Below, one piece after another: positions 1-64,000 of a stretch of DNA of 64,000 nucleotides (positions are counted from its first letter, which is position 1; each line of letters begins with the position of its first letter). Location: assembly GCA_025331435.1 (NCBI GenBank), contig JAIWNI010000040.1, positions 1 to 64,000 of the forward strand, in the 5' to 3' direction. A program made the translations under genes and the position numbers. The DNA comes from Choanephora cucurbitarum (Eukaryota; Mucoromycota; Mucoromycetes; Mucorales; Choanephoraceae). The notes beneath the pieces are model-generated. The model did not search any database. It was not told where the DNA came from and was given only the letters and a program-made list of their open reading frames with translations.

Positions 1-622
1 TTGGTATCTTTAGTAGCCACCATGTTGTTCATCACAACGCCGTTTGTCTTTACCATTGTGCTGGACGCTATTTTCAATTTGTTGCCTTCACGCTTAATCG
101 TATGCGAAAAGAGAAAATCGGCTGTACTGACAATCAATTCAAACTGTTGGTCGAAATCAATAAGGTCTACATGCTGAATTACATCATCACATTCGTATCT
201 AAAGCAGTCGTTTGTCTGATGATCCCATAGATAAAGTGTATTGTTTGTAGAAAGCCAGACACGGCCTATGTTTTGCAGAAAGCCAATCTTGTAGGCATTT
301 TCTAGCAATCAAGTGTTGGTAGTTGTAAGTGTCTGTTTACTTACTTCTTTTTAACAAACTCACCTTGGATCTTGGTAAACCATACTTTTGGATAAGGTTT
401 AAGAGCTGATTGGCTAAATGCATTCTCATGTTGAATCGAGTAATCGCTCACTAATTTCAATCAAATCAGTACATGTACACATCTATAGACAAGAAGAAAT
501 TTATTACTTTTTAAATAGTCATTAAGATCAAAAGGTACTTGATCGTTTTGGATAAGAGAATTGACATTCTGCTGAACGTCTTTCAGTGAAGGATTAACAA
601 CCAACTGCAGGCGATTGGTCAT
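1..622 (-). CDS. Nup155/Nup170-like nucleoporin, N-terminal part (runs off the window)
   Basis: The predicted start codon is at 620–622. Exons are 508–622, 364–450 and 1–301, joined at GT–AG introns, and the frame stays open to the window edge. The roughly 167 visible residues start MTNRLQLVVNPSLK and later contain a stretch reading GRVWLSTNNTLYLWDH. This resembles the start of the N-terminal β-propeller of Nup155/Nup170 scaffold nucleoporins, where a Trp-Leu-(T/S)-x-(D/N)-x-x-(I/L)-(F/Y)-(L/I)-W pattern is typical. Family members sit in the inner ring of the nuclear pore complex. Only the first part of the propeller is present, and Nup133-like proteins share a related fold, so the subfamily is uncertain. 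The gene is divergent from the OPA3-like gene. Confidence 0.5.
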
Positions 623-1172
623 GGTTGTGAGGTATTAAAGTTTCTGTTTTTTTTAAAGAAAAGAAAAAAAGACGCGCTTCTAACTTTTTTTTTAGCAAAA
701 ACAAGTTGAAGTCCAGAGTCACTTCTGACTTTAAAGTACTTGAATCCAATGCCAACAAAATACATTTGGTGTGTAATTCAGGAATAAGTTACCAACTCAT
801 AATATATATGGATAATTGAATAAGAAGAAATGAAGCAGAACGATAAGGATAAGGAGATACTGAAGTAATGTCTTTGGGCCAAAACAAGTATGCTTTATAT
901 TCTAGTAACTGCTGCCCTAAAGACCTTTGCTTATGCCTATCATATAAGCAGAGATGTCATGCGCATAGCTCAGTTATCCTGCTGAAATTAAAGAACGCCA
1001 AAGTCACTTATTGTTCAATTCTTTGTTGATCAAATTCTCAAACACAGGTTTTCGTATGAGTCAAAAAAAACAGACAGCCAAATTCACTACCCGAAAAGAT
1101 TTATACGAAACAAACTTTCGCTCTGTCCTTCTTCCCTTTTTTTTTTCTTCACTCTAAACATAATCTGTTAGA
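623..1172. promoter_or_regulatory. Shared intergenic region between divergent nucleoporin and OPA3-like genes
   Basis: About 550 bp lie between the two divergent start codons. I see no coding exon. A pyrimidine-rich run at 1121–1155 (mostly C and T with a T-run) sits about 20 nt upstream of the OPA3-like start. Short purine/pyrimidine tracts also lie at 640–690, next to the nucleoporin start. The region probably holds both promoters. No specific factor site is claimed. Confidence 0.4.
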
Positions 1173-1943
1173 ATGAGTGCAATCAAGATTGGCTCATTAC
1201 TTGTAAAGTAAGTCAAACAAAGAGCACAATTCAATTTGATAAGACTTGACTTACTGAAAGAAATAAAGAACATTAGCAAAACCAGTCGCTAACTCTATCA
1301 AGACACAAGCGAAACAACATCCCACCTTTAGAGAGTTTTGTATTAGCGTAGCTCAAGTAAGCAACTAATTGATCAAGGCAGCTCTTGTTGCGACTTACCT
1401 CTTTGTCTTCACTTCTTTTCTTTCTTGAACCTATAAGCGATCGCATCATCTCGAAATGACTTTAAAGATGAAGTTCCTAGGCTACAAAACTGAGAAAATT
1501 CGACCTCTGAATGATGCTAGGTAAAGTCCCTTGTTTTTTGGACTGGCTCTGGTCGCATTTGATCACACATTTACAGCTTTTCCGTTTAGAGCCATTGAAA
1601 GTGGTGCTAATTTCCTAAGTGAAGCATTTGTGTTCAGTGTGGCTGCCTCAATCATCATTGCTGAAAGTTGGAGGTAAAAAAAAAATATTTCTCTCCTATC
1701 TCTCTTGCAGGTTGATCTAACATGTAGATTAGATCACATACAAAAGACAAAAATCGTCGAAATTATGTAGATGATGCATTAGAGAATTTAGAGAACGAGA
1801 ACAAATGTTTATCAGAGTTATTAGAGGAAACTAGACACCTATACATTTCAAATGAAGAGAGACTAAAGCAAATAGAGGAAGACAATATCCACTTGAGAAG
1901 AATGTTAGATGAGGTACCATTGTATTTTTTGTTAAATAGTTAA
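1173..1943 (+). CDS. OPA3: OPA3-like mitochondrial protein, five exons
   Basis: Exons are 1173–1207, 1269–1356, 1438–1520, 1590–1673 and 1733–1943. Together they encode about 166 residues and every join keeps frame. Recognisable family segments are LLVKTLAKPVANSIK near the N-terminus, a middle helix with FREFC and a basic MTLKMKFLGY stretch, a hydrophobic segment ending ESWR (about residues 84–96), and a charged C-terminal coiled coil. OPA3 proteins are mitochondrial and linked in animals to inner/outer membrane integrity and optic atrophy. Their biochemical activity is not settled. Every exon is short, so single-frame ORF calling misses the gene. The last exon could end differently, because a GT after LDE at about 1913 could act as a donor. 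Confidence 0.85.
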
Positions 1944-2147
1944 TATAGTGAAACTGATAGATGTGAATTAGATTTTATCTGTCAGTATGGGTCTTAAGCG
2001 CCATACAGAATATCAACAACAACCCACTGTTATTTCGCTACCAGGCATTAGCAATCAATAGAAGTAAATCACATCCTCCTTAAAGAAATCAAAAAAAAAG
2101 AGAGAGAAAGAGTACACCCCCCTTTTTTCTTTAATATTAAAAGCAAT

Positions 2148-2910
2148 TTATGCGGTAGTAGCAGATTGAGTAGCAAGTGAACATTTCTCAAGAGCAAGAT
2201 GAGATATCTTCTTTTCCTTTAAGGCTTCTAATGCTTCTTCATATGTAAACTATTAAGAAAATGAGTTAGATGGATATACATGCAAAACCGATGCTTGTTT
2301 ATTTACCCATGATCTTTGTCTATCAGAGGGAAGTAGACTATATGAATTGACCTCATACATCCAATGTTGATCTGTGATTCTGCCCTTCTTGTTTGTCTCT
2401 GAATAAGATCCTACGCGACAAGACAAAAATGTAGTTTGAATGCCTGCCTTTTCGGCCAAGAGACGAGTAGCTGCCTTTTCAGGATGTTCATCAGGAAGAC
2501 AATCATCACGAGGAAGCACATAAGCTCCTGGTCTCTTTTTGCTCTCTAACAACAGAATCTTCTGAGTAGCGCTGTCAATTACAATAACACCAACAGCCTA
2601 TTGCTTCCGTAAATATCTTTCGTCTCTTACTTCTTCTCTTTTCTTTCTATACCTGACGAACTGGTTTGGCTTGTTCTAACACATCCTCCTTTTTCTTCTT
2701 GTCCTTGCTCTTTTCCTTCTTTTTATCTTTCTTTTTGTCCTTCTTGTCCTTTTTATCCTTCTTCTCCTTCTTCTCCTTCTTTCCGAGTTGATCTTCATCA
2801 GCAATAACGGGTTCTCCAGGAACTTCTAGTGGTTTGTCTGTCATCAATTTATTAGGCGTAGGCTCGAACTTGGTTGAATCCAATGTTGAAGCAGTCATAG
2901 CAGTGGCCAT
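2148..2910 (-). CDS. Nudix-domain protein (Aps1/DDP1-like) with degenerate Nudix box and lysine-rich N-terminus
   Basis: Exons are 2653–2910, 2307–2597 and 2148–2249, about 216 residues. Residues 1–40 are unstructured, and about 41–78 form a Lys/Glu/Asp run. The Nudix fold begins near KPVRQAVGVIVID and ends in the TYEEALEALK helix seen in fungal diphosphoinositol-polyphosphate phosphohydrolases. Those enzymes hydrolyse diphosphoinositol polyphosphates and dinucleoside polyphosphates. The catalytic box normally reads Gx5Ex7REUxEExGU. Here it starts with Asp instead of Gly, REU is replaced by RLL, and EExG by EKAG, so most metal-binding glutamates are missing. It may be a binding or regulatory pseudoenzyme. 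Fold assignment is fairly sure; activity is doubtful. Confidence 0.75.
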
Positions 2911-2923
2911 TTTTTATGTTTAA

Positions 2924-2955
2924 TGAAAAAAGTAAAGAAAGAAGAGAAAGAAGGA
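2924..2955 (-). promoter_or_regulatory. Pyrimidine-rich tract upstream of the Nudix gene
   Basis: On the minus strand this is a C/T-rich run 14–45 nt before the start codon at 2910. Similar tracts precede several genes in this window and are typical of fungal core promoters. The role is inferred from position only. Confidence 0.35.
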
Positions 2956-4448
2956 TATCAAGGTTATTTATTACTAAAGAAATAAAGTCCGCTTACCCGC
3001 GGCTATGGAGGGGGGAAAGGAACAACTTCAACAATTCTATAATTCTTTAGAACAGTTGAAATAAGGAAATAAGAAAATGAGCTTTAACTATTTTTAGCTC
3101 CAAAGCACGACGGAAACTGCTTACCAACGAAACTTGCAATTCATATGTTTACCATTAGAGCAGTATGCATGTTCTTCTTTGATAAATATATATGCATTCA
3201 TGTACATATAGGATTGTGAAATAGTCTAGATACTTGTCATTTATCAGTGACAAGAAAGTAATTTCACAATTTACTATAAATAATAAAGAGTTACAACAAA
3301 TATAGACTCAAGGACTATCTTTCTCCTTATAATCATAAAAGCAGCAAGTCTAATGGCCTCGATTCAGTTGTAGTCTATCACTGAAAGATATAGTTAGAGC
3401 AGGGCTATTGGTTTCCTTCTTGTTCCTTTTTTTATGTAGCTCATGTAATTAGCGTTTCTTTTTAATCTATGTAATCATTACTCTCTCGGTTTGAATTCAT
3501 GTTGGTAAAAAGAACTCAATTGAAAGACTACTTCCTCGCAAACGTCTTTTCGCTCAATGGCATTCGAACCATACTACAATTCTCCAGATGGAATTATTCT
3601 ATATGCATGGCAAGAGACTTAGAGATCCTATGCACAGCCTGTTTTTCAAGTAAAAAAAGAAGACCTTTTATGAAGATGCTCAAAAATAGCAATCGTGTTT
3701 ACTAACAAGAGGAAAAAAATAGTACAAATATCGACCAATAACGGGCAAGAGAATTTACAATAAAACAGCCTGTATTTAAAAGTAGAAAAGACCTCAATCA
3801 GCAATTTGTAGAAGCCATTGACACCGATATGGAGATGCGAATGGTCTGAGAATAAAGTATTTGTCATTTTTTCTCTGACCAGCCAACCTACCGTCTTGTG
3901 CAAATATGCAAAAGCATACAGCTCCTACACACAAGAGTTCGAAAATAATCTAAAGTGGTCCAAATCAGGTCTCAATATAGCGGGAAACATCCTCTTTTTT
4001 ACTGAAGTTAGAAAGTGTTCGCATGATATTATTTTTTGTTAGAATCTTCGGAAGAGAGAAAGTGCTTTGATAGATAGTACGCAATGGAGGCGATAATTAT
4101 GTCGTGTATTCGCATTACCTGCTTCAATTAAATCATCCTAATCCTCAAACTTGTGGTCATATTCAGATGCTTCTGTAGAAACCATTGAATTGTTGAGGAG
4201 ATAAAAAAAAAGACGCATTAGTAGCATCAACTGCCAATGAATAAAGCAGTAAGCAGAAAGACCACATTGGTTGCTCGTCTTCTAGGTTTCGACTCATGAA
4301 TGGTTCTTTGTAATTCAAAGATCTCTCAACAGAATGTAAATGGTTTATTAGGTTTGTTGGGTTTATTGAGTATCTAGTGCGAAGAAAAAAAATGCACAAT
4401 ATAGGTGGTCTGTCAGCACCAGGCTGTTACCTCTTTTTATCTCCCCTT
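2956..4448. other. Intergenic, no supported gene
   Basis: Only short, low-complexity open frames occur (for example 3499–3705 on plus and 3646–3903 on minus). They overlap each other and show no family motif or convincing splice structure. Downstream sequence of the FKBP gene lies at its right end. Confidence 0.4.
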
Positions 4449-5319
4449 TTACTGTGATTTTGCTTCAAGTGCCTTCTTTTCCAAGAATTCAGCAGACGAA
4501 GACTTAGAACGCATTTGTGTGAGCCTGTTAGAAAAACGCCAGCCGAAAAACATGAAAGCAATACCAGCCCAAAACCAGGGATTTCTAACACGTTAACATG
4601 TTATTGAGTCGAACTTGGAGAGTCGTATGTCATTATTTACCTGTATGGGGAATCAACTTCAAGTACTTCCACTTCATAAACAACAGCTGTATTAGCTAAA
4701 TTAAGAAAGAAGAAGTTTGAGTTACACCAAATCATCCTATCAATACAAATAACCTACGTGGGACAATATTGGGAAGGCCTGTGGATCCATAAGCTGGCAA
4801 AGAAACAGAATCAACACTTACAATCTCTTATGTGTCTATAGTAAACTTACCGAGATCGGCAGGAACTAACAATCGACGCACTTCACCCACACACATACCA
4901 TCAATGCCTTGTTCTAAACCCTTCATGATTTTGTCTCTTCCTATTGGGTCGTATAAGATTACCCTGTTCCTCTCTCTCTCATTTGTCTGAAAAAAGAAAA
5001 CTTACCAATCTTATATTCCACAGGTTTGTCCAAGTATGTGTTTTCGAAAAACTCTTCATTACCCCAAGCTCGAACACGATAATGTAATTTTACTCTTGCA
5101 TTGTTAATCACCTTTTGCTTGCAACTCTCAGATTGTCTTATGATACCTGAAATATAGTGTTATTTATGGATATAGAATCAAGTATATGATATATTGTAGC
5201 TATCTACCCCCTAAAAGCTTTGTAGGCTGTTCCAGTTCTTCCTCGGTATTTTTAGCAAAGACAACAATAGTTGTCAATAAGAAAATAACAACAAACTTGT
5301 AAAAAACTTTTAAAGTCAT
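4449..5319 (-). CDS. FKBP-type peptidyl-prolyl isomerase, secretory pathway, C-terminal membrane anchor
   Basis: Six exons: 5208–5319, 5006–5146, 4851–4940, 4758–4793, 4641–4695 and 4449–4584, encoding about 189 residues with all phases consistent. Residues 1–22 form a hydrophobic signal peptide (MTLKVFYKFVVIFLLTTIVV). The FKBP core follows: VKLHYRV, the loop FENTYLDKPVEYKIG, KGLEQGIDGMCVGEVRRLLV, AYGSTG and PPNTAVVYEVEVLEV. FKBPs catalyse cis-trans isomerisation of Xaa-Pro bonds. The signal peptide suggests action on ER folding clients. Changes from classical FKBP12 are FENT for FDSS and Leu for the active-site-floor Trp (KGL versus KGW), which may lower activity or drug binding. A C-terminal hydrophobic segment (NPWFWAGIAFMFFGW) is followed by a basic tail, suggesting anchoring in the ER membrane. 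Confidence 0.88.
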
Positions 5320-5322
5320 AAC

Positions 5323-5382
5323 GGAAGAGAAAGAGAAGAAAAGAGAAAGAGAAAGAGAAGGAGAGGAGGAGAAAGAGAAGAA
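5323..5382 (-). promoter_or_regulatory. Long pyrimidine tract upstream of the FKBP gene
   Basis: On the minus strand this is an almost pure C/T run of about 60 nt that ends only a few bases before the start codon at 5319. It is probably part of the core promoter or 5' leader. The long purine run on the plus strand could also form unusual (H-DNA-like) structure, but that is inference. Confidence 0.4.
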
Positions 5383-8300
5383 CACAAAAGAGATATCCAA
5401 AAAGTCAAAAGTACAATTATGGTAATAATGTCTATTTGGAGTCATTCGCTCCATTTTAACTTCCGATCGAGAACGAATCAGGTTCAATCTAAAGATGGAT
5501 ACACGTATGCTCTTGTTGATAATATATGCTAGCATTATTTACGCTGAGAAGTAGTTGTGTATTCTATACATGGTTTAGTTTGAGAGACGTCTTGCTTGGA
5601 CTACGAAATTACTTCGACAATGATCTGCTTGCATGAATGTAGATGGACTCGAATACATGATTTAAACAGCGATTAGACTTGACTAAAGAAAGCTTACACA
5701 AAGGAAAATAGATAAGTGATAACATGTTTGAGGTATTTGTCTAGAGAAGTGCTTGCTTAAAGAAGACAAAAGTAATCGCTAGGTGTTCATACTTCTTTTG
5801 GTTTCTATTATATATTTTCTGAATTGAAACAAAGTGCATACCTTTTTAAAGAAGAAGATTTTACTGTAATGGTTAATCTATGCAGTTGATTTAGTCTTGG
5901 GATTAAAAGGGAAAGATAAAAAGAGAGCTTCAACTTATATACGTATTTCGGCTCAAAGAGAACTCAAATTCATTGTTATTTATAAGAAGAGGGGAAGTTG
6001 TTGTGTAAAGAGGATACAAAATTCAGTTTTTTTTCTTTCTTTAAATTGTTTAATTATTATAAAAAAACACCCTTACTCTTTCGATATAATACTATCTCGA
6101 ACTAATGCTCGTTGTTATTTACTACCTCAAACCATATATGCTCAAATGTACAGACTTAGGACATCTTTATAAGCTTGATGAGCATAACTGAAAACTGATC
6201 GAAATTTTTCAGCTCGATCTGACAGTAAAGCTAATGAAAAAGACAGAGTAATTCAAGTAAACGTATGCAACGACAGAATGTCGTTCAACATTTCTCAGAA
6301 ATATTGTTTCAAGTCATTGTTAGCACTCATGTACTTAGAAATAGAGAGAGAGTCAACAAGCTCTCCTATTCGGAACACATTTACCATTATACATCCTGTT
6401 ACTTGCCGTGTTTTTTTTATCACATTGAGTAGACAGAACAACACATCGAAACTGACTGAACGAGTTAGTAAGAAAGATAACATATAGATGGCTAACAACC
6501 TACAGAATCGTATACTCATTTCTCTCTTGGCTAGACAAGCCAAGACGAGGAAGTTTTCTGATAAAAAGATTCTTAAAAGTTCATAACAGATGCTAGCGGT
6601 TGGTATCACCATTTCGCAATCTGAAGCCAAACAATTCTGTTTTTCTTGGCCTTTTATTGAAATCCCAAATAGACATTTTGAGAAGTGGCAGGGAATGCTT
6701 TTATTGAAAAAGAAAAAAGAGATATCGTCAGCAGAATAGAATTAGATCAAGACATATGATGAAGAGCAGAATTACTAACCTTTTCTTCCTGTAAGAAATT
6801 TATAGCAAGATTTCATGCTATAGAGCACAACAAAGGCAGCAAAGGAGCCAAAAAAAAAGAAGAGAAATAAGAATGATCATATCAGAGACTTTCCAAAAAT
6901 ACTTTTTCGAAAACTCTTTAGAGAAGGAACGAAAAGAGTTTGAGAGTGTTTGTGTTGATAAGCAGAGTTGCCTATCGTGTATAACTTTAGGTAGATCAAA
7001 CGACACTTGTATCGTTTGACTATGATAACATCCAAAAGGAATAATGCGCAACTTCTAATATCCATATCTTAATATCTGAAAAGATAGATGAAAGGAAGAT
7101 AGAGAAAAAGCGACCTGTACTAGATACCACCAAACCAATGGCATTCCATGCACGCATGTACATATGGATGTTCTTGACAAATAAAACAGCAAGTCGTTAT
7201 ATCAATTGTTTTTGTCAACGTCCTAAACGATAACAGAACGCTATCTTAAGTATGATTAGCTCTGATTTTAATATGGAAAGTCGAAGCTGTTGCTTTAACT
7301 AGTTCTTTAAATCTGTAACACCTGTCAATTGCTCTGTCCTTTTCTGTTTACTTGTTTGTTTGACATATGTCTCTACGTTCTCTTATTAGCTTTCTATACT
7401 ATCTAGATATGCTTGTTATAAAATTATCTCATTTTTGAGCTGTCAGGTCATAAGGAACCATTGCTATAGGTTGATAAATTCTAATCATACTTTCTTTTGC
7501 AAGTGAAAAACACAAAAACTATTATCTTCATAAACACTACAAGAATCAACATCAACCTATAATTCAACGAATCCAACTTTATTGAAAGCAATCAAAATTT
7601 TTGCATCGTTGTGTTTGGCAAAACAGAGGAAATGATATAGTAGTCATTAAGATCACAAGGCAAAGCAAGGAAGAAAAAAGCAGCCTTCTCTGCTTTGGCT
7701 GATATGACAAAAAACAGCAATATATCCGTCGATGAAATTGCTATGTACAGTGATTATTGAATGCTGATAATTGTGTATTAAGCACGAGTGGGTTACCGCT
7801 TTAAAACTTAGTAAGAAGGCGCTTGTATCGAGGACGTTGTTAATGCACAAAGCCAGCTTTGAGTTTTACGTTTTCTTCTTGCTTACAATAGACCGGAAGG
7901 CTTTAGCTTGCAGACATGACATAATAAATGAAGTCAACGCTTTTTACTGCGTTTCACAAATTAGCAGCTTTGTCAGTGGAAGAACTGTCATGACCAAATA
8001 ATCAAAATAAGAAGAACAGTGAAAAGAGAAGTCAATTTCTGAGCCATAAATTAATAGTGAAATGAATCCCCTTCCTGGCCATCATACTGAAGGAAAGCGA
8101 AGTTGTCAGAAGTGAACAGAACAGCAGTATTTGAAATAGGAAGAAGCTTTTGTTTTTATCTTAAACATCTCCTTCAGAGAGAGGAGAAGAAAAAACGATA
8201 AAACAATTAAGCAAAACAGATATGAGATTAACCCGTTGAAACACTGAGACGAGCTCAAGGTTAGTCAAGCTATGAAGAGAGAGCAAAGGCTTCATAGTAA

Positions 8301-11300
8301 ACGTCTCTGAAAGAATGAAAAACTTAGAACTTAGAAACAAGGCGACATGGATTGGTAACAGTTTGACAAATCTAAAAAGCTTTTAGCTATGTTACTTGAT
8401 GATAGTTATACCAAATAACTAAGCCATCACCAGATTTTCATAGTGATTGTCTTCCGAACAAAAAACTAGACTTGTCTTTCTTTAGTTAAAGTCAAAGACA
8501 TTTTTGTAATACTAATCAAGCAAGTCAAGTAAACAAATACAGATGAAAGGATTGCGCACAATCCTTTTGTAATTGATTTCATCTTAGAACGATTTCTCTT
8601 ACCATATGAACGCCAATGTAACATACAAAGTATGTAGCTATGTCATGTAAGAAATCAAAACACGCATTTGTGCCACTTGTTTTTAAGGTTCGATTAAGCA
8701 TTTTAGACAGAAGGAAAGATTGTCCTCTTTTTCCAATACTAAACCGATGGCGGTTCTTTGTCTTCCTTTTTAAAATTATAACTGTTCAATTGAAAAGCAT
8801 GCTCTTGTAGTTCTTCTAATTAAACACGTATTCTTGGTTGCTTTTCTCCTCCTCCTTGTTCATTCTGTTTCCATGATCATGTTTTGCCACTTTCTTGTTT
8901 GTCTGGTTCAGCTCTAATACTCAAACAATAAAGCCCTTTTTTCGAGGACAACACATTTGCGTCAGTCTTATCAACATCAGTATCAACAGATGTCTCTTGG
9001 AAGTTAAACTTTTTATCACAGAGTTCTTTCCCTGTCATGACCGCAGAAAAGAAATGAAGTTAATAAAGGCAAATGTTTACTTCTAAAGCTTACAAACTCG
9101 CTATTTAAGATCAATTATTGTTTTTTTTTCCTTTTTTTTTTATCTCTTGTTTGATACAAACGGTTATCGTGCAATATCGCACATTCATTGTTTTTGTTTG
9201 ATCTTGTTCTCTATTTTCAACTGATTCGACCAAGAATTTTGTCCCTTAAGCTTATTTACAGACGCTCAGAGCTCACGCTTCATACTTCATTTACCTAAAT
9301 TTTAACTAATGTTTCAATTTCCAAATCAGATGTCAAAATTTAAATGTAGCTATTTCAAAGAAATTAATGTTAAACTAAAAAGGAGAAGAGGCGACTTTAA
9401 TTGTTTCAGTTTGCAATGTTTTGTAGCCATTTGGAAGAAATAATCCTGTTTTAGTTCTTCTGTTTGTCATAAAGAGGGTTGTCATAACAATATCAAATGA
9501 TTATTTGTAAGGAAATCCATACTTTATCACAGGTGTTACAGGTTTTCTGAGTTTCGAAATGTAACAACAAGCAATCTACTTATTAGCCTACAGTTGAAAC
9601 AGAAAAAACAGCTTTTTATCAATTGTTTGCCATTTCATGTATCAAGTTTCCAACTCGAGTTTCAAACCGTTTCCCCCTACAGCTTTATGTCCCAACTCTC
9701 ATCATTTTGTTTCAGAAACAAGGCAAGCGAAACTCATTGATAGATTTACTTTTAGGTTCGACCGAGAATTTTTCTGCTCAAACAAAAGAAAAAAATTGCT
9801 GAGAGTTCAATCTAAAGCTAACAACAGAGGATCAAGGAAAAGTAACAATAGGGCTGTCCATAAGCAATATTTATCCAATTAAATCTTTTTTAGTTGAGAC
9901 CCAAACTAGTATTTGTTTGGATGCGAGCAGTGGCTATCATGTTACTAGTGTTGTACAGTGTACTTGTCTCAAAGCTTAACCTTCCATGAAAAGGAGGCTA
10001 AAGTAATATAATTTATTTTAGCTTAATTCAAATGCCAGTAAAGACATAAATAGAACCTTATAGCCATGTAAGGCTCAGGTTCTTTAAAAACTGAGTACTG
10101 AATGTCTTGGTGTTAATATACAAAATTAAGCTGATTGCTGATGTTGAACACTAGTATCTTTTAACCATCCAATTGCATATTCATTTCGATTGACAGATCC
10201 AAAATGAGAAATGTTTGATTTGAAAGAAATGAACAGTTTTGATAGTGATATCTCAAAGCCTTTTATTTGCAGTTGCATAATGTTGTTGTCGTTGCCATTG
10301 TTAATAACCTTGCTTTTGACAAAATTCTTACTCGTTGTTGTTGATCGAGATAGCTTGTCAATAATATTAGATTTATAAGTCAAGCAAGGCGAATTGGTGA
10401 TAAAGGCTTACTCTGGTCAATCATGTGTTAAGCTCTATCCATAAAATTTGTCTTACTTAAATAGTAGCCTGTATTATCTCTTAAGTAGATCATTTCTAGC
10501 AACTTTGATACGGTAAAGTGCTCTTTCAAGACCAAGATTAGGAACGGCACATGAACCTCCTAAGGCTACTCGGGATTATCTCACTCCAAAAAAAAATGAT
10601 AGATAGAAAAAGGCAAAACAGTGCGATTCGTTTCACTCATACGAAGGTGTTTTTGGGTTGTGCGCATGACATTCTGTACAAAGCTGTTTCTTTCAACTCA
10701 GTTTATCCTTTTGAAATAAATGACAATTAGTTTCTGTCTGATTTTAAGCTTTTTCCTTGTTAAAATCAAGTGCACTGAAAACTATTTCCTCTTAGTCTGT
10801 TACATCTTAGATTGACGAGACCGAAAAAGAAAGACACATTTTCTGTTGATATTTAGCATCTCTAAAAAAAACAGCAGCTTCATCATAAGTTGTAAGTCTT
10901 CTATCAGTGAATGTAGTACCAAATGTGAAGTAATTTTCATGTTATTTTCAATAGGATTTGCTACGAAAAAGGGCTTGTCACCTGAATAGCCTAAGCGGTA
11001 AGAAAATGGGTGAGAAACGTCAGTTACAGCAGCAATGAATGTTGCTTATATTTTCAAAAGATATTGCAATACTCTCTGAACGACCAAGCGACGCATACTT
11101 AAACTCATGTATGTTCATCTTCCTTTTATTGTATTCGTTTAGTTGTTACCAATGTACTACCATCATTGTCAGCGCTTTGATAGAGCTCTTCGTGCTTTGT
11201 CTACCAATTTTATGTTTTTAATAAGTATAAGCAATGAAAGTGTTTCAGGGGTATTCAAAAGAAGGTTTAGCCTGGGAATTAGTACATATTCTGGAAAGGT

Positions 11301-12483
11301 ATAAAAATAAAAATAAGAGTAAGAGGTATTACAAGCATACAAATATGAACAAATGCTCTTTACTGTACGAAACACAGAAATGTTTTCTCTTACAAATAAT
11401 GTCGCTGTAAACATTCCTGCAAGAGAAAAAAACTTCAGTAATGTGTAGACAAAAGGAAATATTGAAAGTTGTATAAACAAAGCAGTAATAACAATGTTTG
11501 AACTTTTATCAACAATAGCAAACTACTATTGCTAAGACCTAGTCTAGTATTTAGATTATGCTTCATGATGGTTGCAGGTACAAGAAAGGAAGAAGCTTGT
11601 TTTTTTTAAAAAAAATGACCAGACGCTCTCGGGCTGCTTATTGTTCAACCTTATGTTTATTTAAGGTCATAGCTGTAACATAGGTGTTGAATGCTTCTAT
11701 GATTTAATCTTATTTCTTCGTGTGCTTCGTGCAACATTTCAGTGTTTGTGGCTCTCTGATATACATAGTGCTCCGCGTTAAGATGCTGTAAGCACTTGTG
11801 CTCAAGTGCTCATTTTGCGATCTGAAGCAGCACAACCAGAAACTTTTTACGTTGAGTTTTAGTATACCAAAATAGTAGTTTTAATTTCATTTGATTTTTG
11901 CAGCAAGAGAGGAACACAAAAAAACCTAATTTTTCTAAAATAATGCTACAAGAGGAAAGCAAGGTACAAAATTTTCCTCTATTGTCAAGCAGTGGTAACT
12001 CAAAAAGACAAAAAATGGGACTTAAACGGACTGATGGCAAATAATGGAAATTACCTTACGTCCGACCTATCATCATGTCGTACATGGTTTGCGATATGCA
12101 GAAATGCCTCCTGGTTTCATTCAATCTAGGGATTGGGGTTTTTAAGTATTCTTCTCAAGAACATGTTAAAAGACATACGCTGGTCCGAGAAAAATAACCA
12201 AAGATTGAAACCGACATGCGAGATGTCATACACCAAAACCGATTTCTCAAAATCTAGTTTCCGTGATGTGACGCTTGCTGTCAAACAACATATCTGACCA
12301 TCCAAAAATGTTACGTGTTTAAAAAGTAATACAAAGGAGACACAAGATTTTGTATAATCAAGTACTAGACACAAACGGTGGGCTAAAGGCGTGTATCACA
12401 TCGGCGCATCTCTCTAGAAGGCAACTCTATTTGCAAATCAGTTTCTCGAAGGAGTCTTTGCGCCTCTGAAACTGGTTCAAGCA
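5383..12483. other. About 7 kb without a supportable gene
   Basis: This AT-rich stretch holds only scattered short frames of 60–111 codons on both strands, with frequent homopolymer residues, no recognised domain, and no chain of phase-compatible exons that I could build. I saw no tRNA B-box. Some frames (10126–10383 minus, 12126–12374 minus) look weakly protein-like and could be relics of decayed elements, but nothing is recognisable. It is unusually long for a compact fungal genome and lies directly upstream of the giant Gellin-like gene. Confidence 0.4.
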
Positions 12484-12528
12484 TTCTTGTTTCTTTTCCT
12501 TTCTCTTCTTCGTTTCTCTTACTCTTAC
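12484..12528 (+). promoter_or_regulatory. CT-rich promoter tract of the Gellin-like gene
   Basis: A T/C-rich run (TTTCTTTTCC, TTTCTCTTCTTC and similar) lies about 115–160 nt before the ATG at 12643. Pyrimidine tracts in this position are common in strongly expressed fungal genes. The role is inferred. Confidence 0.4.
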
Positions 12529-12642
12529 TAGAGTACTATTGTTTCTCTTTTATTAATTTCTTGACATTTTGCATATTAACTCTAAAAAAACCAAAAGTAT
12601 ACAGTACACCGAAAACAGTAGATTCGATTGCAAAAGCACTAG

Positions 12643-15600
12643 ATGTTCGAAAAAAGTGAAAAGTTCCCTGAAGGATGGTTTTTCATCAAAAATCACAGCA
12701 ATGGTTATGTCTTGATGGTTGACAATGAGTCACACGAGACTGGTGCACATGTTGTCCTTTCAAGCTTGCGCACAAAAGACTATAGCGCCCAGCTCTGGCG
12801 ATATGACCCTAGTGGCTATATTGTCAATAAGAAATCTGGCCAAGTAATGGATGTTGCAAAGGGTAAGTTGTAGTCCAAGTGCTACATAACGGAAACCAAT
12901 CCGAATGATAGCGGCCTTTCAAATAATCTTTACAGCTTGTAATATTAACTCCGTAATTTGCGCTAAACGTAGGTTCAGCAAAAGCTGGAGTCGATATCGT
13001 ACAGCAAATCCTGTCTCACGATGCAAAAGCCCAGAACAATTATCAGAAGTTTGGGCTCTCACCTCATGGTCATATATTCTTAACTCAAAAACCAGATTTG
13101 GTTCTTGGCATCAAGGAATCATTCTTCTCTCGTCGTGAGGGCTTGCATGTCCATCTTCAATTAGTAGACAAACGTCATCTTGATCGTAAGGAACAACGAT
13201 GGGACTTTGTTCTTCCTGTAGTTAAGGAAGTCCACGAACCATTAAAGAGAAGCATTAGTACCAAAAGCACTTCGTCTGCCAGCGTTAAAGTACCAGCTGT
13301 CATACAAATCAAGGACGACGGTAAGTCTTGCATACTCAAATCAAAAAAGTATCATTGAATAACCAAGCTTTCTTCTGTTGTTGTAGATACTCGATCAATT
13401 CACTCGAATGCCGAATCAACTAACTCTGGCATCGATCATAGCGAAGCTAACGCTGTCCCAATTGGATCATTCCCTGAGACAGCATTTTTCCTCAAGTCTG
13501 ATGTTGCTGGATTATACATCAGTGTGGAAAATGCATCATCAGTCTCTGCTGGAACTCAGCTCACACTTGAAAACATTCGTAAAAAGAATTATGACAGTCA
13601 AATCTGGACATATGATGCTAATACTCACCGGATTGTTAACAAGCACAGTGGCCTTGTACTAGGTGTATCTCATAACTCTATCAAAGATGGAGCTAGTATC
13701 GTCCAAGCTGCTTCATCTACTTCTAATGAAAAGACCCAGGCATGGATCATGTCCCCTGAAGGAGAAATAGCCTTAAAGCATGATTCTGGATATGTTATTG
13801 GTTTCAAAGAAAGTTGGTTTGGTAGTCGTGAAGGTGCACATCTTTATCTCCAAAAGAGAAACAAAAGTTCTGCTAATCAAAGATTCACCGTTGTCTTACC
13901 CGTTTTCAAGAAAAGCACTGAGACCAACGTAAAGACTGAAACTAGAGGCGTCTTTCCTGAAGGATGGTTTTTCGTTAAGAATCAGGCTCGTGGGCTTGTT
14001 CTTACTGTCCTTGAAACCGGCGTCATTAGTGCTGAAGTTGCTGCTTCAAAGCTTGACAAAGCTAACTACTCGCGTCAGCTTTGGAAATTTGATTCGGGAT
14101 TCATCGTCAACAAGGCTTCTGAAATGGTGCTAGATGTTCGTGGCGGTAAGTTTTTGAAAATTCGATAAAAAGTTTATTGAAGTTCTCACATATCTCAATG
14201 AAAGGCTCTTTGAAGTCTGGAGCAGGAATTTGTCAATACACTCGTAAAGAGAAGGATAATGAAAATCAACAATGGGCACTGACTCCAGAAGGCTCTATCT
14301 TCATTCAAGCCAACAAGAATCTTGTTTTGACAGTCAAAGAGAATGAAACTGTTCGATCCAAGCTTTACTTGTCTGAAAGAAAGCCTGGACACAAAGAGCA
14401 GTGTTGGAACTTTGTACTTCCTGTATTTAGAAAAAAGCAAAGTAGGTTACCAAATTAGGAAATAATGAAATGAATTATACTAATTCAACCAATATAGCTA
14501 CTACTGTCACAAAGACAACTATCCGTTACGCTGCCTATCCTGCTGGATGGTTTTTCATTCGCTCATACTGTGGTAACTCTACTACAGAGGCTCCTTTAGT
14601 TTTGACTAGTCATGAAAAGTCGATCACTTTGTCTTTGCTTGACAAAGAAAATTGGCATCAACAACTTTGGACATTTTCTTCAGGAAAACTAATCAATTAT
14701 GCTACCGATCTTGCTATTGATGTCAGCAGTAAGTAGCATCAGCTTTTTTTGAACTATGCTTCTAATATAACAAACATTAGCTTATGCTACAGGTGGACAA
14801 CTAATTCAAAGCAAGAGTACAAATCAAAAATGGTATATGACCACTGATGGATATCTCTTTTATGGATCTTCCGATGCAAAGCTTGCTTTGTTGGCTGAGA
14901 CTGAAGATGAAAAATGCCGCTTGTCTCTCTCTGAATTCAAGGCCTCTCAAGATTTCCGCTGGGGCTTACTGCTTCCTAAATTTGTTTACAGATCCGGTGT
15001 TCAAATACTCACTCATTGGTCCATCGCTTTTCTTAAGGAGTGGGGTCGTAATGGCACTAATACAAGTGAGACTAACACGCAGTCTGTTGCAGAATGGCCT
15101 GAGGGTGAATTCTATATTGGTGGTCCAGATAATCATGCTTTAGCTCCTGAAAAACTAGAAGATGGATCAAGACTTGTTATGAAGACACTGAGTATTGAGC
15201 AAAGCAAAGATTTCAGATGGACTGTTCGCGGAAACTATTTAGTACACTGTGCGACAGGTCTTATGATGCGAGTCAAAGGTAAGCTTTAACGCACTTGTGT
15301 AACAAGCCATATGTATTAACAGATTCAATCAGATAATTTCACTGAAGGTACACATCTCATTTTGAGTTCTGAATCAAAAGATGATATCCATCAACTATGG
15401 ACTTTAAGAATGAACGGATCAATTGTATCCAAAGCAAATGAACGATTTGGTTTGTCTTTTATTCAGTCGAATGATGCTTGGATTGTTCAGATTACTACAA
15501 CTCTGCATTACAGTTGGAGAATCCTTTATGGAAAATATGAAATGCAAAACAATCAGCAATCATCTCGTCTTATTGGCTTCCGAAGAGTTGTTTTGATTGC

Positions 15601-18600
15601 ATGTGCTTTCCATAATCGTGAGTATACAGTAGAACATTGACGCAAATTTATACTAATAATCTAATAGACGCTAATGTAGAGCGCAAGTTGGTAACTCATT
15701 CTTATGGTGTTTTTCCTAAAGGCTGGGTGTTTATCCGTTCGAAAATCGATAGTGGCCTTTATATCACTGTTTCCGATAAGAAGAAGGGTGCCAAATTAAT
15801 ATTGTCAAAGCTCGATTTCAAGAGCTTCAGGCGTCAATTGTGGAGATATCGCGAAGATGGTTGTATTGTGAACTTTGATACTGATTACGTTATTGACGTT
15901 GCTGGTGGCAAGCTCTTTTCCAATGCAAACATTATCCAATGGAGTCCTAAGTTTTTGCTACAGAGCCGCAAAAACCAAGTCTGGAGTCTTTCTACTGAAG
16001 GACATATTCACCCTCAATCAAACTCTAGCCTCGTTCTCAGCCCAAGTGATAGCAAGATTAAAGAAAACGTTGAGCTCAAACTCGTCAAATGCGACTCTGC
16101 AGCCCTTGGTTACCAACAATGGACCTTCGCTACTCCCGTATTTAGCTCATCTACTCATACAACATATGCTGCTCAACAGGCTCATAAGGATACTTTGACT
16201 CTCGAAAGAGTAGGTGACTCATGTTCAGTCGATGTTTCCAGCACCGAGCGTTACGAGCGTGTTAACAAGCGCATCATAATCAGACGCTGGGGTGTATTCC
16301 CTGACGGGTCTTTCTTCATCCGCTGTGCTTATGGTGACAAGCACATGGCTTTAACTGTCGAACAAAATGAAGCTGGTTCATATCAAGTCGTTATTCGCTC
16401 ATTGAACTTCAAAGAATACAAATGGCAACTTTGGACATTCAAGGACGGTCATTTGATTAATGAGCAAACTGGTTTGGTGCTTGATGCTCAGCCTTCAGAA
16501 GATACTGTGATTGAGGATGAGCAACCTCAAGTTTATCTCAAGCCTAAAGCATTGAACGTTGGTCAATTTTGGGACCTTGGTGTCGATGGAGAGATTCATT
16601 TGAGATCGAATGAAAAATTGGTTATTGGTGTGTCAAATGTCGGAGATGCTTCCAGAGAAGGTGCTAAGGTAGGTATAAGAAAAACTAGAATTGTGCGTAC
16701 TAATGTAGGTGCCAGGGAGTTGATCTCCTTGAAGTCTGAACAATGGCTACGTTGGACATTCACCAAGCCTGTATTCGGTAAGCGTATTATCACTACCACT
16801 ACCAAGGACGAAGCTACTTTGGAAATTGAGAAGACAGAGGATCAAACTGTTGTCGTTAAAGAACAAGATGAAGAAATTGACGATGACGAAGAAGAAGAAT
16901 CTAACGAACAAGAAGTCGATGACGGTGAAGAAAGTGAATATGAAATCCAAACGCCCACCCAAACTCCTTCTTCTTCCACAACTACATCCAATTCAGCCCC
17001 AGGCGTCTCTGTTGTTGTTGCTGGTGCAGCTATTAATGTTGCTGCAGGTGAAACAGTTAATGTTATTTCAAGGTCTAAAGAAACAGAAAAAGAGTCTACT
17101 ATTGCACAAGTTACAGCCCTTGATTCTGAAGTTAAAACAGATATAATCGCCATTGTAGAAGCATTAGCTAAATCTGAAAGTAGCTACAGTGAACCTGCTA
17201 GTCCTATCATCAGTCCAAAGATCTCACCTCAAAAATCAACTTCTTCTAAATCCCAACGCCTTCATCGCAAGGACTCGTTCCAACTGGAAGAAGATTATGT
17301 ACCAACCGGTTTCGAAAAAATTGCTCGTTTTAAAACTCACCATGGTAACTTCCCTAATGGCTACTTCTTCATTAAAAATTCCTTGCATGGTTTTGTCTTG
17401 GGTGTTGTTGGTGATGTAAAGGATGGTGCTTACTTGGCTCTGACAAGAATGAAGTCATCAGATTATGCCGATCAACTTTGGTCTTACAGAAACGAACGAT
17501 TGGTCAACCTCAAGGGTGACTCTTTAGTACTTGATGCTGCAAAGGCAGATTTGGTTGCAGGAGAAAGAGTTCATCTTTCCATTCCAAATTCATTCAATCA
17601 AGAAGACGAAGATCAAACTTGGGAACATAATCCTGAAGGATTTATTCATTTGAAGTCAAGAAGTTCATTTGTTCTTTCATTAAAAGAAACCAAGCGCTCC
17701 GATAAACTTAATCAAATCGATGTCTTTGTTCAAGAAGCTAAGAGCCTGGTCAAGAAACAAGCTCGTCCCGAACAACACTGGGAGGTCCTGATTCCTGCTT
17801 TAATTCCTGTTAGTCAAGGCGAATCAGGTGTCAAGATTGTAGAGTCCGGAAAAGTCGATAAGATTACCAGTTCAGCTTCAGCTATCGTGACCTACAAGTG
17901 GCTAAAAGAAACTTATTGTCACAAGATTACTGTTGAAGACCAATGGCCGGAAACTCAAGGCTGGTTCTTTATTCGCTATGGTACTGAAAAGCATTTCATT
18001 GCATCTGGCGAAACTGCGCAGAGCCAAGTTGGTGTTTATGAGCTTTCAGAGAACATAGATCACAGAAGATTCTTATGGGCTGTTATTGATAATTACTTGA
18101 TTAACTACAAATACATGCTTCGTCTTATCTTAAACACATGTAAGTAGTTGCATTGATTTCTTTATGTAAAAAAACTAACACCATTAATGTAGCACAAAAA
18201 TGGGTCTTGTCTAGCTCTCGCAATACACTCAACCAAAAGTTTCACATTTCCACAAATGGCTCAATCTCAATCCGTACATCCAAAACAATCTATTATATGC
18301 GCCTTATTCGTACAAATTCTAAATCTTATGATTTGAGTGTTACTTCGGACACTGATTGCCTAGAGGCTCATGGATTTGAAATTCATATTCCTGTTATTTC
18401 TGATGTTGAGTATCAGAAAGATGCTGTTACAGCATTTACTTCTGCCAACAGATGGATCTGTAAGCAAAAATCTGATTGGAGTACGTTAAACATTGCCACT
18501 AGTCGCAGAGGTGTATTCCCTCCCTCTACATGGTTCTTTATGAAGGTCGTTAGTGAAGGCTCCGACAATTTGGTCCTCTCTACTCAACCAGAAACCTCTC

Positions 18601-21600
18601 AGCTGGTTTTGAAGAAACTTGACTTCCAATCCTTCCGAAACCAACTGTGGACTTTCAACAATGGTTTGCTGATTAATTACGGTAGCAAGCTAGTCATTGA
18701 TGTCGAAGGTATGTACTAATAATTACTAAATTTGCTATAAAGACATCTAATACATCATCACAATAGGCAACGTTTCTGCATCATCCAAGATCGTTCATAA
18801 AGCCGAAGCAGGTGTCAGCACTCAAAAGTGGTTCTTGACTACTGATGGACACATAGAACTTGATAGTCATGACTATTTCACAATTGGTACAAAGAAAATT
18901 GCTGATGGTGCTGAAGTCTTGCTGGGATCAACTAAAAACTTTGGTTCTGTCAAGTCTATTCATTGGAAGTTCTCTACACCTATCTTTGGCAAGAAGACTA
19001 CCTCTGGTTCTACCGTATCAACTGACTTAGGTTTGACTAAGGCTCTGGAGGATGGTGCTGTTATATCTGGTACCAAAGATGTTGTATCAAGTGATGGCAT
19101 ATCTCAATTGGTATCTACTCCATTCACTAAGCACTATATTGTCATTTGTCGTGACATCTATTTGATTGTAAACTGGTGGAAGATTGTTTTTGCTCGCCGT
19201 CTAATCCTATGTCAAACAAAACAAGAATACCTAGATGTATCTGAAGAATACCGTAGAATTCTTCGTTCTCGTCTCGTTCGCTATGTTGAGATTCATGGTA
19301 GCGCTTTAACTGCCGGCGATCGTCTTGGTTTAGAACATATTATTGAAAAGACACAAGGAATTTTGGAAGAGCAAGTGTTTGAGAAGATTAAAGAGCTACC
19401 TGAAAATAACAAACAAATCGATGCAAATCAACTCAATTTATCTAAACTTGTGTCAAACGCTTCTAACACTATTGAGGAAGAATTCAAAGGTGCTGTCAAA
19501 GAGGCTGGGTTCGATTTCAGTGATTTCGAAAACGTATCAAACCAGTCTCCTTCAGCTGATAAGCAACCCACGGGACCTGAACAGATCAACAGCCTACTGG
19601 TAGTAGTTGATAGTGTATATGTAACTGTTCGCTACTGGTTCAAGACTCTGCATCATCGTGTTGAAATGGCTTCTAAGGATGGAGCTTCGAAAGAAGATAT
19701 TTCTAAAATCATCAAAGAATCCAGTAATGAAGTTCAAGAAAAGCTTTCACAATTGAAGGTGTCTGCCAACAACACTATAACCCACAGTATTTCATTTGAC
19801 GATGAGCAAAAAAACCGAGTCAAGCAAGCAGTAATGTCAACAATTGATGATTCAAAGCAGAAGGTAGAACAGTTTGCCGAACAGCATGCTAGAGTCTCCA
19901 TAGACTCTAAGGACAAATGGCAAAAGACAACAGCAAAAGTTAGCGACGCTCTCTCTTCCAAGGTTGAAGAAACTAAAGTTATCATTCAAGACACTATTAC
20001 GGATGTTGTTGAAGAAGAGAAAGCTATTACTCTTGGTGAAGAAGACGTAGAGGCTTCCAAAATAGAGGTTGTCACCTCGTTGGCAGAATCTAAAACGCAT
20101 ATCAGCACTTGGTTCAACAATATCGAAAAAGAAATTCATTGGACACTTTCTCTACCAAGCGATCATAACAGGGAGGATCTCATTACTATCATTGATGCTG
20201 CAGAGCTTGAAATATCATCCTTGATTGATGAAGATATGATGGAGCTTTCAGTGATCTCTAATAACTTGACGTATCTTTCCAAGACAGAATGTCAGCGCAT
20301 GATAACACATTATATCAATATGAAAGCATATATTATAGCTTATATCCGAAACATCAAAAAGTCTGTCCAAGACACTGATGTTGAAAAACTTCAGGCTACC
20401 GCAATTCATTTCTTTGATGAAGAAGAACAAAGCATCGTATTCTCATACATTGACCAAGTTTTGAAAACAGCACGTATCAATATGGACTCTGACAACGGCA
20501 AGGAACATGCAAGTGTCAATATAATAGTACAAGACCAAAAAGATTCAGCTCCTAAGGTACCTCATCAGCAAGGAGAACAAAACAAATGGCTAGAAACATC
20601 TTCAAGAACAAAAGATTCGCACCCTGTACATCACGTTGAAACCAAAAACAGTGAGCAGAGCCAATTGAAGATTGACGACATAACAGTGCGTATCGACAGT
20701 CCGATTAAAGCAAAGAACACAAGCACAACTGATAAGCAAACAAACGCGAAAGTGAAGTCGTCTGTTGAAGAAGTTGAGACTGACAAGGTCACTGTTGTTG
20801 TTGGTGCTGAAAAGGATGCTGTCATCGAAGAAGTCGAGACCAGCACTAGTACTACTACTGGCAAGCCTGAGCAAGTTGTTGGCATTGTTGTTGACAAGAA
20901 GGATACCAGCAAGGTTGACGTTATTGCCAAGGATAATGACAAGATCGATGTTGTTGTTGGTGAAAAGGACACTGTCACTGAACAAGTTGACACCACCACT
21001 ACTACTACCACCACTGTTGTATCCGACACTGTTGACGTTATTGTTGACAAGAAGGATACTGACAAGGTTGACGTTATTGTTGACAAGAAGCACACTGGAA
21101 AGCCCACCAAGCCCACCAAGTCTGACACTGTCACTGAAACTGTCAAGGTAGGTGCTGTCGGCGTTGCTGCTGGTGTTGTTGCTGGCGTTATTGCTGGTGT
21201 CACTGCTGGCTCCGATACTTCTGCTGATAAGAAGGACCAGATCAAGAAGGTCACCGTTGTCTCTGAAGACAAGAAGACTGATATCGTTGCTATTGCTGGT
21301 GAGCAAGTCGTTGGCGAAGCTGATATTGGCTACATCACTGTTGTTGAAGGTGACAAGAAGGTTCCTGTCTCTAAGGGCACTGAATCATGTAAGTGTTTAT
21401 TTCAGCTTATTTAGTTGCATACATAGATAGCTGACCATTTTCTTCTTTTTCTTTTCTTTTCTTTTTCTTTTCTAGTCGCTACTGAAGTCTTTGACAACTA
21501 TGAAAAGGCTACAGAAACTGCTCACGGCTGGTACATTACCTTTGTTGACAAGGTCTCTTCCTTGATCCAAGGTGGTGAGAAGCCTGAAAAGGTCAGCGCT

Positions 21601-24600
21601 GTCATTGCTGAAGAAGAAGCCAAGTTGCAAGTCATTCTCGATGAATCTAAGCAAAAATTGACTGCTTCTGAATCTACTGTTGTCTCTGCCAACACTGATG
21701 AACTCGTCACTTTCTATGACAAGCTCCACGATGCCATCCAAACCCAAGTTACCACTGTCAAGACCACTGTTCAAGACAAGTTCACTGAAGGTGGCGATGC
21801 TATCACCAAGGTTGATTTCACTAGCACCAAGGATGACTTCCAAAAGGTTGTCGGCAAGAAGCTCACTGAAGCCAAGACTGATGTGATTGAGACTGTCAAG
21901 ACCGGTGCTCTCAAGGGTACTGAGTCTGTTACTGTTGACGTCGTCGTTGAAGAAGTTGAGACTGACAAGGTCACTGTTGTTGTTGGTGCTGAAAAGGATG
22001 CTGTCATCGAAGAAGTCGAGACCAGCACTAGTACTACTACTGGCAAGCCTGAGCAAGTTGTTGGCATTGTTGTTGACAAGAAGGATACCAGCAAGGTTGA
22101 CGTTATTGCCAAGGATAATGACAAGATCGATGTTGTTGTTGGTGAAAAGGACACTGTCACTGAACAAGTTGACACCACCACTACTACTACCACCACTGTT
22201 GTATCCGACACTGTTGACGTTATTGTTGACAAGAAGGATACTGACAAGGTTGACGTTATTGTTGACAAGAAGCACACTGGAAAGCCCACCAAGCCCACCA
22301 AGTCTGACACTGTCACTGAAACTGTCAAGGTAGGTGCTGTCGGCGTTGCTGCTGGTGTTGTTGCTGGCGTTATTGCTGGTGTCACTGCTGGCTCCGATAC
22401 TTCTGCTGATAAGAAGGACCAGATCAAGAAGGTCACCGTTGTCTCTGAAGACAAGAAGACTGATATCGTTGCTATTGCTGGTGAGCAAGTCGTTGGCGAA
22501 GCTGATATTGGCTACATCACTGTTGTTGAAGGTGACAAGAAGGTTCCTGTCTCTAAGGGCACTGAATCATGTAAGTGTTTATTTCAGCTTATTTAGTTGC
22601 ATACATAGATAGCTGACCATTTTCTTCTTTTTCTTTTCTTTTCTTTTTCTTTTCTAGTCGCTACTGAAGTCTTTGACAACTATGAAAAGGCTACAGAAAC
22701 TGCTCACGGCTGGTACATTACCTTTGTTGACAAGGTCTCTTCCTTGATCCAAGGTGGTGAGAAGCCTGAAAAGGTCAGCGCTGTCATTGCTGAAGAAGAA
22801 GCCAAGTTGCAAGTCATTCTCGATGAATCTAAGCAAAAATTGACTGCTTCTGAATCTACTGTTGTCTCTGCCAACACTGATGAACTCGTCACTTTCTATG
22901 ACAAGCTCCACGATGCCATCCAAACCCAAGTTACCACTGTCAAGACCACTGTTCAAGACAAGTTCACTGAAGGTGGCGATGCTATCACCAAGGTTGATTT
23001 CACTAGCACCAAGGATGACTTCCAAAAGGTTGTCGGCAAGAAGCTCACTGAAGCCAAGACTGATGTGATTGAGACTGTCAAGACCGGTGCTCTCAAGGGT
23101 ACTGAGTCTGTTACTGTTGACGTCGTCGTTGAAGAAGTTGAGACTGACAAGGTCACTGTTGTTGTTGGTGCTGAAAAGGATGCTGTCATCGAAGAAGTCG
23201 AGACCAGCACTAGTACTACTACTGGCAAGCCTGAGCAAGTTGTTGGCATTGTTGTTGACAAGAAGGATACCAGCAAGGTTGACGTTATTGCCAAGGATAA
23301 TGACAAGATCGATGTTGTTGTTGGTGAAAAGGACACTGTCACTGAACAAGTTGACACCACCACTACTACTACCACCACTGTTGTATCCGACACTGTTGAC
23401 GTTATTGTTGACAAGAAGGATACTGACAAGGTTGACGTTATTGTTGACAAGAAGCACACTGGAAAGCCCACCAAGCCCACCAAGTCTGACACTGTCACTG
23501 AAACTGTCAAGGTAGGTGCTGTCGGCGTTGCTGCTGGTGTTGTTGCTGGCGTTATTGCTGGTGTCACTGCTGGCTCCGATACTTCTGCTGATAAGAAGGA
23601 CCAGATCAAGAAGGTCACCGTTGTCTCTGAAGACAAGAAGACTGATATCGTTGCTATTGCTGGTGAGCAAGTCGTTGGCGAAGCTGATATTGGCTACATC
23701 ACTGTTGTTGAAGGTGACAAGAAGGTTCCTGTCTCTAAGGGCACTGAATCATGTAAGTGTTTATTTCAGCTTATTTAGTTGCATACATAGATAGCTGACC
23801 ATTTTCTTCTTTTTCTTTTCTTTTCTTTTTCTTTTCTAGTCGCTACTGAAGTCTTTGACAACTATGAAAAGGCTACAGAAACTGCTCACGGCTGGTACAT
23901 TACCTTTGTTGACAAGGTCTCTTCCTTGATCCAAGGTGGTGAGAAGCCTGAAAAGGTCAGCGCTGTCATTGCTGAAGAAGAAGCCAAGTTGCAAGTCATT
24001 CTCGATGAATCTAAGCAAAAATTGACTGCTTCTGAATCTACTGTTGTCTCTGCCAACACTGATGAACTCGTCACTTTCTATGACAAGCTCCACGATGCCA
24101 TCCAAACCCAAGTTACCACTGTCAAGACCACTGTTCAAGACAAGTTCACTGAAGGTGGCGATGCTATCACCAAGGTTGATTTCACTAGCACCAAGGATGA
24201 CTTCCAAAAGGTTGTCGGCAAGAAGCTCACTGAAGCCAAGACTGATGTGATTGAGACTGTCAAGACCGGTGCTCTCAAGGGTACTGAGTCTGTTACTGTT
24301 GACGTCGTCGTTGAAGAAGTTGAGACTGACAAGGTCACTGTTGTTGTTGGTGCTGAAAAGGATGCTGTCATCGAAGAAGTCGAGACCAGCACTAGTACTA
24401 CTACTGGCAAGCCTGAGCAAGTTGTTGGCATTGTTGTTGACAAGAAGGATACCAGCAAGGTTGACGTTATTGCCAAGGATAATGACAAGATCGATGTTGT
24501 TGTTGGTGAAAAGGACACTGTCACTGAACAAGTTGACACCACCACTACTACTACCACCACTGTTGTATCCGACACTGTTGACGTTATTGTTGACAAGAAG

Positions 24601-27600
24601 GATACTGACAAGGTTGACGTTATTGTTGACAAGAAGCACACTGGAAAGCCCACCAAGCCCACCAAGTCTGACACTGTCACTGAAACTGTCAAGGTAGGTG
24701 CTGTCGGCGTTGCTGCTGGTGTTGTTGCTGGCGTTATTGCTGGTGTCACTGCTGGCTCCGATACTTCTGCTGATAAGAAGGACCAGATCAAGAAGGTCAC
24801 CGTTGTCTCTGAAGACAAGAAGACTGATATCGTTGCTATTGCTGGTGAGCAAGTCGTTGGCGAAGCTGATATTGGCTACATCACTGTTGTTGAAGGTGAC
24901 AAGAAGGTTCCTGTCTCTAAGGGCACTGAATCATGTAAGTGTTTATTTCAGCTTATTTAGTTGCATACATAGATAGCTGACCATTTTCTTCTTTTTCTTT
25001 TCTTTTCTTTTTCTTTTCTAGTCGCTACTGAAGTCTTTGACAACTATGAAAAGGCTACAGAAACTGCTCACGGCTGGTACATTACCTTTGTTGACAAGGT
25101 CTCTTCCTTGATCCAAGGTGGTGAGAAGCCTGAAAAGGTCAGCGCTGTCATTGCTGAAGAAGAAGCCAAGTTGCAAGTCATTCTCGATGAATCTAAGCAA
25201 AAATTGACTGCTTCTGAATCTACTGTTGTCTCTGCCAACACTGATGAACTCGTCACTTTCTATGACAAGCTCCACGATGCCATCCAAACCCAAGTTACCA
25301 CTGTCAAGACCACTGTTCAAGACAAGTTCACTGAAGGTGGCGATGCTATCACCAAGGTTGATTTCACTAGCACCAAGGATGACTTCCAAAAGGTTGTCGG
25401 CAAGAAGCTCACTGAAGCCAAGACTGATGTGATTGAGACTGTCAAGACCGGTGCTCTCAAGGGTACTGAGTCTGTTACTGTTGACGTCGTCGTTGAAGAA
25501 GTTGAGACTGACAAGGTCACTGTTGTTGTTGGTGCTGAAAAGGATGCTGTCATCGAAGAAGTCGAGACCAGCACTAGTACTACTACTGGCAAGCCTGAGC
25601 AAGTTGTTGGCATTGTTGTTGACAAGAAGGATACCAGCAAGGTTGACGTTATTGCCAAGGATAATGACAAGATCGATGTTGTTGTTGGTGAAAAGGACAC
25701 TGTCACTGAACAAGTTGACACCACCACTACTACTACCACCACTGTTGTATCCGACACTGTTGACGTTATTGTTGACAAGAAGGATACTGACAAGGTTGAC
25801 GTTATTGTTGACAAGAAGCACACTGGAAAGCCCACCAAGCCCACCAAGTCTGACACTGTCACTGAAACTGTCAAGGTAGGTGCTGTCGGCGTTGCTGCTG
25901 GTGTTGTTGCTGGCGTTATTGCTGGTGTCACTGCTGGCTCCGATACTTCTGCTGATAAGAAGGACCAGATCAAGAAGGTCACCGTTGTCTCTGAAGACAA
26001 GAAGACTGATATCGTTGCTATTGCTGGTGAGCAAGTCGTTGGCGAAGCTGATATTGGCTACATCACTGTTGTTGAAGGTGACAAGAAGGTTCCTGTCTCT
26101 AAGGGCACTGAATCATGTAAGTGTTTATTTCAGCTTATTTAGTTGCATACATAGATAGCTGACCATTTTCTTCTTTTTCTTTTCTTTTCTTTTTCTTTTC
26201 TAGTCGCTACTGAAGTCTTTGACAACTATGAAAAGGCTACAGAAACTGCTCACGGCTGGTACATTACCTTTGTTGACAAGGTCTCTTCCTTGATCCAAGG
26301 TGGTGAGAAGCCTGAAAAGGTCAGCGCTGTCATTGCTGAAGAAGAAGCCAAGTTGCAAGTCATTCTCGATGAATCTAAGCAAAAATTGACTGCTTCTGAA
26401 TCTACTGTTGTCTCTGCCAACACTGATGAACTCGTCACTTTCTATGACAAGCTCCACGATGCCATCCAAACCCAAGTTACCACTGTCAAGACCACTGTTC
26501 AAGACAAGTTCACTGAAGGTGGCGATGCTATCACCAAGGTTGATTTCACTAGCACCAAGGATGACTTCCAAAAGGTTGTCGGCAAGAAGCTCACTGAAGC
26601 CAAGACTGATGTGATTGAGACTGTCAAGACCGGTGCTCTCAAGGGTACTGAGTCTGTTACTGTTGACGTCGTCGTTGAAGAAGTTGAGACTGACAAGGTC
26701 ACTGTTGTTGTTGGTGCTGAAAAGGATGCTGTCATCGAAGAAGTCGAGACCAGCACTAGTACTACTACTGGCAAGCCTGAGCAAGTTGTTGGCATTGTTG
26801 TTGACAAGAAGGATACCAGCAAGGTTGACGTTATTGCCAAGGATAATGACAAGATCGATGTTGTTGTTGGTGAAAAGGACACTGTCACTGAACAAGTTGA
26901 CACCACCACTACTACTACCACCACTGTTGTATCCGACACTGTTGACGTTATTGTTGACAAGAAGGATACTGACAAGGTTGACGTTATTGTTGACAAGAAG
27001 CACACTGGAAAGCCCACCAAGCCCACCAAGTCTGACACTGTCACTGAAACTGTCAAGGTAGGTGCTGTCGGCGTTGCTGCTGGTGTTGTTGCTGGCGTTA
27101 TTGCTGGTGTCACTGCTGGCTCCGATACTTCTGCTGATAAGAAGGACCAGATCAAGAAGGTCACCGTTGTCTCTGAAGACAAGAAGACTGATATCGTTGC
27201 TATTGCTGGTGAGCAAGTCGTTGGCGAAGCTGATATTGGCTACATCACTGTTGTTGAAGGTGACAAGAAGGTTCCTGTCTCTAAGGGCACTGAATCATGT
27301 AAGTGTTTATTTCAGCTTATTTAGTTGCATACATAGATAGCTGACCATTTTCTTCTTTTTCTTTTCTTTTCTTTTTCTTTTCTAGTCGCTACTGAAGTCT
27401 TTGACAACTATGAAAAGGCTACAGAAACTGCTCACGGCTGGTACATTACCTTTGTTGACAAGGTCTCTTCCTTGATCCAAGGTGGTGAGAAGCCTGAAAA
27501 GGTCAGCGCTGTCATTGCTGAAGAAGAAGCCAAGTTGCAAGTCATTCTCGATGAATCTAAGCAAAAATTGACTGCTTCTGAATCTACTGTTGTCTCTGCC

Positions 27601-30016
27601 AACACTGATGAACTCGTCACTTTCTATGACAAGCTCCACGATGCCATCCAAACCCAAGTTACCACTGTCAAGACCACTGTTCAAGACAAGTTCACTGAAG
27701 GTGGCGATGCTATCACCAAGGTTGATTTCACTAGCACCAAGGATGACTTCCAAAAGGTTGTCGGCAAGAAGCTCACTGAAGCCAAGACTGATGTGATTGA
27801 GACTGTCAAGACCGGTGCTCTCAAGGGTACTGAGTCTGTTACTGTTGACGTCGTCGTTGAAGAAGTTGAGACTGACAAGGTCACTGTTGTTGTTGGTGCT
27901 GATGAAACTGAAAGCCTTTCAGTTAACAAGCCTACTCGTGTTCAAGTTATCGAAAAGCCATCTGGTAGTATCGAGGTATCTGCTTCTGGTAATGATTTAG
28001 CCACCGTAAATCTCGGTAGTGTAATCGTGACTAAAGATGCCCATAACTGTAAGTATATACACTTTTTATTTACTTTGTATTAACTCGATTATAGATACAT
28101 CTGAGGTTTGCTCCAACTTTGACAATGCTACCCATTATACCTATGACTGGTTCGTTCGTTTTGTCGAAAAGGTTACTTGTATGCTTGAGGTTGGGGAAAA
28201 CTATGCTGAGATTGAATCTGTTATAGCAGAAGAGGAAGAAAACATCAGAAGCACTTTGCAGAACTTCAAACATCAACTCTCTCTGTCTAAATCACAAACA
28301 GTTATTGAAAACTCAGACCAATGGAGTTTGTTCTACGACAAGCTCGTTCATGTTATTGCCAGTCAAATCACTCCTCTGAAAGAGACAATCAAGGAATCCT
28401 ACGACAATGGACAAGACACTACTTACTCCTACAGTATCAACATCCAGACCACAAAGGATGCCTTTAGAAACGCAATTGACCTCCATACTTCGCAGTCTAA
28501 AGTGAACGTTTTTGAGTCAGCTAAGACAAATGCCATGGAAATTCAAGTCGGCCAGAATGTCGGTGAACATGCGATTGTAATTGATGTCCTCAACCCTCCA
28601 AAAGAAGTCATTCAGGGTGAAATCGTCTATACTTCTTCCGAAACAGCCCAAGCTATTACAATGAAGACTCTTTCAATCCCTATGTTAGAGGCTCAACAAT
28701 ACCTCAACGTTTGGTATGATATGTTCTTCAAGAAAATTCATGCAATTATAAACAACAAACCTGGTGTTTCTGTCGATTACCAAAGGGAAGTTGAAATTGC
28801 TATCGATGACTCTCTCAAACAAGTTGAACTCGTTTTCAATAACACCAAGTCTTCTTTGCGCTACAACTATGTCACTACTAATGAATGCTCAGCTGACATT
28901 TCTACACTTGTCGAAACATCTCAAAAGCACTCTGTCGATTCATTGAATGCAGTCTACGCTATTATTGTAGAACAAACATCCTTGGTAAAGGAAGCCATCC
29001 TTTCGGATAACGATCAATCAGTTCTTGAAAAGATTGTGCTCATCGAAAGTCATTCCAAGCAAAAGGCCATTGATCTTTTAAATACTTCCATTGAAACTGC
29101 AGTCTCTGCTGGATTTGACGGCAAGACTGTCACTTGGATTAAGACTGCGCAGATTCCTTCGTCATTCAAGGATGTCAAAGTATTCGCCTTTGACTTAATT
29201 GACACAGTTGTAGACTATCGAACAACTGTTATGAAAGCCTGGTATACTCTTGTGGCTAAGAAACAAGATTCTTATGGATTTTCTGCCATTGATGTTGAAG
29301 CATTCGTTATTCGTTGGTACTATCTTTATTTGGAAGAGCGCATCAAAGCCAAGTATTCTGAATCCGATGCTGCTGTTCTTTTGATTGCTCTCAAGTTGGT
29401 GCTCGTTGAATTCAAACTACAAATATCTGCTTTCACGGAGGAAGAGCTTGCTGACATGTGCTCTGTATGGTTGAAACTCGAATTGTTCGATGATTCCTCT
29501 TCAAGTATCCGCAAGATCAAGCAATTAGATGGTGTATACACTGTTGCAATTTCGCATGCATTCACTATTCGCACTATGATGGACCTTGCTCGCGCTGGTT
29601 GTCTCTGCTGGCATGCTCAGTTTACTGCAGATATGTTCGCTGCTTGTACTATCAATAATGGAACTAGCACTGAAGTTACTGTGGTCTCCAACACCGCTAT
29701 GCTTCTTGGTCTGAACAACGCGTGCGAACTTGCCGTCGTTTCCTCCAACCCTAAGGTACTCGAAGCTGCTCAAGCCAATGGCTGTAAAACTGTTGCTCTT
29801 GACCGTTTTGGCGATCTTAGAAAGAACGCATATTCATTCGACGTTGAATTCGATGCACTCGACATCTTTGCTGAAAGTTTCCATATCTTCTATGAATCCA
29901 AGACTGTTTCCAAAACTATTGAAGTCCCTGTTACTCAAACCTGGTTTCAACGTGTAATCTCATCAGTTTCAGAAGCTGCTGAGTCTATTAGTCAAACTGT
30001 CGTCAACCAAATCTAA
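12643..30016 (+). CDS. Giant Gellin-like protein: ten β-trefoil domains, tandem-repeat region, HAD-like C-terminus
   Basis: Seventeen exons: 12643–12862, 12973–13320, 13387–14145, 14205–14441, 14498–14728, 14781–15278, 15333–15617, 15668–18139, 18193–18708, 18767–21388, 21476–22570, 22658–23752, 23840–24934, 25022–26116, 26204–27298, 27386–28048 and 28095–30016. These give about 5,415 residues, and all introns are phase 1. Ten β-trefoil domains start with FPxGWFFI-like motifs at about residues 8, 217, 378, 534, 702, 873, 1068, 1419, 1620 and 1790. Each carries QxW-type repeats (QLWRY, QQWAL, QVWSL). Mucorales Gellins are known to have ten related β-trefoil domains, some unfolding under flow into sheets and others binding membranes, so that leaking protoplasm gels after wounding. 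After the trefoils come a helical region (about 1975–2520), six 365-residue repeats (about 2522–4711), more helical repeats and a degenerate HAD-like domain (about 5136–5390). There is no signal peptide, so it is probably cytoplasmic. The Gellin assignment rests on architecture. Whether known Gellins share the C-terminal half I cannot say. Confidence 0.85.
12658..19000 (+). other. Ten-domain β-trefoil block
   Basis: Each domain of about 150–190 residues opens with F-P-x-G-(W/Y/S)-F-F-I, continues with a hydrophobic LxV strand, a QLW motif, an IVN strand and an xxDVxG strand. It then has a Q-x-W followed by an exposed G-x-I strand and closes with W-x-F-x-x-P-V-F. This is a ricin-B/trefoil-like threefold pattern. 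Domain 5 (FYIGG opening) and domain 9 (shorter, FFIRYG) are the most divergent. A Glu/Asp-rich linker with a Thr/Ser/Pro part separates domains 7 and 8 (16840–17330). Confidence 0.8.
20764..27902 (+). repeat. Six apparently identical 1,182-bp tandem repeats plus a 47-bp seventh start
   Basis: Units start at 20764, 21946, 23128, 24310, 25492 and 26674. A final 47-bp copy of the unit start spans 27856–27902, after which the sequence departs. Identity appears complete by eye, and translations in several frames on both strands are identical from copy to copy. Each unit is 1,095 coding bases (365 codons) plus one 87-nt intron (first copy 21389–21475). The first half of the encoded unit is Val/Thr/Lys/Asp-rich with a hydrophobic Gly/Ala/Val segment. 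The second half is helical, from VFDNYEKATETAHGWYITFV to about EAKTDVIETVKTGALKG. Unit borders fall within an exon, not at the intron. Confidence 0.97.
29160..29930 (+). other. Haloacid-dehalogenase-like domain at the C-terminus of the giant protein
   Basis: The segment opens with VFAFDLIDTVVDYRTTV, matching motif I of type II haloacid dehalogenases (FDxxGTxxD, nucleophile Asp retained). It continues with a helical cap and a motif II-like AISHAFTIRTMMDLA (Ser kept), and an AAQANGCKTVALDRF segment like the late Rossmann strand of the family. The expected motif III lysine and the acidic or Asn/Asp residues of motif IV are not visible. It is therefore probably a structural pseudoenzyme domain. 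Assignment is from recalled motifs. Confidence 0.6.
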
Positions 30017-30036
30017 TTTCATAAATATTAAGATTT

Positions 30037-30660
30037 TCAAAATAAAATAGCTGCTTTAATAGCCATATACATTGATGCAATAATGTAAATACTGAATTCT
30101 GCAATCGATGTAGAGATACATTCGTTATTTTGCTCCCTCATTCTATTTTGAAGCTTTGACCAGTGGATTAATGAAGATGTTAATTGTTTCTGTAGTTGTC
30201 TCATTTTTTCATTCATGCTGTGCATTCCAAAAAATAATACGTCTTTATATCATTCAGGCTCAGCACCAAGAAGCCCTTCTCACTTTCAAGGAACATTAGC
30301 TCAAGTTTCTGCTCAGCTTCTTTTAATATATTAGTTAACAAAATACTAGCATTTGTCCAAGAAACAGTCTCAGGTCAAATTGGTTAGTATGGAAAGCTGA
30401 TGCATACAAAACATGGTGCTAATCATCTCGCTCTTAGTGTTTACTCGTATTCTACCTCATTCCTTCAAGCCAAACTTATGCAAAGCTTTAAAAAGAACTG
30501 GATTACACGCACCAAAGCCAAAGGCTTTATTATTATGCTTTATTGTTCTTCTTTAACATTGTTTTGGGCGCCTTGAGGACTGGTTTTTCAGCAATATTCT
30601 TTTCTTTGGAAACTTCTGTCGAATTACTGTATGTGAGTAGCGTTTTGTGCTGCATGCTTT
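30037..30660 (-). CDS. Possible small multi-exon gene ending in a membrane segment (unresolved)
   Basis: On the minus strand, 30037–30225 encodes a helical stretch rich in Gln, Met and Lys followed by a C-terminal hydrophobic segment (IAEFSIYIIASMYMAIKAAI). Upstream pieces also look coding. An ATG at about 30654 starts a 37-codon Lys-rich frame, a frame around 30320–30380 reads SWTNASILLTNILKEAEQKL, and an intron-like GTATGC…ACTAAC…AG lies between them. I could not join these in one phase without a stop. It may be a tail-anchored protein or a decayed gene, and it is convergent with the giant gene. No family is recognised. Confidence 0.25.
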
Positions 30661-31441
30661 GTATTGCTAAGAAGTTCAAATATTAAAATATGCTGAATTA
30701 CAAAAGATCAGGTACACATGAGGGTTATTTGTCCTTGGTTTTCCACTGTTTTTTCTTCCTATTTTTCAACACGTTTTTTCTTGTCTCAATCCTTGAGTCT
30801 CTTGCTCTGCAGTTGCTCAGCCTGGTTCGCCCACCCTGAGGTCTGCTACGACTTGGTATCTCTCTTCGAGACTTTGCAAAATTCTACTGATAAATGTATT
30901 TATGACCTAGAAGATTAACTCAAGTAATCGACTGATTAGATTTTAGAAAACAGACTTGAAATTGTTTCAGTTGTACTCCCAATACTGGCAAAAGCTTGTT
31001 TCATTTCGTGTTTGCATTAGAATCATAGTGATACGAAAAAGTAGGGGCTAAAGAATAAAACACATAGCTTGAATGTCTGCATGTTAAAAAGAGAGAGAGA
31101 AGGATATCGCATACCATGAAGGATTGTATTTTGATTGAAAAAGAAATCGTCTTTCAGGTGTTTTGAATGATTGTATGCATCAGTGGAGTAGGTATAAGAA
31201 AATGGTTTTTTTTGAATGACTTCTTTGGACAATGATGGCTCAAGCGTTATTTGGTGGCGTTGTAGAAATATGAGATATGAAGAGGATGAGTATGAAATAA
31301 GTGAAAGTTACAGGGCTCCTTACTTGAGTATTGCTTTAAGTATCTTAATATGTATAGCTTTATCCTATTATTAAGAATAGACAGACTCAAGGATTGATTG
31401 CCATAAAAAAGAAAGAGAAAAAGCAAGAGCAGAGGGTATAT
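30661..31441. other. Intergenic, nothing recognised
   Basis: Short frames only (for example 30718–30918 on plus). The left part borders the unresolved minus-strand gene; the right part holds the region downstream of the decayed gene at 31442–33180. Confidence 0.35.
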
Positions 31442-33180
31442 TTATTGAAGCTTCTTAGAAGCAAGTCTTGGTGTAAAGAACACAGTTTTGTCTATGATTA
31501 TCTTTCGATTTTCATCATTTTCTTCTGGGGCTTCTTCTTCACCTTTTTGTTCTTCCACAGAAAGCCAGAACTCCTAAAATATCATTGTTTGGTTAATCTC
31601 ATGTTCTTATCTTTGACTTTCAATATAAACAAAATACCTTAAGCTCATAGACAGCAAACAATGCATTCAGCAACTTGTCTTGTTGTAGATCGCTTCGATT
31701 GCTAGGAAGATGTACTTCTCTTGCTAGTGCAGTTACATACAACTGCTTGTATGGTAGCATGGCGTACAAGTAACCACTCATGCCTGTGAAATCTAAGCCC
31801 AAGATGAATTTGTAGGAGCTGCCTTCTTTTTGCAGTTAATTCAAGATGCATTTGTTAATATGAATGCTCTTGCTTTCCTGACCTAGGGAAAGAATGCTGC
31901 GGCTGCTGCTTCTTGTCTTGCCAGTCTTTTGCTTCTTCTCTGTGTTGCGCTTGAATTCGATTGCGTACACTTTTTTGCCGCTGCCGGTCTTAACCAAGAT
32001 GTCAATCTTTCTACCGTTGACCCTTTTGCTACTATTGCTACTGCTAAACGAAGTTTCATTCTTAAGCGTTGTTTCTTTTGTAGCGAAGCATTCTGTCTTA
32101 CCACTAGGTAAAACTGAGAATCATCTAATGCGTTTATGTAGAAATCATAAATATTTACGGATGCATTTCGATCGCAGTGTCATTTAAGATGTTCAAGAAG
32201 ATATTGTCGACCAGAGACACAAAGCTGTACTCAGCTCTTCTTTTCTTGCAGATTTCAAGGTGAAGGAACCTTTTGTAAGTGGCTGGTACCATACGCATGC
32301 CAAGCAGAATATGTAATCGCACTCACAGATACTGGAATACCAGGCGAATTTGGTTCTCTATGGTAGTAGCGTTGCTACCGACTTCAACACCAAAGTTCGG
32401 ATTATCTTTTCTTGCTTCCTAAAAAGAAAAGAAAAAAGTTAGCATTGTTTATGCCTAAAGAGATTAAATTGTTTCACATTCTTCAATGCTTCGAAAACAC
32501 TTTCCATTGCTTGTTGCTTATCAGTTCCAAGACAATAGGTGTGCTTCAAAGCAGCAATATCCTCATGAAAGTCTTGTCGAAGGTACTTCTTCATTACTTC
32601 TGTGTACTCTGGTGAACTGACATTGATAACACCAGACAAGCTCAGCCTGTTCAAGTCAGTCCTATGAAAGTCTTTCTAACAAGCAAGTTCTCTTATCAAC
32701 TAAAGCAGAAGCTTCAGCAATATGCTGTCTTCTTTTTGCTTCCAGACCTTCAACACCTTCCATCTATTAAGAGTGAGTTTACATATCGCTATCTGAAACC
32801 GCTTACACATACCTCATTGAAGCACCACTCCATCAAAACAGAGTGCACATCACCAGTTGCGTGGCTTGTGATTGCTTCTTTTTTGTTCTATGCATATAGT
32901 TACAGTCAGAAAAAAGGTTCAAAAATTATTTACTATTTACCTTTTGATGGAGCTCTCTCCACTTTGCTTCAGGCACAATAGTGTAGGACTTGATTTTTCT
33001 AACACAATTTGCCTTGTTTGCCTTGAATGCTGATCTGTATCTTTTGACCCAGGCAGCTCTAAGATGCAAATGGCTTTTGAAGTTGTTTGTTGAAACAACT
33101 ACTGTTTCATATTTATTTAGGAAAAAGCCAAGTGTAAAGTCTTTCGACTGCGAGATACAATTTTCTAGTTCTAATAATTA
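31442..33180 (-). pseudogene. Decayed multi-exon gene of a Mucoromycota-type uncharacterised family with a PD-(D/E)XK-like motif
   Basis: Minus-strand exons can be chained: about 32940–33180 (FKSHLHLRAAWVKRYR, VRKIKSYTIVPEAKW), 32818–32880, a stretch around 32490–32770, 32327–32418, 32159–32269, 31638–32103 and 31442–31573. The exon around 32660 needs a frame change. The exon 31638–32103 has a single TAA at 31836–31838, with good coding on both sides in the same frame (INKCILN before, LQKEGSSYKFILGLDFTG after). Before the stop, GRKIDILVKT…VYAIEFKR has the spacing of a D…ExK nuclease core. I recall similar proteins as abundant, transposon-like gene families in Mucorales, but their function is unknown to me. 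No start codon was found. Its upstream side abuts a Helitron fragment. Confidence 0.55.
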
Positions 33181-33384
33181 CATACAGTATCGATATACAG
33201 TTTATAATATGCTCGTGTTTAGCTATCGAGAATTGCTTAAATTTACCACTTTTACATTATGTGATCTGACATGTTTGCTGTATGCTATACCAGCTGCTAA
33301 AACCTGCTGCTATGTTGGAGCTTACATTATTTTTAACATATACAGGATGAGAGCGCAAAAACCCTTCAAACTATACATCAATCG

Positions 33385-33850
33385 GAAGTTGTAGAACTCC
33401 ATAACAGTTATCTCATGGTAGCCAGACATGCTTCTTGTATTAGTACTCCAGCCAGGTTCACCAGAGGGAAACAGAAGGACATTACGTATCGGGTCATAGA
33501 ATTGATTAGGCCCATTGACTCTAATCAGCGAATCATCTTCATATCGGACTACAATGTCTCGTAAATTGAGTGTCTCATTGTCGTTTTCACCACCTACAAT
33601 TATGGCAGCTACTTCAGATCCATGATTTGGACGATTGTAGGGTCTACGATCGGGAACCCCTTCAGCCCAGAAGACTAACTTGATGTTTCCAAGGATTCAG
33701 TCCCACTGGTTCGAGCTTCAGAACTATCGCTGTTGACCATTTGCAACGTGTGTCATGTTCTTGAAGATGGACATAAAAGGGTCCAACCGATGCCTTAATT
33801 GTTGTAAGGTCGTGATATTAACACCGGCAATAGCATGAACACGGAATGTA
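33385..33850 (-). mobile_element. Diverged Helitron fragment
   Basis: The reverse strand encodes pieces such as VFWAEGVPDRRPYNRP, NHGSEVAAIIVGG and NVLLFPSGEPGWS, ending near EFYNFRLMY. This matches, in the same order, the segment at about 37330–37800 of the longer Helitron to the right, but with many substitutions and frame breaks. It is therefore an older or different copy. The homology stops sharply near 33385, next to the decayed gene at 31442–33180. Confidence 0.7.
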
Positions 33851-34345
33851 CGTCTTAAGTGACCAGTTTTGTTACAAGCAATGGAGTAGACAATTGACGT
33901 TTTTGTTGAAAGTTTGTTTGTATAGTGTAATTTTGGGTAGATAAAAGGTGTTTTTATATTGCACTTTACGTATTAAGTGCGCAGATACATTATCGAATTG
34001 CTTCATTGTTGTGACCGTTTTAGCACGACTGATTGTCTTCAATATGAAGGCCAACTAATCCGATGAGAAGCTCAAAGTGGGAGCCCCACCTATATTTTTT
34101 TCTTACCAAAGCGACTGTTTAAAATACACGAAGCGCAGTAAAGGGACTATTTTATACCATAGCGAAGGTTTAAAAAGAGTATATGTCCTAGGGCAGTGAA
34201 AAAGAACTAAGCTTATCCGAATAGATGGATCAAAGCTTAATGAGATGGGTTTGATTAGCATCAGATATAAGTAATTTTTCAAAAAGTAGTTTTATTCTTA
34301 TGTATAGGAACAATAAGGATAATAAGTCTATAGAAAGTAAAAATA
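33851..34345. other. Intergenic between two Helitron pieces
   Basis: No coding sequence is supported. A small hairpin (GCACTT / AAGTGC, loop 8 nt) lies near 33963–33983, downstream of the helicase stop on the minus strand. No CTRR terminus follows it at the expected distance, so I do not call a Helitron end here. Confidence 0.3.
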
Positions 34346-35737
34346 TTAAGTGAAAACTTCTTTGTATACGACATTTCTTGCATGGTTTTTAGCATATTGT
34401 GCTGGGATGGAGCTTGATTTGCCAATGAGAATTTTGATAGATTCTTTTTGTCTTATTCGTGAAAGAGCAACATACAACTGGCCATGGCTAAAAACAGGTT
34501 TTGGTAGATACAATCCAGCCCGATCGAGAGTTTGCCCTTGAGCTTTGTTAATTGTCATGGCAAAAGTAAGTCTAATTGGAAATTGAATTCGCTGAAATTG
34601 CATAGCATCAGTTTCAGCAGAAAAGAGCTTTATCTTTGGAATGCATACAACTGATCCAGCAAATGCGCCTGTTTCGATTGTAGCTTCAATTAAGTTTCGC
34701 ATTAATGACTTGACAATGAGTATTTTACCATTACATAAGCTATTCAGAGCATCAAGGTTTCTTAGAAGCATGATAGGTGCTCCGACTTTTAGAGTGAGTA
34801 CATGAGGAGGCAACGCACCAGATTCAATTACATTGAGAACTTCCATAGGATGTTCTAATGATTGTTGAAGATCCAAGGTATCATCAGCACTGTAGTAAAT
34901 GACTGGCTCACCTGGAAGTTTTTCAATCAATAAACGATTGATTTCAGCAACATGCACATTGATAGGCGTTAATATAGCAGAGCTAATCAAATATGATGTA
35001 TCATTTCCAATCCTCAAGTCCGAATTAAATAGCTCTGGACACATAGCAGAAGGAAGATTCAGAAGATTATCTCCAGGTATGAGCATGGAATCCAGCAGTT
35101 TGACGAAGTCAGTATCTGTGGGAAAGAAGTTTGGATAAACTTGTACTCGAAGAGTTTCTGCTGAGCCATTACCAATATTCAAAAGCATATTAGCAAATTG
35201 CTCAAGTTCAAGAGGCAATGATGGATTGTTGCTATTTTGAGCTTGCTGAACACGCATGTTGATTTGAAGCTTTTTGACTGTAAAGGAAGGCCAGAGAAAA
35301 GATCGGTTGGTGCATGCATTGACAACGTCTGATTTACTGCCTTTAGGAATCACAGGGAGTACTTGATGAAAGTCGCCACCAAATGGTACTGATTCAAGCA
35401 CCTTATTTTGAGTACCAAAAATATCTTTCAATGTTCGATCGACTGTTTCAAGAGTAGACTTGTTGATCATTGAAGACTCATCCCAAATGATTACTTTGGT
35501 CTTCCTCAATAATTGAGCTTGCATAGAGGATGGTGTGATTCCACACATTGTAGTAGAGGAAGTTTCCAGAGGTATTTTGAACATGAAATGAGCTGTCCTG
35601 CCACCTGCCATCAGTAATGCAGCTGTGCCACTGGATGCAACAGCCAAAGCAAATCCATCATGATCAGATCGTACTGCTTTCAAGAGTGTGTTAAACAGGT
35701 AGGTTTTACCCGTATCTCCAGGATCACAGAGCACCAA
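34346..35737 (-). pseudogene. PIF1-like Helitron helicase, C-terminal part
   Basis: A 463-codon open frame. It has a Walker A-like DPGDTGKTYLF (normally GPGGTGKT), Walker B IIWDESSM, FGGDFHQVLPV, the motif around INRLLIEKLPGE, MLLRNLD, and the motif VI region FAMTINKAQGQTLDRAGLYL…GQLYVALSR. These are diagnostic of PIF1/RecD-type helicases of Helitrons. The start of the frame is not a natural protein start: an in-frame TGA at about 35743 separates it from the Rep region. The first Walker A glycines are replaced by residues that look like the end of the Rep region. Confidence 0.85.
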
Positions 35738-35743
35738 GACAAT

Positions 35744-36965
35744 TCAAAAAAGCTTGCGAAGAGATATAGGTGTCTGCGTATGAGCAGCTTCATCTAAACA
35801 TTGCTTCCATTGGTTGTCTGATGCAAGCAGACCTAGAGCTCTAGCAGCAGCTTGAAACGTTGGATGGCATGTGCCGTTAACTGTTCTCAAGTGAGCAAAA
35901 GAGGTAACTCCAGCAACATGGTACAGTAGCATACGAAGATGATAGAGCTCTGATCTTTTGGGAGATATAGAATAAACTCTACCAATAGTTGCACCAAAAC
36001 CACGGTGTCTTTTTGCCCATTTTCTTGGTTTTACAGATGTGTGCCTGACATACTGCTCAGGGAAGTTGGGGTACAAAATAGACCTTGCTTCGGGATCTAT
36101 CTGATTCGTTTTGAACCAACTGGTCAAAGTTGTATCTTGTTCAGAGGCTTGCATTAGTACAGCGTTGATGTCATCATCTTCGTTGAAGTACACAGACTCC
36201 TCCCCTTCAAGATGGATAGCCAGTCTTTGGTGTGCAGGGAATTCCTTGTGCATTGGAAAGGAGAATAGTCTCCAGCAAGCTTCAGGAGCAGAGACATATC
36301 TGGCATCGATGAAAGAGCGGACTTCATCATTTTGCTCAACAGACAATGAGGCTCGATCATGGCCTTTGTAGACATACTTACAGACATATTTGACGCTGTT
36401 GATTGATGAACATATTTCAACATTTATATGAGCATCATATTTCGTAGCAAGGTAAAGGTTGTGAGGTACAACCCAACGATTGTCAATGTTATATGTATGT
36501 CTGTTTATAGTCTTTGGGACTGTGATGCCATTGTTTCTCCTTCTATATACAGGATAGCCACCGTTAATGTTAGCAGTTGTCTCATTGGAAAAGGCTTTAG
36601 GATACTTTTTGATACATTCATGCGCAATATCCATACAAACAGCCTGTGCTGATTATTCCACATGGTCCATGAATCATGTGTTTTATCACTGTTCGGTGGA
36701 CCAAAGAGAAACGAATTGAATCTGGTATCTCAGCTGATACAACACTATCATACTCTTCTGCATTTAAAGGCTTATCCGAGGAATCGACAATTAACAGAAC
36801 GTGAGCATGAGGAAGTCCAGGTTTTTGAAATTCAATAGTGTAGACAAATTCAACAGCTTTTCTCAAGACATTCTTTTTGGCGAGATCATCAAGTAATTCG
36901 CGGAGCTTAATGTTAAAGACTCGGCTACAAAGATCGGGTCGATCAGATGCATTTTGACCAAACAA
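35744..36965 (-). pseudogene. Helitron Rep (HUH endonuclease) region, frameshifted
   Basis: The frame 36618–36965 contains FVYTIEFQKPGLPHAHVLL, whose HAH is the metal-binding HUH motif. The adjoining frame 35744–36634 continues with KYPKAFSNETTANINGGYP, VVPHNLYLATKYDAHIN and VKYVCKYVYKGHD, where the tyrosines match the two-tyrosine catalytic motif. These parts nick and join DNA in rolling-circle transposition. The two frames overlap in different phases, showing a frameshift near 36630. Confidence 0.8.
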
Positions 36966-37184
36966 AAGTTCTCTTTAGATTTCAGGCCATTGAGGGTTGC
37001 AGGTAAAGGTGATGAAATAATCAGGCTTTCCAAAGCGTCTGACAATACTCAATGCATTTTGATACAATTGTGCCATATGCCGAGGTCCGCCAATAGAGCT
37101 TGATGGTAAATTTACCTTTTTATCTAATCGGTCCCTTTCTTGTTGATCGGCTGGTTGTAATCCATCATTCAGATTGACAGCGTC

Positions 37185-38666
37185 TTATAGACCTTGATAC
37201 AGCTCACATCTTAGACTTTTTTGATTGTGGCGAATGTGTAAGAGTCTGTTTTGCTCCATTTTTGTGTACATATCGACAATGTACTGGTGAAATAAGTTGT
37301 CGAAAAGATGTAATAAGTGATCATCAGAAGGTCTGTACATGAGTCTAAAGCTATAGAACTGCATGATCGTCATTTTTTCATTAGATAAATTGCTTAAAGT
37401 AGTGATGCTCCATCCAGATTCTCCAAAGGGAAACAAAAGAACGTAATGCAAAGGGCTGTAAAACTGATAAGACTCATTGACCCTTACGATAGAACCATCT
37501 TGGTATTGAGTAACTATATCTTGAGGAGTATTTGCAGCATTATCATCGTTGTCACCGCCAACAATTATGGCTGCAATTTGAGAACCATCTTAGGTCTATT
37601 GTAGCGTCTACGATCTGGTACGCCTTCAGCTCGAAAGACTAACTTTACATTTTCCAATGATGATATGCCTTGATTTTGACCAAGAGTATCATTGTTACTT
37701 TGCTGTTCAGCAGCAATTTGTGTCATGTTTTTGAAGATAGCAACAAAAGGGTTAACTCGATGCAGCATGTTGTGAATTGCTAATAGAGTCGAACGGTCTA
37801 CATTTCGTGCAATTGCATGTCGATTTTCCAATTCATGCTCAGTATCAAGAATGTAGATCTGTGCAAACTTAGGGCTCGAATTATCAGAGGGAATAGCAGA
37901 TCCAATCAAATGATATGAACTGCCTTGAATTCGAAAGGTGTAAGAGCCAGTTCGACTGTTAGCTAAGTTCAAATCAAGGTTTACACCAAAAGAAGTGAAA
38001 CTTAAAGAGCTGTTGAACATTCTAATATCACTTCGAAACTCTTTGGAAGTGTTATTGCTTCCCTTGAGAAGATCTGCAATTTCTGGTGGTGTTGGTTGCA
38101 AAGGACTTAAAAACGACTCACCCTTACAACAAAACAATTGAAACACAGGATGAATTTTACTACTGCCAGAAGCCCTTTTCCTGATCTACATCAAAGCACC
38201 ACAACGATCGCAAACACAACTCATTGAACCACAATCAAATCTCATAAAAAGTACCGCACTCAAATCTCTTGCAATATTTCTAATATTCTGAGTATTGAAA
38301 GGACAGAGTCTATTGGTACGCTTTAAACGACCTTCCATTCCACAGTTGGCACAAACTTCGACAGTAGGTAATTGCTCATCTACTTCCATATCTTGAAAAC
38401 ATGAATTCATTCTGCACCCAGCAAAGGTTCAGCGAGAGTGACCAGGCTCATTGCATGCAGAACAAACAGCCACATCGTTTTGAGTTTGTTCTTGTTGAAA
38501 TTCTTCCAATTGAACATCTTCGTCTACTTGATTGCGTGGGGTTCAATCGACAAAATCGGTATGTTCTGCGAGAATGACCCGGTTCGTTACATGCTGTGCA
38601 GAAAACAGCTGGTGAATCGCTCATATTTTTAGTTTTCAAAATATCTGTCAAAGTCTTATTGATCAA
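37185..38666 (-). pseudogene. Helitron N-terminal region and zinc-binding segments, broken
   Basis: Frames 37185–37451, 37565–38146, 38186–38410 and 38448–38666 hold the N-terminal Helitron_like region (QFYSFRLMYRPSDDHLLHLF, QQSNNDTLGQNQG, VFRAEGVPDRRRYNRPK) and two cysteine-rich pieces (CTACNEPGHSRRTYRFC and CANCGMEGRLKRTNRLC). In related elements these belong to one continuous protein. Confidence 0.7.
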
Positions 38667-39490
38667 AAAGCAGTATAATGAACCAAAAGTCCAAAGCTAT
38701 AGCACTGGCCACTAAAAAAAAGGGGGGGGGAGGAAGGAACTAATTTTTAGAAGAGTAGAAAAAAATCAGCTGCAGTTTTTCAGATATTTACAATTAGAAG
38801 CTTGGTGAGTGTTTTTACAACCTAAGTTTAAGCTGGTGGTGGCTGTTTTTAGGACACCTTATCTTTTCAATATATTAACTGATAGTGATGATTCAGTCAA
38901 ACCTATTGGAATTGGTGTTTTGGAAATAACAAATGGTGGAAACTCCAAAATGAAAGGCCAAAGTTGAAAAATAATTTGTCCTTTAGACTGTAGAGTAATC
39001 ACCATTCATTTTTAGGAAGAAAATTAATGAATGCATCTCTGTTCTGTTGATTAAACTAAAACGCTCAGTGGTTGAGTATTTAATTCAGTTGTATAAAGAA
39101 GCTGAAAGTACAAGACGTTAGGAACAATCCAATTATATCTGCTTTTGAAAAAAAGAAAGTAGTGTTAACCCAGGGAAATAATAAATTAGCCTCTATCGCT
39201 TATAAAACAAGCTACGTTTGGTGTGTATTCTATATGTTTGAGCTACCTTAAAATGCGTATTTTTTTTATACTTTTCGGCTTTCTTTGTATTGACTGGATG
39301 GTCTAATCAATCAAGTACACAAACCCTATCTTTGTAATTACTTCGTATAAGTGCCTTCTTTTAAAGACGCAACATATCGGCATTGTATCTTGGCTCTCAG
39401 AATAATAACTTCTTAGATAAGACACTTAGAAGTAATTTATTAAATTACTTCAAGAACATAGTACGCAATTATTTGTAATATTTCATTGAT
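38667..39490. other. Intergenic, possible decayed fragment
   Basis: Contains an A-run followed by a G-run at about 38714–38730. On the plus strand a short frame (about 38850–38970) reads like protein (FRTPYLFNILTDSDDSVKP), but nothing is recognisable. The 3' flank of the aldo-keto reductase gene lies at the right end. Confidence 0.3.
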
Positions 39491-40634
39491 TTATTCAAAG
39501 AGAGGAATTCCGAAACCATATAAGATAGGATCATTCAGTCTTTGGTTGTTCTGAAGTGAAGCAAGCTTTTGCTTATCATCTGCGTCTAACTTAAAACCGA
39601 ACACATCCAAGTTTTGCTTTAAACGCTGCTCGTTAGAACTCTTAGGAATGACAACTGTTCTGCGATCAAGAGCCCAGCGCAATAAAACTTGACTGGGTGA
39701 GACCTTGTGCTTTTCAGCGACTGCCTTAATGGTATCGTGTTGAAGTAAAGGTGCAGCTTTCTTTCCATCATCATGAAGGTCGATGTATGATGAAGGACCA
39801 AAGGAAGAATATGCCATAATTTGGATACCTTGGTCTTGAACCCACTTGACCAAACGCTCTTGTGGCAAATAAGGATGAAGTTCAACCTACAAAATTTAAC
39901 TGTCAACACGTTGTTTCATTATGCTAAAGAGATTTTTTTTACCTGCAAAACAGCGGGCTTGATTTTGGCGTAGGTCAACAAATCAAGAATTGACTGAACG
40001 TTGAAGTTCGAAATACCAATGTTACGGATCAAGCCTGCTTCGACTAGCTTTTCCATCTCGCGCCATGTTTCATGAATAGGTGAAGCCTCAAACTCAACAA
40101 CATCTTTACCCGGTTGGTACCATCCAGGAGGGTCAGCCTTGTCGAAGTCAACAAACTTCAATGGAACAGGAACTATTTATCATGCTATAAATACATAACC
40201 CCAGCACAGTAGGAAAGCAAAAGAAAAACTACTTACAGTGAATCAAATACAAATCAACGTAATCAAGCTGGAGCTCCTTCAGCTGCTTTTCAAAGGCCAC
40301 CCGTACATTTGCCTTGTTGTGATAAGTATTCCAGAGCTTTGTAACAACTACACATAGTTCTAGGTTAGTTTATTGTACTTTTTGAATATGCTTAAGTCTT
40401 ACCGAAAAGTTCTTTTCTGTCAACGATGCCTTCCTCGATAGCCTTCTTGATACCACGACCAACTTCTACTTCATTTCCATAGTCAGAAGCACCATCAAAC
40501 AAGCGGTAACCAGCTTTGATAGCATTATAAATAACATCTTCGGCATCTTCCTTGGAGACTTTCCAGCAGCCAAACCCAACAAGGGGCAATTTATCGTTTG
40601 TACGGTTGAGGACAAGATGAGTTTCGGTGGCCAT
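39491..40634 (-). CDS. Aldo-keto reductase, D-xylose-reductase-like
   Basis: Exons are 40403–40634, 40237–40347, 39943–40172 and 39491–39886, about 322 residues, the usual AKR length. The protein opens with the strand and loop [20 protein letters not shown] carries the catalytic Tyr, TKLWNTYH the catalytic Lys and LYLIHFPVPLKFV the substrate-binding His. IGISNFN and the [13 protein letters not shown] phosphate-binding loop for NAD(P)H follow, and the C-terminus ends [16 protein letters not shown]. The FGCWKV start, the long loop after LIHFPV and the RxNDP ending are characteristic of fungal xylose reductases, which reduce xylose to xylitol in the cytosol. Other aldoses are possible substrates. 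All catalytic residues seem intact. Confidence 0.9.
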
Positions 40635-41329
40635 GATAAATGTAGTTCAGAGTTTATTGAAGAAAAGAAAAGAATAGTAAAACATTTTTCAAACACGAAC
40701 TCATTTATAGCTGAACAATGCATAATCATTGAGAAAATATCGGCGAAATTACATAATAATAAATCCGGTAACCTGCTGAAATGAATCTAATTTCGAAGAT
40801 TTATCTAAATGTAGAAATACAGAAAAAAATATATCAACAACTGACATCATATTCGATCACGAAAATAATTTTAGTTTGCTAAAAAAAAAAGGAAGAAGAA
40901 AAAGAGAGAAAGGCTCCACAAATATAGTCAGATCGCTTTTCCTTTCCGCAAGGCTGAGAGGCCTCAAATTGCTCGCTGCCAGTTTGTAAAATTCTATAGC
41001 TAACAGATCAAGACGATTAAAGGACTGTTTGTTTTGATTAAAGTAGCCCACCTTCAACCCAGATTAAATAAGGTTCTACTTAACGCAAGCCAATTTATAC
41101 CCAGTATTTTAACCTCATGTTCCCCCATGTTTCCGTCGACTCTATATGAAAAATAAATTTTATCTCAAGTAATCCCTTACTTGAAAGACTACATAGTATA
41201 CTTCATTCAGTCTCCATCTTTGCTGTCAAATTTCTATTTTTGGTTGATGGAGTGCTACGACAGCATAAAGATATACGAAGATGATATTTCTTGGTTGTAT
41301 TATTATTACTCTATATTGGATATACACAT
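40635..41329. other. Intergenic upstream of the aldo-keto reductase
   Basis: Contains the AKR promoter on the minus strand (purine-rich run at 40650–40680, which is C/T-rich on the gene strand). A short purine-rich frame at 40857–41057 is not convincing. Nothing else is recognised. Confidence 0.35.
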
Positions 41330-41422
41330 TAGTCGCTCGATTTAAGAGTGTTTGATTTAAGAGTATGCTCAATATAAGAGTGTATGTCTCAAGAATAAGC
41401 ACACTCTCAAGTAAAGCGACTA
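41330..41422. mobile_element. Short palindromic MITE with TA flanks (Tc1/mariner-like)
   Basis: The arms at 41330–41351 and 41401–41422 are inverted repeats matching at 18 of 22 positions. Removing the outer TA dinucleotides leaves termini GTCGCT… and …AGCGAC, each flanked by TA, the target duplicated by Tc1/mariner elements. The interior holds further degenerate copies of a TTTAAGAGT-like word. At about 93 bp it has no coding capacity. Confidence 0.55.
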
Positions 41423-41924
41423 TTGTATCTAGATTCGATGCCTTATGTGTTTTATAGTGAGCTAAATTAAAGTTTCAGAACGAGTGGCTGTTCTTCCAGA
41501 GATATAAGTGCCACATTAATCTACTGCTCTGCTAAAAATCAAGGTGATCTAGTGTAAAGCATCTATTCAATTGGCAAGTAAACTAGTTGAAACAACTTGA
41601 TACTTAAGTAGATATCCAGACAAAGAAAAAACTTAGTTTATCAATTTCTAGGTATCATTTTTCTTTGCTTTGGTAGACATTATCCAGTTTGCATTATTGT
41701 TTACTAGCTCTTTGGCTATATCTAAGGACAATTCTCTATGTGATTAGGGGTTCAAAGTGTTTTAGTCATCTTATCATTATCATCTGGTATACGAAAAAAG
41801 TAAAAGCATCATAATTTAGCAGCTAGATATCCTGAATAATACTTTCGCTATGTTTTTTTTGTTTTTACGAATCGATGATATAGAACCTCATCTTTAAATG
41901 ATTCATAGTGTCTTTAGCTACCTA
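41423..41924. other. Intergenic, nothing recognised
   Basis: AT-rich sequence between the palindromic element and the decayed plus-strand gene. No coding exon or motif is supported. Confidence 0.3.
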
Positions 41925-43619
41925 ATAAGAGGTCTCAAATAAGAATTCTGTTGTTAAGGCTATTGTGAATGTAATACCTTCTGAAGAGTATGAAGAATCT
42001 ATTCTTGACTATTACTCGATGAAAGAGACCTTTTCCATGTATTTCGTAGACTTTAAGAGCATACGGGCTCGTCGTAGTCGTTTCAGGAGGAAGCTTGATC
42101 AGCTGTCAAGTCGCTTACTACGTATTGGTTTTGGTTCTGAGTGAATCAAGCAGTGTAGTTGATATCTCATAAAATAAAAGCAAGGCCATCAGAAGCTAAA
42201 GAAGAAAAAAAGTCATGTCTACCTGTCAACCATTCCTCTCTCCTTAATTAGTTTGTACAGTAGCTCAAGAAGTCATCGGCGAAACTTATTCAAGAAGAAA
42301 CAAGCTAAAGAAAATACTCAAAACATCTGCCAAAAGCAATTTTCAAGATAAAAAACAGAAGATTAGAACAAACCGCTGTCAAGTTAGAATTGATGCACTT
42401 GAAGGAATTTTGAAAAACGAGGTAAGCAGCTGGAGAATTAGTTAAGCTAAAGCATTTTTGGCTTCAACAGAGAGCACTAATTCCAAAGACAAAACCAGAA
42501 TAGGAAAAGAAGCCAAACATAATTAATAATGACGGTAATGAGTAAATAGATCTCATGAACCTCAACAAAGAACTTCCAGCCTCGGAAGATCACATTATAG
42601 AGCGGGAAGACAGCACTTCAGAAAGCAACAGTTGCACCTCCTCCCCTCCTCAAAACGAGAATCAAAGTCTTGGTAGCTAATTTAAGAGCAGCTTTGCATT
42701 CAAATCCTCAGAAGAGAACTACATTACAACTTTTATGAGGTAGAATCAACTGTTAAACGAAGTATGGATTACCATCATGTGATTGCTAAGACATCAAGGA
42801 TTCTTTTAATGCAAAACCCCTTTCTTCTTGATGACAGGTACTGCCTTTCATGCTATTGGACAGACAAACTAAACGATCTCTTTTTGCCCTTTGATGAGCC
42901 CTTCCCAGTTAAATGCTCTATACTTGGATGCGCTATCTATTTTTAGTCTCCTTTGTTGAAATGATGATAAAGCAAAGTTGCTAATGCTCATGATGTTAAT
43001 GGGAACTTGATTCCAACAGGAAAAATTGCAGCCGAGAAAAAGAATGTCATGTCTGATCCTTTTCTTTAATCTGAAATGCTTGTTAGCTACTTGAAACAAA
43101 TATAAGCAAACTTTTATTCATTGCATAGATTTACTTTTTGGTACAGAAACAGTTTGTGTATGCAATATACTTGATGGTGATTCAACTGCGAACACATGCA
43201 AGAAGATTGAATCTCAAGAAGAAAGTCAACTATCGTCGTCTGCTTCACCGTTAGCTCTCACCTTTGAGCTCTCTCAGTCTGAAGCCAATAGACTTTATCA
43301 AGAACTAACCCGGTGGTCTAATCAGCTGAAATAAGCATGTAAGGCAAGAAGAGATTTTATTTACAGAAACGAGATCAAGGAATTGAAGGAACCGTGGGCG
43401 CTATAAGATGAAGCGAGGACGAACAAAACTCTCAAGCTTGTGCTTTCTGCTTCGATAAAATAAGTCTTGCGTTGAAAATTGTAGAGAAAGATGTAAAGGA
43501 AAGTCTTGAGACGATTAATGATACTTTCGTATGTAACAACAAGACCTGTATTCTTGATCTAGCAGAACAACTCCATAAACATGGAGACTCTCTGTCCGTA
43601 CCTAGACTGATTGCTGCAT
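41925..43619 (+). pseudogene. Decayed multi-exon gene of unknown family
   Basis: A chain of coding-like plus-strand segments: about 41925–42131 (YYSMKETFSMYFVDFKSIRA, then an Arg-rich run), 42250–42420 (VAQEVIGETYSRRNKLKKIL), 42470–42680 (Ser/Glu-rich), 42710–42946, 43140–43335 and 43395–43619 (ACAFCFDKISLALKIVEKDV, ending SVPRLIAA). Plausible GT–AG introns join the first two. The segment 42470–42680 contains two in-frame stops (TAG near 42508, TAA near 42543) flanked by coding in the same phase. No domain is recognised. It looks like a degraded lineage-specific gene, but a gene with unusual introns cannot be excluded. Confidence 0.35.
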
Positions 43620-45340
43620 GAATCCATGATGTATTCAATTTTTCCCTGTAATCACAACAATCTATTCTACGCTATTTGTTTTTACAATCAAATTTGGTTT
43701 CTCAAGACTAAGTTTTTAAAAAGAAAGCAGAATTTCTGTATTCACATGCATATCGAATCAAATAACAGGAGCATTATTAATGGAGTAACGCAAAGACACT
43801 TGAGTTAATGTATGAGAAAAAGGTATAACAAGAATTGATTAATATCTTTGCAGATTAAGAGATAGATGAGATTTGGTTTGTCTCATTATTTTGTTCTGCT
43901 TTGTTACTCAAATTTCTTCTCTTACTAAGCAACAATCCTACAATGAGACTGATTATTATCAGTGACAATTCATCAAATGCGTTGAATATGACTTGGTGTG
44001 ATAAAAAAAGGTAAAAAAAAAAACAAGAGGAGTCGACTATATTCGTCTTTATTGAGGATTAGTCTAAAGTCTTTTCTATACTAATGATCTATCACTACTT
44101 ATATGATTTTGTTACGTTCCTGAATTATAGTGAACAGTAATTTTCCGACAGAATAGTTAACCTTAAATTATTGGTGATTGTAGAATAAACCTATCATTCC
44201 TATTTCTCTGCTGTACTTTTAAAAGTATCTAGAATATTTCTATCATGTTCAGCTTATCTAGCGGTTCTATATTCACTGGTATGCAAGTTGATATCCAGAA
44301 TGATATATGACTCAATAATGGTTGAACTGATATGATACGCCAAAGTAAGAAAGGTATGAAGGTACTAATATGGTAATGGATCAATAACTACATAGAGTCT
44401 TGCTACACTTGGTATTTTTATACATGAACTATAGTCTATCGATAATACAATCGATTGTTCCAATTTTTTGTTGTTTGTTAGCTGGTTGTAGATAGCTTAA
44501 TTTTTGTTTGAATTGAGCATATTTTTGTTCTACCAAAGAACAAATAGCACTGCTTAAATAGAGATTTAATTGAAGCAAGGCAGCGACAAAGTGTTAGGAT
44601 TAAAACCAGTTCAGTTGCAAGTCGATTTTAATACAAATCATTCAAGACTTTTAAAGAAACGTTTTTTTTTCATGTATATTCTACGATTTGTTTCTACTGT
44701 TACATATATGATTTGTCCTAGTACTCAATTATTTTCTGACTTCTTTTCGCTGCTTTGAATCCAACTCTGTATTTCCTAATTGGTATTCAATTCTTTTGAC
44801 AGCTCCTCTTGATCTTCTAGTACACAACAAATTATTAGAATCCTTCTCTAACTTTCCATTCATAATGATTAAAACTTTTGAACATGTATTAATCATCCAT
44901 TACATGATGACTCATTAACTTGACTGTTTAAATTATTAGTTTGCAAGTCCAACAGGACTTCTTTTAGAATAGTATATAAACTCTTTAACATTTCTTATCA
45001 ATAAACGTAACTATCATTTAACTTAGATCTCTCTTATTTACTTTACACTTGATTGTATTTTGACATATTTTCACTACCTAAATCCACATATTTGATTAGT
45101 TCCCTTGATACTTATAACGGATTATTGTATTCTCTTATTACATCTCTTCTTTAGATTTCTTTATTCTTTTATCTTACTTTACGGTTCGTTACCTAAACAA
45201 CGTGGTGCTCACTACATATAACCTTGCTGCCTGATTGCCCCGTTATATCTCTTTAATTCTCTTTTACAAGTTACCGCAATAACTATCCTTGATCCTAAAA
45301 CAACGCGACCAAAACGTCTCACTTAATCTTAAATGAAAAG
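43620..45340. other. Intergenic, nothing recognised
   Basis: AT-rich sequence of about 1.7 kb with short frames only (for example 44570–44758 plus). No motif, tRNA or repeat is supported until the tRNA-Leu at its right end. Confidence 0.4.
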
Positions 45341-45345
45341 AAAAA
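45341..45345 (-). terminator. Pol III T-run terminator of tRNA-Leu
   Basis: Directly after the discriminator base, the tRNA strand has five T residues, the standard RNA polymerase III stop. Confidence 0.8.
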
Positions 45346-45428
45346 TGCAGACTGTGAGATTCGAACTCACGCCTCTTGCGAGACCGCAACTTGAGTGCGG
45401 CGCCTTAGACCAACTCGGCCAAATCTGC
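45346..45428 (-). tRNA. tRNA-Leu (anticodon CAA)
   Basis: The 83-nt minus-strand sequence folds as a class II tRNA. The acceptor arms GCAGATT and AGTCTGC pair, with A as discriminator. The anticodon stem CCGCA/TGCGG holds the loop CTCAAGT with anticodon CAA, read for UUG Leu. The variable arm is long (about TCTCGCAAGAGG), and the T-arm contains GTTCGAATC. No intron is present in the anticodon loop. A Ty3/Gypsy LTR starts 8 bp upstream of its 5' end. Confidence 0.95.
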
Positions 45429-45436
45429 TCATATTT

Positions 45437-46228
45437 TGAAATATAATGAAGTCAAGATATCGGCTAGGCGAAAGTTTTCTTTTGTCCGGTAGAGTTCCGG
45501 TAGCGGTGCGATTCGGACCAACATCTACGTCACTTTATCCCAAAAACTGGAACCCTAAAGACCTGCCTAGACCCTTTTATTCTTTTTGTTCTCTTGGTTC
45601 TGATCTGTACTACCCTTTTGAGTTCACTTACATTCCAGATAGTTACTTTTCTCTTTTGTTGTCTACTTCCGCTCCGCTGGCTCATTTAAGCTTTTACTAT
45701 TGCTTTGATTCACTCCTCATTACTACTTTAGATTTAATTCCCTTTATTTATCATTACTTACAGAATTGCCATTAACATTTCATCCACTCTGCTCATTTTA
45801 GACCAAATTATCGTTGAATCCGTACCATGCAATTCTTTAGAACAATTCTTCATTCCATTTCTGACCTTTCCTAGACCGAATCATTTTGGACCATCATTAC
45901 TTAGAAGAATAGAAATTCTTTAGCAATAGTATAAATAGTAGATATTTGTTATAATAAAATCGAGGTCGTTTTTCTTTATCTTAAACTGGGAGTGATAATT
46001 TGATTACTTGGGAGACATTATCTTCTGTGATATTACAAATTCTGTTTTCTGTTACCAGGTATGACTATACTAGGAAGAGAAGGATTGGCAGAGGTTATTA
46101 ACACTGTCCTTTTCTCCACCTTATGTCTAGGCTTTGTTATATACTCTTGTCAAATCCTTTTACCCCTCAATTCCGCTACCTTTTATCAAACCGATAAATA
46201 CCCTCACAAGCCTATCTCAGACTTTTCA
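45437..46228 (+). repeat. 5' LTR of the Ty3/Gypsy element
   Basis: It begins TGAAATATAATG and ends ACTTTTCA. A TATA-like TATAAATAG near 45930 and AATAAAATC near 45954 fit promoter and polyadenylation signals. It overlaps the first 56 codons of the long Gag frame. Confidence 0.93.
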
Positions 46229-47383
46229 TTTTGGAGAGAGATCCGTGGACCCATTGAAATCTTCCTATTTAGTCTCATTACCTCAACCTTTTATTTATTG
46301 GCAACCTACTGGTTTTCTCATTTATACATCAAATTATCTTACCATCGCACACCGTTATATCGAATAATTATGTCCCCCTTTGAAGGATTTAGCCCCAATC
46401 AAAGCAACTCAAGTGAAAGAAAGCATAAGATGAACTTGGCAGTTAGTACTGTGATGAGCAAGTTCATGGCCAGACCTGAACAATTTTCTGGTAATCAATT
46501 CGGACGAAAATGTAATCCTCGTGGTTGGCTCAAGGCGGTCGAACGTCTACATAAAGGCTTAGATTTAACGGACGAAGAACTCCTACTCATTGCTTCATCA
46601 TATCTCACAGGACCAGCCAGTAACTGGTGGAATGCTATGGAAAGAGAAATACATACTTGGGACGAATTCGTCAAGAAATTCATGGAACAGTTCGCTAGTG
46701 GTGAACAAGTGGATGAATGGTGGGATGAACTAGAAAGTCTTAAACAGTCCAAGTCTGAAACCATAGACGATATCAAGTTCAAGATACTCGAATTGTCCGA
46801 TTTACTTAATATTACTTCAGAAACCACTCGTGCGCGCTACTTTATGAAGTCTATTAAAGGATCTATCGCTCAACGAATCGCAGACATTGGAGTCGATACT
46901 AAGAACTGGGATCAAGTGACCTCAGCAGCCAAAAGAGTAGAAGTCAACGCTCACAAGTACGGTTCAGCAATTGAACCTGTTCAAAATCATACGAACGTTC
47001 ATTCCATCCCTGATACAACTAGATCAGATCTAAGCGAAATGGGTAGCATGTTCAGCCATGATACTTTGTCAACTCAAATGCGAGAGCTTTGTCAAGGCAT
47101 CAATGACCTTAAGCTTTGTGTTAACACTCAGATAAACAGCCTTAGAACTAATCAAGATCATCCACGTAATAATAACCGTCCTACCTTCCCCTCCGCTTTT
47201 CCTCCTGCTAATCTAGGGAATGGCGAGAAGCGTTATAATACTCCCAAGTGTTACAATTGCGGCGAACTCGGTCATATATCAAGATACTGTCAAAATCCGC
47301 CACAACCAAACGACGCTAGACTACAAACCATTCCATCTGCTAGCCATGAACAGTCGGGAAAAGAGATGGGGCGCCAACAATAA
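46061..47383 (+). CDS. Gag-like protein of the Ty3/Gypsy element
   Basis: An open frame of 440 codons. The C-terminal zinc knuckle CYNCGELGHISRYC (CX2CX4HX4C, about residues 406–419) binds RNA. The middle (about 145–300) resembles retrotransposon Gag capsid domains (FSGNQFGRKCNPRGWLKAVE, LLIASSYLTGPASNWW, WDEFVKKFMEQF). The first 56 codons lie in the LTR, and residues 1–100 hold two hydrophobic segments, so a downstream Met (46373 or 46433) may be the real start. The end overlaps the pol frame by about 34 nt with a slippery heptamer GGGAAAA at 47356–47362. Confidence 0.85.
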   Translation: MTILGREGLAEVINTVLFSTLCLGFVIYSCQILLPLNSATFYQTDKYPHKPISDFSFWREIRGPIEIFLFSLITSTFYLLATYWFSHLYIKLSYHRTPLYRIIMSPFEGFSPNQSNSSERKHKMNLAVSTVMSKFMARPEQFSGNQFGRKCNPRGWLKAVERLHKGLDLTDEELLLIASSYLTGPASNWWNAMEREIHTWDEFVKKFMEQFASGEQVDEWWDELESLKQSKSETIDDIKFKILELSDLLNITSETTRARYFMKSIKGSIAQRIADIGVDTKNWDQVTSAAKRVEVNAHKYGSAIEPVQNHTNVHSIPDTTRSDLSEMGSMFSHDTLSTQMRELCQGINDLKLCVNTQINSLRTNQDHPRNNNRPTFPSAFPPANLGNGEKRYNTPKCYNCGELGHISRYCQNPPQPNDARLQTIPSASHEQSGKEMGRQQ

Positions 47384-50346
47384 GTCAGTCCGACGTTGAC
47401 GTCCCTAAAAAGGACAACCCACCTAAAGGACAAGAAAACATAAAAAATACAGTAAATTATTTTGTAGAGACTACTGGGACTCAAGTCAATGCCGTGGAGG
47501 TACACAATACAGGCAAAAGAAATAGGCGTGATAACTCGGAGACTACCCAAGAAGGATTGAATCAAGGTACCGCTAAGAGGCCTACCCGACATAACGTAGC
47601 ACCTCCAATCTTTGTACCAAACCAAGGAAGTTCCACAATGCCGTTATTGAATGCTCAAGGACTACCTATAGTTCAAGCCAATCCAGGTAATCCAGCTGTC
47701 GTCTATCAACCTCAAGTAGTTACCCAACCAATGCAATCAGTAATACAAAACCCAACTCAACCGGCTAAACCTAAGCGATTGAGAGCGCCACCACGTAAAC
47801 TGCCTGTACCTAAGAGGGAGATTGATACTTGGGAACGACTAGATAGTGTAAGCGCACCAATCTCCTTCAAAGACTGGATTGTAAACGACAAGAACGCACG
47901 AAAACAACTGAAAGATGGACTTCGCTATCTTGATGCTCGAAGACCGGTTAAAAGAAAAGGGAAAGAAAGGGAGAACATTCAATTGAATCCAACTAGTCAA
48001 GTACACCATGTAGAGGCTGGCGACAGTGACACTGATGACTACTCGTCAACTGAATCATCTATCACTAGCACTATGGACGACTATTCATCGTTGACCTATG
48101 ACAGTGATGAAGATACCATTTATGACTACCCCTACAAGCGAGAGACTCTGTTACACTCATCACCTCTGTCCGTTATGGGGACTATATATGACAGACCTGT
48201 CCGCATAGTGATAGATAGTGGTAGCGCTATTAGCGTGATTAGTAAATCCATCGCCGACTCTATAGGTTTGAACGGTATAGGAGAACAGATACCTTTTACA
48301 ACGCTGGACACTACCAAGAAGGAACAAAGACGAGCAGCTTCGAACGGGGATTGTGAGGTCACTGTGGCCGTTCCTATACGTGTAGGAGGTAAACTGCGCA
48401 TGGAGCACATGGTAATTAAGGACGACTCTCACAAGGTGAAGAACAAACCGGTTATTCTCTTGGGTATGACTTGGCTGCGTCAATACGATATCAAGATCCA
48501 CTCTAAGGAAGCTCTGATTGAAATTCCAGTCAAGAACGGTGCATCGTCGGTATTGATCCAAGGTTTTACTACTGATAATTCAACCACCCAAGGGATCAGC
48601 GAAGTCTACACTGTTTCGGTACAAATACCAACTCAAGACAACATCCATAGCGATAAAGCAGAAGATCGTACTAATCCGATGAATTATTACGTGGAAGTGG
48701 TAAAATTGGAAGACTGGATAGAAGCACCCAGCGACAAAGAGCAGAGGGTAGAAGTATATTATAGCCATAACTCCCTTCCTATCACCACACCCCAGAAGGA
48801 CGATCAAGCCCACACTTTTACCGCTGTTCAAAGAACAGTCCATCTTGAAACCGATATAGTACCTGATCCACTCCGAACGTACATAGAAGAGGCCTTACCT
48901 AGTGACCATGATGACGAAGCAGTAGAAAAGACGGCCGATGAAAAGTTTGAAGACAAACTGCAAGACTTACCACAGGAGATCGCGGATCTACTACGTTCTA
49001 GGAAACTCATCTTCTCAGAATTTGGAGGTCTTGGGTGCATTAAGGATTGCGAACATAAGATCATCCTGAAGCCGAATGCAGTACCTGTGCGAAGTCGACC
49101 GTATAAGTTAAGCTGGGAGGAAGATGAATACCTGCGTAGCGAACTAGACAACCTGCTGAAGATGGGCGTTATAAGAGAATCGCGAGGCGAGTGGTGTAGT
49201 CCATTGTTTTTTATCAAGAAGAAGGGCAATGCTGGATTGCGAATGGTTTATGACCTACGACAACTAAATCAGCGAACTGTGAGGGAAGATTTTCCCATAC
49301 CCCGTATTCAAGACCTTTTAGACGGTTTTCATGGAGCTAAATACTTCACCATTGTAGATGCCTGTTCCGGATTCACCCAAATTAAGATGGCAGAGGAGTC
49401 AATCCCATACACCGGCGTAATCACCAAATACGGATGCTACGAAATGTTGAGGATGCCGTTTGGTGTAGCAGGTGGGCCACACACATACCAGCGCCAGATG
49501 ATGAAGATGTTGGGGAGGTACCTTGGAATCTGTTTCCAAATATTCATCGACGATGTATGCGTGTTCAGTAAGACGATAGAAGAGCACATTGATCACCTCA
49601 AGCTCCTGTTCGACATCTGTGAAGAGTATAATTTGAAGTTAAAATTTGCCAAGTGTGAATTTGCAAAACCTTCTATTACCTACCTGGGGCATCAGATTGA
49701 CTGTGATGGGGTCAGACCAACGAGACAAAACGTCCAGAAGCTCCTTGACATGCCTATACCGAAGGACACTAGTGGGGTGAAGTCGTTTCTCGCTACCGCC
49801 AACTTTTACCGAAGAGCCTTGTGTAATGTAGCTTCAGTAGGCTTACCTTTAACCGCACTACTCAAGAAGGGTGTTCGTTTTTCGTGGGGTGTCGAGCAAC
49901 AAGACGCTTTCGATAAGATTAAACAAATGCTAACCGAGGCTCCTCTGCTGGCTTATCCAGATCGCAATCAGGTGCAGATCCTCACTACAGACGCATCTAG
50001 TAAGGGACTCGGCGCTATATTATCCCAAAGCCCAGATGGATCTCCTGAAGGGGAAACCGTTATCGCCTATGCATCTAGGACCTTGAGAGGGGCGGAGACA
50101 AGATACTCGGCTACGCATCTGGAGGCCTTTGCCTTGGTTTGGAGCGTGAACTACTTTCGGGAGTACCTGTCTGGACGTAAATGGATTGCGAATGTAGACC
50201 ACTCAGCATTAACCTTCATTTTTAAGAATCCTAATCCATCACCTAAGATAAATCGGTGGGCCGCCGCTTTAATAGGCTACGACTTTGAACTAAGACACTG
50301 TAAAGGGGAGACTAATCCAGCTGACAGTCTTAGTCGTCTCATCTAG
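47350..50346 (+). CDS. Pol: aspartic protease, reverse transcriptase, RNase H
   Basis: The frame is open from 47350 and lies at -1 relative to Gag. No ATG is needed if it is made as a Gag–Pol fusion by frameshifting. The protease motif VIDSGSAISVIS lies near 48210. RT motifs follow: LRMVYDLRQLNQRT, YFTIVDACSGFTQI, FGVAGGPHTYQRQM and the catalytic FIDDVCVFS near 49545. RNase H begins at TTDASSKGLGAIL near 49985, and the frame ends in the GETNPADSLSRL motif typical of Ty3/Gypsy RNase H ends. It copies the element RNA into DNA and removes the RNA strand. The frame appears intact. Integrase is not included and follows after four in-frame stops. Confidence 0.93.
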   Translation, partial: TVGKRDGAPTISQSDVDVPKKDNPPKGQENIKNTVNYFVETTGTQVNAVEVHNTGKRNRRDNSETTQEGLNQGTAKRPTRHNVAPPIFVPNQGSSTMPLLNAQGLPIVQANPGNPAVVYQPQVVTQPMQSVIQNPTQPAKPKRLRAPPRKLPVPKREIDTWERLDSVSAPISFKDWIVNDKNARKQLKDGLRYLDARRPVKRKGKERENIQLNPTSQVHHVEAGDSDTDDYSSTESSITSTMDDYSSLTYDSDEDTIYDYPYKRETLLHSSPLSVMGTIYDRPVRIVIDSGSAISVISKSIADSIGLNGIGEQIPFTTLDTTKKEQRRAASNGDCEVTVAVPIRVGGKLRMEHMVIKDDSHKVKNKPVILLGMTWLRQYDIKIHSKEALIEIPVKNGASSVLIQGFTTDNSTTQGISEVYTVSVQIPTQDNIHSDKAEDRTNPMNYYVEVVKLEDWIEAPSDKEQRVEVYYSHNSLPITTPQKDDQAHTFTAVQRTVHLETDIVPDPLRTYIEEALPSDHDDEAVEKTADEKFEDKLQDLPQEIADLLRSRKLIFSEFGGLGCIKDCEHKIILKPNAVPVRSRPYKLSWEEDEYLRSELDNLLKMGVIRESRGEWCSPLFFIKKKGNAGLRMVYDLRQLNQRTVREDFPIPRIQDLLDGFHGAKYFTIVDACSGFTQIKMAEESIPYTGVITKYGCYEMLRMPFGVAGGPHTYQRQMMKMLGRYLGICFQIFIDDVCVFSKTIEEHIDHLKLLFDICEEYNLKLKFAKCEFAKPSITYLGHQIDCDGVRPTRQNVQKLLDMPIPKDTSGVKSFLATANFYRRALCNVASVGLPLTALLKKGVRFSWGVEQQDAFDKIKQMLTEAPLLAYPDRNQVQILTTDASSKGLGAILSQSPDGSPEGETVIAYASRTLRGAETRYSATHLEAFALVWSVNYFREYLSGRKWIANVDHSALTFIFKNPNPSPKINRWAAALIGYDFELRHCKGETNPADSLSRLI

Positions 50347-50448
50347 AAAAAACCAAGAAAACAGTAGAAAAGGACAAAACCACAAAAACAATAGAAAACT
50401 AATAAACACCAAAAATATTTATTTGATACTTCCTCCCAATAACTCGAC

Positions 50449-51786
50449 ATGGAATACCCCACTTATATTGCGCTCTTCAACTATATTACTCGACGAACTT
50501 ACCCCATTAATTGTACTGAATCCATCAAGGCCAGCATTCGCAAGAAATCCAAGAAATTTATAGCCGAACGAGGCAAACTATACGAAAAGGTGTTAGGTGA
50601 AGACGGTCAAAACTATTTAGGACGTGAACTACTCCATGAAGGAACCATAGAGCCAGCCATTATCAGAATACATTCCGAAGGACATTTTGGAGTGAACAAT
50701 ACATGGAAGAAGGCCCACCTAAAGTACGTTGGCAAGAAAATCTATGAAAGGGTAGTTGAGACAGTTAAGACCTGCACTACTTGCCAAGCAAGACAAAAAA
50801 TACCTCACCTAAAAACGACACCTGGTTTCCTAATCCCTACTCCTTCTCGGCCCTTCTATATGGTTGGTACTGACTGCGTTGGACCTTTAGAGGAAACACC
50901 CGATGGAAACAAGTATATCATGGTAGCGAGCTGTTATCTCACTCGTTGGCCCATTGCTATTGCTGTCCCCGACATTACTGCTGAAACCACTGAAAGGTTC
51001 CTTATGGACCACATCATCTCTATATACGGAGTACCTTCGTTTCTCGTAACCGATCGTGGAAGTAATTACATGGCTGAATATTTGCAAGCGTTCCTTAAGA
51101 AAATTGAATGTACGCACAGGAAGACTACTAGTAGGAGACCCAACTCCAATGGCCACGTTGAGCGATTAAACCAGACCTTAGTGCAAACAATAGCGAAGTT
51201 AAGACGGGACGAAGGAAATAAACCCTGGGACCAATACCTTACCTCTGCTCTCATGTGTATCCGAACAATGACAAATGAAGCGACTGGTTATACTCCAAGC
51301 CGGCTCCTCTATGGATACGAAATGCGTACTCCGTCCACTTGGGTACCGCCTAAGTATGATTATGTTGTGGGTGAAGTACAGGATGAAATAGCGCGAAGGG
51401 CAATAGAAATAGAAACCTGGATACAAGAAACAAGACAGGAAGCAAAGTTGAAGGCTGAAGCGAAGAAAAGGGCAAGAAAACAATTGTACGACCGTTCTGT
51501 GGTGCCTCGTGAGCCTTTTAAAGTAAATGATAAGGTGTTGATGAAGGATCATTATCCTAAGGATAAATTCGCTGACTACTACATTGGTCCGCTCACTGTT
51601 GTCAAGCATAATGCAGCCACCAATACATATCATTTAGTTGGTCCAAACTATAGAAGAGTAGAACACGCTGTACACGGTGACATCTTGCTACCATTTCATG
51701 AAAGTAAGAGAATGATCCCAGACGTAATAGTAACGCGAGCTATGAACCAGTTTCAGAGTTGGCTTAGCAAACAACGACAAGATTAG
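50449..51786 (+). CDS. Integrase, encoded as a separate ORF
   Basis: A 445-codon frame with its own ATG. The zinc-binding HHCC domain reads HSEGH … CTTCQ (about residues 69–112). The catalytic DDE core has Asp in TDCVGPL, Asp in LVTDRGSNYMAEY and Glu in NGHVERLNQTL. A C-terminal basic domain follows, with LYDRSVV and VNDKVLMKD (GPY/F-like). I see no chromodomain. It inserts the cDNA into the genome. In most Ty3/Gypsy elements integrase is part of Pol. Here it lies in the same frame as pol but beyond stops at 50344, 50365, 50392 and 50440. Confidence 0.92.
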   Translation: MEYPTYIALFNYITRRTYPINCTESIKASIRKKSKKFIAERGKLYEKVLGEDGQNYLGRELLHEGTIEPAIIRIHSEGHFGVNNTWKKAHLKYVGKKIYERVVETVKTCTTCQARQKIPHLKTTPGFLIPTPSRPFYMVGTDCVGPLEETPDGNKYIMVASCYLTRWPIAIAVPDITAETTERFLMDHIISIYGVPSFLVTDRGSNYMAEYLQAFLKKIECTHRKTTSRRPNSNGHVERLNQTLVQTIAKLRRDEGNKPWDQYLTSALMCIRTMTNEATGYTPSRLLYGYEMRTPSTWVPPKYDYVVGEVQDEIARRAIEIETWIQETRQEAKLKAEAKKRARKQLYDRSVVPREPFKVNDKVLMKDHYPKDKFADYYIGPLTVVKHNAATNTYHLVGPNYRRVEHAVHGDILLPFHESKRMIPDVIVTRAMNQFQSWLSKQRQD

Positions 51787-51822
51787 AAAAAGAAACCTTT
51801 CTGTAGCCTGAGAGGGGTGGTA

Positions 51823-52614
51823 TGAAATATAATGAAGTCAAGATATCGGCTAGGCGAAAGTTTTCTTTTGTCCGGTAGAGTTCCGGTAGCGGTGCGATTC
51901 GGACCAACATCTACGTCACTTTATCCCAAAAACTGGAACCCTAAAGACCTGCCTAGACCCTTTTATTCTTTTTGTTCTCTTGGTTCTGATCTGTACTACC
52001 CTTTTGAGTTCACTTACATTCCAGATAGTTACTTTTCTCTTTTGTTGTCTACTTCCGCTCCGCTGGCTCATTTAAGCTTTTACTATTGCTTTGATTCACT
52101 CCTCATTACTACTTTAGATTTAATTCCCTTTATTTATCATTACTTACAGAATTGCCATTAACATTTCATCCACTCTGCTCATTTTAGACCAAATTATCGT
52201 TGAATCCGTACCATGCAATTCTTTAGAACAATTCTTCATTCCATTTCTGACCTTTCCTAGACCGAATCATTTTGGACCATCATTACTTAGAAGAATAGAA
52301 ATTCTTTAGCAATAGTATAAATAGTAGATATTTGTTATAATAAAATCGAGGTCGTTTTTCTTTATCTTAAACTGGGAGTGATAATTTGATTACTTGGGAG
52401 ACATTATCTTCTGTGATATTACGAATTCTGTTTTCTGTTACCAGGTATGACTATACTAGGAAGAGAAGGATTGGCAGAGGTTATTAACACTGTCCTTTTC
52501 TCCACCTTATGTCTAGGCTTTGTTATATACTCTTGTCAAATCCTTTTACCCCTCAATTCCGCTACCTTTTATCAAACCGATAAATACCCTCACAAGCCTA
52601 TCTCAGACTTTTCA
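51823..52614 (+). repeat. 3' LTR of the Ty3/Gypsy element
   Basis: A copy of the 5' LTR at an offset of 6,386 bp, ending …ACTTTTCA. After it the sequence changes to CGGAATTGAA, unlike the left flank of the element. Confidence 0.93.
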
Positions 52615-53419
52615 CGGAATTGAAATTTTAAAAACAACAAGTATCGTAAAATTTAAAAGTCAGCTACCGGAATTTTGGTATTGCGGACCGAAAAGTGCCG
52701 GACAACTCTCTCATGCACTCTTTATTTTTAGCATATAGCTTTAATTATAAGTTGCCAAGAGCAGAGTGAGCTAGATGTCTACATAATGTTATAGTGCATT
52801 GCAGCTACAATAGCACCAAATCTTTAGCTATAACCAAGATCAGAAAAGAAGAATTAAAGCACATTTTTTTGCCTATCATTGTCAAAGAGACATACTTAAA
52901 GTTCAAGTTGATATCTATCTTCATGCGCATCTTATTTGTATTGATTGGAGAATAACAAAGTTATTGTTTAGCAAGATCAAGTAAAAAAGCACTATTAAGA
53001 GATTTTATCTCTTTATTTATTCGTGTATAAAAGAAGTTATGACTTGATCAATTTCCTAATATCATCAGCAAGTATCTTTTTTTTAGGTACTCTTTTGTAA
53101 GTTTTTGATAAGGTCAGCCCAGCATTCGTTTGCTTTAAAACAATTAATAGCAGCAAAAAATAATAATAATTGTATCAGCTTTGATTTCGTTTGATTGTAG
53201 AAAAAGAAGACAACAAAATGGCTTTGCGATTCTTTCAGTGTCATTATAAAAGTGGTTCCTGAAAGTAACTGAATCCGAATAGCAGCCTTTTTGTTTCTTA
53301 TCCTCACATTGTTGGAACAAATTAAATCAAATCTTTTTTTTGTTAGTGAAATAAATTGATGCTGATGCTTTTATCATTGTTTGTTGTCTAAAATAATGTT
53401 TTATTGTTGCTTCTATTGA
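52615..53419. other. Intergenic, with an inverted repeat next to the 3' LTR
   Basis: An 8-bp inverted repeat (AAATTTTA / TAAAATTT, loop about 15 nt) lies at about 52624–52656. It is followed by a segment bounded by CCGG at both ends (about 52667–52702) with a GGTATTGCGGACCG core, unlike the AT-rich surroundings. This may be the edge of another repeat. No gene is supported in the remainder. The 3' flank of the E2 gene is at the right. Confidence 0.3.
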
Positions 53420-55050
53420 CTAACGAAGCTCGCTTGCCAACAAAGCAGGGTTCTCAATTAACTTCTTCCAGTGATTTCCAAAACGAGCAATAGTGGCTCC
53501 ATCAATGATTCTATGATCGGCAGACCAACTAACTGGCATGATTTGTCGAGGGACCACATTATCCTGTTCATCAAACCGAGGTAGCTTTTGCATTCTTCCA
53601 AGGGCTACAATGGCCATTTCAGAAGAAATAATGACTGGATTGGCATACGATCCGCCAATTGTTCCAATGTTAGAGAGAGTTATAGTTGCACCCTTCAAAT
53701 CAGCTAATGGAATGGCGCTTGCTTTACCCAGTTCAGACAAACGGTGAATCTCTGCTGCAATCTCGAAGATAGTCTTGTCTTGCACATTTTTCACGTTTGG
53801 AACAATCAAGCCTTGTGGTGTATCCATCGCAATACCAATGTTGTGTGAATCTATGTAGTCAATTTTGATTGAGTTGACATCAGAAAGGTCACCTGAGAGC
53901 TTAGCATTCATGATAGGATAGTGGCTCAATGCAATCGAGAGACATTTGACGAAGATAGGCAAGTATGTCATCTTCTTGAAGGAATAAAGATCAGGGTGGT
54001 TGGCAATATGCTGGTTAAGCGCAGCGCGGTATTTGGTGGTAGAATCAAGCTCGATTTCGTCCTTGTAGCCCAACTGTGGAATGTCTAAAGATCGAGTCAT
54101 GGATTTGAACATTGCCTTCTGAATACTTGTGAGAGTCTTGGTGCTGCTTGATATACTCTCTGAAGGCTTTTCAGTAACAGGGGCTTTAGGAAAAGTAAAG
54201 AAAACGATGTGAGCTGTTAGTGCTGGAATATGCAAACTTTTGTAGCATGTGCGTACCTGATTGTGTAACTGGATGTGCTCCTGATTGATAGGACAGGATA
54301 TCTTCTTTAAGAATTCTCCCTTCTTTACCTGTACCTTTGACAGCAGAGATGTCTATTCCCTTTTCCTTTGCTAGTTTTCTAACAGCTGGAGTAGCAAGCA
54401 CAGATTCATTCTTTTGATCTATGTATGAAAATTGAGATACTCCAGCTTGTTTTTGTGCCTTAGGCTGTACGCTTGCTTCTTCAGATCCACGGTTAGTTGA
54501 GTTTTCAGTAACTACAGCATCTTGACCTTCATCATCTTCTGTCTCAATGTCTACTAAAGGCGATCCAACTTTGGCAATGTCATTGAGTCCATAGTGTAAC
54601 TTCAAAATTTTGCCTGTAAAACGCGAAGAGATCTCTACTGATGCTTTATCCGATTGAACCTCACAAATTTTATCAAACTCGTTAACAGAAGATCCAGGCT
54701 CAACAAACCTAGACATTATATTTTCATAGTGTGAGATATGGCTAGAGACTGAAAGAGAAAGTAGGCTATGACAACCACGAATAATACATACCATTGAATA
54801 ACTTCACACTCGGTAATACCTTCACCAATATCTGCCAGCAAAAATGGTTTTACTGCCTGTAGACCAAAAGAAGAATGGAAGTTACGGCCGCCAAGCAATT
54901 GGTAATGATACTTTGGCTATATCCATCGAAAAAAAAAGTTAAAACAAAATATAGCCAAAAAAAAAAAGAAAAAAGAAATACCGTGAGAAATGTTCGTCTC
55001 AGGGGAGTTGATGCGAAAGAAGAAATCTTTCTAAATGATCTAGAATACAT
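53420..55050 (-). CDS. DBT: Branched-chain 2-oxo acid dehydrogenase E2 (dihydrolipoyl transacylase), mitochondrial
   Basis: Exons are 54982–55050, 54792–54910, 54257–54708 and 53420–54183, about 467 residues. An N-terminal presequence rich in Arg and Ser ([20 protein letters not shown]) suits mitochondrial import. The lipoyl domain starts [18 protein letters not shown] and has the lipoylated Lys in [14 protein letters not shown]. The peripheral-subunit-binding domain reads [17 protein letters not shown]…[11 protein letters not shown]. The catalytic acyltransferase domain ends with [12 protein letters not shown], containing the active-site HxxxDG. The ADIGEGI and [11 protein letters not shown] forms point to the branched-chain complex rather than pyruvate or 2-oxoglutarate E2. 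It transfers acyl groups from leucine, isoleucine and valine breakdown to CoA. All key residues are intact. Confidence 0.92.
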
Positions 55051-55725
55051 GGTAGGCAGGAGAGGTACAATGATTGGGTTATCTTCTGCAACAATTTGCG
55101 TTTTCAAACAAAGAAGAAAAGAAAAGCAAAGTAAAGATGTGTGGGATTAAAATCAAATATTCGTGTTATAGCCGTGGGAAACTTGCTCGGAGGAACTTCA
55201 TCTTTATGCGAACATTTAGGGTTACATTAATAGTGTGTGCAATCCATTGTTTCTACAGCAAACACGACAGCTGCTTCAATGTTTATTGTCTTGGAGAACA
55301 GAACATACAGTTGATCTGAGCAAGAGAAAAGAGCAATGCGCTTATTAAAACAAACACTCTATATTAATTTCAATAGGACGTTCTTATTAGCTTATGATGT
55401 TGATAAGCAAAGGTAATCAACATCAAAGCATAGCAAAGTCGAAAAACGAAATATTGCTATAGTTTAGCAAGCCTAAAAAGTTCTTTATAATGCTTATTAG
55501 AGTACTTGGTATGTAAGTTGTTTATCGTTTTTCGTTGAGTGGCCATATACTGATTGCAGAACAGACTAGTGACTCTCATATGGCTTTCATACTTGCTTTT
55601 TCCTCCTTTTTGTCAGAAAAGGAAATCTGAATCGTCCTTTCAAAAACGATAGCGTGCTTTGGCCAATAGAAAAGGATGGAGTTGCTGTAAGCATGATTTT
55701 CGCTCTTTATTGTCATTTACCCTAA
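55051..55725. promoter_or_regulatory. Intergenic between divergent E2 and orphan genes
   Basis: About 675 bp without supported coding sequence, between two divergent starts. It presumably contains both promoters. No defined element was recognised. Confidence 0.3.
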
Positions 55726-56796
55726 ATGAAAATTCCACAGAGCAACAAAGATAAAGAGAATCAAAATTCGAGACTTCGAAACATTATCTGCTGCGTAACA
55801 GAAAACGACCAGAACATAAGCATATTTAGGCCAGACCCTTTATCCTGGATACCTCGTCATCACGTCCATTCATACAAGAACGACATGAGCTGGCATCTGC
55901 TTCGGATCACGCAAAAGCTCAATTTGGAGTGCTGGAGAATTGTTGTGGATATTTTACTTGCTCAAAAATCCGAATTTATCTTTTCACTTGTCTATCAGCT
56001 CTCGTCTGTTTATTGCGAAAGTGTCTTACCTTTTCTTTCAATAACTGACGTTACGTACAATCATCTTGAAGCAATAGCAAGCATATATAGCACAAACATT
56101 ATGCTTTATAGACCTAATTATATACCTCAGTATCTCAGAGTTCGTGTTCATCATCTTAGCTTGTTTATGAGCTCTAGAAAGACGCTTAAGACATTACTAG
56201 TTTATTCACAGCCAATCGAGTGCCTATATAGCCTTGACTTTCATTTTCAGCTAGACTCCCTAAGAGATCTACGCCATCAGGAGCAGATACAAGGTTTCTT
56301 TGACTTGAGTCGATGTATCATCAGCTTTCAAGATTTTGACAAGCCTTTTAATGTCCAGGCTAATATTGATTTACTGAATGGTGATCAACAAGACTATCTT
56401 GTTCAGTTTCGACAAAAATTCAACAGTAATCAATCTAAATGCATGAAATCCAAACTCTTTGTTTCATTATGGTGCGAATTTGACAATCCGTGTCAAGTGC
56501 CTGAAAATTGGTGGCCAAATGACAGTAAAAGCCCCATTCCGATTGATGATTTTTTACTGCTACTCATAAAAGTATCTACAACACATGTGAGTATTGTCAT
56601 CATTATCTACAAGCAGGAATATTATTGCATTTGCCAAGAGGACCTGAATGATTGTATGGACTTTATAATCTGCGAAGTTACTGAAGACGGTCAGCTTATA
56701 GTACCTGAGCTTCACAAAGAGGCTTTTGATACTCTTTATAAAAGACGATCATTAAGCAGCCTTGCCCATTTAGGCAAGAACTTACTTGTGTATTAG
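55726..56796 (+). CDS. Uncharacterised intronless 356-residue protein
   Basis: A single uninterrupted frame with an ATG start and a balanced, protein-like composition (aromatic-rich, with segments such as WHLLRITQKLNLECWRIVVD and FVSLWCEFDNPCQVPENWWP). It has no signal peptide and no clear membrane segment apart from a hydrophobic strand around residues 284–298. I recognise no domain. It is intronless, while most neighbours have several introns. It could be a lineage-specific gene or a captured or retroposed gene. The frame length makes chance unlikely. Confidence 0.65.
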   Translation: MKIPQSNKDKENQNSRLRNIICCVTENDQNISIFRPDPLSWIPRHHVHSYKNDMSWHLLRITQKLNLECWRIVVDILLAQKSEFIFSLVYQLSSVYCESVLPFLSITDVTYNHLEAIASIYSTNIMLYRPNYIPQYLRVRVHHLSLFMSSRKTLKTLLVYSQPIECLYSLDFHFQLDSLRDLRHQEQIQGFFDLSRCIISFQDFDKPFNVQANIDLLNGDQQDYLVQFRQKFNSNQSKCMKSKLFVSLWCEFDNPCQVPENWWPNDSKSPIPIDDFLLLLIKVSTTHVSIVIIIYKQEYYCICQEDLNDCMDFIICEVTEDGQLIVPELHKEAFDTLYKRRSLSSLAHLGKNLLVY

Positions 56797-57370
56797 TCAA
56801 ATCAATAAAAGACAGTATTTCTCGAAAAGAACCTTTATCTGAAAAAAATAGATAATTCTTATTTACTGGAGAGAAAAAATGTCAATGCAATTACATTGTC
56901 AAAACTGAAACATCTCTCTTAGCCTGATTCAATAAGAGCGAGTTTTGATCGCTTATATGATTTATCAATGTAAAAAGAGCTAAAACTGATGTCCTTCAGG
57001 ATCAATCCATCCATTCCAACAACAAGCTTCTTTTGACAACTTTGTCGTTTTCTGTAGCACAGATACAATTCTTCTTTTTTCTTTAGCTTTTGGCAATATA
57101 CTTATACTATACAAAGACCTTTAGTTCTTGTAACTTCGAATGATTAACATTAAGAGGTTTCACTTAGATATAATCAAGTGAAGGCTCTTTAAGTGGATAT
57201 CGCTGTGTAGCCTATTCTATATTTGAAATGCAGCTAACGCATTTGTGTACCCTTCAAAGTTTAAATTAGACAATTGCTTATCGATCCTTGTAGCAATGAA
57301 TGCCATCAATTGGTACAACTTTTTTTCACACAGAAAACTAGTTCAAATAAAGCGCCATTTCATCTAGCCA
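56797..57370. other. Intergenic upstream of ureG
   Basis: AT-rich, no coding signal. One CTTATCG word near 57279 could be read as a reversed GATA-factor core, which would fit nitrogen control of a urease gene. A single short match is not evidence on its own. Confidence 0.3.
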
Positions 57371-57410
57371 TCTTATTTTCTTTTTTCTCTCTCTCTCTCT
57401 TTTCTCATAC
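57371..57410 (+). promoter_or_regulatory. CT-repeat tract upstream of ureG
   Basis: A T/C-rich run containing about seven CT dinucleotides ends about 16–20 nt before the ATG at 57426. It matches the tracts before other genes in the window and probably belongs to the core promoter or 5' leader. Confidence 0.4.
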
Positions 57411-57425
57411 ATTTAAAGAACAAAC

Positions 57426-58649
57426 ATGACTGATACCTGTCGTTTCGAAGAACATCCTTCATCAAGTGCTCCTTCTGCTCATGATCATGGCGACGGACAT
57501 GTACATAGCCATGGTGGACATGATGCTCATGGTCACGGACATACCCACGAACAGATGGATTCTCCTGGATTATATCAAGAACGTCCTAAAGCTATATATG
57601 ATAACCGTGACTGGTCCGAAAGAGCATTCACTGTTGGTATTGGGGGGTAAGTAAATACACAGAGTATGCGGGTAACAGAGAACAAAAGACTGAGATTATG
57701 GCTAGCCCTGTTGGCTCAGGCAAAACTGCATTGATGTTGGCATTATGTCAACGTCTTCGCGATAAGTATTCCCTTGCTGCTGTGACCAACGATATTTTTA
57801 CAAAAGAAGATACCGAATTTTTGATCCGCAATGCTGCTTTACCAACTGATCGTATTGCTGCTATTGAAACTGGTGGTTGTCCTCACGCTGTAAGTGTGTG
57901 TTGTTTTTTATACCTCTTTTCTTTCTCTAAAACGCGTTTGGTTCTAATTTTTATTTTTAAAAGGCAATTCGGTAATTTAATCTGACAAGTTAAGAATCTT
58001 CAAACTAATGTATAGGCTATAGTGAAGATGTTTCTGCCAACCTCAATGCTTTAGAAACCCTCCACAGCAAATTTGACACACAACTATTGCTTATTGAATC
58101 TGGTGGTGATAACCTTGCCGCCAACTATAGGTAGGGTTTGAATGTAATCGGTTTATATCAATCTTTTAACTTTTTTTGTGTAGCCGAGAACTAGGTAACT
58201 TCCGTTATCTTATCAAAGCCCTTTTTTTTTCTTGTCTAACCTTTCAGGTAAATTTTAGCTGACTATATCATCTATGTTATTGATGTTGCTGGTGGAGACA
58301 AAGTGCCTAGAAAAGGCGGTAAGTCTTTATTGATTTACCCCCCTAGAAACATATCCTTATTGTTTATGAAAATAGGTCCTGGTATTACTCAAAGTGATTT
58401 ACTGATCATCAACAAGACAGATTTGGCCCCTATTGTGGGTGCAGATCTTGATGTAATGGCCCGTGATGCTAAGAAAATGAGGTGAGCGAGGAAAAAAAAT
58501 TAATGTGTTCAGAATACTAATGGAATCATGGCAGAGGTGATGGACCAACTGTATTTGCTCAAGTAAAGAACGGTGTTGGTATGGACGAGATCATCTCACT
58601 TATTTTGGGTGAATGGCGCCAAAGTGGTGCGGCCAAAGAGTCTTTGTAA
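57426..58649 (+). CDS. ureG: Urease accessory protein UreG (nickel-delivery GTPase), with a frame problem at exon 2/3
   Basis: Exons are 57426–57646, 57706–57889, 58016–58130, 58184–58194, 58259–58318, 58376–58481 and 58535–58649. UreG hydrolyses GTP to load nickel into apo-urease with UreD/UreF. The N-terminus is His-rich ([14 protein letters not shown]), a metal-binding tail. The P-loop is GPVGSGKT, and the conserved Cys-Pro-His metal motif ends exon 2. Later come [47 protein letters not shown] and a C-terminus of normal length. The fourth exon is only 11 nt. The strong donor at 57890 joined to the acceptor at 58015 gives the wrong frame downstream (one base short in the expected AIREDVSAN). 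A weaker donor (GTGTTG, about 57897) with the acceptor at 58022 would keep frame. Confidence 0.88.
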
Positions 58650-58759
58650 TTCTGATGACCTATGTTTAAATGACCAACAAAAAACATGTCACATTTTGAC
58701 AATAAACAAACTACTTGCTTCGGTAATCATATTTTGCGTGCAGCCAACACATCACTTCT

Positions 58760-59570
58760 TGCACAAAAGAATGCTGTCTTATTTCTGAAACCAGTGTTAG
58801 AGCGACTGATGGTTCTTGAGAAAGCAGGAAGAATTTATTGGAAGAGCAAAGTCATTATCCCAGAAATGGCAATAGGCAAAGCAGGCAGTTTGTCATATCC
58901 ACTTACACGGGCATTCAAGGTTCAAGCAGTAGAATGCGTTTTTTTTTATCTCTATACATTGTTTCGTCTTTCACTTGTATGAGATGAGGTTTGTGGAAGC
59001 AATAGACACAGGCTTGTGATGTGTTATTTTTGTTGGTAATGCTGACTGCTGTGAAGTGGGCATGGCTATCCTGTTTTCAAGTGCCATCAAAGCGCAAATG
59101 CTTTTGACTCTGGGGCCAACATCCATATCTTTATCACCAATCATTATAACTAACTACTTCTCGGGTGGCCACTGTTCTGCCTCCTGCTTGCCTTTTGAAT
59201 CCACAATTACCTTAGGGTTCAATCAAAGACGTTCTCGAGAACAGGCATAATTTTCTGATTTCTTCATAAACATTTATCTTTTTATATCATCCATATGCAT
59301 CTTGAAACTCTATTAGAAGCTTCTAGTTATCATGCAAACATTCGTACGCATTCCGAATATCTTCTTCGTTCTTGACAGCAATGAGATCTTGGCGCTATAA
59401 CGCTGTTTCTGCTTCAAAGGCTTATGGATTATTTTTCGCCAGCAACGCTAGCTCGTGTTTGTAATTAAGTCTTCTACTAGCAAAATCAACATCTTCAACT
59501 GAGGCTGCCTTTGCTTCAGTCAAAGCAGCAGATCAGTTGTGGAGCTTCAAGTGGTACAGGTACTGATTCT
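58760..59570 (-). pseudogene. Transposon-like gene remnant with cysteine-rich segment
   Basis: Minus-strand pieces in three frames read as protein. About 59440–59570 gives ASVEDVDFASRRLNYKHEL and LIAVKNEEDIRNAYECLHDN, with stops between. About 59020–59240 gives VIVDSKGKQEAEQWPPEK, a stop, then LVIMIGDKDMDVGPRVKSI. About 58800–59010 gives QACVYCFHKPHL and, after a frame change, RVSGYDKLPALPIAISGIM. The order and the CxxC-H pattern resemble the C-terminal part of repeat-family proteins seen in Mucorales, but I cannot name the family. It lies between ureG and the TrpRS gene and is clearly not intact. Confidence 0.4.
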
Positions 59571-59682
59571 GACATTTTTACAATGCCGTTAGATTCTTCC
59601 CTGCTGCTGATGACTTTCGGACTCTAAATAAATAATAAAACTTTTCTGCTCTCTTTTTTTTTTCTTAGCAAATCTTACAGTA

Positions 59683-60837
59683 ATGCATACCTTAATAAAG
59701 GTAACAAGCTAGGCATGTTCTACCTTAAATATCCTCTCTCATCCGTTTAGAAACTAGCGCTCATTAACGAACCAAGCTGCAAAGAAAGCCCATAGAGTGT
59801 TTTCGGGCATTCAACCCACAGGCACACCTCATCTCGGCAACTACCTAGGCGCTTTGGCTAACTGGGCACGTCTTCAGGAAGCCGACCCTATTACAGGCGA
59901 AATTCCTCTAAATTATTACAGTATTGTTGACCTTCATGCGATAACCATGCCTCAAAAACCAGACACTTTACGACAGGCCAAGTTGGAAGTAGCCGCTACA
60001 CTTTTAGCGTGTGGGGTAGATCCGAAGCGATCGGTCTTGTTTGAGCAAAGTCGAGTTCGATCGCATACTGAACTGGCTTGGATATTCAATTGTATTACGC
60101 CTGTTGGATGGTTGGGACGTATGACACAGTGGAAAGCTAAGATGGAGAAAGGCTCTTCAGCAGGTCATGCACAATCTTTGGCAGACGAAACATTGACCTC
60201 AGGCCTAAAAATGGGCTTGTTTGATTACCCTGTGTTGCAAGCGGCCGATATCTTGTTATACAAGGGTACACATGTGCCCGTAGGAGAGGACCAAATACAG
60301 CATATTGAATTAGCTAGAGATATCGCAGGTGTCTTCAACAAAGCATTCGGTTATACTTTTCCCAAACCGAACGTAATTGTTCCTCCTGCTGCTAAGCGTG
60401 TCATGTCATTACGTGAACCAAATTCAAAAATGTCAAAGTCTGATCCCTCTGATTATTCTCGATTGAACCTGATAGACTCACCTCAACTCATCAAGTCAAA
60501 AATATCTAAGGCCACTACAGACGGTATCCGTGGCGTCACATACGATCCAGTTGAGCGCCCTGGTGTATCCAATTTATTGAGCATCTATGCCGCCATGCGC
60601 GATATAGAAATAGAAGATGCTGTGAAAGAGTGTGTAGACATAAGCAGCACTAAAGATTTCAAAGAAAGAGTGGCAGAGGCGATTATAGAGAGAATACAGC
60701 CTATTCAATCTGAATTAGTAAGATTACAGAAAGACCAAGGTTATGTTAGAAATGTTCTTGATGAAGGAGCTGAAAAAGCAAATGAGGTTGCAGAAGAAAC
60801 AATGGAGCAAGTTTATAAAGCAGTTGGTCTGAGATAG
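59683..60837 (+). CDS. MSW1: Mitochondrial tryptophanyl-tRNA synthetase
   Basis: Exon 1 (59683–59700) encodes MHTLIK. After a 57-nt intron, exon 2 (59758–60837) continues with RSLTNQAAKKAHRVFSG, together giving a short basic mitochondrial presequence and about 365 residues. Class I synthetase signatures are GIQPTGTPHLGNYLGA (HIGH equivalent HLGN) and NSKMSKSDPSDYS (KMSKS). Also present are DLHAITMP, the WIFNCITPVGWLGRMTQWK segment and YPVLQAADILLY, typical of bacterial/mitochondrial TrpRS. It charges mitochondrial tRNA-Trp. The start is chosen because the tiny first exon restores an ATG in phase; the long frame alone has none suitable upstream. Confidence 0.9.
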
Positions 60838-61062
60838 CAACTTTTACTCGTATCTGATGTGAATTGCATAAAAGTACTGATGCGAATAAAAAAAAAGCGA
60901 ACAGATATAGTCCAGCATGGAACATGATTCAAAACAGAAAAGGAAAAAGTAAAGTAAATTTTTTGTTTATTTATACAAATGAGAAGAGGAGATAAATGAG
61001 TTGCTTATATATATAGAGGAGGCTCTTCATTTTCTTTGCCCAGCATGGCTTTCTATTCAACA

Positions 61063-62772
61063 TTAGTTTCTACAAAGCGAAGCACTCAAACCATAATGAT
61101 CTACAAAAGAACGGTCATTTATAAGCATGTACTTTTGATATTGTATGTAAGGCTTAAACACAAAGGTTCACGAAACTTACCTGAAACTTGAGTGAATGGA
61201 AGAAGGAGAGATTTATCAACAAAAAATGGTTCTATAGTAACATTGCATGGTCGTATGCTTGTAGTATTATTATCTCGGTTGCCTGACCATAGTATTCGAT
61301 CAATACTCTGAACAGTCAGCAATTGATTATGGCTAGTCAAAATGGTTTCTGATGGTATAAGGGTGCCATTGTTAAGTCGGTGATAGTCACCAAATGTAAC
61401 GGGATGATAGCCAAAGGTACTGTATACAACATCAGTCAAATTAGTCAATAGCCAAGTGCTTTCGTACTGAATTTGCTTTTGATTTGATGACGTGTTGGTA
61501 ATCAAGTTGAGGTCCGTTCCTTTTCCTTTGAGGACATCCATCATCATGGTATAAGGAAGGGAACTGTTGACTGATGCTGTATCTATAGGACTACCATCAT
61601 GCACTGCAGCATCAACATTTAAGTCCCCCATCAGTAAAATGGAATGGTTGTCATTTTTGGCTGTTTGAAATATGAAATCATGCACCAATGCAAATTGGCT
61701 CAATCTAACTTTGGTATCATCAAAATTCAATTTGCCGCCGTTGTCATAAGAAGCTTGTGTGTGTGTTGTGTAGACATGGATGGAAGTTTCGTTTAACTGG
61801 ACGAGTGCATGAAGTGCCCCTTTGTAAGAAAGCCTTTCGACCCTCAGACGATCAGTTGTTTTGCACACTATGTTTTCTGTCTCTCTTTGCTACATACCAA
61901 TCTGAATGAACGCCTCGAGGAAATTCAATTATATCTGACTTTATGATAGGAAATCTTGATAGAATAAGAAGGCCACCATCACCTGCTAAATTCCAAGGAT
62001 AGTGTCTAGGAGAAGATACTTGATAGTGAAAGCCCTGCTCGAAGGCGGCAATTCTTAACTGATCAATGCGTCGATTAGCGAATGCAAAAGCTTCTTGAAT
62101 AGTGATGATATCATAGGATGGCAAAATGTTGTGTATAATATATTCCAGACGACTGTTTTTGTAATCGTTGCCATTGTTCTTGATTCCAGGAGGTCTCATG
62201 AAAATGTTTAGTGTTAGTAGTCGAGGTGTATGTGTCAAGGACTTGTCGACAAAATTGACAGGTAATGATACAGGTGAAAAGTAAACTAAGGAGAAAATGA
62301 AAAATGACAAAAGGATCATCAAGATGCTAAGGATGCACATCAGAAGGCAGGTCTTCCTTCGACTGAAACAGCAACAAATGGCTCGACGTTCACCCTTTTC
62401 GTTTTGATAATAATGAGCATTTGTCCCAAACCATGATTGAACAGCTCCGCATCGTGATTTGAAAGTAAGTAGAGAGGAGGTTGATTTCAAACCATCTGTT
62501 ATACTTTCTTCATCTTCATCTGACAAAAGGGGTTCAGACATCGAATTTCTTGAATAGGAAGTGAGAAGAGGTGCAATCTCTTGTTCATTGTGTCGACGAC
62601 CATTGGCACTTTGAGAAATTAGTAAGCCTGCATCTTCGAATCCATTATTCTCTGTGTTTGCGTCATGGGTCTCCTTGAGTGACATCTCCATTAAGAGGAG
62701 TAAATTTAACAGAAAAAAGAATGAAAGAAAAGCAAGAGAGAGAGGCTGATGATGCATTCTTCTAAAACGCAT
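61063..62772 (-). CDS. Membrane neutral-sphingomyelinase-like phosphodiesterase
   Basis: Exons are 61898–62772, 61181–61842 and 61063–61100, about 524 residues. An endonuclease/exonuclease/phosphatase fold follows a cytosolic N-terminal region and a membrane segment (about residues 147–170, LLMCILSILMILLSFFIFSL). Catalytic motifs are LLTLNIFMRPPG, ITIQEAF (metal-binding Glu), GGLLILSRFPI, HSDWVERLSYKGALHALV, ILLMGDLNVDA and the final SDHYGLSASL with the catalytic His on the tiny last exon. Family members hydrolyse sphingomyelin or inositol phosphosphingolipids to ceramide. In fungi the Isc1-type substrate is inositol phosphoceramide, so the exact substrate is open. A hydrophobic stretch near residues 12–28 may mean the true start is a later Met (residue 29 or 31). 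Confidence 0.87.
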
Positions 62773-63614
62773 ACTTCTTGCGATTTACTCCCCGATTTGA
62801 TTCAGGAAAAAGTTTTACACTTAAGCGGCCCGTTTCTCTTTGCTTACTTACAATAGAGCGATTTGGCTTTGCTTATTAAGCATGCTGCCTTAAGACAAAC
62901 AACATGTTCGAATATTCTGCAAGTTCCCATTTGACATAAACTATGTCAGGTTGCTATGTTTTAGAATGCCCTTGATGATTCAAGTAATCAGCTCATTATT
63001 TAGCATTTGCGTGTTTGATGTCATTGCTTCGAATATGCAGCACTGAAGGTCTAAATCGGAAAAACACTTTTTGACAATTCCACTCCTACGGTTACACACT
63101 GCTCTTAAATATTTCACCGAATCCGAAAGGGCAAAGCTAAAATTAGAGACTGATCTTCATTTAATAGTGTTTGCCGAAATTCAATGCTATCTTCTATTAT
63201 GTTCGTGGAAAAACTGTAGTTTAATTCGCACAGAATTGGTTCAATATCAAGTGTAGACTCTCGAATGAGCACTGCAAGAATATCCATTATTCTACAACTA
63301 GGTTTGCAAAAAAAAAAAACATAACTCATAATTTTCATCTTAATAAATCAAAGCTAGTTTTACCGTCAGGGCCTCATCTCGATTTGATGCTTAGGACTAT
63401 AAAAGCTATCTCAAATGGTTTGAATATTGTATCAAAAGATATCGGCTACCAGTTATTACATTTTGTACTAATAGGGTCTGGACAGTATGTGCTAGCAATC
63501 AGGAGTAATTGTTGTCATTCGTAACCTTATCCTCTCTTTGAACTTTGTTCATAAAAACACCATGCACTTTATCTTTATAACACTCTACAGAGTTGTATGA
63601 GGCAAACTTTAATA
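62773..63614. other. Intergenic, nothing recognised
   Basis: Upstream region of the sphingomyelinase-like gene on its left side. Two overlapping short frames on opposite strands (63071–63256, 63114–63338) are not convincing. Confidence 0.35.
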
Positions 63615-64000
63615 CTAGCAGTAGAAGATCTCTTTCTTTGGGCTCAAACGACGTTTCTTGATAGTCAAAGCACACCCATTGACCATGAGATTATCAATAG
63701 CGATCTTTGCAACTCTGAGTCCTTCAAATCGGCTGATTACACTGTATATTGCTTTGTTCAAAATCGTTTGTAAATCTTCACTATTTTATTAGGGGAAAAC
63801 CCGATTGTATTCATCATCAAGCATTTTGAATTACCTAGCTTTCTTCTCTTCTTCTTGAACAAGATCTGGCTAGTTTGTTCTTTTCTCGATTGTATCTTTT
63901 TCTTTCTTAAGCTAGTAGCAACATGTATATTTTGATGTATCTAACTCTTTTGCAGCATGTGTAGGGTACAGCTTTGATCGATGATGATTTAAAATTCGGC
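63615..64000 (-). CDS. 3' end of an unidentified gene (runs off the window)
   Basis: Three phase-compatible minus-strand exons: 63970–64000 (partial), 63835–63869 and 63615–63780, ending at a TAG (63615–63617). The joined product ends with a short acidic linker (LVQEEEKKASEDL), then LQTILNKAIYSVISRFEGL, VAKIAIDNLMVNG and a basic tail (TIKKRRLSPKKE). Intron borders are GT–AG and the frame is clean, so it is probably real. I do not recognise the family from about 76 residues. Confidence 0.45.

What the first reader, a model, noticed from the sequence alone, without database searches (positions are those of the whole stretch)
12643..30016. A Gellin-like wound-gelation protein extended to about 5,400 residues
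Exactly ten β-trefoil domains can be counted, the number described for Mucorales Gellins, which unfold under flow and gel leaking protoplasm. Here the trefoils are followed by about 3,400 further residues: a helical region, six perfect repeats, more helical repeats and a HAD-like domain. If transcribed as one unit, it is among the longest fungal proteins and would join a flow-sensing part to a long repetitive tether in one chain.
Basis: partly seen in the sequence, partly recalled or inferred. Interest (0 to 1): 0.9.

Follow-up and report, generated by a model that had tools for sequence, protein, structure and literature searches.

The report
Complete giant fungal wound-gel protein
The window holds a complete gene model for a Gellin-like protein of about 5,400 amino acids, a family thought to gel leaking protoplasm in wounded mould filaments; its long second half is not an oddity of this species but is shared by relatives across the order, and usually ends in an enzyme-like domain that lacks catalytic residues.

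Summary
A 17-exon model from 12643 to 30016 reads through as one 5,415-residue protein with exactly ten trefoils, about 3,480 further residues, six exact 1,182-bp repeats and a HAD-like end. The organism is Choanephora cucurbitarum (Mucorales), by matching contig length and protein.

The Gellin reading is supported: trefoils match other Mucorales proteins by position in 198 of 200 comparisons; residues 1-195 are 75.9% identical to the solved domain 6lci 'mdaA-1'. That 6lci is a Gellin domain is inferred.

'Extended' is not supported. Of 29 proteins over 3,500 residues with nine or more trefoils (this one included), 29 have helical modules and 25 the HAD end; of these 25, this is seventh shortest (3,725-7,751). 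In its clade 11 of 12 other rows lack the end, this gene's own deposited model among them.

New here, as far as I could check: the tail is an array of one four-helix module, without a Pfam match over cut-off in the stretches scanned, on disordered-looking linkers that often carry Gly/Ala/Val segments, amplified in tandem in several lineages, usually capped by a degenerate HAD domain. What the tail does is inference.

The parts
12643..30016 (+). Whole gene, 17 exons, 5,415 residues; clade A Gellin-like protein
   Evidence: Gene model; tree; deposited partial model P0001
12661..18999 (+). Ten beta-trefoil domains: 12661-13229, 13464-13919, 13947-14437, 14533-14992, 15089-15544, 15706-16152, 16291-16785, 17344-17805, 17941-18404, 18510-18999 (introns included)
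   Evidence: Profile, mapped to the window; Pfam PF14200/PF00652 in the two trefoil stretches scanned; first domain matches 6lci
16993..17049 (+). Gly/Ala/Val-rich hydrophobic stretch in the linker between trefoils 7 and 8
   Evidence: Hydropathy 1.49 (under the 1.6 cut used); position
19600..20442 (+). Helical modules 1 and 2
   Evidence: Module profile; position
20764..27902 (+). Exact tandem array, period 1,182 bp, 6.04 copies, each with an 87-nt intron; carries helical modules 3-8
   Evidence: Self-comparison; introns; modules
21148..27114 (+). Six copies of the hydrophobic Gly/Ala/Val segment, starting at 21148, 22330, 23512, 24694, 25876 and 27058, 57 bases each
28115..29074 (+). Helical modules 9 and 10, predicted four-helix bundles
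29144..29980 (+). HAD-like domain without the catalytic lysine and the motif IV acid
29939..30013 (+). C-terminal helix whose sequence is conserved in near relatives; low model confidence
   Evidence: Alignment; model (pLDDT under 50); position

Best explanation
This is the complete clade A Gellin-type gene of Choanephora cucurbitarum. Shown: ten trefoils that match other Mucorales proteins position by position; a tail with ten copies of one helical module; linkers that are predicted to be disordered in the one unit modelled; a degenerate HAD-like domain at the end. Inferred, from the published account of Gellins as I recall its abstract: when a hypha is cut, flow unfolds some trefoils, which associate into sheets and gel the protoplasm. 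Inferred by me, with probability about 0.35: the tail is an extensible multivalent tether, in which helical bundles on disordered linkers give length and can unfold under load, the Gly/Ala/Val segments bind membranes or each other, and the terminal HAD-like domain is a docking domain, not an enzyme. The confidence given is for identity and architecture.
For: One open gene model. Ten trefoils; same-position best hits in 198 of 200 comparisons with 20 proteins (P0001, the same gene, and the chytrid P0026 were left out of the 200). 75.9% identity to 6lci over 195 residues, while 6lci is 95.5% identical to the Mucor ambiguus member P0003. Tree: window in a 13-row clade with Mucor and Gilbertella, SH-aLRT 100. 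Tail shared: of 29 long proteins (window included) 29 have modules and 25 the HAD end; among the 22 proteins that had no part in building the profiles, 22 have modules and 20 the HAD end. In four species with both ends at hand, the HAD domain is 72.2, 53.1, 55.4 and 56.2% identical to the window, the trefoils 66.4, 62.6, 58.5 and 55.8%, the helical parts 24-39%, so the far end is under selection. Model of one repeat unit: helical bundle for residues 1-143, the other 221 residues with pLDDT under 50. HAD: nucleophile Asp in 36 of 36 rows, Lys at the aligned column in 0 of 36, the D193-equivalent acid in 0 of 36 (16 of 16, 0 and 0).
Against: No transcript, protein or phenotype data were seen. 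The link of 6lci to the Gellin paper is inference. The Gly/Ala/Val segments are not universal: 22 of 58 proteins have none by the criterion, among them the complete P0012 (Sporodiniella), P0015 (Phycomyces), P0024 (Backusella) and P0036 (Blakeslea), and P0020, the other paralogue of this genome as deposited. Six of 36 HAD rows have a Lys within three columns of the aligned one. Several relatives are deposited as two gene models. A docking or tether role has no direct evidence.
Confidence: 0.88

Rival explanations
1. Two genes: a trefoil gene that ends in or before the repeats, and a separate helical-HAD gene downstream.
For: C-terminal halves stand alone as deposited models in Mucor saturninus, M. 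mucedo, Parasitella, Rhizopus delemar, R. microsporus, Pilobolus and Backusella, and N-terminal halves in Parasitella, both Rhizopus species and Pilobolus. The deposited model of this gene ends at residue 2,396 of mine. Retention of the 87-nt intron brings a stop codon.
Against: Three of the eight C-terminal models (P0028, P0029, P0033) start at position 25 of a helical module, i.e. inside a domain. Parasitella's two halves come from contigs of the same length, 190,476. 25 of 29 long proteins run through to the HAD domain. All 16 introns of the model are GT-AG and keep the frame.
Confidence: 0.07
2. The six identical units are an assembly artefact, or their number is wrong.
For: No mismatch in 5,957 compared bases, introns included; no reads available; one assembly.
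Against: Tandem units in the tail of other genera: period 338 residues at 96% between residues 2131 and 4819 in Cunninghamella blakesleeana, 418 and 226 in C. echinulata, 184 in Absidia, 186 at 94% in Zychaea and 255 at 93% in Hesseltinella. Period, intron and frame are self-consistent here.
Confidence: 0.15
3. An ordinary ricin-B lectin that binds sugars outside the cell.
For: Pfam names RicinB_lectin_2 and Ricin_B_lectin; two relatives are annotated carbohydrate-binding module family 13.
Against: Ricin-type structures match residues 1-1018 at E 2.2e-7 or weaker, against 3.6e-94 for 6lci. Trefoils are closest to the same position in Gellin-type proteins. The protein begins MFEKSEKFPEGWFFIKN, straight into trefoil 1, which leaves no room for a signal peptide (my reading).
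Confidence: 0.04
4. The terminal HAD domain is still an active enzyme.
For: Nucleophile Asp kept in 36 of 36 rows; the domain is conserved to about the level of the trefoils.
Against: The motif IV acid is absent at the aligned column in 36 of 36 rows and the Lys in 36 of 36. The Lys column lies in a gapped loop, and six rows have a Lys within three columns, so the missing acid is the firmer result.
Confidence: 0.1

Closest known systems
Gellins of Mucorales (Nguyen et al. 2021, Curr Biol 31:271; not held by the library, abstract recalled; a summary seen in passages of PMC12712441)
   Same: Ten related trefoils (recalled) in Mucorales; trefoils match family members by position; first domain close to the solved 6lci
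   Different: Nothing shown to differ from other long deposited members. Gelation and membrane binding not testable here.
Paralogue on contig C319 of the same genome (EDC96DRAFT_292308, P0020)
   Same: Ten trefoils, helical modules, HAD-like end in the genome
   Different: Another clade; 16 modules in the deposited part; no internal repeat at 80% or more; no Gly/Ala/Val segment by the strict criterion; longer, about 5,987 residues
L-2-haloacid dehalogenase / cis-epoxysuccinate hydrolase branch of the HAD superfamily (3umg, 8wbm)
   Same: Fold and nucleophile Asp
   Different: Lacks the catalytic Lys and motif IV acid at the aligned columns; sits at the end of a giant protein
Four-helix bundles such as apolipoprotein E and vinculin

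Membership tests
Gellin | Ten related beta-trefoil (Gll) domains (recalled) | tested here: met
   exactly ten
Gellin | Each trefoil corresponds one to one to a trefoil of other members | tested here: met
   198 of 200; both misses are trefoil 10 (P0015, P0022)
Gellin | Close to an experimentally studied Gellin domain | tested here: inconclusive
   75.9% identity to 6lci 'mdaA-1'; no call states that 6lci is a Gellin domain
Gellin | Found in Mucoromycota (recalled) | tested here: met
   Choanephora cucurbitarum, Mucorales
Gellin | Unfolds and assembles under flow; binds membranes; loss causes bleeding (recalled) | not testable with these tools
   Needs protein and mutant work
HAD superfamily hydrolase | HAD fold | tested here: met
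   Foldseek E 1.2e-9 to 3umg
HAD superfamily hydrolase | Catalytic Asp nucleophile | tested here: met
   36 of 36 rows
HAD superfamily hydrolase | Motif IV acid | tested here: not met
   0 of 36 at the column of D193 of 8wbm
HAD superfamily hydrolase | Catalytic Lys | tested here: not met
   0 of 36 at the aligned column; six of 36 rows have a Lys within three columns, the window row does not; gapped loop
Ricin-B lectin | Beta-trefoil of the ricin type by sequence | tested here: met
   Pfam PF14200, PF00652 over cut-off
Ricin-B lectin | Sugar binding | not tested
   No binding-site analysis made

The most novel reading that the evidence does not exclude
Gellins are two-part mechanical polymers: a flow-triggered trefoil head joined to a long chain of force-yielding four-helix bundles whose linkers carry repeated Gly/Ala/Val segments that grip membranes or each other, closed by a pseudo-enzyme docking domain. 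Tail length is set by recent, lineage-specific unequal exchange of repeat units, here frame-neutral exon-plus-intron units, so that gel strength could vary between species and strains with repeat number.
Probability: 0.27. Interest if true: 0.75.

Novelty: new member of a known kind. Interest (0 to 1): 0.5.

Why it matters
If the tail is a working half of Gellins, then experiments on isolated trefoils describe only part of the machine. The tail module, the linker segments and the degenerate HAD end give testable parts for how a wound gel is tied together, and exact repeats offer a reason why database models of this clade are mostly cut short. It would also offer a natural design for flow-responsive protein materials.

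Tried and rejected
Uniqueness of the long form: rejected. Ordinary lectin: rejected by the ranking of matches. A known domain for the tail module: no Pfam family over cut-off in the three tail stretches scanned; a sub-threshold apolipoprotein match in the relative P0055; no Foldseek match at E 0.001 or better for the repeat unit; VIA matches are common bundles. Relatives of the HAD domain or of the tail module as free-standing short proteins, and in other phyla, were not searched for as such. Gly/Ala/Val segments as a universal feature: rejected, 36 of 58 proteins have at least one, 22 none. The chytrid protein P0026 with ten profile matches is not taken as an orthologue: its trefoils do not match by position and its branch is very long. 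Exceptions among Mucorales: P0025 (Lichtheimia) has three trefoils and nine modules, P0054 eleven trefoil matches, P0024 nine.

Literature: the Gellin paper is not held. In the listings of searches I saw no title or abstract start that describes a Gellin tail; of papers I saw only passages, of PMC12712441, PMC10023807 and PMC11842775 (a reference-list entry). I cannot say that the tail is unpublished. One search for the assembly method led nowhere.

The structure models are weak overall (mean pLDDT 68.1 and 49.3, alignments of 9 and 8 rows); only the helical bundles and the general HAD fold are used. Two searches scored only the candidates that share most words, and candidates are limited in length by the query, so the length range given is of what these searches could return.

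Full report
What is there. The gene on the + strand from 12643 to 30016 can be read with 16 GT-AG introns (46-110 nt) as one frame of 5,415 residues. Six of these introns are identical 87-nt copies inside a tandem array in which bases 20764-26720 equal the bases 1,182 further on without mismatch. Because each unit holds 1,095 coding bases and its own intron, adding or losing a unit keeps the frame. The window lies on a contig of 249,194 bases of a 33.4-Mb genome in 357 contigs. The deposited protein P0001, from a contig of the same length, names it Choanephora cucurbitarum EDC96DRAFT_444829, 'partial', 2,361 residues; its end is residue 2,396 of my model, before the exact repeats.

Trefoils. 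Ten domains were found by inspection and alignment and again by an iterated profile. Against 20 proteins with ten trefoils, the best match of each window trefoil is the trefoil at the same position in 198 of 200 cases; both misses are trefoil 10. P0001 (the same gene) and the chytrid P0026 also have ten matches and were left out of that count. Residues 1-1018 were compared with solved structures: the best is 6lci 'mdaA-1' (E 3.6e-94), far ahead of ricin-type proteins (2.2e-7 and weaker). 6lci is 75.9% identical to the window protein and 95.5-96.0% to the Mucor ambiguus and M. bainieri members. From memory, an NMR author is on the Gellin paper; that 6lci comes from it is my inference.

Clades. 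A tree of the trefoil part (37 rows chosen from the 58 proteins, quick method, SH-aLRT only, with the very long P0026 branch included) puts the window with Gilbertella, Mucor, Parasitella, Benjaminiella, Cokeromyces, Rhizopus, Sporodiniella and Pilobolus in a 13-row clade (support 100), and the second Choanephora gene, on contig C319, in another clade of 11 rows (100). I call these A and B. Of the 12 other rows of clade A, only P0012 from Sporodiniella (4,033 residues) reaches the HAD end; 11 do not, P0001 among them.

The tail. A profile built from five stretches of the window's tail and iterated on 36 proteins finds ten modules in the window protein and modules in 33 of those 36. The three without are P0017, which is cut at the start of trefoil 10, and two from outside Mucorales (P0026, P0027). 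Applied to 22 further proteins, which were found through trefoils alone and had no part in building it, it finds modules in 22 of 22; a HAD profile hits 20 of 22 (the two misses, P0053 and P0055, have no source name and five trefoils each). Of all 58 proteins (not independent: P0001 is this same gene, and some species appear twice), 29 are longer than 3,500 residues with nine or more trefoils; 29 have two or more modules and 25 the HAD domain. Wherever it is present, its last matched residue is 1-13 residues from the end. The four without it are P0010, P0018, P0019 and P0020; for P0020 the domain is in the genome, and the deposited end is out of frame for 56 residues. The 25 with a HAD end are 3,725 to 7,751 residues long, median 5,885; the window protein is seventh shortest.

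Structure. AlphaFold2 on the last exon (9 rows, mean pLDDT 68.1) gives two sets of four long helices and a HAD-like domain; the 50 Foldseek matches shown, out of 82 at E 0.001 or better, are haloacid dehalogenases and related hydrolases. On one repeat unit (8 rows, mean 49.3) the first 143 residues form a helical bundle at 71-92 and the other 221 residues are under 50. No structure matched the unit at E 0.001 or better; the second look lists designed and common bundles, which shows an arrangement and no kinship.

The HAD domain is degenerate. In 36 rows aligned with 8wbm the nucleophile Asp is in 36 of 36, Lys at the aligned column in 0 of 36 and the D193-equivalent acid in 0 of 36 (the first 16 rows gave the same). 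The Lys column lies in a gapped loop and six rows have a Lys within three columns, so the missing acid is the firmer result. In Parasitella, Rhizopus microsporus, Pilobolus and Sporodiniella, identity to the window is 72.2, 53.1, 55.4 and 56.2% for HAD against 66.4, 62.6, 58.5 and 55.8% for trefoils, while helical parts are at 24-39%. HAD is thus higher than the trefoils in two species and lower in two. This is the best evidence that translation reaches the end.

Hydrophobic segments. Each repeat unit holds a stretch of Val, Gly and Ala with hydropathy 2.12. By a strict definition (19 residues, hydropathy at least 1.6, at least 80% G, A, V, I, at least two G) there are 182 in 58 proteins, and none of them is centred in a trefoil, module or HAD domain, which together make up 149,191 residues. 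36 of 58 proteins have at least one, 22 none. Shuffled tail linkers gave 0.04 or fewer per protein among the 36 proteins (P0017 was too short to shuffle). The complete P0012, P0015, P0024 and P0036 have none, so the segment is common but not required.

Repeat arrays. By one rule (periods 20-699, windows of 60 at 80% identity) 9 of 23 proteins and 5 of 22 have internal repeats. The larger ones are the window (365 residues, 98.7% over the span measured), Cunninghamella blakesleeana (338, 96%), C. echinulata (418 and 226), Absidia (184), Zychaea (186, 94%) and Hesseltinella (255, 93%). The window's unit is only about 21-25% identical to stretches of the Cunninghamella and Absidia tails. Among the 11 clade B rows of the tree only Backusella P0024 shows a repeat, of 51 residues. 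I read this as repeated local amplification within lineages, mostly outside clade B; it may also explain cut gene models.

One gene or two. Split models exist, but three of eight C-terminal models begin inside a module, Parasitella's two halves are from contigs of one length, 190,476, and 25 of 29 long proteins are continuous. Transcripts would decide.

Mechanism. Flow-triggered gelation by trefoils is taken from my memory of the abstract of Nguyen et al. 2021, which the library does not hold; a review passage confirms that Mucorales have Gellin proteins whose activation during disturbance results in protoplasmic gelation (PMC12712441). The tether reading of the tail rests on anatomy alone.

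Verdict. What was thought special, the extension, is the ordinary form among long deposited relatives. The tail's make-up and its degenerate HAD end are the parts worth an experiment.

Noticed in passing
contig C319 of the same genome, L010, L011, L017: Clade B paralogue; the deposited protein P0020 ends out of frame for its last 56 residues, while the genome continues to a HAD-like end.
   Followed up: partly
C289 near 200 kb, C296 near 27 kb, C326 near 3 kb (L009, L013, L014): Three further places that each seem to hold one trefoil of this type; no helical module was found in the 20 kb fetched around each.
   Followed up: partly
P0026 (Nowakowskiella sp., a chytrid): A 2,276-residue protein with ten matches to the trefoil profile but no position-by-position match and no tail module; multi-trefoil proteins exist outside Mucorales.
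   Followed up: partly
window 46061-51786 (+): Retrotransposon-like reading frames: gag with zinc knuckle, protease, reverse transcriptase, RNase H and integrase, in three successive open frames.
   Followed up: no
window 34349-36634 (-): PIF1-like helicase frame, next to a frame of 296 residues without a Pfam match.
   Followed up: no
window 53423-54235 (-), 59797-60834 (+), 61122-62772 (-): 2-oxoacid dehydrogenase acyltransferase, class I tRNA synthetase (W/Y) and endonuclease/exonuclease/phosphatase family frames.
   Followed up: no
P0051 and P0055: Precomputed Pfam label apolipoprotein (PF01442) on two Gellin-type proteins; in P0055 it lies at 2176-2319, 24.6 bits against a cut-off of 90.
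   Followed up: partly
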